DNA of 64,000 nt from Opisthocomus hoazin (Eukaryota; Chordata; Aves; Opisthocomiformes; Opisthocomidae), in the NCBI RefSeq assembly GCF_030867145.1, contig NC_134428.1:26451320-26515319 (forward strand), given 5' to 3'. Made by a program: the position numbers and the translations under genes. Positions 1-64,000 of this stretch are shown in pieces; position 1 is the first letter of the stretch; the number at the start of each line of letters is the position of its first letter. Below the pieces are notes generated by a model. The model was not told where the DNA came from. It was given only the letters and a program-made list of their open reading frames with translations, and ran no database searches.

Positions 1-3000
1 CAGGTATCAAGGAAACAGACCACCTCCCTTGGTAATTCCAGAGTGCCAGGCTGCCAAAAGGGACATGGTGCTCCTGAGAAGCCGAGCAGCAGCCTGAAGT
101 CCTGAGAAGATGGAAAATATTTGGTGCTGCTGTTGCACTCCTGCAGCATTTGCCTAGGAAATTCCTCACTATAAGAACACACCTCACAAGAGGACCAGAA
201 CAGACCTGAGCCACAGTACACCAGGTATTTCAGACAAGGTGGTCCAACAGCAGAGTCTCCTCACGCTCGAACCCCTTTTTGCCCATTCTGCTAATATATC
301 AGAGAGGCAACTGACGGAAGCCACCAGAGAGAGCTGCCATGCCTTGCACGCTGTTGCTCACGCTGGCCGAGCACTGCAGTGGTGCTAGAATTAAACCCAA
401 GACGTGCTCTGGATTGCTGTATGTGACGCAGTGGTGGAGAGGGTTTCATCTTTAATAAAAACTCCAGACAAAATCAACCCATCTGACACTATTTTGCCCA
501 TCAGTAGTGCAAGTAATTTACACGTCCCTACTTGGGTTTATACATTTCAGGCACCTGTTCAGTTTTTATTACTTCTGGCCTTGGCTTCCACACTCCTTCA
601 CAGATCAAATAGCTGCTTTCCCTATTTGCTAATTCCAACAGCTGGTTATTACTCACCAGACTCCTGCTATACTCGCCTGGGGAAGAATCATAAATAAATG
701 TGTACAAGCAAGCAGATGCTGTCATTTTAAACACTGATCCACCTAGTAAAAATGTCCTACTTTGGACTCAAGTGGTGAATCACTGAGCATGTGTCTTTAT
801 GTCATTTTAATAAAATCCAAAAACAATCACAGGACTTTTTTGTTCATTAATTCAAATTAGTAAATGAGAAAACAGTATTATAAAAGAGAATATTACTACA
901 GATAAATAATTAAATTCTGAACAGGCCAAACATCTGCTCTTTCCAATGAAAGCAAAGGCAAGATAAGATACAGAGCACTTTCTTTATTTACTGTAACTAA
1001 TCACTTCTCCACCAGTGGCAGACAAGGTAACATCAAGTAACCGTGAGTCCTGGAATCTATGACTGTAAACAGAAGAGAGAAATACAGATGGTTTATCAGA
1101 CTTTATTACCTCTCTTAATTGTGTGCCTGTTTATTTGTTTTGTTTTTTAAATAGGTAATTTCTTTCTGAATGTCAGTGCTAGGAGAAAGTGGGTTGCCTG
1201 GAGCATATTTTAAAAATACACGGAATATAAAAGAGAACAAAAAGTGCCTTGCAGACCATATCACAGGAAGAAGCAGGGAAAAAGTCTTGCTACCAACTTT
1301 TCCTCAATGTTTTTAAAAGAACACCTTTCTGCAAGGTTAGGCAGTTTGGCTGCCAAAATGTTTTAAAAAATTACTTCTGATGAAAGCAGCACAAGTTTCA
1401 GTGGCAGTGGCATAATCCACATGAAAATCTATCTTTATTAGCTTAGCAGATATACAGCTCAGCCCTTTCAAGACTACTGATGCTGTATCAGCATTCAAAC
1501 CGTTGTACCAAAATATGACTAGAAATAATTGCCTTCAAGTGTACACTCAGAGAAACATTGAGCCTCCCTGAATACCCAAAACCTAAAATCTACTCCCAAT
1601 TGGTTGTTCATGTACAGCAAAACTGATAAACTGATAAAGCTTATCATGGTCTTAATGGCCCACCACTGTGCTAGAGATTACATATTCAGGACTTGGTGTT
1701 ATTTGAAATACCAGAAAGAAAAATTCAAATCTTCAAAATGTAATTTGCGAAAATATTCCTAGTATTTAAACTAGGAAAACTATGATTTGGCAAGCATTGT
1801 ATTAACCAGCTTAAAGAGGAATCACAAGGTAATACAAATGGCAATAAAAACTGGACAGTCCATAAGCACAAGATTAGCAACACTTGCTAGCATCATAAAT
1901 TACAAATATTGAACACAAGGTCTAACAAGAAGCTCTCCCTGCGTGTTAAATACTTTCTCCTATAGCAGCATATATTAACATTTAGCAATCAAGGAGGAGA
2001 AAACTTTAGATGAAGGTGCTAAAATCACACAGCCACAAGACGAATTTAAGGTGCCAAGAGAAAGGCAGTTAGAAGACAGAGAATAGATGAGCCAGCGTGA
2101 TAAGCCAGTGCAGAAAGTCTGAAGCGTGACAGAAGAAGAGGAAGTCGTTCAAAGAAGACAGCTGGGTAATGGGGCAGAGAAGAGTCACAGATGGCAGCAG
2201 CAACAGGAGGACTCAAATCAACTCTTTTTTTCGAAAGCACTAGTGACTGAGCATGGGACAAAGAAGGAGCGCTCTCTCTGTACGAAAGGTGACGATTTTA
2301 ACTTTTTCTGTAAACCTAAGATTTTGCATCGAGTCTGAAGATTTCAACCCCAGCCAAGTGACACTTTAAAAACTTTTCATGAGTTACAAATACCTTGTTT
2401 CTTCTTATGTTGCTTTAGATTTTGGTTCACGATGTTAAGACATTCCTCAGAGCTGCTGAATTTTAAGTAAAATAGTGGGGTTTTTTCAGTCAAGTATTAA
2501 GTACTGAGAACACGTCCAGGGCACGTTACCAAAGCAAGCTGGGGCTGAAAGATGCCATGCAAAGTGTGTTGGAAGATGGAGGTACATATTCCGTACAGGA
2601 AGCACGTCTTTCGCACAGCACGCAGCATAAACCACCAAAAGGGCACTGCCTCCACAGCAGCATTCATCCCTGACGCTTCTAGGCTCCTCTCGTGTTACTC
2701 AGATAAGCATGCAAGGTCCCAGATAGGCTTTCTTTCTAATACTTAATATCAACATTGATTAGACCATCTCCTTGTCTTCCAGGAGTCATCTACCTGTTAA
2801 CAGCTGTCCCCCTTTTGGAGATTTCTGAAGGGAAACACCTATCTTCCTCATACCACCACGATATGGTAAACATGTAAGCGACATCAGAAAGAAAACTAGA
2901 TTGTATTTATATGTTTCCCTCAATGCAAACAGCTGCGTCAGTCACACAATTTCTAAATTCCAGTAGACGCACAGGTCAAGGGCCCAAAGGACGCTATCTA

Positions 3001-3250
3001 GTCCGGTGATATTACACTGCTCATTGAGACCTGGGCTACGGTTTCACAGAGCCTTTAACCCAGCAAAACACGAGCAATGCCACTGAAAGGGATGGCACCC
3101 ATTTCTGCACCCACCGACACACCGCTGGCCCCCGTCTTTACATCTGTAAGCACATACACCGTTACGTGATGAACCGGGTGATGAGACTGATCTGGGCTAA
3201 AACTAACCTAAGAAAACAAGCATTTTTTCATCTAGAACAGGTCTCCATTC
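1..3250. other. Intergenic region upstream of KDM8
   Basis: AT-rich, non-coding sequence. The only open frames are short (under 100 codons), overlap each other on both strands and match no family I recognise. Several AATAAA-like hexamers occur (for example near 450, 690 and 808), but no adjoining coding exon supports a gene end. No recognisable repeat family was seen. Confidence 0.6.
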
Positions 3251-3775
3251 CAGTTCGCAATGCGGCTGCACGAAGACCTGCAGCAGCTCAAGTGCGCAAA
3301 CGCGAGAGAACGGCTTCCATCCGCGGCACCCGGAGCGCCGGCTCACGGCGGCCAAGAAACGCTCCCTCACGAAAACGCGTCCGCAGGCTACGCGAAGAGC
3401 AGTGCCAAGAAGAGCCTGCCGCCGCCACCGCACCGGCTGCCGGCCGCAACCCGCCACGGCCCCGACACCCGCACGCCCGGCCCACCCGCGGCGGGCGAGA
3501 GGAGTGCGCGGGGGCAGGCGGCGGGGAGCCGCGGGGCCTCGCGGGGCTCGGCCCGCCTCAGCTGCCGTTCACGCCGCAGCGCCCCTCTCGCTACGCGACA
3601 CCGGCGCCGCTTCGGCGGCCCCTGGGGCGGGACCGCCCGGCAGCGGCGCCCGAGCCGCGCCAGGCTACCGGCCCCGCGCCTCAGAGCAGACCGGCGCCGG
3701 GCGGGCCGCCCCGCCGGGGCCCGCCCCCCAGAGCCGGCAGCGCCGCGCCGCGGAGGCCGTCAGAGGCGCGCAGCC

Positions 3776-4270
3776 ATGGCGGCGCCCGGCGGCGCGGAGG
3801 CCCCGGCAGCGGGCGACGCGCTCTGGGCTGAGGTGCGGGGACTGCTGCCCGGCGCCGAGGAGGGGCTGACCTTGGCGCTGAGCGGCGAGGTGGAGGACTG
3901 CGTCCTGCCGCTCCTGCGGCGGGCCCGCGGGCTGCTCTACGGCGCGGCGGGACGGCCCTGCGGGGAGGCGGCGGCGGCGCTGCGGCGCCTGGGCGACGTC
4001 CTGCGCGACTACTCCTGGGAGAAGCTGAACGTGGGGCCGTGGCGGGAGGTCAGCAAGGCCTGGCGGCAGGTCTACGCCTACGGCTGCCTCTTCGGGGTGC
4101 TGGCCGAGGTCGCCGCCGGCCGCCCGCTGCTGCCGGCCGTGCGTCTCTGCGACATGGGGCTGCTCATGGGCGCCTCCGTGCTGGACAACGTCCTGGCCCG
4201 CCTCGTCCGCCTCCTGCAGGGGCACCTGCCCCGCGCGGAGCGGCGCGCCGCCGCCGAGGGGGACGCCAAG
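3776..4270 (+). CDS. KDM8: KDM8 coding exon 1
   Basis: 165 codons, phase 0 at the 3' end, donor AAG|GTACGG. It encodes the N-terminal helical domain up to EGDAK. The frame upstream of the ATG stays open to 3260 only because the CpG island lacks stop codons. Confidence 0.9.
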
Positions 4271-7200
4271 GTACGGCCCGCGCCCCTGAGGCGACCCGGA
4301 CCCCGCCCCCGTGCTCTTCTCCGCGTGTTCCCCCCTCGTGCCCTCCCCTCCCCCGCGCCTTCTGTCCCCCCCGCGCGTCGTGCCCCCCCCCCGTCCCGTC
4401 GCCCTCCCCCCTCCTCTCGTGTTCCCCCTGGCTCCCGCCGCCGCGGACGCGCTGCGGCGGGTGGCTGCGGACCGCGCCGCGCCGCGCGCGCTGAGGCGGG
4501 CCGCTCTGCTGCAGAGGGCGCGGCGCGAGCCGGCGGCGGCCCCCGCCGCGCAGGCCGAGGAGGCGGTGCCGCTCCTGCGCTGCCCGTCGCTGGAGCACTT
4601 CCGAGACAACTGGCTCGTTCCGCAGAAGCCTGTGGTCCTGGAGGGGATTATCGACCACTGGCCGTGCATGAAGAAGTGGAGGTGAGAAGCAAGTTTCTTC
4701 CCCGTCCCGGTAAGGGCGAGGATCGTTTTCTGTGTCAGGCGCCGTGGTGCTCGGTGCAGCAGCAGAGGCCTCGGCGGAAGGCGGGTGCCGCTGGGAGGGA
4801 GCTGTTGGCAGCGCCTAGCTGCTGCGGTGTTGGCTGCGCTCTGCAGAGCTGCCCCGCGGGTGCGGGAGGCAGATCAGAGGGTCCGGGCGCGCGGGAAGGC
4901 AGCCCGCACCCCGCTGGCAGGCGGCTGGCGCGGTGCGCTGCGGTGCGGTGCTGGCTGTCCACGAGCCGCTCGCATCGTACGTGGGTCTGTGTCAGACTCG
5001 GATCGTGATTTTTACTTCTCGGAATTTGCCGGTGCAATGGAAAGTGAATTTCAGAGATGCGCGAGTAAGCGTGATCGGCTCTTTCATTCACAAGTACAAG
5101 CACTGATGTTCGTTCAGCGTCAGGTTTGAGTGTTGAGTTTCAGATGCTGCCATTCAGGAGTGAGTAATAACGTCGTGCTGCTTGTGTAATGTAAGCAACG
5201 GAGCCAGCATTTCCAGTACTGAGAGTGAAATATTCGTGAGATGAGGCTCATGATTCCTTAGAAAAGGGAGAAAAAACACAAGCAGTTGCTTTTGTTCCAC
5301 AGCCAAGGGTAAAACTGATGTTAACTGGACACACTTATTATTTCGTAGGGGTTTCATTCTTCTTTGAGGGAAGGTACTCCACTGCTTAACTTCAGACACT
5401 TAAAAAGGTGAACTTCCCCACTTAGTTAATATCATTGTCAATGGAGAGATGCATACCACCCGTCAGAGTAATTCCTCTGACTTTAGCCAGGATGGATATT
5501 TGTGGCACCTGTTATACAGAATTTGGCACTGACAGAGAGTTGATCTAGCATTAATGATAAAAAGATAAAATATTTTATTTAGCAAACGTGGCAGTAGGCA
5601 GCAAAAAGATGAGCCATCGCTAGGCAAGAGAGACAGCTTAAATCTCCTTAGCTCATAAGGAAACAATAGTTAACTGAGGTAAACGAGGTTTTAAAACAAA
5701 CCAAGCAATTGTGGCATAATATACACACAAACTTGACTGCTTGTTTTTCTTGCTGCTTGCATCCTTTTCTGCTACCTTTTGTCTCTGGATGGTTGGTTTT
5801 AGAGAGAAGAAACTCATGGCAGTAGAGTTCCATTACTCTGAAAGATTGATTATGATTGATTGCCATACATTCAAAATTAGTACGAAGAGCAGTATGAAAG
5901 AGTAATAGAACTTTCTCTGTTTCAGTGTGGACTATTTTTGTCAAGTCGCAGGGTGCCGCACAGTCCCTGTGGAATTGGGTGCCCGATACACCGATGAGGA
6001 ATGGTCTCAGAAGCTCATGACTGTCAGTGACTTCATCAGCCAGTATATTGTGAATGAGGTCTGTTATTCCCTTTTTGTTTCATCTCCAAATACAGCAGTG
6101 TGTTACTGATACAGAATTTCTGCTTAGAACAAACATGCTTAGAGGTGATGTCAAGGGAAGGGGGTGTGCTATAAACACAACTGAATTAAAAAGTGTGGCA
6201 TATTTTCAAGAACTGAAGCTACAAATAGTTATTGCAACAATAGCTAGGTTTGATTTTTTTATATAATCAAATGTACAGCAGCTGGAATTTGATGAATAGA
6301 TAGACACTTTCTGCAGCAAAAGACAGAATGGTGGAGTCTCAGAATAAGGGATCTTCAGACAGGAGTTTTGTTCCTCTCAGTTATTAAGCTGCTTAGCGAG
6401 AGCTAGGAACAAGATCCAAATTCATGTGCCACCAGGTTAAAAAAAAAAAAAAAAGAATTGATTAGCAATTGTATGTCCTTGTACTTTCACAGCTGAGGAT
6501 CTGAAGCTCTCATTTCTGTTCCCTAGTCTTCTGGCAGGAAGGATCATGTGCTGTTGCAAATTGGTCTGTGGTGCAGCCTGGAATAGAATATCAGGATACT
6601 TACAGGGAGTGAAGGTGAACTAGTCTGTGCACCGACAGGGTCTAGCTGTGAAGACGCAGAGCATTGTCACAGGGTTGACAACAGAACTGTCGAGGCTCCG
6701 TAGGAATATAGCTAGGCTTCTTCCAGTAAATTGAGCTAGATAATTTATTGATTGTGGGGATATATCTACACTCTTACTGTTCCAGTGTAGCTCTAATTTA
6801 CATTTTCAGAAGACCCCTTATGCTAGTCAACTGTTGAAACAACTCTAGTACTCTGAAATAGGACATTGCAAGTGGATGTTACCTATAAGTAAATTAACTG
6901 ACTAAGAAGCCTTACCCTATATGTCACTATGGATTTTTTTTCTTTGTCTGCTGTAATTTCAGAACCATCTAGGATACCTTGCCCAGCACCAGCTTTTTGA
7001 TCAGGTAAAACTGAGTGAATGTTTTTATCTTTCTGCAGTCAAGTGTTCCCTTTGTAGCACATCACCTCTAAGGACATCAACTTTACTAGATTGAAGGACA
7101 TACGGAGAATTCACAGTACTTCTGAAGTTTTTATTCCCACAGTTTGAAGGACAGAAGGAGAGGTTTGATCCATTTGGCTGAAAGGCATAGAAGCAAAGTG

Positions 7201-10200
7201 CTTTCAGGGGTGAAGACATTTGATCTTGGTGCTGTTTTGGTACAATGTAGCATATACTTACAGGGATATCACCTGGAAAGCAGTATTTCCCCGAAGAATA
7301 TGTTAGTCAGGGAAGACATGTAGACAGGAAACAGTCTTCAGTGGTGATATGTTCACTGTATTCTGAAATGTCATTCCAGTTAACCAGAGATTAGGTTGGT
7401 GGGAGATAGAAAAAGGAATCTCATGGAGAAGCAAGCTTAGTGCATAAAAGATCAACTGCTCCTTTTCCGTGAACAGGAAACCTACTTATTCTTGTGGGTT
7501 TCTCTGGTTTCTGCTAAAGCAAAGGGTCTCTGAAGAATGAGAAGCCCCTTTTTTTCTCCTGCCTCTCCTTCCAACAGAAAGTGTGAGGACATTTCCTGCA
7601 GATTGCCAGCAGTTCAGCTACTTCTCTCCTGCCTTTGCTGGACAAGCAGGTCATTTGTTTTCTTTGTGTCAAGCCTTGTTCCTCTGTTCTATGAATTACA
7701 TACCTTTGGCAAGTCATCACATACCCATTTTAATGTTTATTTCTTTATGGGAGTAGATTCCAGAATTGAAAGAGGATATCGGTATCCCTGACTACTGCTG
7801 CCTGGGGGAAGGGGAAGAAGATGACATCACCATTAATGCTTGGTTTGGTCCAGAAGGCACTATCTCACCTCTTCACCAGGATCCCCAGCAAAATTTTTTA
7901 GCCCAGGTCTGTACTCTACTTACTCTACATGTGCCATTAATGCTATAGCCAGAAAAAATCTTATGGTATGTAAGTGTTAGAGACAACTTGATGAACAAGT
8001 GAAGGGTAGAGAATATGCAGGTATTATTTTGCTATTCTATGGCATTTGTCACTCCTGCAACTTAATACTCAAGGTGATCTTGTAGGCCACAAGTGCTTCT
8101 CACTGAGATAGACCATTACTTACCCTCATTTTACAGGTGATAAACGGCAATCACAAGAAGCAGCTTTTCCAAGGTCACTCAAGCAATTTGTAAGAGAGTT
8201 GGGAAGAACCTGGATCCTGCCATAGTGTACGAAGGAACTTCCTTTTCTGGAACAGCAAGATTTTGGGGTAGACTTAGGTGCATACTTTAATCCACTTCAG
8301 GTTGCCCAGTAAAATAGCTACTCGTGCGTGCATTGAGAGTCAGATGAAGCAATATTTGCACTGTGACCTCATTGCTCCTAAGGGAGTTACTGTTGGTAGG
8401 CTTCTTGACTTTTAGGGCAGAGTAACACAGTAAAATACTGAGGCCCTTTGTGGTGAGCACTGTACAAGTATTCCTGGTACAACCAGTTGACAACTGTACA
8501 TCTTCAAACACTGAGCACCCTTTTGCTTACTGGAAGGAGGTTTCTGTTTCTTCCTCCATCCCATCAGACTCTTTAAAAAAAACATTGCTTACAGTTTCAA
8601 ACGTTTTCCAGCAGGATCACGACATGGAGTACTTTCTACTTGTGCCTTTTTATGGGTTGAGCCTTCGTTCCTCTGTCCTGAACAGTTGCATCTTGCTAAC
8701 CTGTGTTTTCACTTGGAACCAAGGCTTAATTCAGGCCTTCCTAAAGTGGGTTTTTATAACCGCTGTGCAACTATATATGTATTGCTTTTCCTTGCTAACC
8801 TGACACACACACACACAACTACATTCTGAAAGCAAAGTATCCTACTATACACACTGCGTAAAGCTTGCTGAGGATTTTTTTGGAGTGGAATTCCATTATA
8901 CTACTTGTTGGACTGGGAAAAGATACTTCCTTTACAAACTTCAGAACTTGTATTCTTCTGCCTGAAGAAAGGGAGAGAGTATCTGCCACTGCTGTGAAAG
9001 AGTCTTTGAACAGCAGGTGATCTGCAAGTTTTCAGTTTTCAATTAAAAGCTGCCCTGCCTCTTGATGGCATTTAAAGTGTGGCTGTGGAGTACAGGAGAG
9101 CACAAGTAATGAAGTGGAATGATCCCTGCTGGCTGGGTGGTAGCTGCTGCAGAGATCATAGTATTTCCATTAAGGAGGTAACCAGTATCTAGAGATGCAG
9201 GCTGTTGACCATTAACTTATGCATTCAGCCTTGCAATATACGAGGCCCGAACCCAGTGAGGCAGGTGAAGGAACGACCCATTAATAGCTCACAGCAGTCC
9301 AGGTAACACCCACCCCCCAAAAAAATTCAGGGATTCAGAAAATGTGCTGTCGGAACAATAACCAACATTTCCTTTACTTCCATACATCACCAAAAATACC
9401 ACTTAACAGTTGGTTCTTTGCAGAGCTAATTGATATCTATAATCCCTTGGGGTATGGAAGGTATCCTAAAAACACGTGGACAGTTTAGTAGTTAACCAGT
9501 GATAGTGAGGAGTAGGACAGGGCAGGAACATGCTGATACTTGTCCAGTCTTTAGAATACATCTGTGTGTTGTCCTTGAAGCAACAAACTCTAAACATCTG
9601 GTGTTAAAACTTGGGTACTGGTAAGATTTCAGGAAATTCTGTTACGTGGAGGGTAGAGGAAAAGGACCTTGGTTAGGAATCATTTGGTACATCACGCCCA
9701 TCCAGGGTACTGCAGTTGGTCAGAGAACTGACTTTTTAATGTGGGGGTTCCAAACAGATGTGATCGTGCCTGGCCCTTGAAGGCATCTTGAATCCTGGCA
9801 CAAGCAGCATGAGTAGTCTCCCTGTGCCTAGTGGGGGCATTCCACTGGTATCAGTGCAGGAATCGGCTTTGACTCTTGTTTATTCTGCCACTTCCTTCTC
9901 GGCACTGATGACTTGCAATTCAGTGTAGCGTTCAGGTCAGTCTGCTTACCTTATGAATTCTAGTCTTTCAATTAAGCACTCTGGTGAAACACCAAATTTA
10001 ACGATGACGCAGAAGAGCTAAAGGAGTATACGGCAGCTTAGCAGTCACTCTGTGGTGGTACCCCTGCCTGCTGATGTGAACTGCACTGAAAACACAACCT
10101 CCTTATTCTCAGTTCTTCCAATTACTTTCTACCTACGTAGAGCCCAAATAACACTGTATAAATTGGGTGCCTTAAGCTTTGAATTTAAAGTTACCTGTTT

Positions 10201-11245
10201 AAAGGCATTTCCTGGTATTTCAAATTCTTATCTGCTCCAAGGGAACAGGTACTTGAATTAGAATCACAGAATCATAGAATGCTTTGGGTTGGAAGGGACC
10301 TGCAGAAGTCATCTACCCCAACCCCCCCTGCAATGAGCAGGGACATACTCAACCGGATCAGGTTGCTCAGAGCCCTGTCCAGCCTGGCCTTGAACGTGTC
10401 TAGGGATGGGGCCTCCATCACCTTCTCTGCGCAAGCCGTTCCAGTGTTTCACCACCCTCACTGTAAAAAATTTCTTCCTTATATCCAGTCTAAATTTACC
10501 CTCCTTTTGTTCAACGCTATTACTCCTTGTCCTGTCACAACAGGCGTTGCTAGAAAGATTTTCCCCTTCTTTCCTGTAGGCCCCCTTCAGGTAGTGGCAG
10601 CCTTCTCTTCTCCAGGCTCAACAGCCCCAACTCTCTCAGCCTGTCATTGTAGGAGAGGTGCTCCAGCCCTCGGATCATTGTTGTCGCCATCCTCTGGACC
10701 TGCTCCAAATTCCAATAGTCTGATTTGTTTTAACTTTTTATTATAGCTGTGTCTGTTTATTACGAACAAAGATTATGTTGTTTCTTGTAATCAGGTATAT
10801 TTTACTGTTAAATGCCAGGTATGGCCTACAGTTTCCAGTACTGTACATGTTAATAACAGATCGAAAACATTTATTGTAATACATACAGGTATTTGGAAGA
10901 AAGTATATCCGTCTATATTCACCACAAGATTCAGAAAACCTGTACCCGCATGAAAGCCAAATTCTTCACAACACTAGTCAGGTAAATAGTTGCCTGAAGT
11001 TTTAATATCAGTAATGTTACTTTATCAAATCATATTTGAGTAAGGGCATTGTACTAATGATTGGTTTTTTTTTTTAATAGGTTGATGTGGAAGATCCTGA
11101 CTTAGTTAAGTTTCCCAATTTCAGAAAGGCTGCATTTCAGTCCTGTGTTCTGATGCCCGGACAAGTTCTGTTTATTCCAGTTAAATACTGGCACTATGTA
11201 CGATCACTTGATATCAGCTTCTCTGTCAGTTTCTGGTGGTCATAG
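3776..11245 (+). CDS. KDM8: KDM8 (JMJD5), JmjC-domain 2-oxoglutarate oxygenase, complete in seven coding exons
   Basis: Joined exons are 3776-4270, 4515-4681, 5926-6058, 6963-7004, 7757-7906, 10889-10981 and 11081-11245, giving 414 residues against 416 in human. The N-terminal helical domain contains DYSWEKLN and [10 protein letters not shown], as in mammals. The catalytic JmjC domain follows: NAWFG (about 306-310), the iron-binding H319-x-D321 in PLHQDPQQN, the 2-oxoglutarate-contact lysine K334 in GRKYIRLY, the distal iron ligand H398 in KYWHYV, and the terminal FSVSFWWS. All catalytic residues are present, so the enzyme should be active. Family knowledge: JMJD5 is a nuclear Fe(II) oxygenase, shown to be an arginyl hydroxylase; earlier work called it an H3K36me2 demethylase. 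The start was chosen because ATG lies in GCAGCCATGG, a strong Kozak context, and the protein begins MAAPGG in line with mammalian length. The gene converges with NSMCE1. Confidence 0.95.
4515..4681 (+). CDS. KDM8: KDM8 coding exon 2
   Basis: Acceptor CTCTGCTGCAG|AGG, donor TGGAG|GTGAGA; ends in phase 2. It encodes the linker and then [19 protein letters not shown] and HWPCMKKW, which match mammalian KDM8. The acceptor is the least certain boundary in this gene; AG at 4494-4495 would give the wrong phase. Confidence 0.8.
4682..5925 (+). other. KDM8: KDM8 intron 2
   Basis: 1.2-kb intron. The first about 350 bases are still CpG-rich, the rest AT-rich. No further exon or repeat family recognised. 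Confidence 0.7.
5926..6058 (+). CDS. KDM8: KDM8 coding exon 3
   Basis: Acceptor GTTTCAG|T completes AG|T (Ser); donor GAG|GTCTGT. Encodes [20 protein letters not shown] and SQYIVNE, very close to mammalian KDM8. Confidence 0.93.
6059..6962 (+). other. KDM8: KDM8 intron 3
   Basis: 0.9-kb intron with an A-tract near 6439. Nothing else recognised. Confidence 0.7.
6963..7004 (+). CDS. KDM8: KDM8 coding exon 4 (42-nt micro-exon)
   Basis: Fourteen codons, [14 protein letters not shown], between AATTTCAG and GTAAAA, phase 0 on both sides. It matches mammalian [11 protein letters not shown]. Confidence 0.92.
7005..7756 (+). other. KDM8: KDM8 intron 4
   Basis: 0.75-kb intron. Short open frames on both strands look like chance. 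No repeat recognised. Confidence 0.7.
7757..7906 (+). CDS. KDM8: KDM8 coding exon 5 (iron-binding HxD)
   Basis: Fifty codons, [14 protein letters not shown] through [13 protein letters not shown], after GGAGTAG and before GTCTGT. It carries the first two iron ligands (HQD). Confidence 0.93.
8111..8222 (-). repeat. MIR-like ancient SINE fragment, antisense
   Basis: The stretch reads CCTCATTTTACAGGTGA, then CCAAGGTCACTCAAGCAA, then GAACCTGGATCCTGCC. These three blocks fall in the order and spacing of the reverse complement of the MIR core (CTCATCTGTAAAATG, TGTGACCTTGG, GGGTTCGAATCC). It is diverged, as expected for a SINE older than amniotes. A profile search with the MIR consensus would decide. 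Confidence 0.6.
8803..8818. repeat. CA dinucleotide microsatellite
   Basis: About eight CA units in KDM8 intron 5. Short, possibly polymorphic. Confidence 0.8.
10261..10717 (-). mobile_element. CR1 LINE fragment, 5'-truncated, antisense, in KDM8 intron 5
   Basis: The left end GAATCACAGAATCATAGAATG is the reverse complement of the CR1 3' tail, followed by GGTTGGAAGGGACCTGCAGA and CAGGTTGCTCAGAGCCC, standard antisense CR1 3' sequence. It ends near 10717, so only about 450 bases of the 3' end are present, the usual 5'-truncated form. The open frame over it is not a host gene. Confidence 0.92.
10889..10981 (+). CDS. KDM8: KDM8 coding exon 6
   Basis: Thirty-one codons, [13 protein letters not shown] through ILHNTSQ, acceptor CATACAG, donor CAG|GTAAAT. 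Contains the 2-oxoglutarate-contact lysine. Confidence 0.93.
11081..11245 (+). CDS. KDM8: KDM8 coding exon 7 and stop
   Basis: Acceptor TTTTTAATAG, then [12 protein letters not shown] through [10 protein letters not shown] and [11 protein letters not shown] at 11243-11245. Carries the distal iron-ligand histidine. Confidence 0.94.
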
Positions 11246-11285
11246 CTCTGAAGCATGCATTAAGTCTGTTAGCTTTGTAATAGCA

Positions 11286-11291
11286 ATTAAA
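11286..11291 (+). terminator. KDM8: Possible proximal KDM8 polyadenylation signal (ATTAAA)
   Basis: ATTAAA lies about 40 bases after the stop codon. It would give a very short 3' UTR. A canonical AATAAA further on is an alternative. Confidence 0.35.
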
Positions 11292-11774
11292 AATCAGAAA
11301 AAAGTACCAGCTGACATCTTCTCACAAGAGATTTCTTTTTAAGCATGAATATGTTCTTCCCTACCAGGAGGTTAGAGGTGGATTAAAAAAACAAAACCCA
11401 ACGAACTCTTGCTTCAGCATGGTCAAAGAATCTGGATGGGTAAATGCAAAGATGCTACAGCCACTTTATTTTTGTGGGTGTTTCCACTATGAACTCCTCA
11501 TAAAGAGTATCTGTTAGGTCATCATCTTGTATGCCTGTGTACATCTGAAAGCTCTATATATGGGCACTGCTAGGACTCTCCTTAAAGCTGTATTTGGAAC
11601 ATCAGGTTAGTGGATTTAATAGCAGTGAAAACTGGAGTTACATAAACAATGAGGGATGGTGCTACCCAAAAATGTTTTAAAAAAAGAAGCAAGCTAACGT
11701 GAAGCAAGATACCAGTCTCCTATATGGTAAACGTTACTAGTGTTAAGGTCTAATCTATAGTTTAATTGCAGTTA

Positions 11775-11780
11775 AATAAA
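11775..11780 (+). terminator. KDM8: Possible distal KDM8 polyadenylation signal (AATAAA)
   Basis: Canonical AATAAA 530 bases after the KDM8 stop, within the convergent gap before NSMCE1. A plausible distal 3' end. Confidence 0.45.
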
Positions 11781-12550
11781 CCGAAGCTTAATCACACTTT
11801 GATTAACCATGATTAACTCTGCCTTCTGCGGCATCAAACACTTCTACCAAGGAAAGATATGCTGCCATGCCATGCTGGCACCCGGCAATATCTTGTCCTT
11901 ATCTTTTTTTCAAGTCGCTGTTAAAAGAAGAAGCATCCTTACATAAAACTGGAGCATGAAGTGCTAATACTAAAAACGAAAAGAACCTTAAGACAGCATT
12001 TTTTTTGTCAACACGTTGCAGACGTAAGTTGGCATTTCCTGAGAAGTCTTGTCCTTCTCCTTCCCAATCGTTTTGCCTGGGAATATTCCCTCTTATTGCA
12101 CATAGCTGCTTATAACCTGGCCTTATGTCAGATGAACTCTTCTGTGTCTGAAGAAGGGACAAAAACCAAGCAACAGTGCCAAATGGAAGCATTCAAACTG
12201 TAGCCCTGGATCAGATACTCGGCCAGCTGCCTTAGTGAGGAGATCCCAAGTGCTGCATTCATTTTTTTCACCTACTTGAAGTCCTGTGGTGCTAGTAACC
12301 GGTTTCATTTTCAGTTGTGCAACTGAAACAGTACAAATAGGGAACACTCTTGCTGAGAAAGGCTTCTTTTAATAGTTTGCCTGCACAGGTCAGCTAGCAG
12401 GACTGACTAAAAACATTTGCATGTTTCATTCCCGAACATGCACTGGGAGTCCCAACCCAAGATCAGGGAGAACTACATACACAAAACAGCCTCCAAGAAA
12501 GCTGTGCAGGCATAACTGTGAAGAAGGAAAACAGGAAGGTAAATGATAGT

Positions 12551-12556
12551 TTTATT
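12551..12556 (-). terminator. NSMCE1: NSMCE1 polyadenylation signal
   Basis: TTTATT on the plus strand is AATAAA on the minus strand, about 130 bases after the NSMCE1 stop. It is the nearest canonical hexamer. Confidence 0.6.
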
Positions 12557-12686
12557 TTAAGATTCTTAAAACTTCAGGAAAAAATAAGTACACTGAAAAA
12601 TGCATGGTTGCTCATATGTACAATACAGCCTGGCTATTCTGCAAGAGGGGAAAAAATTATTTCACTGAAAGCATGTTTTGCTAGTG

Positions 12687-12763
12687 TCATCTAGTGCTGA
12701 GAAGGAAGCTCTTCTCTGCTCTCCCTGTTTTTGATGGTGACGGGGAGTCTATCCGGCTCATAC
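12687..12763 (-). CDS. NSMCE1: NSMCE1 coding exon 7 and stop
   Basis: Acceptor GTTTTCACAG, then a short tail, [17 protein letters not shown] and FLLSTR, TGA at 12689-12687. The phase is fixed by the preceding exon. Little sequence is conserved with mammals here, so confidence is lower than for other exons. Confidence 0.75.
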
Positions 12764-15700
12764 CTGTGAAAACAAAAGGAAGGTTAACGAATGACACACA
12801 AAAAAAGGATTATACTGTATAACCTCCATATTTTTAAAATGCGTTATATATTCCTGTGTTCCTGTGCAGAATGCCTAATTTCCCTGGCTAAACAGAATAA
12901 TTCTGAAGAGACTGTGCTCTTCTTGGAAGCTCAGTATTTCCACAAGTTTCAGTGTCGTGTCATGTCAGTCCCCTGCTCCCCACCCCCTCCACACTCCCAA
13001 TATTGTTAGAAGCGATATGCCCAAGATCTGCTAGGGACCATAAGGCCTAATCCTTGCACTTTCAGGGCTCAGTGTTGTCCATGTATGGTCTGCTGTCTGA
13101 AATGTGCAACTGAAGTCAGAAATAACTGATAATTCAACTACAGTTATACAGGCAGTGCCACCAAGTATCACAATTCATTCTCTAGTATTATTGCACTCAT
13201 TTTTTTTTTTAAATAGGTTGCTTGGTACCTGGAATGTCACAAGACCAGAAATCATTACACTGCGGACAGCGTGGTTCAGTCTGAGCTCTAAAGTACTTCC
13301 TGACACAAGGTAAATGCATTCCAATTCCACAGGATTCACATACTTGGCTCTGAAATCAGAAGTGTTAATAAAAAAAAAAAGTCTTTCTAACCTGTCCTTC
13401 AGTTTAACATGAAGTTGTTACCAAGGGCAGAAGGTATGCAGTGCTTTATTCCAAAGAATGGTTCACACAGTACAGTTGGTGGATACTCAAAAGTCAAAGC
13501 TGGTAAATAATAAAAGGAGGTATTTTCCTAGAAACTAGGAAATACCATTTCCCCATATGGAGAAACTTTAGCTTGAAAGAGAGACAAGACCGAGCTATTT
13601 GGGTGCAGTAAAGAGACTGACTGGGATGGAAAAAGTAACGTGGAAGTATGTTAGTTGGGAAGATGAGAAGATGCAGGGTCAAGCAGCAAGAGAATGCAGT
13701 AGTTTTGGTATAGGAGTTCAGGTTGTAACCACTTAAGCAAGACTAAACTGGCAACTTACGAGGTATCAACATGTAGTGCTTTAGCATGCTATATATAAAC
13801 GTACATGTTCATTCTGAAGTCTAAGACACAAGCAATTCCTGAACCAAAACCCAGGACCAAAGATGAATGTGTGTCACATGTCACTACTTGTACAGTCCAA
13901 AGATAAGATGGCTAACACGTAACGCCTATTTAAGGATAAGGGTTCATCTCTAGCCTGCTGGCTCTGGAAAGCAAGACAGCACAATAATGTTCCTCACTGG
14001 GTGAGTTCGCTTTCTCCAAGTTTACACTTGGAGATACCGCTCCAAGACAGGTTTTGTTCCAAGCACAAGATAAAATACCTACACTGAAAAAAAAAAGGGG
14101 GGGGGGGGGGGATTTTTCTTTATATACATGGGAACCATTACAAGATTACAAGACCAGAATTTTTCAGTCCCTGCCTAATACTCAAAGGAAAGTATCACAA
14201 ACTTCGGCTATGACCACCTAAGTACATCAGCAGATGCCTACTGAGGTAATAGAACAAACGTTACCTGGATGGCAAGGCTGTGACAGATGTTGCACTTCCT
14301 TGCTGCATCTTGGTAGTTGCTGAGAATGTACTGTTCCATCTCAATTATGCAGCGAGTATGCAGAGTGTATTCTCCATTTCTCTGAGGAAACAAGTGGTGA
14401 GACGAATTTGTTTTAATTCCTTTTACCTTTTTTGACTTTTCTAACCACCTACTAGCAAGCATTTGACATCCACTTTTTCCTGTCATGGTGAAACTAACAT
14501 GTGGACGCTGATATAATGCAAAGCCAAAATACTTTTGATGTAGCAGAATTAATTTGTTTACAGGATCAGAATAAAGGTCTCACACCTTTAACAGAGATGT
14601 AGTCCTTGGAAGGTACAGATGAGCAAGCATGCTCTTCTTAAAGAAGGATTTGGGACCCCCTATTTGCACATTAGCAGAAATTCTACTGGCTTTCAGCAAA
14701 TGTAGGTATTTACTGCTTGAGGTATCTTTGAAAATCTCTACTAAATCACTCTAACGTAAGTAAGTGTGTGGCAGCAGGTTGGAGATCTATGATTCAATGA
14801 ATCCAGGAGAAAGGGGATTGAGGTCTCACTTGTCTTGGCAAGCAACTGCAGTGTCCACATGCTAAGCTATTCTGAATTTCTCCCTGATGAAGTAAAGGAT
14901 TTTTAAAATTCTGCACAGTGGCCCATATTTTTCTGATACAGGAGTTTTCAACATGTTTGGCCTCACTGCTTTTCAGGATATTATAAATATAACTCACAGC
15001 ACTGATCACCCTGAAGAGCTTTCCCCAGCTCTTGTTCCAAGTTCAAGTACGCTGTGCTGTTGCGTACAAAGGATGTCCGTATGTCGCCATGCAGGGCTGT
15101 ACATACATACCTACCTAGCTCAGGTACAAGAAACTGAAACCAGCTTGTCCTCTATAGACGTACCCAAGGACTTTTTCCTTGTAAATGTACGACCTTTTCT
15201 GCAAAAAACACTGAAGCAGCAATAAGCACAGGCCCCACAAAACCATTTCTGCCATCATTTATTAAAGAACAGCTCCAGTTTCAGCCATCACATCCATAGG
15301 AAAATAAAAGCTGGACCTATTACAATATGAACACTTGAAAAGATACAGCATTTACCTCAGAGAGCCACTTATCCTCCACGAAAAGTTTCAGAACTTGTTC
15401 TGCTTCCTTTTTCTTCATTTTTTTTGTCTTAAGTTGGTCAGCCAAATTTAAAATATCTGTAGAAGAGGCAAAGCCATTTTCTGATAAAATTATTAGGTCC
15501 ATCTACAGAAAGAAACATTTTCAACTATTAAAACAAACATGCAATTAGATAGTCACGCCTCATAGTAATGTGCAGCTTTTTCAGCATCCATATATACAAG
15601 ATACACTACAGTATATGGCTTGAACCAGAACTGTAAAACAAAGGCCAAAAGCTGAAATAATCATTGTTACCTTGACAGTTTTCATCTTTGCCAAGAAAAC

Positions 15701-18700
15701 ATTTCCACAAATAGAACTGTACAGTGATGCCTAAATGCAGCTGTATTCAGGGGCTCTTGAGCATACTCAGGGGTGACAGATCTGTTTCTTTTTATCTGTT
15801 CTTTGTCCAGGTTCTTTTGAGGAAAAATCACTACTAAAGTAAGTTTGTCCACTCTTGAGTCATCAGTATTGCTGAACCTACCTGGCATTTATTGTAGCAA
15901 TATTACCAATCTTCTGAGAATTTCTCATTGGAAACATTCCTGCTGCTCATAATTCCAGAGCAGCATGCAGAGCTTTTATGCCAGTAGTAATATATGCCAC
16001 GACAATGCCATCTCTGCAGTGCTGACATGTGCTTCACCAGTAACGGGGGAGGGCAGAGAAATCTCTGGGTACTATTCAAGTAGTTTCGACTTTTGCAACT
16101 GTCACAGAATAGTCAATACTCTTTCCAGTTTAGAAAATGCTATTTTAATGAGTGCACACAAAAAAATATTTTAAAAGTCTAATGGCTGGAGAAATCAAGT
16201 CCTGAAAGTTCAAGACAATATAAGAACAATTCATTAAAACATGCAAGATACATAGCTGTGGTCACAACTCACATTGATGGTGGCTGATAAGAAATTAGAC
16301 ATCAAATGTCCTGGAATCTCAGCCCAACAGTTCTATCTGGAACTTTAAAAAATTCTCAAGTGTATGTTTTCTTGTTTAAGAAAATGTTTCAGCATTCTGA
16401 CCAGTTTATTAAACACAGAATCAATTGGCTAAGCAATAACAATAAACACTTCTATTCAAATCAGCAAATCCAGCTTGTATGTTACTAGCATTAAAAGCTA
16501 CGTAGTGTGTTAACGAGACTACCAAAGCCAGTGAAAAATTCAGCAGTGACAACTGAAAATCCTGAATAAAGGTGTTTAACTAAAAGCAGATATGTCAAGT
16601 CACTACTCCAAACAGCACTCCCCTATTGCTGATTTCAGTTTACCTATAACTGACTTGCAGCAGGGAATCATTACTTGCATTTACTCCATCCCTGCCCCCC
16701 CATTTGATTTGGGATAAACTTAGGTGGCAACTAGTTCCTGAACCACATCTCCATTCATTTCCATTCATTTTAAGATGGTAGCTTCACAAATAACATGATT
16801 TACTAATAACTGATATACTTACTGTTTTTCTGAATAATTCTAATTCATTTTCCGTATAGTCAGATGCCATTTTAGTTATTTCAGTTTCTGCCAAATTCAC
16901 CTACAAAAAAAATAAATTGAAATCAAAGTGCCTTTGTATTTCTACACGATAAATTGTAAAAGATCCTCGGGGATAAAGAATACATCACCTTACAACCAAA
17001 AGAAATGTCGTTTCTTTAAGTGGCATGAAGGAGGCTGTTCCTTATGGATGGCACTCGATGGTAGTCGAGTGCTGTCTTTACCACCTCTTCCAGCCACATG
17101 TTTTCCACAGCTGCCTCTGCCCAGTCCAAGCTCTTAAACAATCCCACCTCCCCGCTAGAGAACTAATAAAACAGTTACTGGTATTTCATGTTCTTACTGC
17201 TACTGCTATTTATTATTAGCTCAACTTAATTGGCAAATTGACCCAGAAAGCTTAAAAGTAGCAGCTCATGTTAGAATACCTCCTGTATGGTCTTTTGAAA
17301 TTACTATATAGCCTTCCCTCTCTGACATGAACATTTCAGAGTATCTAGGGAAACTTTTTATAGGCTGTTCCTTAGCAACTCTTTTATGCTAGGCTGATTT
17401 TTGAGTAAGAGAAAAAGAAAGCTGAAGAGGGAGGGCGCTCCATGTTTTCTACCTTAAAAATTCCTCTTGAGAAAGTAAGTCTCCTGTGAGAAAGAAATCT
17501 CACTTCAGCACTTAAGCAGTGTTTATGTTAAGTAAATCAGATGCTGCTGTAGTCATTGCTGCCATATTCCATTTCCATACACCTAGGCTACTGGCAATTT
17601 ACCCTCCCACTTCCCTGTTCTACAAGTGGCTTCTACAACAGCTGCCAGCATAGCAGTGGAACAGCCCCACATAAACCACACAAGACATTGCTAAGAGTGA
17701 GAAGCCTGCTGGCACAGTAAAGAGCATACTAACTGCTCTGAAGAGCAGTTCTATAATAGATACACTGCAGCAAAAGGACCCTAAGTAACTAAATCTTTCC
17801 AACATCCAAAGATGGCCCTTAGGGCAGCCTTATGTTTATTATGCACAGATAGAGCTAGATCTTTTTGCCCATCTGAAATCGGAAGCTGTGCAGACCTTTT
17901 ATTGGCATGTTATTCAAAGGCTAGTTCTAACTCAGAGAGCCAGGAGGGTCCCCTGCTCTCTCTGCACTGCTCATGAGAAGTCAAACCACACAATGGCAGC
18001 CCACCCGCACTTACTAGAGCATAATGTGCTCGCCCATCGCCTTCCGACATTCCTTTCCGGATCTGCATGAACAAAGGCTGTAGATGGCTGTTAATAGTAC
18101 TGATGAAATCATCCAGTTTATCATGTGCGTAGTAGACTGAAAATAAATAAGAAAAAGCACATATACAAAAACCCCAAATGACTACACATCAAGCAGATCT
18201 TTTTATGTTTCATCTGCTAAAACATTTTTTTCCTAGGTAAAAGAGCTAAAAGCTAGCAAGGCAGAATTCAAACAGGCCTGTTACTTCAGCAGATGTATCA
18301 TTTTCTTGTGCCGCTGACTACTAGCCTTAAGACAAGCTCAGCTCCTTGAAAGTCAGAGTTTAGAGAGGAAGTCCAGATATTCTGCCTCACTGAATGGAAC
18401 ACACCACGTTAATCCATTACTTACACTGACTTAAAGTAAGCTGAACTGAAAATAAAACTTGACCAGGAAAAATTATTATGCACAATACAAAAATATACTT
18501 GCTTTCTTTCATTTACACACAAGGGATCCCTTGATTCTTTGTGTTCTGTTTCACAAAGTAATGGCATGTAAATGATCAAGTTGCATACCAGAAAACTTAA
18601 ATCTCTAGAGTGTTGTAGAAATACAGGTTAATATATTGTGTCATGTTCTACAAATAAATTAAGTGCTAGCAGAAATTCCATCATAGCCATAATTAAGATG

Positions 18701-21700
18701 GACTTTGGAGTCATTCTGTAGAAGTACGTGCAATGGCTTTTGCTTGCACAGCAACAGCACACGCCCTCAAGCGTTGCCATCCAAACCAAAATGTCAGTGG
18801 CAAAACTACTGTGACTTCAGCAGGCTAGGGTTTAAAAAACAGAGTTAAGTAACAGCTCGTAACTTTAGAAAAATGATTGATGTCTCAAGAATACTACCAG
18901 TTATGACTAACTTAATGCTGTTCTCGGTCACGAGTCAATCACTTGTGTAACAGCATCAGACAGAGGGCCCACTCTCAAAACCCCACTATACTTTACAGTG
19001 TAGTACAATGCAAAAACATCATTCACAGGAGGCTCCTGACCAGAAAATTCATGATTCATGTAAGACTCCTTAAGTGAACATAACCAACAAACAGCAGGAA
19101 CAATAACAAAGTATAGTATTAAAGTAAATACAATTTTGTCAAATTGTTGTGCCACCTGCCTGGCACCTGTCAGCAGGAAACAGTCTGCATATATCAGATG
19201 CCAGAGAGCATTAGTGACAGATCTAAAAGCAGGTAAGATGAAAGATAACAGAAGAATATTATTTTGTACAACAGCTGTAACATTTTAATGTGAGATGACT
19301 GTCTGCTCTAGTAGGTCTTCTGTGGAAAAAAAAAGGGATATAATCATAAAAGAAAGAACAGGGGACAGACCACACCAAAAGCTGCACTTAACAATTTTAA
19401 CATCTAAAAAATGTTAAGGTGTTAATTAACATCAGACAAACTAACGTGTTCTTCATTCAGTAAGTATCCATAATCCTTGTATTCTGACTATGCATGTACA
19501 GCAATCTCTTTGTCCTTTTTTCTTCTGGTAAAATATCTCAGAGGTGTCAACAGTACTTCAAAAGACTGTATTTAAGCAGACGTTGTTAACATGAGTATGT
19601 TAGATGCATACTAGAGCCAGGACTATCTTACTTACAAAATACTGTATTAAACTGTTTGAAAAGTCTTAATTTCCCATAACTTACCCTGGAAAATGTAGTA
19701 ACTTAAAAAAAAAAAAAAAAAACACACCAAAAAAAAAACCACCCACCAACCAAACACTAAGACTTAGTTACAATTGTTGTAAATTATTTTTTTGTAGCAG
19801 AAATAAATAATTTCCTTCTCTAGGGCACAAAATGCAATCTCAACTAATACGATACCACAGATGTACTTACTGTAATCTGTTTTCAGTGAAATAAAATTAA
19901 AGGAAATTGCTATTTCTGTACCAAATTATGAACACAACAAAGTTGTTCATAGCATTTAAAATATATGCAGGAACCAGGTATTATTCTTCATGTCCATAAA
20001 CAATTCTCAGCCCTGAGCACTTAATAAAGGTAACACATGACAGCATTAGAAAGAGAGCTCATTATGTGTTACCTTAAACACTGCTTGGGAGCATTTTCCT
20101 TAGAATAAATTATTTCTTCAATGACAGCAGATAAGCAAATAGGAAACAGCAAACAGTAAATAAATGGAACACAAATATTCTGGGGTTTGGGTTTTTTTTC
20201 CCTAAATTTAAACAAACTCTTAATAATAAACTCAAATATTTTACACAGAAAAGCTGAACTGATCTCTCACTGAAGATAAAGCAGAGGTGCTCAGACAAAC
20301 CAGAAACTGTTCTGAATGTGTCTGTATGCAAAGTATAAGCAGCAGATAGCACAACAAACTTACACTCTTGGTTAATTATCACTTTTCAACAGGCATTGTT
20401 TTAAACTTTCTTGCTTACAGACAACCAAACAAAACGAATCTTTATTACTTAGATTAGTCTGAGATGCCACAGCTTCATGATAAATTTAAAAATATACTGG
20501 CACCGTTATAAAATTAGAGCTCCCGTGTTTACAGCAAAAGACTGCAAGTAAGCTGAGTGAATGCTTTAAAAGAAAAGAGATAGGACCTTTACTCATATAA
20601 AAACTGAACACATAGTTGTCATATCTATGTAATTCAGCTCCTGTGTTCCCTGTAACCAGAAGATTAAGCAGAAGATTAAGTACAATTCTAGTCTGCAAAG
20701 TACCATTACGAAAATATCATGTTTTTCTTCTACTTTGATGACACTGAGCAGATGTAATATAAGCCAATGATGACCCGTGTTGATATTTATGGCTGATTTC
20801 CAAGATCAAACCATATGTAAAAAACTAGTAACTATAGAACAGCTTTTTACATGGAGCCAATCAGTTCACAAACTTTAGAATTAAACAAGAAAATGGCACA
20901 AACCATGAAGAATAACATGACAAATTACTTTGGATTCTAAGTCACTGATAACTCAGTTTTCATTTCACAGAAGAATAAAAGAAGAATAAAACATTCAGAA
21001 AAATGCATTTGAGGAAAAAAAATGTAGTGGGGTCTGGGTTTTTTTTCCCCATTTCCTAAAGTGACTTTCTTAGTACTAAGATGATTAATGTAATAAGAAG
21101 CTCCCTATCAGAATTTGAAAATGCTGTCTGACTTTATTACCAGAACATCTGAATCAGTAATTGATAAGCTTCTCTACATTTTGTTTCAATCCAGGTACAA
21201 GACACCTGATAAGCAGCAAAAAACATTAAGCAGAAAATATGGCCTGTGTTACTTGGGACACAAAAATAGATTGCTTCCTTCTGACCTTAACTTCTAAGGA
21301 CAAGTAGATACAGGTCCACAGTAAAAACAGAAAAGTCCCTGTGGAGTGGGTAGCATTGTGACAAGGTACAAGAATACGACTGTCCTCGGTTTGGCCAGGA
21401 CAGGGTTAATTTTCACCAGAATCCAGGAAGAGGCACAGCCGGGTGGGCTGACCCAACCCCAACCTGGCCAAACAGAGCAGGGTATTCCATACCATGTGCC
21501 GTCAAGCTGGGTTCTGGTGGGGGGTGAACTGGGGGGCGGGAACTCACTCGCGGCTCCGGCGCGTGCGGCGCCGGTCCTTTCCGGGAGAACGCCTCTGTGG
21601 GGTCGTGCGGTTTGTTCTGTTTATTCCCCTTTTCTGTATCGTTGTTGTTGCTGTTCCCTCTGTTTGCTGTTCTGTTAAACTGCCCATATCCCGACCCACC

Positions 21701-24700
21701 AGTTTTCTGCCTGTTTCTTTCCATTCTCCTCCGCACGCCGGCGGGGGGAGGGGCGGCCGCGTGGCGCTTTTGTTGCCGGCGGCAGCCGAAACCAAAACAA
21801 CGACTAAGCCTGGCAGGAGCACGGTTTCCAGAACTAGTAATGGGCAATATGATGCAGGTGACATGGCAGAAAGTACAGCCATCCACCAGAAAACCTCATC
21901 TCATCCTCACCAAAACGTTTCCTCAGCATTCGCTTCTCTCACAACGCGTAAGAGAAATAACTGAAGTGCATTTGTTTGAAAGCATTCACAACGCTATAGC
22001 AAAGCACTGCCAAGGAACTGTTTGATCTCACTGTCTGTACTCCACTGATCTCTCCCAGTCCCTCTTCCATCAGTGCTTTGTGATACTCTTGTCTACACAA
22101 AAATGCCTAGTTTGAGGAGCCAAGAGCCACATTTTCTAGCTTTGACATATTTGATGCACTATAAAGCAAAATGTCAAACAACAGTACAGTGGATTTTTCT
22201 GTTGTTTTGCAATGCAAACTTGTCTGGTAACACAAAACATAGACTTCAAACAGATGGTTATCTGCAAATTCCACCACAGATAAGAAAAATTCCCCTAAAC
22301 TCTAGCTGAACTTTGCAGACAAGATACAAGCGTAATTAGCACACTGGGTCACACCTAGGCACAGCTGCTGGGGCTTTTCCTAGAATACTAGAAGACACAC
22401 AAAACATGTAAAGCAAAAATGCTTGTCTATTCTATGAATCCCTGTTTCTCATATATAATTTATTTAGTGGGTCTTTCAACAGCCAAGCATGAAATATATT
22501 ATGCTTAAGAAATTGGTATGATTGTAGACTAAAGTTATTTTCTTCTGAATTCAGCTAGCAAGCCAGTTAAATAGAATACAGAACACAGTTAGACAAAAGC
22601 CAGTCTGATACAATCCACGTTAATGAATGGTTAATCAATATACTCCTGCTGTACATCCAAAAAGGCAGGAAAAAAAGCAGTTTTCTCTCATTCTTCTATC
22701 CTTTCATATATGGACTATATCAGCCATTTTTCTAATGAACTTCCCTGTAACTTAATATACACTCACATTTTATAATTAATTTTATATTGTCCTTCAGTAA
22801 ATATGGCCATTGGTTTCAAAAGCTACATGATTTTGTGTCCAAATTATCCTTAGGTTCATCAAAAATATAGCAAAAGAAAATGTATCTGTGTTTTCTGTTA
22901 ACCTTCTGGCCTTTAAGAACGTGGCAAAGAAAACACTTGTGGATGACCATGTCTTTGGAAAATAAAATGCTGGTCATGAAAATGCCTAATATTGTTATAT
23001 TTAAATTCTCATCAGATGAAGATGTGCTGAATCCAAGAAAAAGACAGATAAACCTGGAAATCTTATCAAGGGTTAGAGAGCACATGAATCTCAGTATTTA
23101 TTCCACCATCTGAAAAAAAAAGTCATGCTATTACATAGAGAAATGTGTTTTCTAGGGGAGAGGCACCATCTTTCTATCTGTACTATTTAGAGCAGTGTAA
23201 ACCCAGAGCTTCAGTTATCAAAGAACTTCACCTGGCTTGGAAGACAGCAGGAAAAATAACTACAAACTCTCCTATTTTTACTGTTTCCTGATTTCATACT
23301 AGGGTCAGAAGAATATTCTACGTATTCTCCTCCCACAGACTCTGTCTTGTAAAGGGATCCCACCACAGCCAACTCAGATACTACCATTTCCCTGACTATA
23401 CAAAGGAAAAGCGCACTTGCACCCACAGACAACACACAAAGCCACCCCAGAAAGGATGCCCAGAATGTTGTGGTACCTTAGCTATTATATAATGCTAGAG
23501 ATCTGCAACATGTCTTTAACTTTGCACTTAAGTTTTTACTATGTGTTTCATAACTGGAGAAGCCATAACACAATGCAGACAGAACCAGCATGCATTAAGG
23601 GATTCCAGTCAAAAAGTATTAACAATTATAATAACCTTCCTTAACAAGCCTGCAATTTGTATCCTGACTGAACTGTACACTTTGCAGTGGTCCTATGCAG
23701 CACTTTGCTAGATGTCTGGAACATTTCCTTCAGAGCTGTGTGCAGATATTAGCATAGACACTTGTCTGCTAACAAGAAGCATGCAGGTGATACACAAAAA
23801 AATAAGGTGTCTCCGGGCCAAAAGACTTAGGATTTTGAAATAAACCAGAACAAGAGAATGTGTCAAACACCAGAGCGGAAAGTTTTCAGATCTCCTTGCT
23901 CAGAGGCTGCACAGGCTGGTTACAATATGACTTCACTAAGCAGTATTAAGAGGTATTTGAAGAAACTACATCAAAATCAGACCTTCATCTAGAAACAGTC
24001 CAGTCAAACTGAGTTTCCTCACAAAAATGCTATTACCGTGATCTCATAAACTGTAATACTGTTAACTTTGCCCCTAACAAGGATGGGTTTGTCAAATCGC
24101 TGGTTCTTTTCTTCATAAAGCAAATGTGGGGGAAAGCGTTCCATTCAGTGAGTCAAGTTCAACATCCTTTTGCCTCCCAACGTGACACAAAGCTTACCTA
24201 GGTAGAGCCTTTAACAGAACTGTAACAGTTAAAACTCCCACACTGTATCTGTGTAATTTCACAAACTTTTCCATTGCACATCAACTGTCACTATGCAGAA
24301 AAAAAATTAAGTACTCAGTAGGCAGCAGTTGCAATGGAGCCATTTTTTCCTAAATTTTTCTATTAAATAAACCTTCCTAATTAATAACAGCTCTGTCAGC
24401 TCTTACTGCGGTACAAGCTCACTGATCCTGCATACTGAAAACACAATCTAGCCATAAAGATTTTTTTCTTAAGGTTTTTTGTCCTTAACACACAATAAAC
24501 TCACCATAGCCGTGCTATTGGCTTAGGCCATCTCTAGCATTTATGATAAATTCTTTTACAAATCATAGTGGCTTGGTTCTCACAAATGCAGGAGTAAACC
24601 TGTAAAAAGCAACGTCATTTTTCCACACTTCCATTTTTTCAGTCAGAAATTTGCATAGGTGCTGATATAACTCTTTTGGCTCAGGAGAGTTTGAAAACCT

Positions 24701-26054
24701 ATGGCTCCTTTTAACTAAGGAAAATACATAAATAGTGCCATCATCCAGGACAGACTCCACTTGTGGCAACAAAGCAAGATGGAGTTCACCACAGGCTGTG
24801 CGCATCAGTGACTACAGTCTCTTCTCTCTTAACAGAAAGAAAGAATAGTTAGCAATGCTGATGCTAAAGTTACCATCCTGGTTAGCACCAGCAACTGAAT
24901 AACTCAGTTCCCCTGCAGTCATTGGTTCAGCTCTCAGCTGACTCACACAAATACCCTCAACTGACTAAACCCCTCAAATAACTGTTAAGAAGGCTTTTAA
25001 GTCGTAAATGCTAGAGAACTAGAAAATAATTTGAGACATATATATAGTACATATTAGATCTCAGAATGTGTAATTTAAACATTTGCTGGAGTTATCTGCC
25101 TTTCAATAGCAATGGTTTAAAATCACTAACCTGAACAGCATTTGGGTGTTTCCTTTTAAATGGTACTTTTTGTTCTTACACATTCCTTATTCAATTTTGT
25201 TCATAAATAAGGAAAATGCAAATAGAGGAATTTTGTTTCTTTCACTATTTTCTGGGAACCAGCAACTGACACATCTAACACCTACTGATTAATTAGTGAT
25301 AAACACATTACTCATTACAGCTTTATTTTGGTCTGTGCCCACTACATTTTCAAAATTAGTGAAGATGAATGATCTGTAAGCAGATCTCTGAAAAAATCCT
25401 TATCAATTTGATTACGCATTTCTGTACTATTTAAGTTTGAACATGAACTTCAAACAGATTTGACAGTATACAACCAAATTTTTGTTACGTGCCATAAAAT
25501 TCAGCTCAGTACAGTGTATATTAAGACTAACCAGCTGACCATGTAATTGGTCAGACATGACAGATTTATTCAAGATGGATAACAGCATACACTTCATATT
25601 ATATTCCAAAGGAAATCTTTCCAAATAGGTATGAAGGAAGACATTCTGGAAATTTCAGCACTAGCAGTGTCAAAACCAATTTTTTTTTAAATGTCTAACC
25701 TATAAACAACATCTTTGCTAAAATAAAAAGTGGTCTGTATGAGTCTGACCCGATTAAAACTTAGTCTCCTCATTGCAGTGTTATTTTTTATTTTAGGAAA
25801 GAGCGAGAACACTCATATCATTAAAGTTTTTAACTTTTTAGATGGTGTATGCTTTTCAGAAATCTATTTGCAAGCTGCACCAGGAAAAACAGTAGTTCTT
25901 CCATCTCCGTTCTTTTTTTCCAAAAGAGAGACACACCTTTATGGATTTCACAGCAGCGCCTGTGCAATTTCCTAGCCTCTGATCCTTCCATTATCCCATG
26001 AGACATCAGGACCTGCAAGAAGCGTCGATGAGCATCAGTCATCTGAGCTGCCAT
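12687..26054 (-). CDS. NSMCE1: NSMCE1, SMC5/6 complex RING subunit, complete in seven coding exons
   Basis: Read on the minus strand, exons are 26054-25937, 18136-18015, 16900-16823, 15502-15356, 14381-14265, 13349-13229 and 12763-12687, with all phases compatible, giving 259 residues (human 266). The N-terminal part ([20 protein letters not shown]) and [16 protein letters not shown] belong to the winged-helix region. The C-terminal RING has C185-x2-C188, C198-x2-C201, H206-x2-C209 and C222-x2-C225, a complete C4HC3 set. Family knowledge: NSE1 pairs with the MAGE protein NSMCE3 and with NSMCE4 in the nuclear SMC5/6 complex, acts in recombination repair and has ubiquitin-ligase activity. The ATG at 26054 has a purine at -3 and G at +4. 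The short tail after the RING follows the frog rather than the mammalian type. It shares a CpG-island region with IL4R in head-to-head arrangement. Confidence 0.94.
13229..13349 (-). CDS. NSMCE1: NSMCE1 coding exon 6 (rest of RING)
   Basis: Acceptor TGATTTCAG, donor CCAG|GTACCA, ending in phase 1. Encodes [12 protein letters not shown] and [11 protein letters not shown], supplying the remaining six zinc ligands. Confidence 0.93.
13350..14264 (-). other. NSMCE1: NSMCE1 intron between coding exons 5 and 6
   Basis: 0.9-kb intron. Apart from an A10/G15 homopolymer tract near 14087-14111, nothing was recognised. Confidence 0.7.
14087..14111. repeat. A10-G15 homopolymer junction
   Basis: Ten A followed directly by fifteen G on the plus strand, inside an NSMCE1 intron. 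On the transcribed NSMCE1 RNA this is a C tract followed by a U tract. Length may be unreliable because sequencing of such tracts is error-prone. Confidence 0.8.
14265..14381 (-). CDS. NSMCE1: NSMCE1 coding exon 5 (start of RING)
   Basis: Thirty-nine codons, [19 protein letters not shown] through [10 protein letters not shown]; acceptor TTCCTCAG, donor CAG|GTAACG. Carries the first two zinc-binding cysteines. Confidence 0.94.
14382..15355 (-). other. NSMCE1: NSMCE1 intron between coding exons 4 and 5
   Basis: About 1 kb of intronic sequence with no recognised repeat or RNA gene. Confidence 0.65.
15356..15502 (-). CDS. NSMCE1: NSMCE1 coding exon 4
   Basis: Forty-nine codons, from [17 protein letters not shown] to VEDKWLSE; acceptor TTCTGTAG, donor GAG|GTAAAT. 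Lysine-rich [14 protein letters not shown] is conserved in the family. Confidence 0.94.
15503..16822 (-). other. NSMCE1: NSMCE1 intron between coding exons 3 and 4
   Basis: 1.3 kb intron; short chance open frames only. Confidence 0.65.
16823..16900 (-). CDS. NSMCE1: NSMCE1 coding exon 3
   Basis: Twenty-six codons, [19 protein letters not shown] through LFRKT; acceptor TTTTGTAG, donor ACA|GTAAGT. Phase 0 on both sides. Confidence 0.93.
16901..18014 (-). other. NSMCE1: NSMCE1 intron between coding exons 2 and 3
   Basis: 1.1 kb intron; no repeat family recognised. Confidence 0.65.
18015..18136 (-). CDS. NSMCE1: NSMCE1 coding exon 2
   Basis: Acceptor TATTTTCAG, donor CTA|GTAAGT. Encodes [33 protein letters not shown] and HYAL, the counterpart of human DKLEDFINNIN through IYAL. 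Confidence 0.92.
18137..25936 (-). other. NSMCE1: NSMCE1 large intron between coding exons 1 and 2
   Basis: 7.8 kb, AT-rich. It holds an A-rich low-complexity patch near 19705-19745 and a GC-rich solo LTR at 21381-21799 (separate entry). No conserved coding exon was found among the scattered short open frames. Confidence 0.7.
21376..21804 (+). mobile_element. Solo LTR of an ERVL-like endogenous retrovirus with 5-bp target duplication
   Basis: The element runs 21381-21799 (419 bases), starts TGTCCTCGGTTTGGCCAGGA, ends CCAAAACA, and so has the TG...CA ends of an LTR. The direct repeat ACGAC flanks it at 21376-21380 and 21800-21804. The start and the following GGGTTAATTTTC and GGTATTCCATACCATG blocks resemble, from memory, a family of avian LTRs. 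A 5-bp duplication is typical of class III (ERVL) elements. It is far more GC-rich than its intron and lies antisense to NSMCE1. No internal viral genes are present. Family assignment is by recollection and should be tested with a repeat library. Confidence 0.8.
25937..26054 (-). CDS. NSMCE1: NSMCE1 coding exon 1
   Basis: Encodes [11 protein letters not shown] through RRCCEIHK; donor AAAG|GTGTGT, ending in phase 1. The exon probably begins at 26080 after the acceptor CTTGCAG, leaving 26 bases of 5' UTR. Confidence 0.9.
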
Positions 26055-26448
26055 CACAATATTCCACCAGGCTCCAAATGCTGCAAGATGTGTAACATGG
26101 AATTAATGTACATGTTCACACAAATTAAAAATATACAGTCCAAGCATATGTAAGATTTCAATTAAAATATCTAACATTCCATCAGGGCAAAACAGCAGAT
26201 TCCCCAGATTGTTCTCAGAATACAGATGGTGCCTAACGCCAAGGTTCTAGGAGAAGGATGCAAAAGATAACAGTCCAACTAATTTTAGCAACAGAATAAA
26301 CCACCACAGGCACGCGCTATCGTACCCCCGAACCAAACATAGCGGCGTGGGATGTGTACCAATCAACAGAAAACCTTGCACAGCTCTGTGTTAGATGCTT
26401 CTGCTTACCGCATATCCTAATAACTTGTCTAATTAGAGTGTAACTTAC

Positions 26449-26700
26449 TTCAGACACAAAATCCTCTTCTAAATGAAGAACATCAGAACTAAACAAAAGC
26501 ATCTCAAGAAATTCCTTGACCACTGCATCCAGATAATCGTTAACAGCTCACAAGAAAAGACGCGTCCACACTCCTCCGAGCCACGGGACCGAACCGAGAG
26601 ACGCCGCTGCGTGCTGGGATTCCCGCGCCTGGCAGCGGCCTCGGACCCGCCGCGCGCAGCCGCTGAGCCCGCCCCGGGGGCAGAGGCCGCCTCGCCGCCC
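26449..26700 (-). other. NSMCE1: Possible NSMCE1 5' untranslated exon
   Basis: On the minus strand a strong donor, GTGTCTGAA|GTAAGTTA, ends a possible exon at 26449, coming out of the CpG island. Splicing it to the acceptor at 26081 (exon body from 26080) would form the 5' UTR. The upstream boundary is unknown and the interval given is only a guess. No transcript supports this. Confidence 0.4.
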
Positions 26701-27552
26701 CCGCCGCACCGGGGCTCGGGCCCCAGCGATGCCGCCGCCGGGCTGGGGCGCGCGGGACGCTGCTCTATGGAACACCCCGAAAAGCCTTCTCAGCCGCTTC
26801 CCGAGCCGCTGCGGCCCTCCCCCCCGAGCAGACCCGCGGAGCGACCGACGGCCGCAGGCCGCCTCACCGCCCGTTCGGCCTCGGGCCCGCCGCCAGCCGC
26901 AGCCCGCGCGTTGAAGCCACGGGCAACCGCCCGAGAAACTGCCCAGCCCCTGCCGAGGCCGACTCCCCTCGGCCCCTGGCCGCTCGGGCTCGGGCCACGG
27001 CCCTGCCCTCCCGACACCCCGCTCCCCCCGGCCGCCTCACCCGCCGGCCCCGGGCGCCGCCGCACCCCGCGCTCGACAGCTCGGCGGTCGCTACAACCGC
27101 CTGCCATCGATCGGCTCGGCAGCAGCGGGGGCCGAGGCCGTGGCTGGGGCCAGCAGTGCCCGCCCCTCGCCCGTGGGGCGGCCCCGCCCCGTGAGGAGGT
27201 GGGTGTAGGGGCGGCCCCGCCCCGTGGCCGGGTGCGGGAGGGCGGCGGCCGCCCGCCGGGTTTTGCGGCATCCCGAGGGGTCCGGCGGACGGCCCGGGCC
27301 GGGCGCCGCGGGATTCGTGTTCCCGTCGTGCTCCCGAAAGCCCCGCCGGCTCCAGTGGTGCGGCGGCTCCTCCCCATCCCGGGAGCGCGGCCCGGCTTCG
27401 CGGGCGGGTGGCCGCCGGGCTAGGCCCCGCCTGCCCGCGGTCCCGCGCGGGGCCGTCGCGCGTGCTCGGCCGACTCCGCCCGGCGTAGGCGGGGCCGCGG
27501 TGGCCGCGGGGGTGGTGGGGCGGGGTGCGCGCGCGGCCGAGAGCTGTTTCCG

Positions 27553-27599
27553 CCGGGCCGGGCCGGGCCGGGCCGGGCCGTGGCGCCCGTGGCGCCCGT
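27553..27599. repeat. CCGGG pentamer tandem run and 9-bp direct repeat
   Basis: Roughly five CCGGG units, followed immediately by two copies of TGGCGCCCG, inside the CpG island. It is G-rich on both strands and could form unusual structure; no function is shown. Confidence 0.7.
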
Positions 27600-27750
27600 G
27601 GGGGGGCGAGGTCGCCGGTCGGCGGAGCGCGGACGCCCGCGGTGGGACGGGCCCGCAAGGTGCCGCGGGACCGGGCGCGCCCCGGTCCGGACCGAAGGCT
27701 GGGCACGGGAGGAAGCCGCGCCGCTCCGACCCGGAGCCGGACCAGGCAAG
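27600..27750 (+). other. IL4R: Possible IL4R 5' untranslated exon
   Basis: ACCAGGCAAG|GTACCTTCCC at 27741-27760 is a reasonable donor on the plus strand in the CpG island, and the first IL4R coding exon has an acceptor at its left edge, so at least one upstream non-coding exon must exist. This position is a suggestion, and the left end is arbitrary. Confidence 0.35.
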
Positions 27751-28260
27751 GTACCTTCCCCCCTCCCCCCCTCCGTCCTGTCTGGGGCTGGAGCGGGGTC
27801 TGCGCGGTTCGTGCTTCGCGGCTGACGCGGTGCCTGCCGTTCTCCCCGCCAGTGCTGGAGCAGCTCCCGCTTTGCCGTGCTCCCGGCCCCAGTGCGGCGG
27901 TGGGCCCAGCGGCGGGCCGGGCAGAATTGCGGTTCCTGCTCCGGAACGTCCCTTGGCCGCGTCGGGACGGTCCCCGGGGCGGGCGGGTTGTCGGGGGGGG
28001 GGGAGGCTCGCCCGGTGCGGGCCCTCTGGCCTCCCCCCTGGGGCCCGGGTGCCCGGAGCCCGCAAAGGCGTCGTGCTCGGCAGAAGCGGTTTTCCTTGCT
28101 CGAGGCTGTTCGGCTTGGGCGCTCGCTATGCAGCCCCGTCCGGTGACCCGGTGGGATCCCGGGGCCCCCCGCCGCCGGGACCGCGTCCCCGGGCCGGGGC
28201 CGTCACCGCGCGGGGCTCGCCCGGGGCTGTGGGGCGAGCTGTTTCGGCCGGTTTAGGCTA

Positions 28261-31200
28261 GGCTTTTTGTATTTTGGACTGCTTTTTTTTTCACCATGTC
28301 CGAGTTCAGCAGTTTCCATAGTTTCTGTCCGTTCTAAATCAGAAAATATCTGAAGCTGTGTTGCTGTGTGCAGACTGATTTGTGGTTTGTCAAATTATGT
28401 GGAAGTGCTCTATTCCTTATAGTCCCAAAGAACGTGTTATTATGCCCTTCACTGACCTATGTCATCTCAATATGAAAATATGCTGGAGTGCAGAAACTTC
28501 AGCTGAAGTCGTAAATAAAAATTGACCGGTTTCAAGTTTTTTAAAGAGAACCCATCTGCTCATTTTGAGAGGCTCTCCTCCTATTTGTGAGGAGGGGTTT
28601 AGCCAGATGTGCCCTTTCCTGCTCCAGAAATGCAGATATCATTTGTATGTTGTTGCGTAAAATGGCATTAATGGTAAGTATCCCAAACGACATGAAGGAA
28701 TTTGTGGAACAAGAATGGCATTAAAATATGAATAAAATTACTCGTTAAAAAAGAATGTCTTGCTCCTTCGAAATCCACCATTCTGAATTTAAATTCATTC
28801 TTTAGTGATCATACAGTGGTGCAGGAAATACTGTATTGGGTAAGCAAAAATATGTGTATTATGCCCTTTAAGATAAAAAATTGGGACAAAGCCTCAGAAT
28901 CTGTAATCTGAGGATTTAGGCATGGGTTTGAGTTTCTGCTTACTCAGCACTTTCTACTGCACTAGTCTCAGCAAGAAGAGAGAACATGAACACAACGGTG
29001 TGTTCATTGAATGGCAAGGAAGCGTATGGGAATGGTTTACTGTTCAGATAACGCAAAGTGGGAACTACTGAATTTTATCTTTTGGCCTTTCATTGACCTA
29101 AGTTGCCATCCTTAATTATTGGAACTGCTGAATATCTTCCAGTTTACTCTTTCATCTAAATCTCCTCCTTAGCATACTATACAGGACTCTCTCCTCGGTT
29201 TCCAAATTCTTGTGAAAACCCACTTTGTCCGAGACGCCTACGCTTCTTGCCATATGCATCCTTTGTGTGGTTGCCTCTGACAGTCACATTGCATGTCAAA
29301 GAGTAGGTATGAAGAGTTATGTTCCTGTAGGTCTGCCATTTTGTATAGGAAAAACAAAAATCAATTAAAAGCAGCACTGAAAAAGATGGAAATTACTCGC
29401 TAGCTTTTCTCTTTTGAAATTTTGATGCAAAATCAGTTAGTGAACTTTTGCTATATGCTGCTTATCTCATTTTAGTATGCAGTTACAACCAATGTTTTAA
29501 ACCAGAAGGAGTAAGACAAGATGTACTTTAATTTTAAAAAGAGCCCGTTTTAAAACAAGGAATGGTCCTTTACCTGTACAGTTGCAGCAAAGGTAAACTA
29601 AGCAGTCTTGCGTAGAAATTACTGTCACCTGGATTTTGGGTGTGAGTTACTCTTTGAGCATAACGTTTTTGCAGATTATGCCTGTAGACTAAATGTGACC
29701 CTGATTTATTTAGAAGCCCAGACCAGAAGTTGTTATTGTTTTTCTTGATACTAAATGAAATCTTTTCAATCACATAATATTTTTTTTCAAGAGACAGAAA
29801 TGGTAAATGATCAAAGCATATAACTTGTGCTAGTAATCACGTAGACCTGCTTCTAACCCTGATAGAGATTTCTTTCATAGTTTTGGGGAAGTCACTTGTG
29901 TCTTTTACATCTTCCTTTCCTCAAATATATTGGGATTACTAGCACAATTGTGATTTTGGTATTCTCTATATGTGTTACATACTTTTAGATTGGTGTTTCA
30001 TTATCTGATAGAAAGAAAAACTTAAGAGCTAATAGACAGGAAAACTATTGCCATTTAAAATTTTTCTCGCTTTGCATTGGATTTACTGTCCACTACTCCT
30101 ATTTAAAGAGAAAAAAAAAAGTTTGCATTTTCATCAGAGCTGTGTTTCATAAGCGTGCAGATCTTTTCTCCTATGGGGGAGATATTTTTGCTCTACCATC
30201 TGCTGATTCATACGTGCTTATGTGATACGGGATTCTCTGCCAAGGTTTTAAGAGTTTCTTGGAACTCCAGTCATGCAACAGTATTACTTAACAATGAACT
30301 GGAAAGTAAACACTTCCTCTCTTGAGAATTCCAGGAAAAAAGGAAGGTGGGGTTTTTCTTATGCTGGAGCAGTTTGCTCTCTTTTTTTCTGAGCAGCAGC
30401 AAATGCCCTTGAGTTCTTTTCAAAAAAGACTGTGCTCAGTCATGTTTTGCCTGTTCCCAAAATGTGAAAAGCTCGGCTCTTAAGAGTTTTGTTGAGCATG
30501 TATGAGAAATTAGTCTTTCAAGTATGTCCTTTATTACTAGATGAGCAGTAGCTGCCTCAGAGGTGGTCACAAAAGAGTTTCCAGTCTCATCTTCTGTTTT
30601 CACTAACAATGTTCTTATCCCTTAACCTCTGAGATTTAAATTTTCCATGTTTAATCTTTAGAAGCTTGTGCTAGAGTGGTCAGTCATGCATGTGAGAATG
30701 GAAGAACTATGGTATCATTAAACGTGACTTTTCTGACAAGGGCAGAAAGGTGAATTATGAGGTAATTGCCTTGGAGCTGAATCTGACATACTGAAGTAAC
30801 AATTGATTGTAAGTGAAGTGCTAGTGCTTCTAAATATATTGAAAAAACCTAAGATTCTGTTGCTGCGTTTCACAATGATTTGATTTATGTAGATATGTTT
30901 ATCAATAAAAGGTGTGGTGGTCTTTACAAAAAAGTGATTTTTTCTGACCCTTATTCAACTGAGAGTCTGGCTGTTGCCCACCTCGTGTTTGTTCTATTGG
31001 AACATTTGACAGGAAATATTCAACAGCTGTGCTTGAGAATCTTCCCAGTTTTAGAGAGGTTATTTTGAGGGGATATGGCTTTGGAAGCATGCCTTGGAGG
31101 CTGCACGTCCTTACACCTGTGTAGTGCCCATCTGCATGCTTCTAAAAGGTTATTAATTTTTTGCTGAGCTAATTGCTTCACAAGTTTATACCACAGCAGA

Positions 31201-32497
31201 GTTGCTGATCCCTTGCCAGTTCCTTTTGTCGTGTGTGCTGGTGACAGTCAAATCTGTTAGAAGTGTTAAAGGTTGTTCCACTACTGTAGTTGGAGCAGAG
31301 GGTATTGAACCACTGTCAACAGGTACATTTCAATGATCTCTTCTACTTCAGAATCTAACAAAACTTCTGCAGAAAGCCCAGCACCACTCTCCTGCTGAAG
31401 GAAATCTTCTCAGAAGTTCTCTCCTCTTTACTCAATCACACAGAGAGAATCGTCAGTTTTGAAATAAAAAATAATGTGCCACCTGGGAACTTTGCAGATG
31501 TAAGCAGAGCAACTGTAGTATGCGGGTAGTAAGAACACTGCGTCCAGACTTGAAGATTAGAAAATACCAAGAGCATGAGAAGGGGCAAAAGGGTTGAGTA
31601 TTAACAATGTGCTGCTGAACAAGTTTTATCCATCTTTATACTGAAAGCAAAGTCATAGTTATTCCATATTAGTTAGCATGACTTTACAGATTTACCAATA
31701 TTTTAAATGTATCACGTACGTTTCTAGTGATATGGAAGCTGGTAGCCATATCTAATCCAGAAGATATTCTTCCACTAAGTGACTACATTGCATCAGCAGA
31801 AGAAACTTGGGGAAATGAGTTTTTTTGAAAGTCTTAAATTAGTGATGTCATCTGTTTTCAGTTTACTTGCACAGCTCCGCTATACTTGAAGAATTTTAAT
31901 ATGTAAAAGCTGCATAATTTTCCTTCTTGGAAGTTGTGCTGGTTATGTCGTGATGAGCTATGTGTTTTACAACTTCTAATTATTTGCTGTTTTAATCAGT
32001 CTGCATTCTGGTGAAGCAAGGCTTAGAGGTCTTTGCTAAGAACCTTTTTTAAGAGGATGATGTTCTTATCTAGCGTACTGGTGATAGGACTTGGGGAAAA
32101 CATTTTAGTCAATAGATCAGGCACTTCATTTTAAAATTCTTTGTCATCTGAGTGGAATCATAGGGCTTGGGTGACATGTTGATTGTCAGTGATTTTGGTC
32201 TAGCGCTTACCCTCTTAATATCTTGCATACTAGCAGCTTTGCTTTTCTAGAGCTAAAAGAGTAGGTTCACTGCATGTCAGTTTAGTATCCTCTGTAATTA
32301 AAACTTTGCAGAAAAGTCTCCTAGCTCATTTGTATTATCCTTACTCTTCTACGCTTCTGATTGTTCCATGAGCAAGCTTTAGAGGGGATCAGGCACTGCA
32401 GGGGATCTGAATCCTAACATCTAGCAGAGTGGTAGGAAGAACTAAACACTTAACTGGGACACTGATGTAAGCTTGTAGTAATGTTTTCTGTTGGCAG
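28261..32497 (+). other. IL4R: Probable IL4R 5' intron
   Basis: 4.2 kb of AT-rich sequence between the CpG island and the first coding exon. Apart from a MIR-like fragment near 29840, nothing was recognised. Confidence 0.5.
29838..29960 (+). repeat. MIR-like ancient SINE fragment
   Basis: AGACCTGCTTCTAACCC, then TTGGGGAAGTCACTTGTGT, then CCTTTCCTCAAATAT and TGGGATTACTAGCAC follow the order of the forward MIR core (GGTTCGAATCC, TTGGGCAAGTCACTTAAC, CAGTTTCCTCATCTG, GGGATAATA). Diverged; a profile search would confirm. Confidence 0.55.
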
Positions 32498-32532
32498 AAT
32501 TTCAGCACAGCTTGTCCTACGAAACCTGGCCA

Positions 32533-32611
32533 ATGTCAATGATGGCAAGGCTCCCAAGTGCTGCACCGTATGCCCTGTGGATCCTTTTCTTTTCGTATAC
32601 AGCAAATGAAG
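32533..32611 (+). CDS. IL4R: IL4R coding exon 1 (signal peptide)
   Basis: The exon body starts at 32498 after TGTTGGCAG. From ATG it encodes MSMMARLPSAAPYALWILFF and SYTANE; donor GAAG|GTATGT, phase 1. The hydrophobic run ALWILFF is the signal-peptide core. Confidence 0.88.
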
Positions 32612-35600
32612 GTATGTTTGTCAATGTTTTAAACTATTATACTGAAGTTTTTATTGACAGCGTTTTCCCATGACTAGTAGGCAACATTAATCAACTAATA
32701 CAAAATGTGTAACTTCACATGTCAGAAATATCTTTATACTAGAATAAATTCTTAATTTTTTTTTTCTTTTTATTGCCCTTTTCCATATGGGCAAGAAAAA
32801 AATAGGAATTTGCAGGAAGGAGAAACTGAGGTTTGGAAAGTCATCTCCCTGCTTCAGTATTATCTAATCTCTGTCGGACAACCTTGTTGCAAACAGGGTG
32901 CTTAGCAATGACCCAGGGACATCTCTGTAGAAATCCCGTAAGAGTAGAAAGCACTAGTCTCTCACTTGCTTACTTTGATAACTGCAACTGTTGGCCATGC
33001 GGGACCTGGAGGGAGCTGTGATCATGAAATGGAATCTGTGGATCTACTATTAAAGGACATCTGTCAATTTGGCTTCTCTGAAGTGTGCAGAGTTGCTAAG
33101 TTGGAAAATTTAGTTGATGGGGTTTGAATAAATTTTGCAGGCACTTGCTGTCAGACATTCGGTGCTCTGACTTGTGCCTGTACATGGGCAGATGACTGGC
33201 ATGTGATGTCCTATGTGTTCTTCACTACACCATTGTTTTGGTCTGGCAGGACGTGTAGCTGCATTAAGTCTTAATGCTGCTTGTTAACTGGTTATTTTCT
33301 GAAGTGCAACTGGCGGGGGCTGAAGATGAAAATGGTTTTATTCTTGCATCTTTTCTGATACTTGATTATAAAGACAAGGTAGATATATAAAATCATGTTT
33401 TCCGACAATGCATTTTATTCGCTGGAAAATGAATCTTACATTTTATTTCTGTTGTTTTTAAATAGTTCCACAGTAGTCTACAGTTTTTTTTTCTTGTTTG
33501 TTTTTTGGGTTTTTTTTTGAAGAAAGAAAACCAAAATAGTTAAAATAGCCTGTCTCTAAAAAGGAAGGTTAGTTAGCTACTTTCTTATGTACTATGAAAT
33601 GGTACGATTTGAATTTTAATTAATGAGAAGGATCAAAGTTTGCAAGAGCACATTGGCTGGGTCATCTGATCCAGGTAATCCCACATCTTCTGTAAGTGAT
33701 TTTTATCAAGGTTTAATTTTACAGTTGTGGTTTCACACACACCCCCCCCCCCCAGTTAACTATGTGTTTTAAGTTTCTTCAGCATGACGTTCTAGTTGAG
33801 GATTAAAAAAGAAATCCACTATTTCAGTTCCCTTTTTTAACTACACCAACTGAAAACAAACTCTGTGTACTGTAGGTGCTTTCAAAAGGAAATTCTCAAA
33901 TATCTGAGGCTTTAAAAAAAAATATGCTGTACCAGAGATGAAAAAGGGAGAAGGTCACAGGAGAAGAATACAGAAGATAATTTAGAGTTCTGGAAAGACA
34001 TGAGGGCGTTGAAGGGCAAGACAAAGTAAAGCTGCTAATCATCATAGCTTAACATAGCAGGAAGAGCTTTATTTAATTAAAGTATTCTTGAAAGTGTAAG
34101 ATGATTAACACAGTGGAAAAAATAACGATGTTCATCTTTAAAGGGCTTAAAATGTTAGTACTTCTTCTAAAAGTCTATCTTAAAGTGGAAAAAAAGAAAC
34201 TAACAATAAAAATACAAATGGCAACCAAATATAATCAGTAGCAACAGGATAAATAGATAATTGTTCTTTTAAAATAAATGAGCAGTGTGACTGTTACAGA
34301 ATTGCAGAAGTTTAACTTGCTGCTCTTCTGGTAATTCTTGGGTTTTTCTGAACAATCAGGGACCATGCAGAACAAAAGGGAACTAAATGTGGTGCTGCCA
34401 TCCAGAAAGGATGTAAGAGTGATAGTTCTTATCTACAAGATAAATATCTAGCCTTAGTAACTAAAACAAACTAAAACATTTTCTAAATATTTAAACACTA
34501 TTGAAACCATGAGCTGCAGTCAATTCTAGGTTTATAACCAGTCAATATGCTAGACAATTCAGATTATGATTTTTGTAGAATTTTTAAATGGTTCCTTGAC
34601 ATTGCTGTATATCCTCATTTGCGTAAGTGAACCTCACTGAGGTTATTGAGCTTACTCCAGTGATCCAGGACTGCTTGGTAGTCAAGTTTTGTGGGAGGCC
34701 TTTTAGGCAAGTGAAAGTGATGTGTGGATTTTAACGAGGATGAAAGACCATACACTGACAGTACTGAACAGTTAAGTATTTGTTTGAGTCGGGTTTTTAT
34801 TGAAGTACCAGAGGGTCTGGTGGTAGAGCCCATTGTAGGTCAAGTATCTTGTCCACTAAAAGGCATCTGACTGTCTTGTTTATTACATTTGCAGATACTG
34901 AACTGTATCAGAGTATGCAGAAGTTGTGTCAATAAATAACCCAAGTGGACTGCAGAGAAGTAGAAATGTAGGAAGGATAAAATTAAATTAGGTGTTTTTG
35001 ACAACTGGAGTTTTTGCTTGGGAGAAATAACCTGAAACTTAGGTACCCGCTGGAAAGAGTAAGCCTGTGAAGCAGCAGTGGCTGAAGGACAAAGACCTTA
35101 CAGGATGTGAATTGTTGGCAACTTAATCTTGAATTTGCAAGGGAAATTATGAAGATGGAGAGTTAGTAATGTGCTGGGCCATGTAAACAAAATTATTTAC
35201 ATACTGTAGAGAAATGAAATCATGTTTTTATATGGCCGCTGTATAATTGCCGCAGGAAACATTCTAGCAGAACCTCTTAGGAAACTATCAGGGAAAAATA
35301 TCAATTAATAGGATTCTAAAAACCTGCCAAAGCTGTTCTAAATTTTCATCGGGAATTGAGATGTAGAGCAGGAGAGAAGAATTTAGATCTGTACAACCTG
35401 TGCAAGAAAAGGGAGAAATTGTTAATATTGCCAGTAACAGAGACGTCAGACATCAAAGAAGGCAAAGAATTGTCTGGGATGATAAAAGTATAAGCTATTT
35501 CTTAGTGCATCACTTGGAAATTATCACATTCCAGTGCTATGTTTGGCACACTGTTAGTCCTAATAACAGCATGACCTTACTGTCACATAGCTCCTTCTCT

Positions 35601-38600
35601 TCTGTTCCTTGTTCCACTAATGTGGAGTGTATTGACATAATGGAAAATAAGGCTGTATGGGATACTGAGGATTGTGTATTCCATTTCCCTTTTCAGTTCT
35701 AACAAAGCTATTTTGACTAATGTTTTCTTTTTTTTTTTCCTAAATACTACTAGTGGAAGAGATTGTGAACATGAACATTGGGAGTGCAGAGACTTTGGGC
35801 TTTTGTGTACCCTCTCAGTGCCTGGAACAATGTGACACTAAATCTCTTCAGGTCTCTCAACACTATTATAACAATGAAAAGCAGAAGATGGAACAGGAAA
35901 TACTCAGTGAAATTAAGAAAATGTGCATACTAGAAGAAAGCCTGTGACAGGAAGAGCTTCTAGGCTATGGAGAACTGCTCTGGGGAGACAGAGGGCATGC
36001 ATTTGGGAATCTTAGAACCATTGTAGATAAAGCAGGAGTACGTGCCTGTAGGCAGTGATCTTGATCTGACTCTGTTAATTATCTGCATTTTAGCTTTTGA
36101 ACCTTTTGTATTTAACACATGGGATGATGCTGTTCTAGAATTAAACGTTGATGTGCATTAAATAGAGCTATCAGGATCAGATTTTCTGTGCTTGGAAGAC
36201 TGTGTTGGATGAGTTGTGCCTTTCTATTTCAATATTACTACTGCAGCCCTTCTTCCTCTCCAGGACCGTAGACGTTGTCTCCAGAAAGGTGGAGACATTA
36301 GGTGACATGCATCTCTTTCCATTTACCCAGAACGTGAAAAAGAACAAGGCTTTCACTTAATTTATAGGGGGTTGGTAGCTCTGTTTAGATGGAAAAGTTA
36401 ATGTTTCTGATTAGTCCAATTTATTCTTTTTATTCTCTTGCTTCTCATGGTGTGCTGCTTCTCCATAGTTATGGCTGCAGGACGTGTACAGGAATTTGCA
36501 TGCTTCACTGACTATGACAAAGAGCTGGTTTGTGACTGGAAGGTGCTTCCACGAACAAATTGCTCCAAAGAATTCCTGCTCTACTACAGGAAGGATTTTT
36601 TTTGTGTGCCGTAAGTGTTGAAGAATTTATGACATTATCATTGTTAGAACTTCATATATCCTATGGCCATTATCGCTTTGATTCCCTCCCTCTGCCATGG
36701 ATGTCTGGGACAAAATGTAATCCAGATTATTCTTGTCAGGTGGAAAATGGATTGCTGCAATTAACAGCATGCTCTGTTCAGTGGTCTAACTTTCTGCAGA
36801 CCTCTCTGCACTTTTAGCACAGACGAGTGATCAAGTTCTACTTGTAGGAGTGGTAGGGCTCTCATAAGTTTGCCCAACCTTCATTTCATGCAAAATTTTA
36901 CCTCCTTCAGGAGAAATCTTACCTGATTTACCAGTCTGTCGCCTGTGTGAAAAGTACTCTGCCCTGGAGCTAGGGGTTATCTCTGCATACAGTCTAACTC
37001 CATGTTCAAGCACAGAGTGTTGTCCGTGTCCTGCAGCAGGGCCAGCTGTCATCTCCTACAAAGGAAGATGCGTCTGGGCTTTCCTGTTCCTCTCCGTATG
37101 ATTTCTCCACACAGACATCCAAATAACCTACTTTGTACACTGTAGTAAACCTGTTCCTATATAGCAAGCTGTCAGTCCGCTCCTTCAGATGTTGAAGTGT
37201 GACAAAGGGTGTTAATTTTTCCTCTTGGGATCAATACTTAGCCTTTCTGTCAAGTTTTTTCATTTGTGCAATACAGATACCCAAAGAGGATTTTGGGAGG
37301 GTGGGTTCTTTTGGAGATTGGGGGAGCTCAGTTTTGGTTTGGATTTGTTTGGGCTAAGTGTTTCTAGGAACTGAGCTCATTTGTCTCAGATTTGATGAGC
37401 TCTACACATCAGGGAAGCTTGATTTCATATTTTCAATAACTAGTGTGCCGCACTTTCTGAACATCACACAATTTTCTGCCTGTTTTTCAGAAATAGTGTG
37501 TGTGTCCCTGAGAATGGAAAAGACAGTTTAAAGTGCACTTGCACAATATATCCGGATTATTTTGTATTAGGCCTCTCGTATATTCTAGCTCTACAGTTCA
37601 ATGGGACTGATATGTGGAATTACAGTGTTACACCAGCCCTGGTTGGTAAGAAACTGTTTTCTTTGTCACCAAGACATCTGCTTCCAGGCTTTGCAATCCT
37701 AGCTAACTCCTCATTCATGACACTGCAACAGTTTTTCCTTGTCAAAGATGAAAAGTGCCGTGCTGGCTTAAATGCGAAATTCATCTGGCTTAGAAACCTG
37801 ATTCTGGAGTAGATTCTTAAGGAAAGAGTGTAAGTAACTGGGAAAGCAGAGAGTGATTCTTCCTCCAGCTGTACACTCTCAGGTGCCAGCCAGCAGCAGT
37901 TTGGGGGCTTAAACCTGTCTTAAGTGCATTTTACTTGTGGCTGTAGAATTCAGGGATGAAGAGGAATGTACTACTTCCGGTTTCTAAAAAGGCACTAGGC
38001 TGTCCCTACTGAAATTTTTCCCACTCCTGTCTTTGTCATTTCGTGCTGGTTGAATCATCCCCCAGAATGGAGATTTTTACAGTAATTGATGCTGGATTAT
38101 AACAACCAGTGATAAAAAGTTAGCAGCTCTGCTCTTTTCACAGGACAGAGTGTAGATGCAGTTTATGTGTCTCTATAGACACCTAGTTTGTTTAGAACGG
38201 TGTGCTCTTTCATGACACTTGTCCCCTCAAACACTCAGAGAAATCTTTCACATACTTTAGGCAGGCATTCGTCTGCATCGATGAGCTGGTTCTTGTCAGG
38301 ATACTTGATTGTCACTGCTGCTTATCAGCAGAATAAGCAGGAGCCTGCATCAGTTTCTAAGCGACAGATAGCCAGGACAGCCTGGAAGTGAAGTTGTCAG
38401 AAGCTCTGTGCCTACCCCGTGGCATAACATGCCATTGTGAGAACGCAGGTGGTTCCCATTTTTCCAGGCTGAAAGCTGCATCCAGTGCACCAAAAGGTTG
38501 AACTTGCAATTTGTTCAGCCAGCTTGAAGATTCAGTGCTTGTTAATGAATACCTTGCAGTTGCTCTATTTTGGCCTCTATATCTTTGTGCTGCAGGTTAG

Positions 38601-41600
38601 TGAAAAGGGCTAAATGCATTGACTGCGATGAGATTCTGTTCTCTGGTGAATGTTTGTCTCTCTGCTTCTCTCCATCAGTGCTTTTCCATTGCCATGTTCT
38701 CCTTAATTATATTTTTTTAACATACAGTTAAGCCAAGGGCCCCCAAAAATCTTGCCATTGAGAAAGTTGAAAATGGTAATTTCAACCTGAGCTGGGAGGA
38801 GAGCTACTCTCCTTTATCCATGCTCTCTGGACAGCCAGTCATCTATGAAGTGAAATACTGGAGGAAGCAGCACCCGACAGAGGTAAGAGACAGCCAGTCT
38901 CTTCATTTTCTGGCTCTCTGGAGCTTTGAGGTTTAAAAATTCCTCTGAAAAGTCTTGAAACCGTTTCATGGATAATGGTGTAAGGGCCAGCAAGGGCAAG
39001 TCCCACAGTGTTCCTGAACATGCACTTCCCACAGGTCGCGTTACCCCAGGGTGGTTCAGCTGGGCCTTAAAGGACTGAAGCTCTTCTGACTGCCACTCCA
39101 AAATGGTCTGCTGCTCACAGGAGATGGGACAGAGATTGAAAATACAATGTTTCTGTTCCCTGAACTTCATTTGCTCCTTAAGACATCAGGAAGCTGGAGG
39201 CTGGTCATGACTCTGGGGTGTACTTGAGGCATTTCAGACACCCTCCTGAGCAATCCAGCACTTCAGGGCTGGGCTGCTTCTGGTAGGGGAAGAACATGGA
39301 CGGTGGCATGTCACAAATGCCACCTGCTCATGACAACAAAATGCAGTATCACGCACAGCAGATCAGGTATACAGTCATTAATTTGCTTATTTGTAAAAGG
39401 TCGCTGAAACACAGAGCACTATTGTTATTTAATTGCTGTCACTAACCCTTCACCTCATAAAGAAATCAAAGTGAACTTTCTCGCTTTCTTTTCAGGTTTC
39501 TGTAAAAGCAATTAACTACCAGGCAAAAAGCTTTGAAATTACTGCAAGCTCCTTGAGGAAAGGCTATGATTACGTTGCAATTGTAAGGTGTAACTATACA
39601 AACTACCCAGCCTACTGGAGTGAATGGAGTGAAGAAGTTGAATTTCACTATGGTAAGTATTGTAACAAATAGCAGCTTGGTAAAAGGATGGTATAGTTTT
39701 GTAAACCATATCATATATACTCTCACTCTCTCCTCTTAGAGGAGAGTTGTGGAATCATCATCTTAATCCTTTTGAATGTATTGTGGATACATCTATAAAG
39801 GCTTCCAAAGAGACTAAACATAAAAAGGCAACTCCTCAGGAAACTAAGGAAGAGAAGTCCAAGGAAAGTTGGATTGTGTAGCCTTGTGAAAAAAAGGCTG
39901 AAAGGGGATGTGTTTATTCTCTGTAAATATTTCATGAAGTAGACACCAGGGAGAGAAAAGAGATATTTAAACTGAAGAACACTGCTGTAAGTGCAAGTGT
40001 GTATAAATGAACAAGAGATATTTAGGCTGCAAATTAAGTAATACTTTAACTGTCAGAGGGCCAAGGGTTTATAAAAATCTCTGAAGAGCAACAGCGGGGA
40101 CAGGAAGCATAGCTGCACTGCAGTGGAGGTGATAATGCCATTGTAGGGACTGTGTGACAGGCTTGTCCTCGAGAGCTGACAGATGGCCTCACAGTACTTG
40201 TTGGCTCTCTCAGGTCCTAATGCTGCTGACTGCAGTACCTCCATTGACCTTTCAGGCATGCCACACACCATTGCCACTGGTAGCTATGTACGCTCTGTTG
40301 TTTATCTGCTGAAGGCTTTATTTTATGTCCTGTAAAGAAGCTTTTTTGTTTTTTAAGGTGCAAAAGAGCAATGAATTGGGTATCATCAGTACTTGTATTT
40401 ATATACACATACACATGTAAATTTGTATGTTTATTTAACAGATTATCGAGTAACAGCTGAAGACATTCTGCAGATGGCTGTTCCTGTATCCTGCATACTG
40501 ATCATGGCAGTATCTGTAATTTGTTACTTCTGTGTTACCAAGTATGTATCATACCGTTCACGGGGTTTATAGGGTAGCAGCTTGCACAGATACCACTATT
40601 GCAGTTGATTAGCTGAATGTCTGGTAGCATGGGAATCTGATGGTTTTATTTTTCCTCAGCATGTTTGTCTCCTCTCTATGAGCAAACATTTTATAAACAC
40701 AGATCAGTTGCACTCTGTCATTTTCTGAATAGATAACTGCATATTCTCTAATAACCTTACTAAAATGGGCTTGTTATAGCATTCAAAACAGCTGCAGTTA
40801 TGGGGTTTGTCAGTTTTGGACCCTAGTCTTTGCCGGAGTTCCAGTAATGATGGTTAAATACCCATATTTCTTAAATTTTCTAGTGGTAATGTGAAAGTGG
40901 GATCATATCTGTTTCATACATCATTTTAAACATGATTAGAAGAACATGTGACTGTGGCTGTGCAGAGCAGTCACACACCAAACATACAGGCATTAAACAC
41001 AAGTTTAATGAAAGGCAACACTTGGAGATGCACAGAACAAGCACTTCCTGTTGCTGCAATGCAGACGTCTGAGAGAGAGGGAAGTGTACACTGATGAAGC
41101 CAAAATGCAGTTAAAATAAACAATTGTAATTCTTCCCTTGCAGAGTGAAGAAAGAATGGTGGGATCAAATCCCAAATCCAGCAAAGAGCCATTTGGTTGT
41201 AAAAAATGTTAAGGTAATTTAAAGTCGTTGCAAAAAATACCTTTTCCTGGACCCCAGAAGTAGAATATGTAAAATAAGTGCTATTGTCTGCTAGTGCAGG
41301 GGATACTAAATACAATTCACGTGTCCTAGATCTCATTTGTATCTTTCTTAGTTTTCAGTTTTGTGCTACATTGATGAAATCAAGTTCCCTTTCCATGACT
41401 TAAAGCAGAGTCATATGGAAAACCAAATGTAAGTAAGATAAAGGAAAAAAAAAAACCCTTCTGCTTTATAGCAGAAAGTAGTTTCCTATTAGATAAACAT
41501 TAACTGTCCTTTCCTTTTGACTTCCAAAAACAGAAGTTGTAAGAATTGTCTGGTTCAACATTTGTCAAGCCAAAACTTCAAGGGAAAAGATAACATCAGA

Positions 41601-43763
41601 AATGTTGAGAAATCTTGCAGTTGTCACAGCAAGTCTGGAGAGTGGTTTCCAAAAGGCAGCAGTGCAGTTTTAACCCCTGAGACAGTTCTGGTTGAAGAGT
41701 CTATAGAAATCTGTGCATGTGTAACAGGCATTGAGGCTGAGAGCCAGGAAGAGACTAGTGACCAGATCACCATGTTTGAGCCTTGTGAAAGCAGTGTCAG
41801 TGCTCTCAGAGAGCACACTGAACGTAATGATGCACTAGCTAGCATGTTTATGGAGATCCTGGCAGATGAAAACAACATGCAAGATAATAAAGACCCAGAC
41901 ATCATCACAGGTGAGAATAAAACCTTTGAGAAACTTGAATCGGAAAATCCATTACAGCGAAATCCAAAAGAAAGCACAGCCCAGAGTCAGCAGCCATGTG
42001 ATATTTCTCATACAGTCTCCCTTTTCACCAAAACCTCTCAAGATGACTACAATTGTAGTACAGCCAGCAAGAACTCAGAACAATCAGAAGAATCCTTTGA
42101 ATCTGGCTATCGGAGCTCCAGCATAAATTCTGCTTCTCTGGATGCAAGCGATCTTCTACATGTGGTTCATCAAAGCCTTTTTCCATGCAGTTCTGAAAGT
42201 CAGCATGACTCAGATGTCCTGATCCAGGAATCTCCAAATAAACCATCCTTTGGGACCAAAAAAGACAGAATAAGCAACACTGCATACAAGAGTTTTGATA
42301 CCCTAGTGTCTCCCTCCATGGGACTGTGTAGCTCTGCGTATAAGAGGTTTGACACACTTATCTCTCCATCCGTGGAACCCTGTGATTCTGCCTACAGGAG
42401 CTATGACACCCTTACGTCTCCATCCGTGGAGCCCTGTGGATCTGCCTACAGGAGCTGTGACACCCTTACGTCTCCATCCGTGGAGCCCTGTGGATCTGCC
42501 TACAGGAGCTGTGACACCCTTACGTCTCCATCCATGGAGCCCTGTGGATGTGCCTACAGGAGCTGTGACACCCTTACATCTCAGTCTATGGCTGACAGTA
42601 GCCTGACTCTGTGTTTTGAAAATGGGTGCTCATCACTACCTTTGACACAGTTTTCAGAAACACCAGAACTTCATTGCAGAGATCAAATTTATCAACCCCC
42701 TTCCAATGAGACATGTTATACCAACTACAGATCTCCCTACACTGAACTTGATTTTCAGAACACCTGTTCTGAACGTACTGATTTTCCATCTTTCTCCGTG
42801 CATGCAAATGACAGTGGTTCAGCTTTCCTACCAGAGGAAGAAATACATAAGCAAGTAACGTACCAAAATGTTCAAAAGAAAGCCAGTATAATTTCTTGCC
42901 CCAGTCGACCTCAGCCATCTGGTTATCAACCTTCTGATAATGCAGTTAAATGTAATGGTACATACTGTGACAGTGATGTTATCTCTGGGTCACCATATGA
43001 AACCTTAACTCATCTTTTGTACAACAACCTGAGACAAACACCTCCAGATACCATAATCTGTGAACCTGACCAGAGGACGGGTGACCATGTATGTTTGATT
43101 GTACAGGGTTTTGACTGCAGCGTTGTCCCGGGTTTAGCCTCTAGTGAGAATGTCACACAGACCAGTGATGACAGCCTTTGGATCATCAACTCTAATGAGC
43201 TGTCTAGTGATAGCAAAGATGAAAATAGTGGCAGAGACAAACAGCTGTTGCATTTGTTAGAGCTGAACTCTCAAGATTTTAACAGCAGAGAAACAACTGT
43301 AAGGGGGACAAATCCTAACAGCTTTAACGATACTGGTAAAGGAATGCAAGAGAGCAGCAATAACAGACTAAATACTGACTTTCACAGCCACACGCACAAC
43401 CATGTGAGGAAACTTGGAAATGCAGGGGAAAATAAAGAGGTGATAAAGCATGCGGTAGGCAGGAGGTGTGGCTCAGCAGCTAGCTTACCAGAAGAATCAC
43501 TGGACAGCATTGGGCTAAACTTAGAAACAAAAACTGCAGAGCCCCTGGAGCTCCTGGTCTCGGAGAAGTTGTCACCTCCTCTTTTTGTGGATAACTCCTG
43601 TCGTGATTCTTACACCATTCACAGCGAGGGTTCCAGACTGGCACCCACAGTTAAAAAAAGACCAGTAGCACTACTGAGGGAAAATAACAGGAAGAATGAG
43701 AAAAAAATGGAACTCGTACAAGTGCTTGCCCAGGAGGACAACTGCTACATGAAGGTAGCCTAA
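32533..43763 (+). CDS. IL4R: IL4R, interleukin-4 receptor alpha chain, complete in nine coding exons
   Basis: Coding exons: 32533-32611, 36469-36610, 37491-37645, 38728-38882, 39496-39652, 40442-40541, 41144-41213, 41352-41428 and 41534-43763; phases all agree, giving 1054 residues (human 825). Order: signal peptide (1-25), two fibronectin-III-like ectodomains with conserved cysteines (FACFTDYDKELVCDW), the WSEWS box (218-222), a transmembrane helix (about 241-261), Box 1 KKEWWDQIPNP (265-275), an acidic stretch, and a long tail. PETVLVEESIEI and LASMFMEILADENN align with the human tail. Residues 561-664 carry six tyrosine-centred repeats. The protein ends YMKVA, like human YMRVS. Family knowledge: it binds IL-4 (and IL-13 with IL13RA1) at the cell surface and signals through JAK kinases and STAT6. 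Three closely spaced ATGs exist; I chose the first. IL21R follows on the same strand. Confidence 0.95.
32612..36468 (+). other. IL4R: IL4R intron between coding exons 1 and 2
   Basis: 3.9 kb, AT-rich, with a C12 tract near 33742-33753 and a T-rich patch near 33488. No repeat family was identified. A pyrimidine tract and TAG at about 35728-35754 precede a 64-codon frame, rejected as an exon (see rejected list). Confidence 0.65.
36469..36610 (+). CDS. IL4R: IL4R coding exon 2 (ectodomain 1, first half)
   Basis: Acceptor CTCCATAG, donor GTGCC|GTAAGT. Encodes VQEFACFTDYDKELVCDWKV, RTNCSKEFLLYY and FFCV; cysteine pattern as in the mammalian receptor (CVSDYMSISTCEW, NCSTELRLLYQ). Confidence 0.93.
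36611..37490 (+). other. IL4R: IL4R intron between coding exons 2 and 3
   Basis: 0.9 kb; nothing recognised. Confidence 0.65.
37491..37645 (+). CDS. IL4R: IL4R coding exon 3 (ectodomain 1, second half)
   Basis: Acceptor TTTTTCAG, donor GTTG|GTAAGA. Encodes NSVCVPENGKDSLKCTCTI and the NGTDMW segment, corresponding to human CIPENNGGAGCVCHL. Confidence 0.93.
37646..38727 (+). other. IL4R: IL4R intron between coding exons 3 and 4
   Basis: 1.1 kb; nothing recognised. Confidence 0.65.
38728..38882 (+). CDS. IL4R: IL4R coding exon 4 (ectodomain 2, first half)
   Basis: Acceptor ACATACAG, donor GAG|GTAAGA. Encodes VKPRAPKNLAIEKVENGNF and LSWEESYSPLSM through YEVKYW, the start of the second fibronectin-III domain. 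Confidence 0.94.
38883..39495 (+). other. IL4R: IL4R intron between coding exons 4 and 5
   Basis: 0.6 kb; a 118-codon minus-strand frame crosses coding exon 4 and is its antisense shadow. No repeat recognised. Confidence 0.65.
39496..39652 (+). CDS. IL4R: IL4R coding exon 5 (WSEWS box)
   Basis: Acceptor TTTTCAG, donor TATG|GTAAGT. Encodes SFEITASSLRKGYDYVAIVR and AYWSEWSEEVEFHY; WSEWS is the type I cytokine-receptor signature. Confidence 0.95.
39653..41143 (+). other. IL4R: IL4R introns flanking the transmembrane exon
   Basis: Two introns, 39653-40441 and 40542-41143, either side of the exon at 40442-40541. Only chance open frames are present; no repeat recognised. Confidence 0.6.
40442..40541 (+). 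CDS. IL4R: IL4R coding exon 6 (transmembrane)
   Basis: Acceptor ATTTAACAG, donor CCAA|GTATGT. Encodes the helix MAVPVSCILIMAVSVICYF. Confidence 0.93.
41144..41213 (+). CDS. IL4R: IL4R coding exon 7 (Box 1)
   Basis: Acceptor CCCTTGCAG, donor AAG|GTAATT. Encodes KVKKEWWDQIPNPAKSHL; KKEWWDQIPNPA is identical to human, the JAK-binding Box 1. Confidence 0.95.
41352..41428 (+). CDS. IL4R: IL4R coding exon 8
   Basis: Acceptor TTTCTTAG, donor CAAAT|GTAAGT. Encodes FSVLCYIDEIKFPFHDLKQ and SHMENQ. Another AG at 41356-41357 would give the wrong phase. Confidence 0.85.
41534..43763 (+). CDS. IL4R: IL4R coding exon 9 (cytoplasmic tail and stop)
   Basis: Acceptor CCAAAAACAG. 2230 bases with no interruption, ending TAA at 43761-43763. 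Starts SCKNCLVQHL (human WKNCLTKLL). Serine-, threonine- and tyrosine-rich, largely disordered by composition. Holds the 18-residue tandem repeats and other tyrosine motifs. Confidence 0.95.
42279..42590 (+). repeat. IL4R: Coding tandem repeat, six 54-bp units in the IL4R tail
   Basis: Units at 42279, 42333, 42387, 42441, 42495 and 42549 (last one 42 bases, partial). Typical unit is SAYRSCDTLTSPSVEPCG. Units 3 and 4 differ by one base, and units 4 and 5 by one base; units 1, 2 and 6 are more diverged. Each unit has one tyrosine, at residues 563, 581, 599, 617, 635 and 653. The reading frame is kept throughout. Confidence 0.95.
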
Positions 43764-43800
43764 CCACATTTGCCAAGACTGAACCAGATCTGTCTTTGGA

Positions 43801-43806
43801 AATAAA
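43801..43806 (+). terminator. IL4R: IL4R proximal polyadenylation signal
   Basis: AATAAA 38 bases after the stop codon; would give a very short 3' UTR. Confidence 0.45.
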
Positions 43807-44329
43807 CTGTATGGCAAATTGAAATGTTGCTCGTTCTTCCAATCTTGCCTGAAGTGAGGGCTGCTGCGGTTCAGACATGGATTTGGTTGGTTGTAGCACT
43901 CATGCTTGCTGCAGAGCTGGCAGCTGAAGTGTGATGCAGGCCCCTGGAGAACAGTAGGGCTTAGCACCTAACAGTTGCAGCTACAACTCTATCAGGGCAG
44001 TGAAGCCAGAGCTAAAGCTTCTGTGGCTGTGATCATTCTCTAAAAGTGAGCAGCAGCTGCATAAAGTAGGAGTTCTTAGTACAGCTCCTGTGGTTATTGC
44101 CCTGGCTCAGTATGTTGCTTGGGAAACACACAAGGTGATGTGGGAGGTGCTGACACACCTGGAAGTGGGACGTAGGTACAGGTCAAAGGGGAAGTGACTG
44201 ACTTGCACTGACAGCATCACACAGCTTCCATAATTTATTTATCTGGGGGGGAAAGGAGAGGAGAGAGGTCCTGTGTGCCTAGCCCCAGCATGGGGTATGT
44301 GTTTCTATACTTGCTCAGTCAAGATCTGA

Positions 44330-44335
44330 AATAAA
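44330..44335 (+). terminator. IL4R: IL4R distal polyadenylation signal
   Basis: AATAAA about 570 bases after the stop codon, with TG/T-rich sequence following. A plausible main 3' end. Confidence 0.5.
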
Positions 44336-45302
44336 GATTACTGTCATTTGGGCTTAAGCAATGCTATTATTGATGATTAGTTTCTTATTCTGTAGAAGCA
44401 AGCAGAGTTATCTCATACTTCTACAGCTGTAAATGGAATCGGACATTTCTAAGCGGTGTTTTCCCAGAAAGTTTATCCAGTTTATGGTCAGGCTCCCTAA
44501 ACTGATGGAGCATTTTTTTGGCTGCTTGTTCTTGTCCAGTCGGAGTGGGAGTTATGCCTGCAGCATATACTTCTTGTTGGTTAATTGTTCCAGAAGTTTT
44601 ATTCATGACTCTGAACTTTCTTGGGGCATTATCATGTGTTTTGGTATGGTAAATTCCACCCTAGTATGCTGGCACAAAATAGTTAAGAACCATTAAGTAA
44701 TTTTAGGTGTGTTAAAGTGTGTATGTGTATTTTGTTATTTAGAAAACCCTATTTGCATTGCCATTCATAAGGAAGGAGACCATAATGTTAAGCACAGAAA
44801 CTGGTTTAACGTGCTTTGTAAGTAAGATTTTTGTACTGCAAATCTCTCTTCAAAGTTCAGGTTGGCCAAGTAGTAGAGGTATCTATGCATCAATTTTGTA
44901 GCAGTAAAAAAGAGTATGTACGCCCTTGGAGGAGACTCGCAGTGAAGTGTCTGTATTCAGATGTGATAGTTAATATTTGTATAGGCACTGGTTTGTGCCT
45001 CACTTTCACTGAAGTGGTGGTTAGTGAAAGACCTAACTGCTTGCCGCTGAGGTGCTGATGAACATGTTATTTATTTGTTTTTACTGCAAATATCACACTG
45101 AGTTTTATTTTCACTTGGGTGAGGTTTAATTCTATCAGAAATACTCTTTCTTTGCATGAGGGCAGTCACTGCTGTAGTTAACATCAGCACAAATTCTGTG
45201 AAGTGGGAGGGCTGTGAGGCAGACAGATGAAGAGGCTTTCCAGGACCCATCAGCCAAACCCTCACTGAAATGTAGAAGCCATGGTCTGGCTTATACAACA
45301 AT

Positions 45303-47610
45303 GGGACGTTCTTCAAAGACTATAACCTGTTAGGAAGGGATGGGATCTACCTGTCTAGAAGAGGAAAGGGAGTCTTCAGCAGCAGGCTGGCTAGCTTGGT
45401 GTGGTGGGCTTTGAACTGAAGGACTTGGGGTGGCGGGGTCAAAAGTCACAGTGCTCAAGCCATCGCATCCAACTGGGGAGTAAGCCAGGCCAGCCAGAGC
45501 AGTGACATATGTTCCTTAGCTGCCTCCCAAGTTGGGAACCAGAAGGCCAGCCACCTTAAGGGGGTGGGTATGGCTATGGCAGATCCTCTTGCACCCATCC
45601 AGGGAAACCTGTATGCTCGATTACCTCTCTGAAATGCCTCTACACCAATGCACACAGCATGGGGAATAAACAGGAAGAACTAGAGATTACTGAATGCCTT
45701 CTTTGCTTCAGTCTTTACCGCTAAGGCTGGCCCTCAGGCATCCCAGTCGCTGGAGATAAGAGAGAAAGCCTCGAGAAAGGAAGACCTTCCGTGGGTCAAG
45801 GAGGGTTGGGTTAGAGATCACTTAAGCCAACTGGACACCCAGAAATCCGTGGGCCCCAATGGGTTGCACTCATGAGTGCTGAGGGAGCTGGCAGATGTCA
45901 TTGTTGAGCCACTCTCAGTCTTCTGAAAGGTCCTGGAAAACAGAAGTGCCTGTGAACTGGTGGAAAGCCAGTGTCACTCCAGTCTTCAGAAAGGGCAAGA
46001 AGGAGGATCCAAGAAACTATAGGCCGGTCAGCCTCACCTCCGTCCCTGGAAAGGTGGTGGAGCAGCTCATTCTGGATGTCATCTCTAAGCAAGTGGAGGA
46101 AAAGGTGGTTATTAGGAGTAGTCAATATGGATTCACCAAGGGGAAATCATAGTTGACCAATTTGATAGCCTTCTACGATGGCATGACCAGCTGGGTAGAT
46201 GAGGGAAGAGCAGTGGATGTTGTCTACCTCGATTTCAGCAAGGCTTTTGACGCTGTCTCCCATAACATCCTCCTAGGGAAGCTCGGGAAGTGTGGGCTGG
46301 ATGAGTGGTCGGTGAGGTGGATTGGGAACTGGCTGAAGGGCAGAGCTCAGAGGATGGTCATCAGCGGCACTGAGTCTAGTTGGAGGCCTGTAACTAGTGG
46401 GGTTCCCCAGAGGTCAGTCAGTCTTGTTCAATTTATTCATCAGTGACCTGGATGAAGAGACGGAGCGTACCCTCAGCAAGTTTGCTGATGACACCAAACT
46501 GGGAGGAGTGGTGGATACACTAGCAGGCTGTGCTGCCATTCAGTGAGACCTGGACAGGCTGGAGAGTTGGGCAGAGAGGAACCTTGTGAAGTTCAACAAG
46601 GGCAAGTGCAGGGTCCTGCACCTGGGGAGGAATAACCCCATGCACCAGTACAGGCTGGGGCTGACCTGTTGGGAAGCAGCTCTGTGGAGAGGGACCTGGG
46701 AGTGCTGGTGGATGGCAAGTTAACCATGAGCCAGCAGTGTGCCATTGCAGCCAAGAAGGCCGATGGGATCCTGGGCTGCATCAAGAGGAGTGTGGCCAGC
46801 AGGTCAAGGGAGGTTCTCCTTCCCCTCTACTCTGCCCTAGTGAGGCCCCATCTGGAGTATTGCGTCCAATTCTGCGCTCCCCAGTTCAAGAACAATGGCG
46901 AACTACTGGAGAGATTCCAGCGGAGGGCTGCGAGGATGATGAGTGGAATGGAGCATCTCTCCTACAAGGAAAGGCTGAGGGAGCTGGGCTTATTTAGCCT
47001 GAAGAAGAGAAGGCTGTGAGGGGATCTTATAAATGCTTATAAATATCTGAAGGGTGGGTGTCAGGAGGATGGGGCCAAGCTCTTTTCAGTGGTGCCCAGC
47101 GACAGGACAAGGGGCAATGGCCACAAGCTGAAGCATAGCAAGTTTCAGCTGAACATGAGGAAGAACTTTACTTTGAGGGTGGCAGAGCACTGGAACAGGC
47201 TGCCCAGAAGGGTTGTGGAGTCTCTTTCTCTGGACATACTCAAAACCTGCCTGGACACAGTCATAGAATCATAGAATGGTAAGGGTTGGTAGGGACCTTA
47301 AAGATCATCTGGTTCTAACCCCCCTGCCATGAGCAGGGACATCTTCCACCAGATCAGGTTGCTCAGAGCTCCATCCAACCTGGCCTTGAACACTGCCAGG
47401 GAGGGGGCATCCACAGCTTCTCTGGGCAACCTGTGCCAATGTTTCACCACCCTCATGGTGAAGAATTTCTTCCTAATATCTAATCTAAATCTGCCCTCTT
47501 TTGGTTTACAGCCATTCCTGTGCAGCCTGCTCTAGGTGAACCTGCTTTAGCAGGGCGGTAGGACTAGATGATTTCCAGAAGTCCCTTCCAACCCCTACCA
47601 TTCTGTGATT
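45303..47610 (+). mobile_element. Defective CR1 LINE, internally deleted and interrupted by another CR1
   Basis: Pieces in order: an esterase-like ORF1 end (YNLLGRDGIYLSRRGKGVF, 45320-45420), a short ORF2 start (LYTNAHSMGNKQEELE, about 45640-45685), then reverse transcriptase sequence (NWWKASVTPVFRKGKKEDPR, 45955 on; VVYLDFSKAFDAVSHNIL, 46220-46270), and the C-terminal part ([13 protein letters not shown], about 46835). The endonuclease domain is missing between about 45687 and 45690. In-frame stops (for example TAG at 46150) and frameshifts make it inactive. The 3' end, CTAGATGATTTCCAGAAGTC to CCATTCTGTGATT, is at 47555-47610. A second CR1 interrupts it at 47262-47516. Confidence 0.92.
47262..47516 (-). 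mobile_element. CR1 fragment inserted antisense inside the larger CR1
   Basis: Begins CATAGAATCATAGAATGG, the reverse complement of a CR1 3' tail, and runs through ATCAGGTTGCTCAGAG and TTTCACCACCCTCATGGTGA to GCCATT. The host CR1 reads CTGGACACAGT on the left and resumes CCTGTGCAGCCTGCTCTAGGTGA on the right, which are contiguous in ordinary CR1 3' sequence. About 255 bases, 5'-truncated. Confidence 0.88.
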
Positions 47611-50600
47611 TTGTCTGCCTCATGAGTAAGCTGACTTACTTCCCTAAATCCAAGCAAAATCAATTTTAAGTAAAAGCCCACAGTTAGTTATTGCAGCTAC
47701 CCAGAATGGATTACTCACTATTTACTGTTAAGGGAGGGGCAGGGACACCAGTGGTGCTTTCTTCCCCTTCTGCCACTGCCCTCTGCTTTGTGCTCTTTGT
47801 GAAATCCTCCTGGAAGGGTTGCACTTGGATGGATCAGCCAGGAGAGGTCTGCTCAGGCCAGGTTTGGAAAGCTGTGTGCTGCAGCACTTCTCTGCTGAGC
47901 CCGAGCCTCATTCTGCCTTTCCCTGGCTTTTTTTCTTCTGCACAGCTATGCCCTCCTGTCTGCTCATTTCTGTTGGATGGCTTTATGTGTGTAGGTATTC
48001 TTCCCCTTGTCTCCTTTCAGTATTTCTCTGGTGAAATAAAACTGTACCTCTTTGAGAAGGAAGAGCCCTATTCCTGTGTTTTTGCATAACCCAGAACTGG
48101 TGATAAACACGGGCTGGCTGCGCAGCTGGCCAGCTCACTCCCCGTCCTGCAGTAGGCACGGTGCATGACTGCAGTGGGAGCTAAGTACATGCTCCATCCT
48201 CCACTTTTGCCATCCAGAGCTACTGCCAAGCTATAAAACACAGGCAGGTTTCAAATGACAGGTGTCTTGGCTGAGATGGTGATCTACCTGGAGCGTGTTG
48301 AGTTGTGACTTTGGGCTGGCTCTCAGGACTGCCAGCGAGGCGTTCTGACCTGAGCCACACCTCCTGGGGACTAGTCTGTGGTTGCAATGGCAGCTTCCCC
48401 TCCCGAGACAGGAACTTCATTCCTGAAGGCTGGGACCCTCCAAGCATGTTCTTTTCAGCTAGCAGAGGGCTCCTACCGGGACAGAGAATTACTGATCATA
48501 GTAAGGGTATTTTCAGTGGTTTTTGGTTTGTTTTGTAAGACTGAAGTGCAGGTGGAGGCTTATGCCAAGTTTTAGCCTAATTACAATTCCATTGACTACT
48601 CGCAGTCACTCCACCTTGATATCTTTCTTACCTGGCTGCCTACCAAGTATTAGCAACCTGACTCACCATGAGTAAAATGAGTTCCTGAGAAAAGCAGGTG
48701 TATTCCCAGTTCAGGAGAAACTAGTTCTGATACACTGTGTTTCCTTTGCAGAGAACGCCACAGCCTTGTCTTTTTTTCTTCTTTCTGAACAGTGTTAGCT
48801 CCTTGGAAATCTGCACCTATATGGAACAGCTGTTGGCAAATTCCTATCAGTCACGAGGTTTGTCATTGCCTGTGGAAAACTAACAATAACCACAAGATGA
48901 GGGTGAGACTAGTATGGAGCAGGAGCTGGAGGATGTGGGTCGAGTTCTTGCAGCTAGGGACAAGTTAATTTAGGGTGAGGGAGGAGTTGGCTTTTTAAAT
49001 AACTTGTCTCTGCATCTTGTTTTGGGACCCTGCATTGTTGAGGCAGGGTGCAAGGATGTCCAAGTGCTTATCCATCATAACCTACAAACCTTATCTAAGA
49101 AAACAAATTCTTTTAGTTGTTGCATTCTAGTAGTGACATGGCCAAAGGAACAAAGGGTGAGAGAACCAAATGAGGCGGTTGTGACTTCCAAAACCCTGCT
49201 CCCTAACGTTTACCTCTGACTGTGGAATTGTGTGACAAAACTACTTAGTGAATAGAGACCAAGAGGACAGTTTGCTTTCTCCTAGCCATGTGTTTTCTGT
49301 AGAAAACTCCTTAGGGAGCATGATTTGTGCAGTTCATATTCTAGCTCTGACAGAGGTGCTTCCAAAGTGTGTAATTTTGCATACAGTTACTTTCACAAAT
49401 AATAGGTGGTTTTGACTGTTTCTCAGGGGAACTCTGCCCATGCACAGGTGCACACACAGAGACATGGATCATTTCCCACCCTCTGCAGATTGCTGAGTAC
49501 AAGGTCCGCTCCAGGCTCCCACGTGGTGATGCCTCATGATTACACATTACCCGGAATTTTAATTTTTTTCACCACGCTGCTATGACTGAGGCAGCCATGT
49601 CATGCTGTCAGCTTTTCATCAGATGTTGCAGCCATGGCACGCAGCCCTCAAGGCCCCTCTGATTGACTAGACTGTGGTGATGAGGTCGGAAGCCAAGCAA
49701 CAGCTCAGCATGAACTTGCTGACAATCAGAACAGTGAGACCAATGAACCGCTCTGGTTTTCAGGTGCAGGACTATCGTCTCTCAAAGCAGATTTCTCCAA
49801 AGCAGAGGAGAAAAACAGCCGAGCAAAGAAGAGGGCACGTTACAGGTACCTCACTAACACACTTAAAGCTTACTAAATTGCTGTATCTTGGTGTGTTTTC
49901 CCAGAGTACCTAATAACAGCAATCAGCAGCACCAGTCCTGACTGTTCTCATTCGTTTGACAAGCTGTTTGTCCCTGGTGCTGTCCTGCTTCCACCCTGTC
50001 CCTTCTGTGGCTTTCTGGGACATGGAAATTTCCACACAGCCACCTTTTGCCCCTCCAGCAAGACTGCAAGATGAAAGAGAAGAAAAACTGGCTGCAGCCC
50101 TAGATGAATGGAGTGGGGAACTGACTGCTGTGGCCCTTCTAGCTGCAAGGGGGGGAGGAGCAGCTGTTTTCTTCTTTTTTTGTTCCCGGCCACAATACTT
50201 TCTATAAAACTCTGACCATCTGTGCAGGAGACCTAGAATTCTGTATTCTGAATCCAGAGGGGCAATTGTAATGGCAAGAGTTCATATAGTACCAGCCTGT
50301 GACCTGCAGCCTGTCTTTGATAGAGGGATGACTGCACTAGACCTGCCCCAATGCATGGCACGGCAGGTGTCCAAAGGAGCTCCTGTCTCAGTTCCATGAT
50401 GGATCAGCTGCTTCCATGGTCCTGTCTATGCTCCATCGTATAAGAGCAGGACATTCACAGAGGTGTGGTGTTTGTCCTCTGCTTGAAGGTTACTGAGTTG
50501 GTGACTAACATACCACTGGGACTTTCCTACTTGCTGCTGTTTCCCAAAGTCGTAGACATGGGGAAATTTGCTATGAGCTGAAGAGTTTGAGGCTGGCTGC

Positions 50601-51836
50601 TTCTCCCCAGCTCAACCACTGCTGGTTTCACTTGGAGTGAGCCACCCACACAGCAACAAGAATTATAGCAGAGTGAGAAAGCACTGGACTGCCTTCTGGG
50701 GGTAGAATTTCCACACCTGGCTCAGGGCTGTAACCAGTCCCCAGTTCTTGTCTTGATGCTCTAGAGAGCTGCTATGAGAACCAGGTCTGCACTGGCTGTG
50801 GTTGGCCCTGAAGTTAGCGCTCTTGGCCCTTGGTGAGCAGCCAGCAGAGGTCCTGAGAAGCTGACTCTGGCAGGCTCATGCTGTGCTGTGTTCAGTACCC
50901 AGTGCATGTGTTTCATGCTCTTGTCTTGAAGGTTATGTAGGGCAGTTCATTGCTGGGTGGTGTGCTCCCCCACTGCCTCCCTGAGGGGCCCAAGGAGCAC
51001 AAAGTATGCTCCTCCACAACATGAAGAAGGCAACAGAGCCATCAGCTGCCTTGTTTCCTCCGCAGGGCAGGAATTAGGACCCACAGTTTAGCCAGCACTA
51101 CCTGTTCCATGGCCTTATTTGGCGCTGTGCTGGACCCCTGCAACAGGCAGTGTCATCTGGAAGCATCAGGGATTGTTCCCCCTTCTGGTCAGGCCACCTT
51201 TCCTGTGCTTAGGACTTGCCTTAAAAGCCTCCAGCTGAGCTCCCCAGTGTGAAGGATCAACACATTCAACTGCTGTCCATATTGGCTCTATTTTGCATGC
51301 TATCTGCTATTGTTTTAGCTTCTTGCTGCTCCTAGCAGGTCACTTTCCAGCTTCTGTATATGAACAGTGGCAGGGTAAGGAGTGTGGAAACTAGGCTATG
51401 CAGAGCTGGTCACAGAACAGCAACCAGGGGATCCAAGCAGCTTCCTTGTTCGAGCAAAAGCCTCACACCACATCCAAAGCCACTGTGGACCACGGAATCC
51501 CCCGGCCCCTACACTTTGTAGGAACAACCTTCAGACTCCTCTTCTTTCTGAGTACAGTAAATGTTTACCAGTGCTGATTTGGATGCAGATACATTGATGT
51601 GGACTCAATCCCATGTTTTGGGCTTTGTAGCCTCAGACAAAACAAGCTCCTGCCTTCTGCCACCTTACAATGAACTCCTACCAGCATCACAGCAAAGTCA
51701 TAGTTTCACAAAACTTGGACTGTCCCAAGAAAGTCTCACAAAGCCTTTTGGCTCCTCTGTGTATAAATGTATTTTGAATTTTTGGAAACATTGGTTACTT
51801 TGAAGCAATCTGTTTGCGTGAAAACCCTGTGTATCT

Positions 51837-51870
51837 CCCATGTTGTTAATACACCCATGTTGTTAATACA
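51837..51870. repeat. 17-bp tandem duplication
   Basis: Two adjacent copies of CCCATGTTGTTAATACA, followed by CCCA of a third. Perfect copies suggest a recent duplication. Confidence 0.9.
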
Positions 51871-53909
51871 CCCAAACATATTGCAACGTGCTTCTCATAA
51901 CCGCCTGTTTGTCCATCCTGCACCCTCATCCCACCTTTTCTCATGAAGACAAGGTACATCCCTGCCAGTGACATGAGAAGCCATTAATTTTCTTGGGACT
52001 GCGTGTTCTGTGGGTTTGGGATGGAGCCAGCAATGCTGCTGGAGTCTGTGGTCTGCCATGCAATCACCTCCCGCAGCTCACTGCTTCCCACATGGAGGCA
52101 GCGTGCAGTGTGAGCCAGCAGCTTTTGCTTTGAACGTGCTTCCACACTCAGAGGTTGAAAACAGCTTGTGTGGTTTTCACCATATTAGAGATGCCAGCAG
52201 CTGTCCAAGGCACACTAAATTGCTGTACCCAGCCCCAGGTGTGGAAGGCTTTCTGTAAACACTTGTGGCCAGGTAGCATGTGTGGGGCATGCTCATTTTT
52301 GACAGCTGTGGTAAAAAAAAAGATCCCAGAGTCCCAGGTGAGGCTCTTGCCATAAATAGCTGTGTGCGAGCAGCAGAGTTCTGGTGGTCTTGGTGCATCC
52401 TAGTGAGCAGAGATCTGGGAACAAGCTGATAGATGTTGGCTCAAAATGGGTCAGTTTCTGCAAACCTGCATGAAAGGAGCAGTGAGTTCTGCCAGTACTG
52501 TTGACTCAGGTGAGGGCTGTGGGAATACGTGATAGACTTGCTGACCTCATGCAGAGTCAGTGGTTTTTGGAAGCATAAACGCAGAAGATGTGACCTGGGA
52601 CCAGTCTGAGAATGGCTCTGATTGGGGAGGGTGGAGATGGTGGGACACATCAGCTGAACAGACAAGAAAAGGCTGTTGCTTAGTTTGTGAAGCTGCAGGA
52701 ACCCAGCTGTGGGGCACGACTGACAAATATATAGAGGAAGAGTACTGCATGTGGCCTATCCAAAGGGGTCTAGGCTCTCAGAGGAGTGTGCCGTGGAGGC
52801 TGTCTTGGGGAGAGCATGCTTTCCTGTGGGCTGAGCGTATACAGCGTAGTGAGGCATCTGGGGAGATGCTCTGGCACATTTTACATGGTGTAGATGAGGG
52901 TGATGGGTCTGAGCCTGAGCAGAGCTGTAGGTTTCTGTTCCAGATGGTCAGGGTGAGTTCACAGTCATTCCTGTTTCTGTTTACCCGCATGTGTCTGGTG
53001 ATTTCCTATGAGAAGATACAAGCCTCTGTTCAATCCCCTCCGTGTGAGCAAGACGTACGTAGTCACAGCTCTGTGAAGGTAAGCCCTTTTCTTCTGGCAG
53101 GAGCCAAAGCGATGTGCTCCTACTACAGTCTTCATGCAGAACAGGTTCAGACTTGATGTGTATCAGGGAAAACAAGAGGCTGAGCTCCGTGTTGGTGGCT
53201 GCAAAGAGACAACTGGCAAAGGCAAAAGGGAGGCAGGAGGGCAGGGTACTGGGGTCTCTGTAGGTGGCACTCAGCATTCCCCAGACCGAAAGCAATGCCC
53301 TCCTTCCTCTGCAGCATCCTGTGCCAGCTCACAGGGTGCCAGCTGGGGGGCTTTGTTGTTTTTCCAACCTGCTGCTTTGCTGACTAACACCTCCGCTTTC
53401 TGCCTGGCTCATTCATATTTCACCCATTTCCTGAGCTTTGAGGTGGTTTCTTCTATTGCTTTCTCTTCCAGTAGAACACTGTTACTCATGTCTCAGCTGT
53501 TGTCCTGCTATTTTTCACTCATTACTTGTTGTAATGTATGATTATCTTCCTTCTAAATGTCACAAGCCAGTGAAGGTGCTTTTGACCCCAGAGTTATACT
53601 AAGTCTGTATCTTTGACAATGTTGAGGAAATTCTTCTAATTCCATTATGATAGGAAGAAAATAAAAAGATAGTACTGTTTGTGTAGTGTTTTTTTCCCCC
53701 ACATCATGAACTTGATAACTGCAAGGGTCACTCGCTGTCTAGAGAAAAAAATTATCAGCTCTGATTGTTATTTCCTTTGTGTGTGTTTGTTCTTGCTGAT
53801 AGATACATACAGATGTTGCCCCCCTTCTGGTCATAGCAAAATACTTTTGGGTCAACAATAACTTTAGCAGAATCTATCAAGCCTTCTGTGGTGTACCATT
53901 CACATTTGC

Positions 53910-53946
53910 TTCTTGGGCAATTTAATTTAATTCTTGGGCAATTTAA
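53910..53946. repeat. 16-bp direct duplication
   Basis: TTCTTGGGCAATTTAA occurs at 53910-53925 and again at 53931-53946, separated by TTTAA. Confidence 0.9.
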
Positions 53947-56900
53947 ACATATTGCACCTAAATGCCTGTTTTTCTCAAAATTATTAAAAATGAAAAATCA
54001 CTTATTGTGCTAATATTATCTGTATAACTGCTTAGCCTGCAGTTATTCTGTATCATGATCCTTTGGTTGTATATTAACTGAATCCCATGTTAGCTTTTCT
54101 AATATTTTTGGTTTAGACCTACTGGCCTGCTTTATGGCACAGAATACCGTACTTCCTTTTGTAAAAACTCTGGCATGTTGTTAACACTCTTACAATCTCC
54201 TGGGAACATCCACTGACCTAGTGACACCTCACCTTGTTCCTGCCTATGTATCAGTGTAAAAATCGGAGCTTTTCTCTTTCGCACTGTTATTAGCAATTTT
54301 CACATAGCTGTGTATTCATTGTTCCAGACTGGGATTAGCCGCCTTTAAGTCTGGATTTCTCCCTTTCAAACAGATGGTATGTATGCTGGAAGCAGTAAGC
54401 TCATGATTATTTTTCAAATATCTTACCAGTACATGAGAGAGAGACAGCAGTTGGATATGGAGCTGGGACCTTCTGTCTTGAGTATCTTCTGACAATCCTA
54501 TGCCCTCTGTGGCCTGCGATTTCTCTGTATGTGCCTACGTGAGGGATGGGATTTATTTTGTTCTTTAACTACTACAAAAATGTATTGTACTTGGACTGAT
54601 TAGCCATGACTCTCCCATATATGTAATTTCCCTGATAGCTCTCTGAGGAGCCCTGAGGTCTGGGTAAGAGCTGGGCCCTACTGGCTGTGCATGTGCTGCC
54701 CCAGGCTGCCTGGCTGGGTTGTGCTGTGCCAAGTCTTTGCACCTCCTCTTGCTGTGCAGCGGGCTCCTCAGCTCAGCAGGTGTCGGGGCTGAATGCAAAG
54801 CCTGCTCACCCTGCACCCAGCTGCTCTGTGCCTGCTTCACTGCTGCAGTCTCCTTGGGTTATTCCAGCTCCTTGTTCTTTACCCTCCTACCACCACACTA
54901 TGCTGTGCGTGTTAAGCCCTCTCCATAGTGCTGCTCCTTTCCATCTTGTCCAAGGAAACAAGGAGCATACATTGGGCTCCTTGCAGTCCTTTTTAAGGTA
55001 TGCAGAGGTGAGCTGATCTACCCTCCCTCAGCGTTAGCCTTGTGATCTGCAGAGCCCCAGCCCCCACACAAGCTGCAGGCATGAGATCAGGGTAGGGGTG
55101 AGCCCCTCCAGCTGTGCAGGAGCCAGACCACCTCCCTGCCTGTGGTCTGAGGATTGGTGCTGTTGCCCTGGTCCCAGGGGCCATTTTAGGGACAGGTGGA
55201 AGCAGAGTGCAGTGGTACTTGGCTGTCTCCGGTTTGATACGTGCTGTACTATATAGCTAGGCTTAACCATTTAATGCCTTGACACTGATGCCTCCCTACT
55301 GCAAGGTTCTAACTCCACCAGCCCTACTATGACCTTTTAGATCTGAGGCTAGTGAGTTTTTTTTAATCTGTTCTCCCACCTTTTTCTCACGTAAGAGTAA
55401 GAGAGCAGAGCAATACAGTAACAAATGTTGTGTGGGTGTTTGGACCCGAATTCATTGCCTCCTCTGCTCACCACATCCTTCTATCGGCACAGTAATACTG
55501 ATACAGTGGTGACGTCAACCACCATTTATCACTATGTATTCCAATACACTACAGCCCTTGGTCGCGCACAAGTAGGCTTTACTCTTACTCAGTGCTGATG
55601 AGATCTGCCTGCTTTCCAGCTCCTGTGCATGCAGTGTCTGAAGTTGCGGTAATGATTTAGCCAGACCAGCCATGGAAGTGTTGGAGGGCTGAAATGGACA
55701 GCTGAAAGGACAGAGCAAGGTAATGTCCATGTTTCCACCAATTTTCCCGCTGCCAGTTTGTTGCTGGTTGCTATCTGTGACCTCACTGTAAATCTTTCTT
55801 ATAGCTGACATGGCCCTTGTGCCCCTGCTGTCATTGCTGTTGGCCTCTACTGGATGGCTAGAGAATCCTTCTGTCTCCTTGTTGCTCTAGCTTTGTGATT
55901 AGATGGCATTGTACATTGATAATGATTTTTTTCCAAGAAGAAAGCTTGGGTTTGCATATAACTGGTGGACTGAGAGACTTCCACTCTTTTTTGCTATGGT
56001 GTAGCTACGACACTTATTTTCTCATGCTTGGAAATATCAGATTTTTTTGTTATTATTTTATTTAAACTGAGTTTTTAATTAGGCTTTTTTTGTGGAAGTT
56101 TTGTAAATGCATACATTTCCTGGAGACCCTTCCAATTGTGAGCTTAGACTGCACCCATCTTTGGCAGCTTTTGGCACTGTATTTCCAGATCCTTAACAAA
56201 AATAATCTTCATAGATGTCTACGTGTCTATTGGTCCTATTTCCTGTTTCCTGGTATATCTAAACCTTGTAGCATCATGTACGTGTGCGTATCTATGTGAG
56301 TGGCTAATCAACTTTATTACTGTGCTCTCGCACACTGTTCCCTAGCATACTACAGTTTGCAGCAATGATTCTTAGCAGCTGTACAATGCTTGATGTTTTA
56401 TAGGAATTAAGTAACTGTTTCAAGGAAGATGTCTTGGAGTCTCCATTTTCACAGACAGAGAAGTTGAAATGAGGTAGAAAGGACTTTTCTAATGCCAGGC
56501 AGGGAATACTTTCCTGCCTCTGCTCGTTGTCCACTGCCATTTTTTCCTCCACATGAACAATCACAGGAGCAGGTTGCTGATAGATAGAAGCAAATGAGAA
56601 GGGTGTGACAAATGAAGGGATGTAGGAATGGTGGGGGTCTCAATCATAGATTGGGATTGAGGCTTGCAGAGGGCCTGACTGGAGGAAGCTTCAGAACAGG
56701 GGCTGCTGTACATCTTTGTGAAGCCATGAGGTCTTTCAGCCATCCAAGACCACAGAGACACTGCTGCAGAGCTGCATCTTTCCCAGCTCTTCTGCACACG
56801 CATCCATGTCTTGCCATAACAACCTGCAGCACAGCCAGGAGGTCAGACACACAAAGCACTGACACTTTCTATGGTGCTCTCAGGGTTAGCAGTCCTTCCC

Positions 56901-58724
56901 CACCACACTGAGGTAGGAGAACTGTGTAAGAAGTGAAGAAGATAAGCGTTGGACTAATTTGTGGGCACTGACAAGGGTAAGAAATGGGACAGTGGGTTCC
57001 CAAGTGAAGTCTCCTTGCTTTACCTGTGTTAGCAGATCCTACTGCTTTTCTGTCTTATTTTTGCTACTTATTCAGGAAGCTTCCTTTTAGATTACAGCTT
57101 TATGTTAACCTCTCTCCACTGTGTAATAGCAGCCTCTCGTATCTCAACAAGGCATTTTTCCAGTGAGCTACCTGGGCCTGTTGCTTTGACCTTTTCCTGT
57201 TCAGTCCTTCCTGTCCTGTTGGATTGATGGTACTATTCTCTGAGCAGAGGCAGGAAAATAGGGAAGGCACTTAAAGAAACCACAGCCCATTAGCCAAAAG
57301 CAGCAAAGACTTCCCTTCTATTACTCTGTCCATTTAGGCAGGAATGGGGGTAAAATAAGGGAGCTGGAGAAATATCATGAACATGAAACACTGGGGGCAC
57401 TGCCAGTTGGATTCTGAAGCAAGCAGTGGGTCTGCAGAGCTCTGAGGGCCCAATCCTTCCTTCCTCTGCTGAAGAAGAGGGGGCAAGTTGCCTTTCTTGG
57501 CCTTACAGGATGGCCGAGTCTGGAGTGTGAGAGTCACAACACAGAGTGATGCTGAGATGGGCTTCTGCAGCAGGGCACAGTACTAGATGGCACTGGTCCA
57601 TCCTGCAGTCCAGAGCATATGCTGGGTCACAGTCAGTCACAGCCAGTGAGAGGGCACTAGGCCTGAGGAAGAATGGTAGCAGCCCTGGGGACTGTGTGCT
57701 CTCTCTATGGGAATAGGCCCATTCGAGTAGATTGTTGGCATCCTAAGATGGGGAATCCCTGAATATTCTGAGCCCAGCAACAATAGGTTCTAGATATTTC
57801 ACAGGGAGAAGGGTGATTTAAAAAGGCACTGGACAATTGCATGTATCATGTCTCTAGGGCTAGTGACCTCTAGGTGCCAGTGGTCATTTCATTTGGTACA
57901 GCTCTTCTACTAAATGTGCTGCAAGGAACAGGGCCCACAATGTGACAAAGTCACGAGCAGATGCTGCATCAGGAGACTGCCCATCTCGAGGGCATCTGTT
58001 TTCATGATGCAGCCAGCCTCAGCATGAAGTCAGATGAGCAGGTTTCAGATGGCGGTATAACAAGGTGCCTTCCTCAAAGGAATGAGAGTTTGGAGAAGAG
58101 CAGTGGAAGGATGAGTGGGAGCACAAGGTGGGGTTAGACATTGAGCTGTGTCTTAGTAATCAGGGACTGCACCACCAGAAGTAGTGGTAAAGATGATAGC
58201 TATTATACAGAGAAAACTTGGAGAACTGGGTCCAGAGGGGTCAAGAAGAGGTGTTTTTTCAAAGAAGTGTGTGATGCAGAAAGAAGGGCTGGTGTGTGGG
58301 GAAGACAGTTTCTGTCCTGCCACTTGTAGCAGGGTAGAGAGACTAGTAGAGTGCCTGGGGCTCCTTGCTGAGCTGGAGCATGTGCTTCATCTGCCGGATA
58401 TGTTTGGCAGGAAAGGAGGGGCAGCGGCATCATGGCTGCTCCCACCGCAGGGCTCAGGTGCTGCAACCATGAGGTGTTTGTGGCACCTCCTGACTGAGCC
58501 TTGCTGAGCTCATCTGGACACTGCAGTGCATTGAGAGCAAGTCTCTGAGCTCATGTGGGGCTGCAGGGGATTTTTGGTGGCTGCTAAATTTATTTTGCTT
58601 TCATTCTTTGAGTAAACCTGGGGAATTTTTAAATACCACAAATGTTCCCCAAGTGGGAGAGGCCTCACTGGCATTCTCTCTGCTGAGTGTTTGCTGCTGG
58701 CAGTGGGGGAGGCACAGGCACCTC

Positions 58725-59455
58725 AGGACCTGGGTCCTGCACCTGTGTCGGGGCAACCTCCAGTATCAGTACAGGCTGGGGGATGAAGGGATTGAGAGCA
58801 GCCCTGCTGAGAAGGGCCTGGGTGTATGGGTGGTTGAAGAGCTGGATGTGACCTGGCAATGTGTGCTTGCAGCCCAGAAGGCGAACTGTGCCCTGGGCTG
58901 CATCCCCAGCAGTGTGGGCAGCAGGGCGAGGAAGGGGATTCTGCCCCTCTGCCCCGCTCTGGTGAGACCTGCCCAGGAGTCCTGCATCCGGCTCTGGAGC
59001 CCTCAGCACAGGACAGACGTGGAGCTGTTGGAGTGGGGCCAGAGGAGGCCCCAGCAATGATGCGAGGGCTGGAACCCCTCTGCTGGGAGAAAAGGCTGGG
59101 AGAGCTGGGGCTGCTCAGCCTGGGGAAGAGAAGGCTGCGGGGAGACCTGATTGTGGCCTTTCCCCACCTTAAAGGGGGCTTATAAGAAAGATGAGCCTGT
59201 TGTGATAGGACAAGGGGCAGTGGTTTTAAACTAAGGGAGGGTAGATTCAGACTAGATATCATAAAAAATTTTTTCCTTATGAGGGTGGTGAAACCCTGGC
59301 ACAGGTTGCCCAGAGAGGTGGTTGATGCCCCATCCCTGGAGGTTGGATGGGGCTCTGAGCAACCTGATCCAGTTGAAGGTGTGCCCGCTCATTTCAGCGG
59401 GGGTTGGAGTAGATGACCTTTAAAGGTCCCTTCCAACCCAAACCATTCTATAACC
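58725..59455 (+). mobile_element. CR1 LINE 3' fragment
   Basis: Sense CR1 3' end: GGTCCTGCACCTGTGTCGGG, then the degraded reverse-transcriptase C-terminus (AALVRP-like, about 58950-59000), GGAGAAAAGGCTGGGAGAGC, and the tail AAAGGTCCCTTCCAACCC and CCATTCTATAACC. 5'-truncated, about 0.73 kb, inactive. Open frames over it belong to the element. Confidence 0.92.
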
Positions 59456-60675
59456 TGCACGAGGCCCTGTCAGGAGTTCTGGGTATCTTTTGGTAGCTGC
59501 AGCTTTCTGCCCAGTCTTCACTCCTACTGCTTTCACAGGTGCCTCTGTGCAATCTGTTGCAGGGGGGTTTGCAGAGCTCTGGGGCTCTGCAGAGACACTC
59601 CTGTGTGTCCAGTCACTGACAGTGTCGCTGCTCTGTGGCATGGCATGTAGACCCTCCCTGGTGTCTGTGTGTCCTTGCAACTTGGTGCCGACAGAAGTCT
59701 GTCCCAAAAATAATACAGTTTGCTTCTCCAAAGCTTGTTCCCAGGCAGCCTAGCACATTTCAGAATAGCTTGAGTAAACAGTGCTGAAATCTGTACCTGG
59801 TATCAACAGCTAGTACTCTGCAGGGAGCTCATTTTAAGTCTTTCTGTGCACATCTGTGTGTTTCTGTAAATGTTAAATACCGTGAAAATGCAGGCTTAAT
59901 GTTTTATGTGGCTTGAAGGCCTGGTCTTGGAGCAGGGGCTGTGGGCTGAGCAGTCATTTTTATGTGATGCTGTTTCCTTGTTATAAACATCCTGCTGTCC
60001 TCTTCTCTGAAGAATTTTGTGTAGGTTCTCTTCACCAAACTGCGTCAAGACAGCCTTCCCCTGAAGTGAGTGCTGTACTCTTCTGTGCCACATAAGAGGC
60101 TGTTGTTTGTGTGTTTTTTTTGTCTAGTCTGCCTTCCTGGAGTGCCTTAACTAATATTCCATGCTTATTTAACCATGGGTAGGCCAAATCGATAAGCCTT
60201 GCTCATACAGACCCACAGTGACATTCAGATTCTATTTGACTAATTCACTGTACAGATGTTTAAGCCACAGCAATGTCACTTCTCCTAGTTGCAAGCCATT
60301 TTTAGTTGCAGGAAACCAATAAAGAAAAAAATGGCTTAGCACTTAACCCAAGTGCCTTCCTGTTGCATGGATAGGCTGAGGCTGCAGTCACTTTGCTGCT
60401 TTCTCTGTGCACATGCTTCTGGCAAGGAGCAGAGATTTCACTGACCTGGTTTATGGCCAGTTGGCAAGGCTATTGGTCATCCACCCTTTAGCCCATGGAG
60501 TAGATACCTACAGGAAAGCTGAGATGACTTGCCTAAATTAGGCACTTTAAAACACTTAAATGAAAGCAAGATTAATTTCACCTCAACCCTCAACATATGA
60601 GCAGATAGCTGAGCTGAATTTCTAATTGGTTGGTTGGGGTTTTTAAAGTGTCTGGGTTTTTGGTTGTTTTTCCAG
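59456..60675. other. Sequence upstream of IL21R first coding exon
   Basis: Non-coding. An AATAAA near 60320 has no coding partner. Probably promoter or 5' intron of IL21R, because the first coding exon has an acceptor at its left edge. Confidence 0.5.
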
Positions 60676-60695
60676 GACATCCAGTCAGAACCAAC

Positions 60696-60750
60696 ATGAG
60701 GAACAAACTGTGGCTCCAGAGTATTTCCTTCTTCCTTTTATTCCAGTACA
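60696..60750 (+). CDS. IL21R: IL21R coding exon 1 (signal peptide)
   Basis: Exon body from 60676 after TTTTTCCAG; ATG in AACATGAGG context; donor TACA|GTAAGT, phase 1. Eighteen codons, strongly hydrophobic. Confidence 0.82.
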
Positions 60751-63700
60751 GTAAGTTCCCAGATATCTCTTTCAGGCTGTATACCCACAGGATTTACCTT
60801 GGTGACTACTGACACGGGTTTTGCTGAGATGGGCATGGCACAAGATAGGGTACCAGGGGAGAGGGTTCCATGGGATGCGTTTATGGAAGAGGCTCCATGA
60901 GCAGTGGAGGACAGACAAAAGACGGTGCACAGATGGGTAGAGCTCAGCCTGACTGCATACCCCTCCAGGGAGCAGCACCAGTGGGGAGAGTGTAGAGGCA
61001 GTGCCTGCTTTGCATTGATATGTCTCTTGTTGAAATTAGAGTAGGACTTCCCCTTCAGAAAAAAAAAAAAACTTCACCATAGGAAAGGTTCTGGTGGCCA
61101 AGACCAGGAGATCTCCAGGGCTTATGGCTGCTGTTGGCAGGCCAGCCAGGGACAGCAAAGTGAACCTCTCCTGGTCTGAGCCCCTTTGCTCAGGACTGCA
61201 CTATGCAGTCACTCCCCCTTGCTTGCTGGTTCTTGCCCACGGTGCAAGCTTCAGCTGACTCAGAGCTGACTTTCTGAACAGGTCAGCTGGACAGAAAAAG
61301 GCAGCCACAACAGTGTCTGGAGGGAACAGGTGCAAGTTTAGCATTTTACATGCTGCTGCTTAGGCAGAGCATTGGACCTGCTCCAAACCTAAATTATCAG
61401 AAACGATTAATTTGGAGTTGTATCTTCCTGCCATACAGGACCATTGTGATGTCTAGTCTGGATTTTGTGTAACGCAAGCCAGGGAATTACCCTGTCCCAC
61501 TTTCAGTTTGGACCAAACTAGATCTTAGTGTTAAGAGTATTGGATTTTTGTTTCTGAAGCTGCCAAGGATGAACAATGCATCCCAGATCTAACTGGGTTT
61601 AGGACATTTAATTATTCCCTTCCCAGTACAAAGCTGTCCTTTTCTTAATTTTGTTAACAGATTCTTGCGCAGAGATACACTTGCAGATTACCAGCTACCT
61701 AGGAATAGTAGTCCATTTGACTGATTAACATAATAGCATAGAAGAATGCTGATTAACAGTGCTTATTAGCTTATTAATACTTGCTGCTTTCTCTAAAGGA
61801 AAGCAATGTTTTTATAACCCCGTTTTTGTAGGAGAGTGAAGTTAGGCCAAAGAGGGCTGAAAATGAAAAGTTAAAATTTTGTGAAAAATTTAGAACAAAA
61901 GTCTGAAGTCAGTGTAAAATGAAAAAGTCAAAATGAAACAAAGTGACAACCACATAATTTGAATCACAGTTTAATAAAGCATGTGTACAGCCTTGGGGTC
62001 AGTCTGTAGCAAGCATCCCCAAATTTCTTCTGTCGCCATCCTGACTCTTTGCGGGGGGGGGTGGGTCTTGTACACAAATCTGGGTGCTGCCCAGAGCTCA
62101 TGCAGGGAGAGCAGTGCGTGCTCTGATGCAACAGGACTAGGAAGAAACTTTTGTGATGAGTGAAGTCAGTGGGAAAAGTTGGACTTTGTTTTCCTTTGGA
62201 CTTACTCTGGCCTAGAATTAGGCTGCACTGTCCATTGGACATGTCTGCTGTGCACTGTGACTGTAAATGCAGAGACAAATTGTTTGGGAGAACTGTCATT
62301 TGATCTGGAGGATGGAGCAGACGTTTCGCATCCATCAATACACATTTCCTGCATTTCATGTTGATTGTTCTCTGCACACAGCATTCTCTTTAACTGTAAA
62401 ATTGGGCATGGTGGTTGTTTAATGTATCAGTAGGCCTGCTTTCATCTCATGCAAGCAACTCTTCTGAACACAAAGCGTGTTCTTGAAAGGGAAGGTAGGA
62501 AGCAGGGAGTACAGCTTCTCTAACCAGACAAGCAGCAGAATGACATAGGGAGGTGAACTCTCAGCATGGTTACCATCAGCAGATTTGGGTGCCTGATGGC
62601 TGTCAAGTAACATGTTCCTATCAGGCTGGGGGCAGTCCTGATGGTAGGGAAGGACCCATGCTTGATTTAAGCATGGATGTAACAACCTTGAGATCTTCCC
62701 CTAGATGATTACAATTTTATTACCATCAAAAAAGGGTGATACTGTACATGCAAGAGATGAATAGTCATTGTAGTAGTCACGGTTTGCATCAGCATGGCAT
62801 GCTGCATCTCCTACAGGTCTTTCCTCACTTGGTTACTCCTAGTGTAGTAGCAGTGGCTCTTGTCAGCCCAAGATGCTGTTAGGAGAGGACTTGCCAATGC
62901 AGATATTTCTCATTCTACTGCCATCTCCTCTGCCTCGAAATCCAGGGAGATAACTTGTGTGTTAAGCGTAGAACAACAGTGCTTTTGTACAGCACATACC
63001 AGATACTGATATGTGAGCAGAGCTCCTGCAGAACAATTGGAAGAATATAAATGCTGCTTCGTGACCACTTTCAAATTAACTAATTTTCTTAATGACCAGT
63101 GTAAATTCTACAATTGCTTCTCAAGTTCTCTTCAGAAGTCTGTTTCTGTTTAAGTGATTAATAAATTGTGACTATCACATCAGTATCAGAATGATTTATG
63201 GAAATTATAGTAACTAGAAATTTGCAATACTTTTTTGCCAAAATTCCATGAAAAGCATATTCCAAGCCTCTGGACCTGGACTTGAGAAGCGTTGATGCTG
63301 CAGATATCAAGGTGTAGAAAATAGTAAGCAGAGAGAATAGTAGAGACAGAATTACTAAAATACCTTTTTTTTAATGTGTGAAGTGCCATGTAGATGTTAT
63401 AAAACACAAACTAAACTAGTACTTGTACAACAGTGCTCAGTTTAAGAAGTGGCATCATTAAAATGTTTGAATATGCTACTGTTTGATTGGGTAATCATTC
63501 CTGTTTTATGTGCTACATAAGCTAGGACTCTGGTAGAAGTAATATGTGGCTCTGCTCAAGTGACTGTATAAAAGGGGACAGATAAGTTTGAAAATTCAGT
63601 CACAATTTGGGCATTTCCTGGTATTTTGGCATGACATTTGCAGCCACAGCATTTGAATAGATTTATTTTTTTTTGATGCTTATCTTGCTGTCAATGGCTC

Positions 63701-64000
63701 GCCTTCCTGTAGAGATTGTACACATCTCATGCTCCAAGACTGCAGACTTTTGTGGGGGCTGGCACAGTGTGATCTGTTCCCTTCAGATTCAGTGGGAGCC
63801 CTGAGGACTGTGTATGTTGATATAAAGTTCTGCTTGCTTCACCATGGAAGTTGATATCATGTTTTGTCTTTCCAAACCTACAGCTACGTGTTGTGAAAAC
63901 CTCACTTGTTTCGTGGACTATGTACAGACCCTGTCCTGTATCCTGAGAAATGACTTGGGTGCCAGTTCATATAACCTCACTGCAACATGGTATGTCGCAG
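60696..64000 (+). CDS. IL21R: IL21R, interleukin-21 receptor, partial (runs off the right edge)
   Basis: Only the first two coding exons are in the window: 60696-60750 and 63894 to the edge. Exon 1 encodes a hydrophobic leader, MRNKLWLQSISFFLLFQY, and exon 2 continues TCCENLTCFVDYVQTLSCIL, then NDLGASSYNLTATW. The latter aligns with human IL21R DLVCYTDYLQTVICILEMW, including both cysteines and the DYxQT core, and with the start of the fibronectin-III-like ectodomain. Family knowledge: IL21R pairs with the common gamma chain at the surface of lymphocytes and signals through JAK1/JAK3 and STAT3. The WSxWS box, membrane helix and tail lie beyond the window. Position immediately 3' of IL4R, same strand, supports the call. 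Confidence 0.88.
60751..63893 (+). other. IL21R: IL21R intron 1
   Basis: 3.1 kb. Contains an A13 tract near 61059, a G9 run near 62052 and a TATAAAAGG sequence near 63567. No repeat family was recognised and no intervening exon seen. Confidence 0.65.
63894..64000 (+). CDS. IL21R: IL21R coding exon 2 (partial)
   Basis: Acceptor AACCTACAG; completes A|CT (Thr) and reads CCENLTCFVDYVQTLSCIL to the window edge. Two potential N-glycosylation sites, NLT in each case. Confidence 0.88.

Follow-up and report, generated by a model that had tools for sequence, protein, structure and literature searches.

The cytoplasmic tail of the hoatzin (Opisthocomus hoazin) IL-4 receptor alpha chain contains a run of similar tyrosine motifs set head-to-tail. 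This raises the question of which tyrosine of the human receptor, if any, they correspond to, which signaling proteins they might attract, and whether their number matters. We address it using a 64,000-nucleotide stretch of hoatzin DNA (contig NC_134428.1, positions 26,451,320 to 26,515,319; hereinafter the window, to which all coordinates refer) and the tails of related receptors. Residue positions are counted from the tyrosine of each unit, and units with Phe or Cys at +3 are termed F-type and Cys-type respectively.

Identity of the gene

The initial annotation had assigned this locus to avian IL4R, which is confirmed. The translated last exon matches the annotated hoatzin IL4R protein (P0001) with 100% (rounded) identity and 100% query coverage, while the remaining matches over more than one-fifth of the query show at most 83% identity. 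P0001 contains the Pfam IL4Ra_N domain (1e-30), together with a fn3 match below Pfam's cut-off, and is placed exactly on window exons from 32533 to 43757 plus two alternative 3' exons downstream. The neighborhood is likewise that of IL4R, in that the IL4Ra_N ectodomain is found between KDM8 and IL21R, a gene order that we take to be common to mammals. The N-terminal ARM domain of KDM8 (Pfam PF24472) lies at about 3947-4348 (+), whereas 60675-60749 and 63886-63993 (+) match the IL21R part of a swift entry (P0111), an IL4R-IL21R fusion model; IL21R thus apparently starts near the window's right-hand end. The repeated motifs lie wholly within one exon of P0001 and inside a large, continuous ORF (41493-43763; Table 1). 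Neither Pfam nor the PDB gave any match to the tail.

Table 1. IL4R features in the window; limits of the upstream exons, taken from exact peptide matches, are accurate to a codon or two
Feature	Position	Strand	Remarks
Upstream IL4R coding exons	32533-32610, 36468-36611, 37492-37644, 38727-38885, 39496-39651, 40441-40542	+	exact peptide matches
Exon with juxtamembrane WWDQIPNPAKSHLV stretch	41145-41213	+	stretch presumably box 1
Last coding exon of IL4R, YMKVA* form	41535-43763	+	most of the cytoplasmic tail; begins inside a codon
Tandem array	42282-42605	+	six 18-aa (54-bp) units, head-to-tail, one open frame
Unit 1	42282-42335	+	AYKSFDTLVSPSMGLCSS; Phe at +3, Asn at -3, Thr at -2; aligned with human Y497
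Unit 2	42336-42389	+	AYKRFDTLISPSVEPCDS; Phe at +3
Unit 3	42390-42443	+	AYRSYDTLTSPSVEPCGS; Tyr at +3
Unit 4	42444-42497	+	AYRSCDTLTSPSVEPCGS; Cys at +3; one base different from unit 3
Unit 5	42498-42551	+	AYRSCDTLTSPSMEPCGC; Cys at +3
Unit 6	42552-42605	+	AYRSCDTLTSQSMADSSL; core DNA as in units 4-5, linker of the ordinary last-unit type
Site A tyrosine (SGYQPSD)	42924-42926	+	aligned with human Y575; Ser, not Phe, at +3 in hoatzin
Site B tyrosine (SPYETLT)	42996-42998	+	aligned with human Y603; Glu at +1, Leu at +3 in hoatzin
C-terminal tyrosine (NCYMKVA*)	43746-43748	+

The array in the hoatzin tail

The six units named in the initial annotation (AYKSFDTL, AYKRFDTL, AYRSYDTL and three of AYRSCDTL) are all present in one open plus-strand frame; the array was correctly located, but its ends are moved from 42279-42590 to 42282-42605. 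Tandem Repeats Finder recovers a period of 54 bases (score 396), and the self-identity of the ORF at lag 54 amounts to 229 of 270 bases, far above the maximum of 102 in 500 codon shuffles: hence, the array is beyond chance, and the multiplication of one tyrosine motif in the IL4R tail is borne out by six 54-bp units. Ala precedes the tyrosine in all six; Ser is found at +2 in units 1 and 3-6, with Arg in its place in unit 2. Phe at +3 is confined to units 1 and 2, so that the description of the set as six STAT6-docking-like motifs was overstated. Upstream of the array, at 42090-42119 (+), there is also a conserved ESFESGY[R/Q]SS motif, of which ESGYxS is invariant in an eight-sequence alignment.

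Unit number across sauropsids

Three protein searches gathered 111 proteins. Five were left out: P0037, another isoform; P0097, a further record of a turtle already in the set; P0101 and P0102, each some 440 residues in length with no unit found; and the fusion model P0111, likewise with no unit found. The 106 tails retained cover birds, turtles, crocodilians and the tuatara; the third search, directed at mammals and squamates, yielded nothing but turtles and birds. The 95 bird rows consist of 81 named by species and 14 from another source (lgn) that fall among birds in the tree, some of which may duplicate named species. The score matrix used to locate units was itself derived from these sequences. 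Two first units escaped the scan, that of P0085, which is outside the scanned range, and the decayed one of ostrich P0044, which is below threshold; both were added to the final counts only, which shifts totals by one or two.

The array was found in all 106 tails, with 2 to 17 units and a spacing of exactly 18 residues in 490 of 492 intervals (the others being 15 and 13). Birds have 3-12 units (n = 95, median 5), turtles 2-4 (n = 7), the three crocodilians 16, 17 and 11, and the tuatara 15. The unit count, which the initial annotation had proposed to compare, therefore does differ between species. The same survey qualifies the feature's characterization as avian: every bird row has it, but so do crocodilians, turtles and the tuatara, which rules out a hoatzin- or bird-only feature. 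A FastTree tree built from the tail with the array removed gives at least 51 changes of unit number, at least 7 changes in the Tyr state of the first unit and at least 10 in the presence of a Cys-type unit; these counts are rough, as 25 of the 103 internal branches remain open, the tuatara sits on a long branch and the tree labels lack the later-added first units of P0085 and P0044. In this well-known receptor the array is real, ancient and variable, and, judging from the sequences, the number of possible attachment points for signal proteins seems to have shifted repeatedly during evolution.

An assembly or annotation artefact might mimic such variability, as short-read assemblies can collapse repeats. 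For instance, the chicken-like P0081 differs from chicken P0062 by 11 mismatches and 54 gapped residues, equivalent to three units fewer in P0081, which is either a copy-number polymorphism or short-read collapse. Yet the shared register in 106 rows and the continuous ORF in the window largely refute an artefactual origin of the array, which we consider most improbable; individual unit counts may nevertheless be too low from repeat collapse.

Conserved and variable positions of the unit

The steadiest core positions in 515 bird units are +1 (Lys/Arg, 0.99) and +2 (Ser, 0.97), while -1 is Ala in 0.90 and Gly in 0.04. The tyrosine itself reaches only 0.85 because the first unit is without it in 69 of the 95 rows: it is retained in 415 of 422 non-first bird units. 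Non-bird units have the Tyr in 80 of 81 cases and Phe at +3 likewise in 80 of 81. At +3 the 422 non-first bird units have Phe (301), Cys (103), Leu (11), Tyr (3), Val (3) or Ile (1), and both main types keep the tyrosine (296/301 F-type, 101/103 Cys-type). Of the 95 bird rows, 94 end in a unit with Phe at +3, hoatzin being the sole exception, and all 95 arrays have at least one Y[KR]xF unit, with 93 having at least two.

Cys-type units beyond the first show a phyletic pattern: none of the 19 rows comprising palaeognaths, Galloanserae and P0081 has one, but 60 of the 76 remaining bird rows do. In a 25-row songbird clade, unit 2 has the Tyr in all rows and Cys at +3 in 24. Both patterns would suit an array that docks other SH2 proteins, such as negative regulators, with the Cys-type as a separate specificity that arose in Neoaves. 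However, the first unit of the songbird clade, mostly devoid of Tyr, is nearly as conserved as unit 2 (mean 0.91 versus 0.93), so that constraint is hardly separable from short divergence, and we know of no SH2 domain with a preference for Cys at +3. We regard such a role as improbable. Within songbirds, a clade of five finch rows (P0070, P0074, P0082, P0090 and P0095) has a Tyr in the first unit where related rows mostly have Asp; it was perhaps regained.

Signs of exchange and constraint among the units

Internal units are more alike within a bird row (mean identity 0.88) than between rows (0.76; 55 rows), and hoatzin units 3-5 are 1-3 bases apart from each other. In hoatzin unit 6, the combination of a core identical to that of units 4-5 with the usual last-unit linker suggests exchange between units, with a break just 3' of the core. 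In-frame tandem units with a number that varies between species and with exchange between them are what is expected of a coding minisatellite. Under such an explanation, units would be gained and lost through slippage and unequal exchange, the disordered tail would tolerate this, and one or two units would matter with their overall number being nearly neutral. In addition to the homogenized internal units, it is favored by the frequent changes of unit number on the tree, by the first unit so often lacking its tyrosine and by predicted disorder: the AlphaFold2 model (20-row alignment) has a mean pLDDT of 39.5, with 33-39 in the array blocks and no secondary structure in the array. This lack of any fold rules out a folded solenoid; the low pLDDT also fits, as expected, a disordered docking tail.

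Against near-neutrality, the eight core codons of hoatzin units 1 and 2 differ at 5.0 of 5.7 synonymous sites but at only 1.0 of the 18.3 non-synonymous ones (p = 0.0008, Fisher test with counts rounded), in a test that uses hoatzin DNA only, with small counts and non-independent unit pairs. The linker shows no significant contrast (synonymous 3.5/8.0, non-synonymous 6.5/22.0). The cores of units 3-6 compared with unit 1 go in the same direction (synonymous 0.67-0.70, non-synonymous 0.11), while among themselves they have no synonymous change and hence are uninformative on constraint. The mainly silent differences between the core codons of the older hoatzin units suggest selection on the tyrosine motif. 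The retention of Tyr in F-type and Cys-type units alike and the near-universal Phe of the last bird unit also argue against a minisatellite of little consequence. Conversely, units can stay similar through homogenization by unequal exchange even if no selection acts, which counts against a docking array. On balance, we see the nearly neutral minisatellite as a possible but rather doubtful account.

The counterpart in the human receptor and the likely docking partner

In the human receptor, Y497 recruits IRS2 and Shc, and Y575, Y603 and Y631 recruit STAT6 (available text of PMC8442009). The I4R motif is given as PL-(X)4-NPXYXSXSD, with NPXY in its core, and the STAT6 consensus as GYKxF, the STAT6 motifs being independent of the I4R motif (available text of PMC5962649). 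Our alignments used a provisional human sequence. When only the first unit of the array was kept, hoatzin unit 1 fell on human Y497 in all six alignments where Y497 was unmasked; sites A and B fell on Y575 and Y603 in the three unmasked alignments. When the Y497 motif was masked the array was placed elsewhere, and masking Y575 moved sites A and B to Y603 and Y631; thus, the Y497 match rests on motif and order, and the names given to sites A and B are tentative. The proposal that a STAT6-type motif was multiplied is therefore only partly sustained: by alignment the counterpart is Y497 rather than Y575, Y603 or Y631, but the Phe at +3 of units 1 and 2 is STAT6-like.

Comparison with the I4R motif (Y497, docking IRS1/2 and Shc; available text of PMC5962649 and PMC8442009) reveals the aligned position and an A-Y-[K/R]-S-F core in common, with hoatzin unit 1 additionally sharing the Asn at -3 and the Ser at +2. 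This Ser is also present in units 3-6. The two differ in that the motif is apparently single in human but forms 2-17 tandem units in sauropsids. Further, the Pro at -2 is missing in hoatzin, where unit 1 reads NTAY and units 2-6 are without Asn at -3, and 90 of 95 bird tails are without any NPxY. This bears on an array of IRS/Shc docking sites that would have multiplied the role of Y497, as its aligned position would suggest. In line with it, the three crocodilians have NPxY in 27 of their 40 Tyr-bearing units beyond the first, which makes an IRS role plausible there. By contrast, NPxY is found in none of the 413 such units of birds and in only 5 of 95 bird tails, and the counterpart of Y497 so often lacks its tyrosine in birds. 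These sequence features count against an IRS role. Accordingly, IRS binding, which the initial annotation had entertained, is unlikely under the known rule in hoatzin units 1-6, and we hold an IRS/Shc array to be a shade less probable than docking of other SH2 proteins. More broadly, this suggests that most birds may lack the IRS arm of mammalian IL-4 signaling or have it in modified form.

The presence of Y[KR]xF units in all 95 bird rows, coupled with the scarcity of NPxY, leads to a STAT6 reading of the F-type units. Like the human STAT6 sites Y575, Y603 and Y631, the array offers redundant tyrosines on one tail, and its F-type units share with them the Lys/Arg at +1 and Phe at +3. Unlike them, it is not made of dispersed single sites, has Ala rather than the consensus Gly at -1 in every hoatzin unit, and in four of the six hoatzin units is without Phe at +3. 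The Ala at -1, as in human Y497, and the Cys at +3 in 103 of 422 non-first bird units would count against STAT6. Human Y497, whose motif we take to be single in that receptor, presumably also has Phe at +3 and is not listed as a STAT6 site; hence, Phe at +3 alone is no proof of STAT6 docking.

Tyrosines downstream of the array

Among the bird rows that cover each site, site A has the form Y[KRQ]xF in 85 of 93 and site B in 5 of 89, as opposed to 8 of 8 covered non-birds for site B. A general loss of downstream STAT6 sites in birds is thereby ruled out, only site B being widely altered. Two crocodilians with site A covered have, like hoatzin, lost its Phe at +3. Among 88 bird rows just two, hoatzin and Corapipo altera, have Y..F at neither site. 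Given the two F-type units left in hoatzin and the lack of Phe at +3 of sites A and B, units 1 and 2 would be its main STAT6 docking sites; in most birds the intact site A means that no dependence on the array need be invoked.

A proposed variable docking array grown from the Y497 module

The reading we favor, though we would put it only at about even, is that the array is a copy-number-variable set of phosphotyrosine docking sites grown from the Y497 module, the F-type units of which most likely bind STAT6. The tyrosine module at the mammalian Y497 position would have undergone tandem expansion in the sauropsid IL-4 receptor alpha tail. JAK kinases would phosphorylate the unit tyrosines after IL-4 or IL-13, and the Y[K/R]xF units would dock the SH2 domain of STAT6, so that a single disordered tail would offer several points of attachment. 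Local STAT6 capture could then be set by how many units there are and by what share of them is F-type, with Cys-type units being weaker or attracting a different SH2 protein; most of the STAT6 docking in hoatzin would fall to units 1 and 2. As STATs are argued to compete for limited receptor phosphotyrosines (available text of PMC8099432), the number of units could matter. A more far-reaching and rather speculative scenario is that an IRS-docking module became a copy-number-variable STAT6 array in early sauropsids, that in birds the IRS branch has largely disappeared from this position, and that lineages tune IL-4/IL-13 gain through unit number and a Phe/Cys switch at +3.

Multi-site phosphotyrosine docking is familiar from the ITAM multiplicity of the T-cell receptor and the YxxP repeats of p130Cas. 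Among cytokine receptors, gp130 has four STAT3 motifs (available text of PMC11339341). All three resemble the IL4R array in that a single flexible chain presents many docking tyrosines of a similar kind; they differ from it in that the array consists of head-to-tail copies, in species-variable number, in a JAK-STAT cytokine receptor. Multi-site docking as such is familiar. A cytokine receptor whose near-identical docking-like modules range in number from 2 to 17, in a nearly fixed register, would offer a natural dose series to show whether JAK-STAT output follows docking-site number.

Earlier literature on the chicken receptor and the region downstream of IL4R

In open PMC literature, with most subscription journals, figures and supplements outside its scope, no description of the array was found among the matches listed, and the unit words AYKSFD, AYKSCD, NPAYKSF and AYRSFN had no occurrence in the open PMC papers searched. 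Downing et al. 2009 (PMC3224688) reported elevated dN/dS and site-model evidence of selection for chicken IL4R; the words "repeat" and "tandem" are absent from its main text. Seven of the 17 exon-9 sites in its Table 2 map into the array (offset 116; 11 of 17 residues agree). Three of the 17, one of them among these seven, are marked in that table as close to significance or as hinging on a single divergent sample. At the array sites, an apparent signal of selection could arise from exchange between units.

Hoatzin isoform X3 (P0001) is spliced from the last IL4R codon (43757) to exons at 49764-49844 and 53015-53044 (+), giving it a longer C-terminus in place of YMKVA*. Read-through IL4R-IL21R models also exist in databases. 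Between the two 3' ends, at 45883-46149 (+), lies a reverse-transcriptase fragment (RVT_1, 5.5e-05, below Pfam's cut-off) that we take to be probably a CR1 element.
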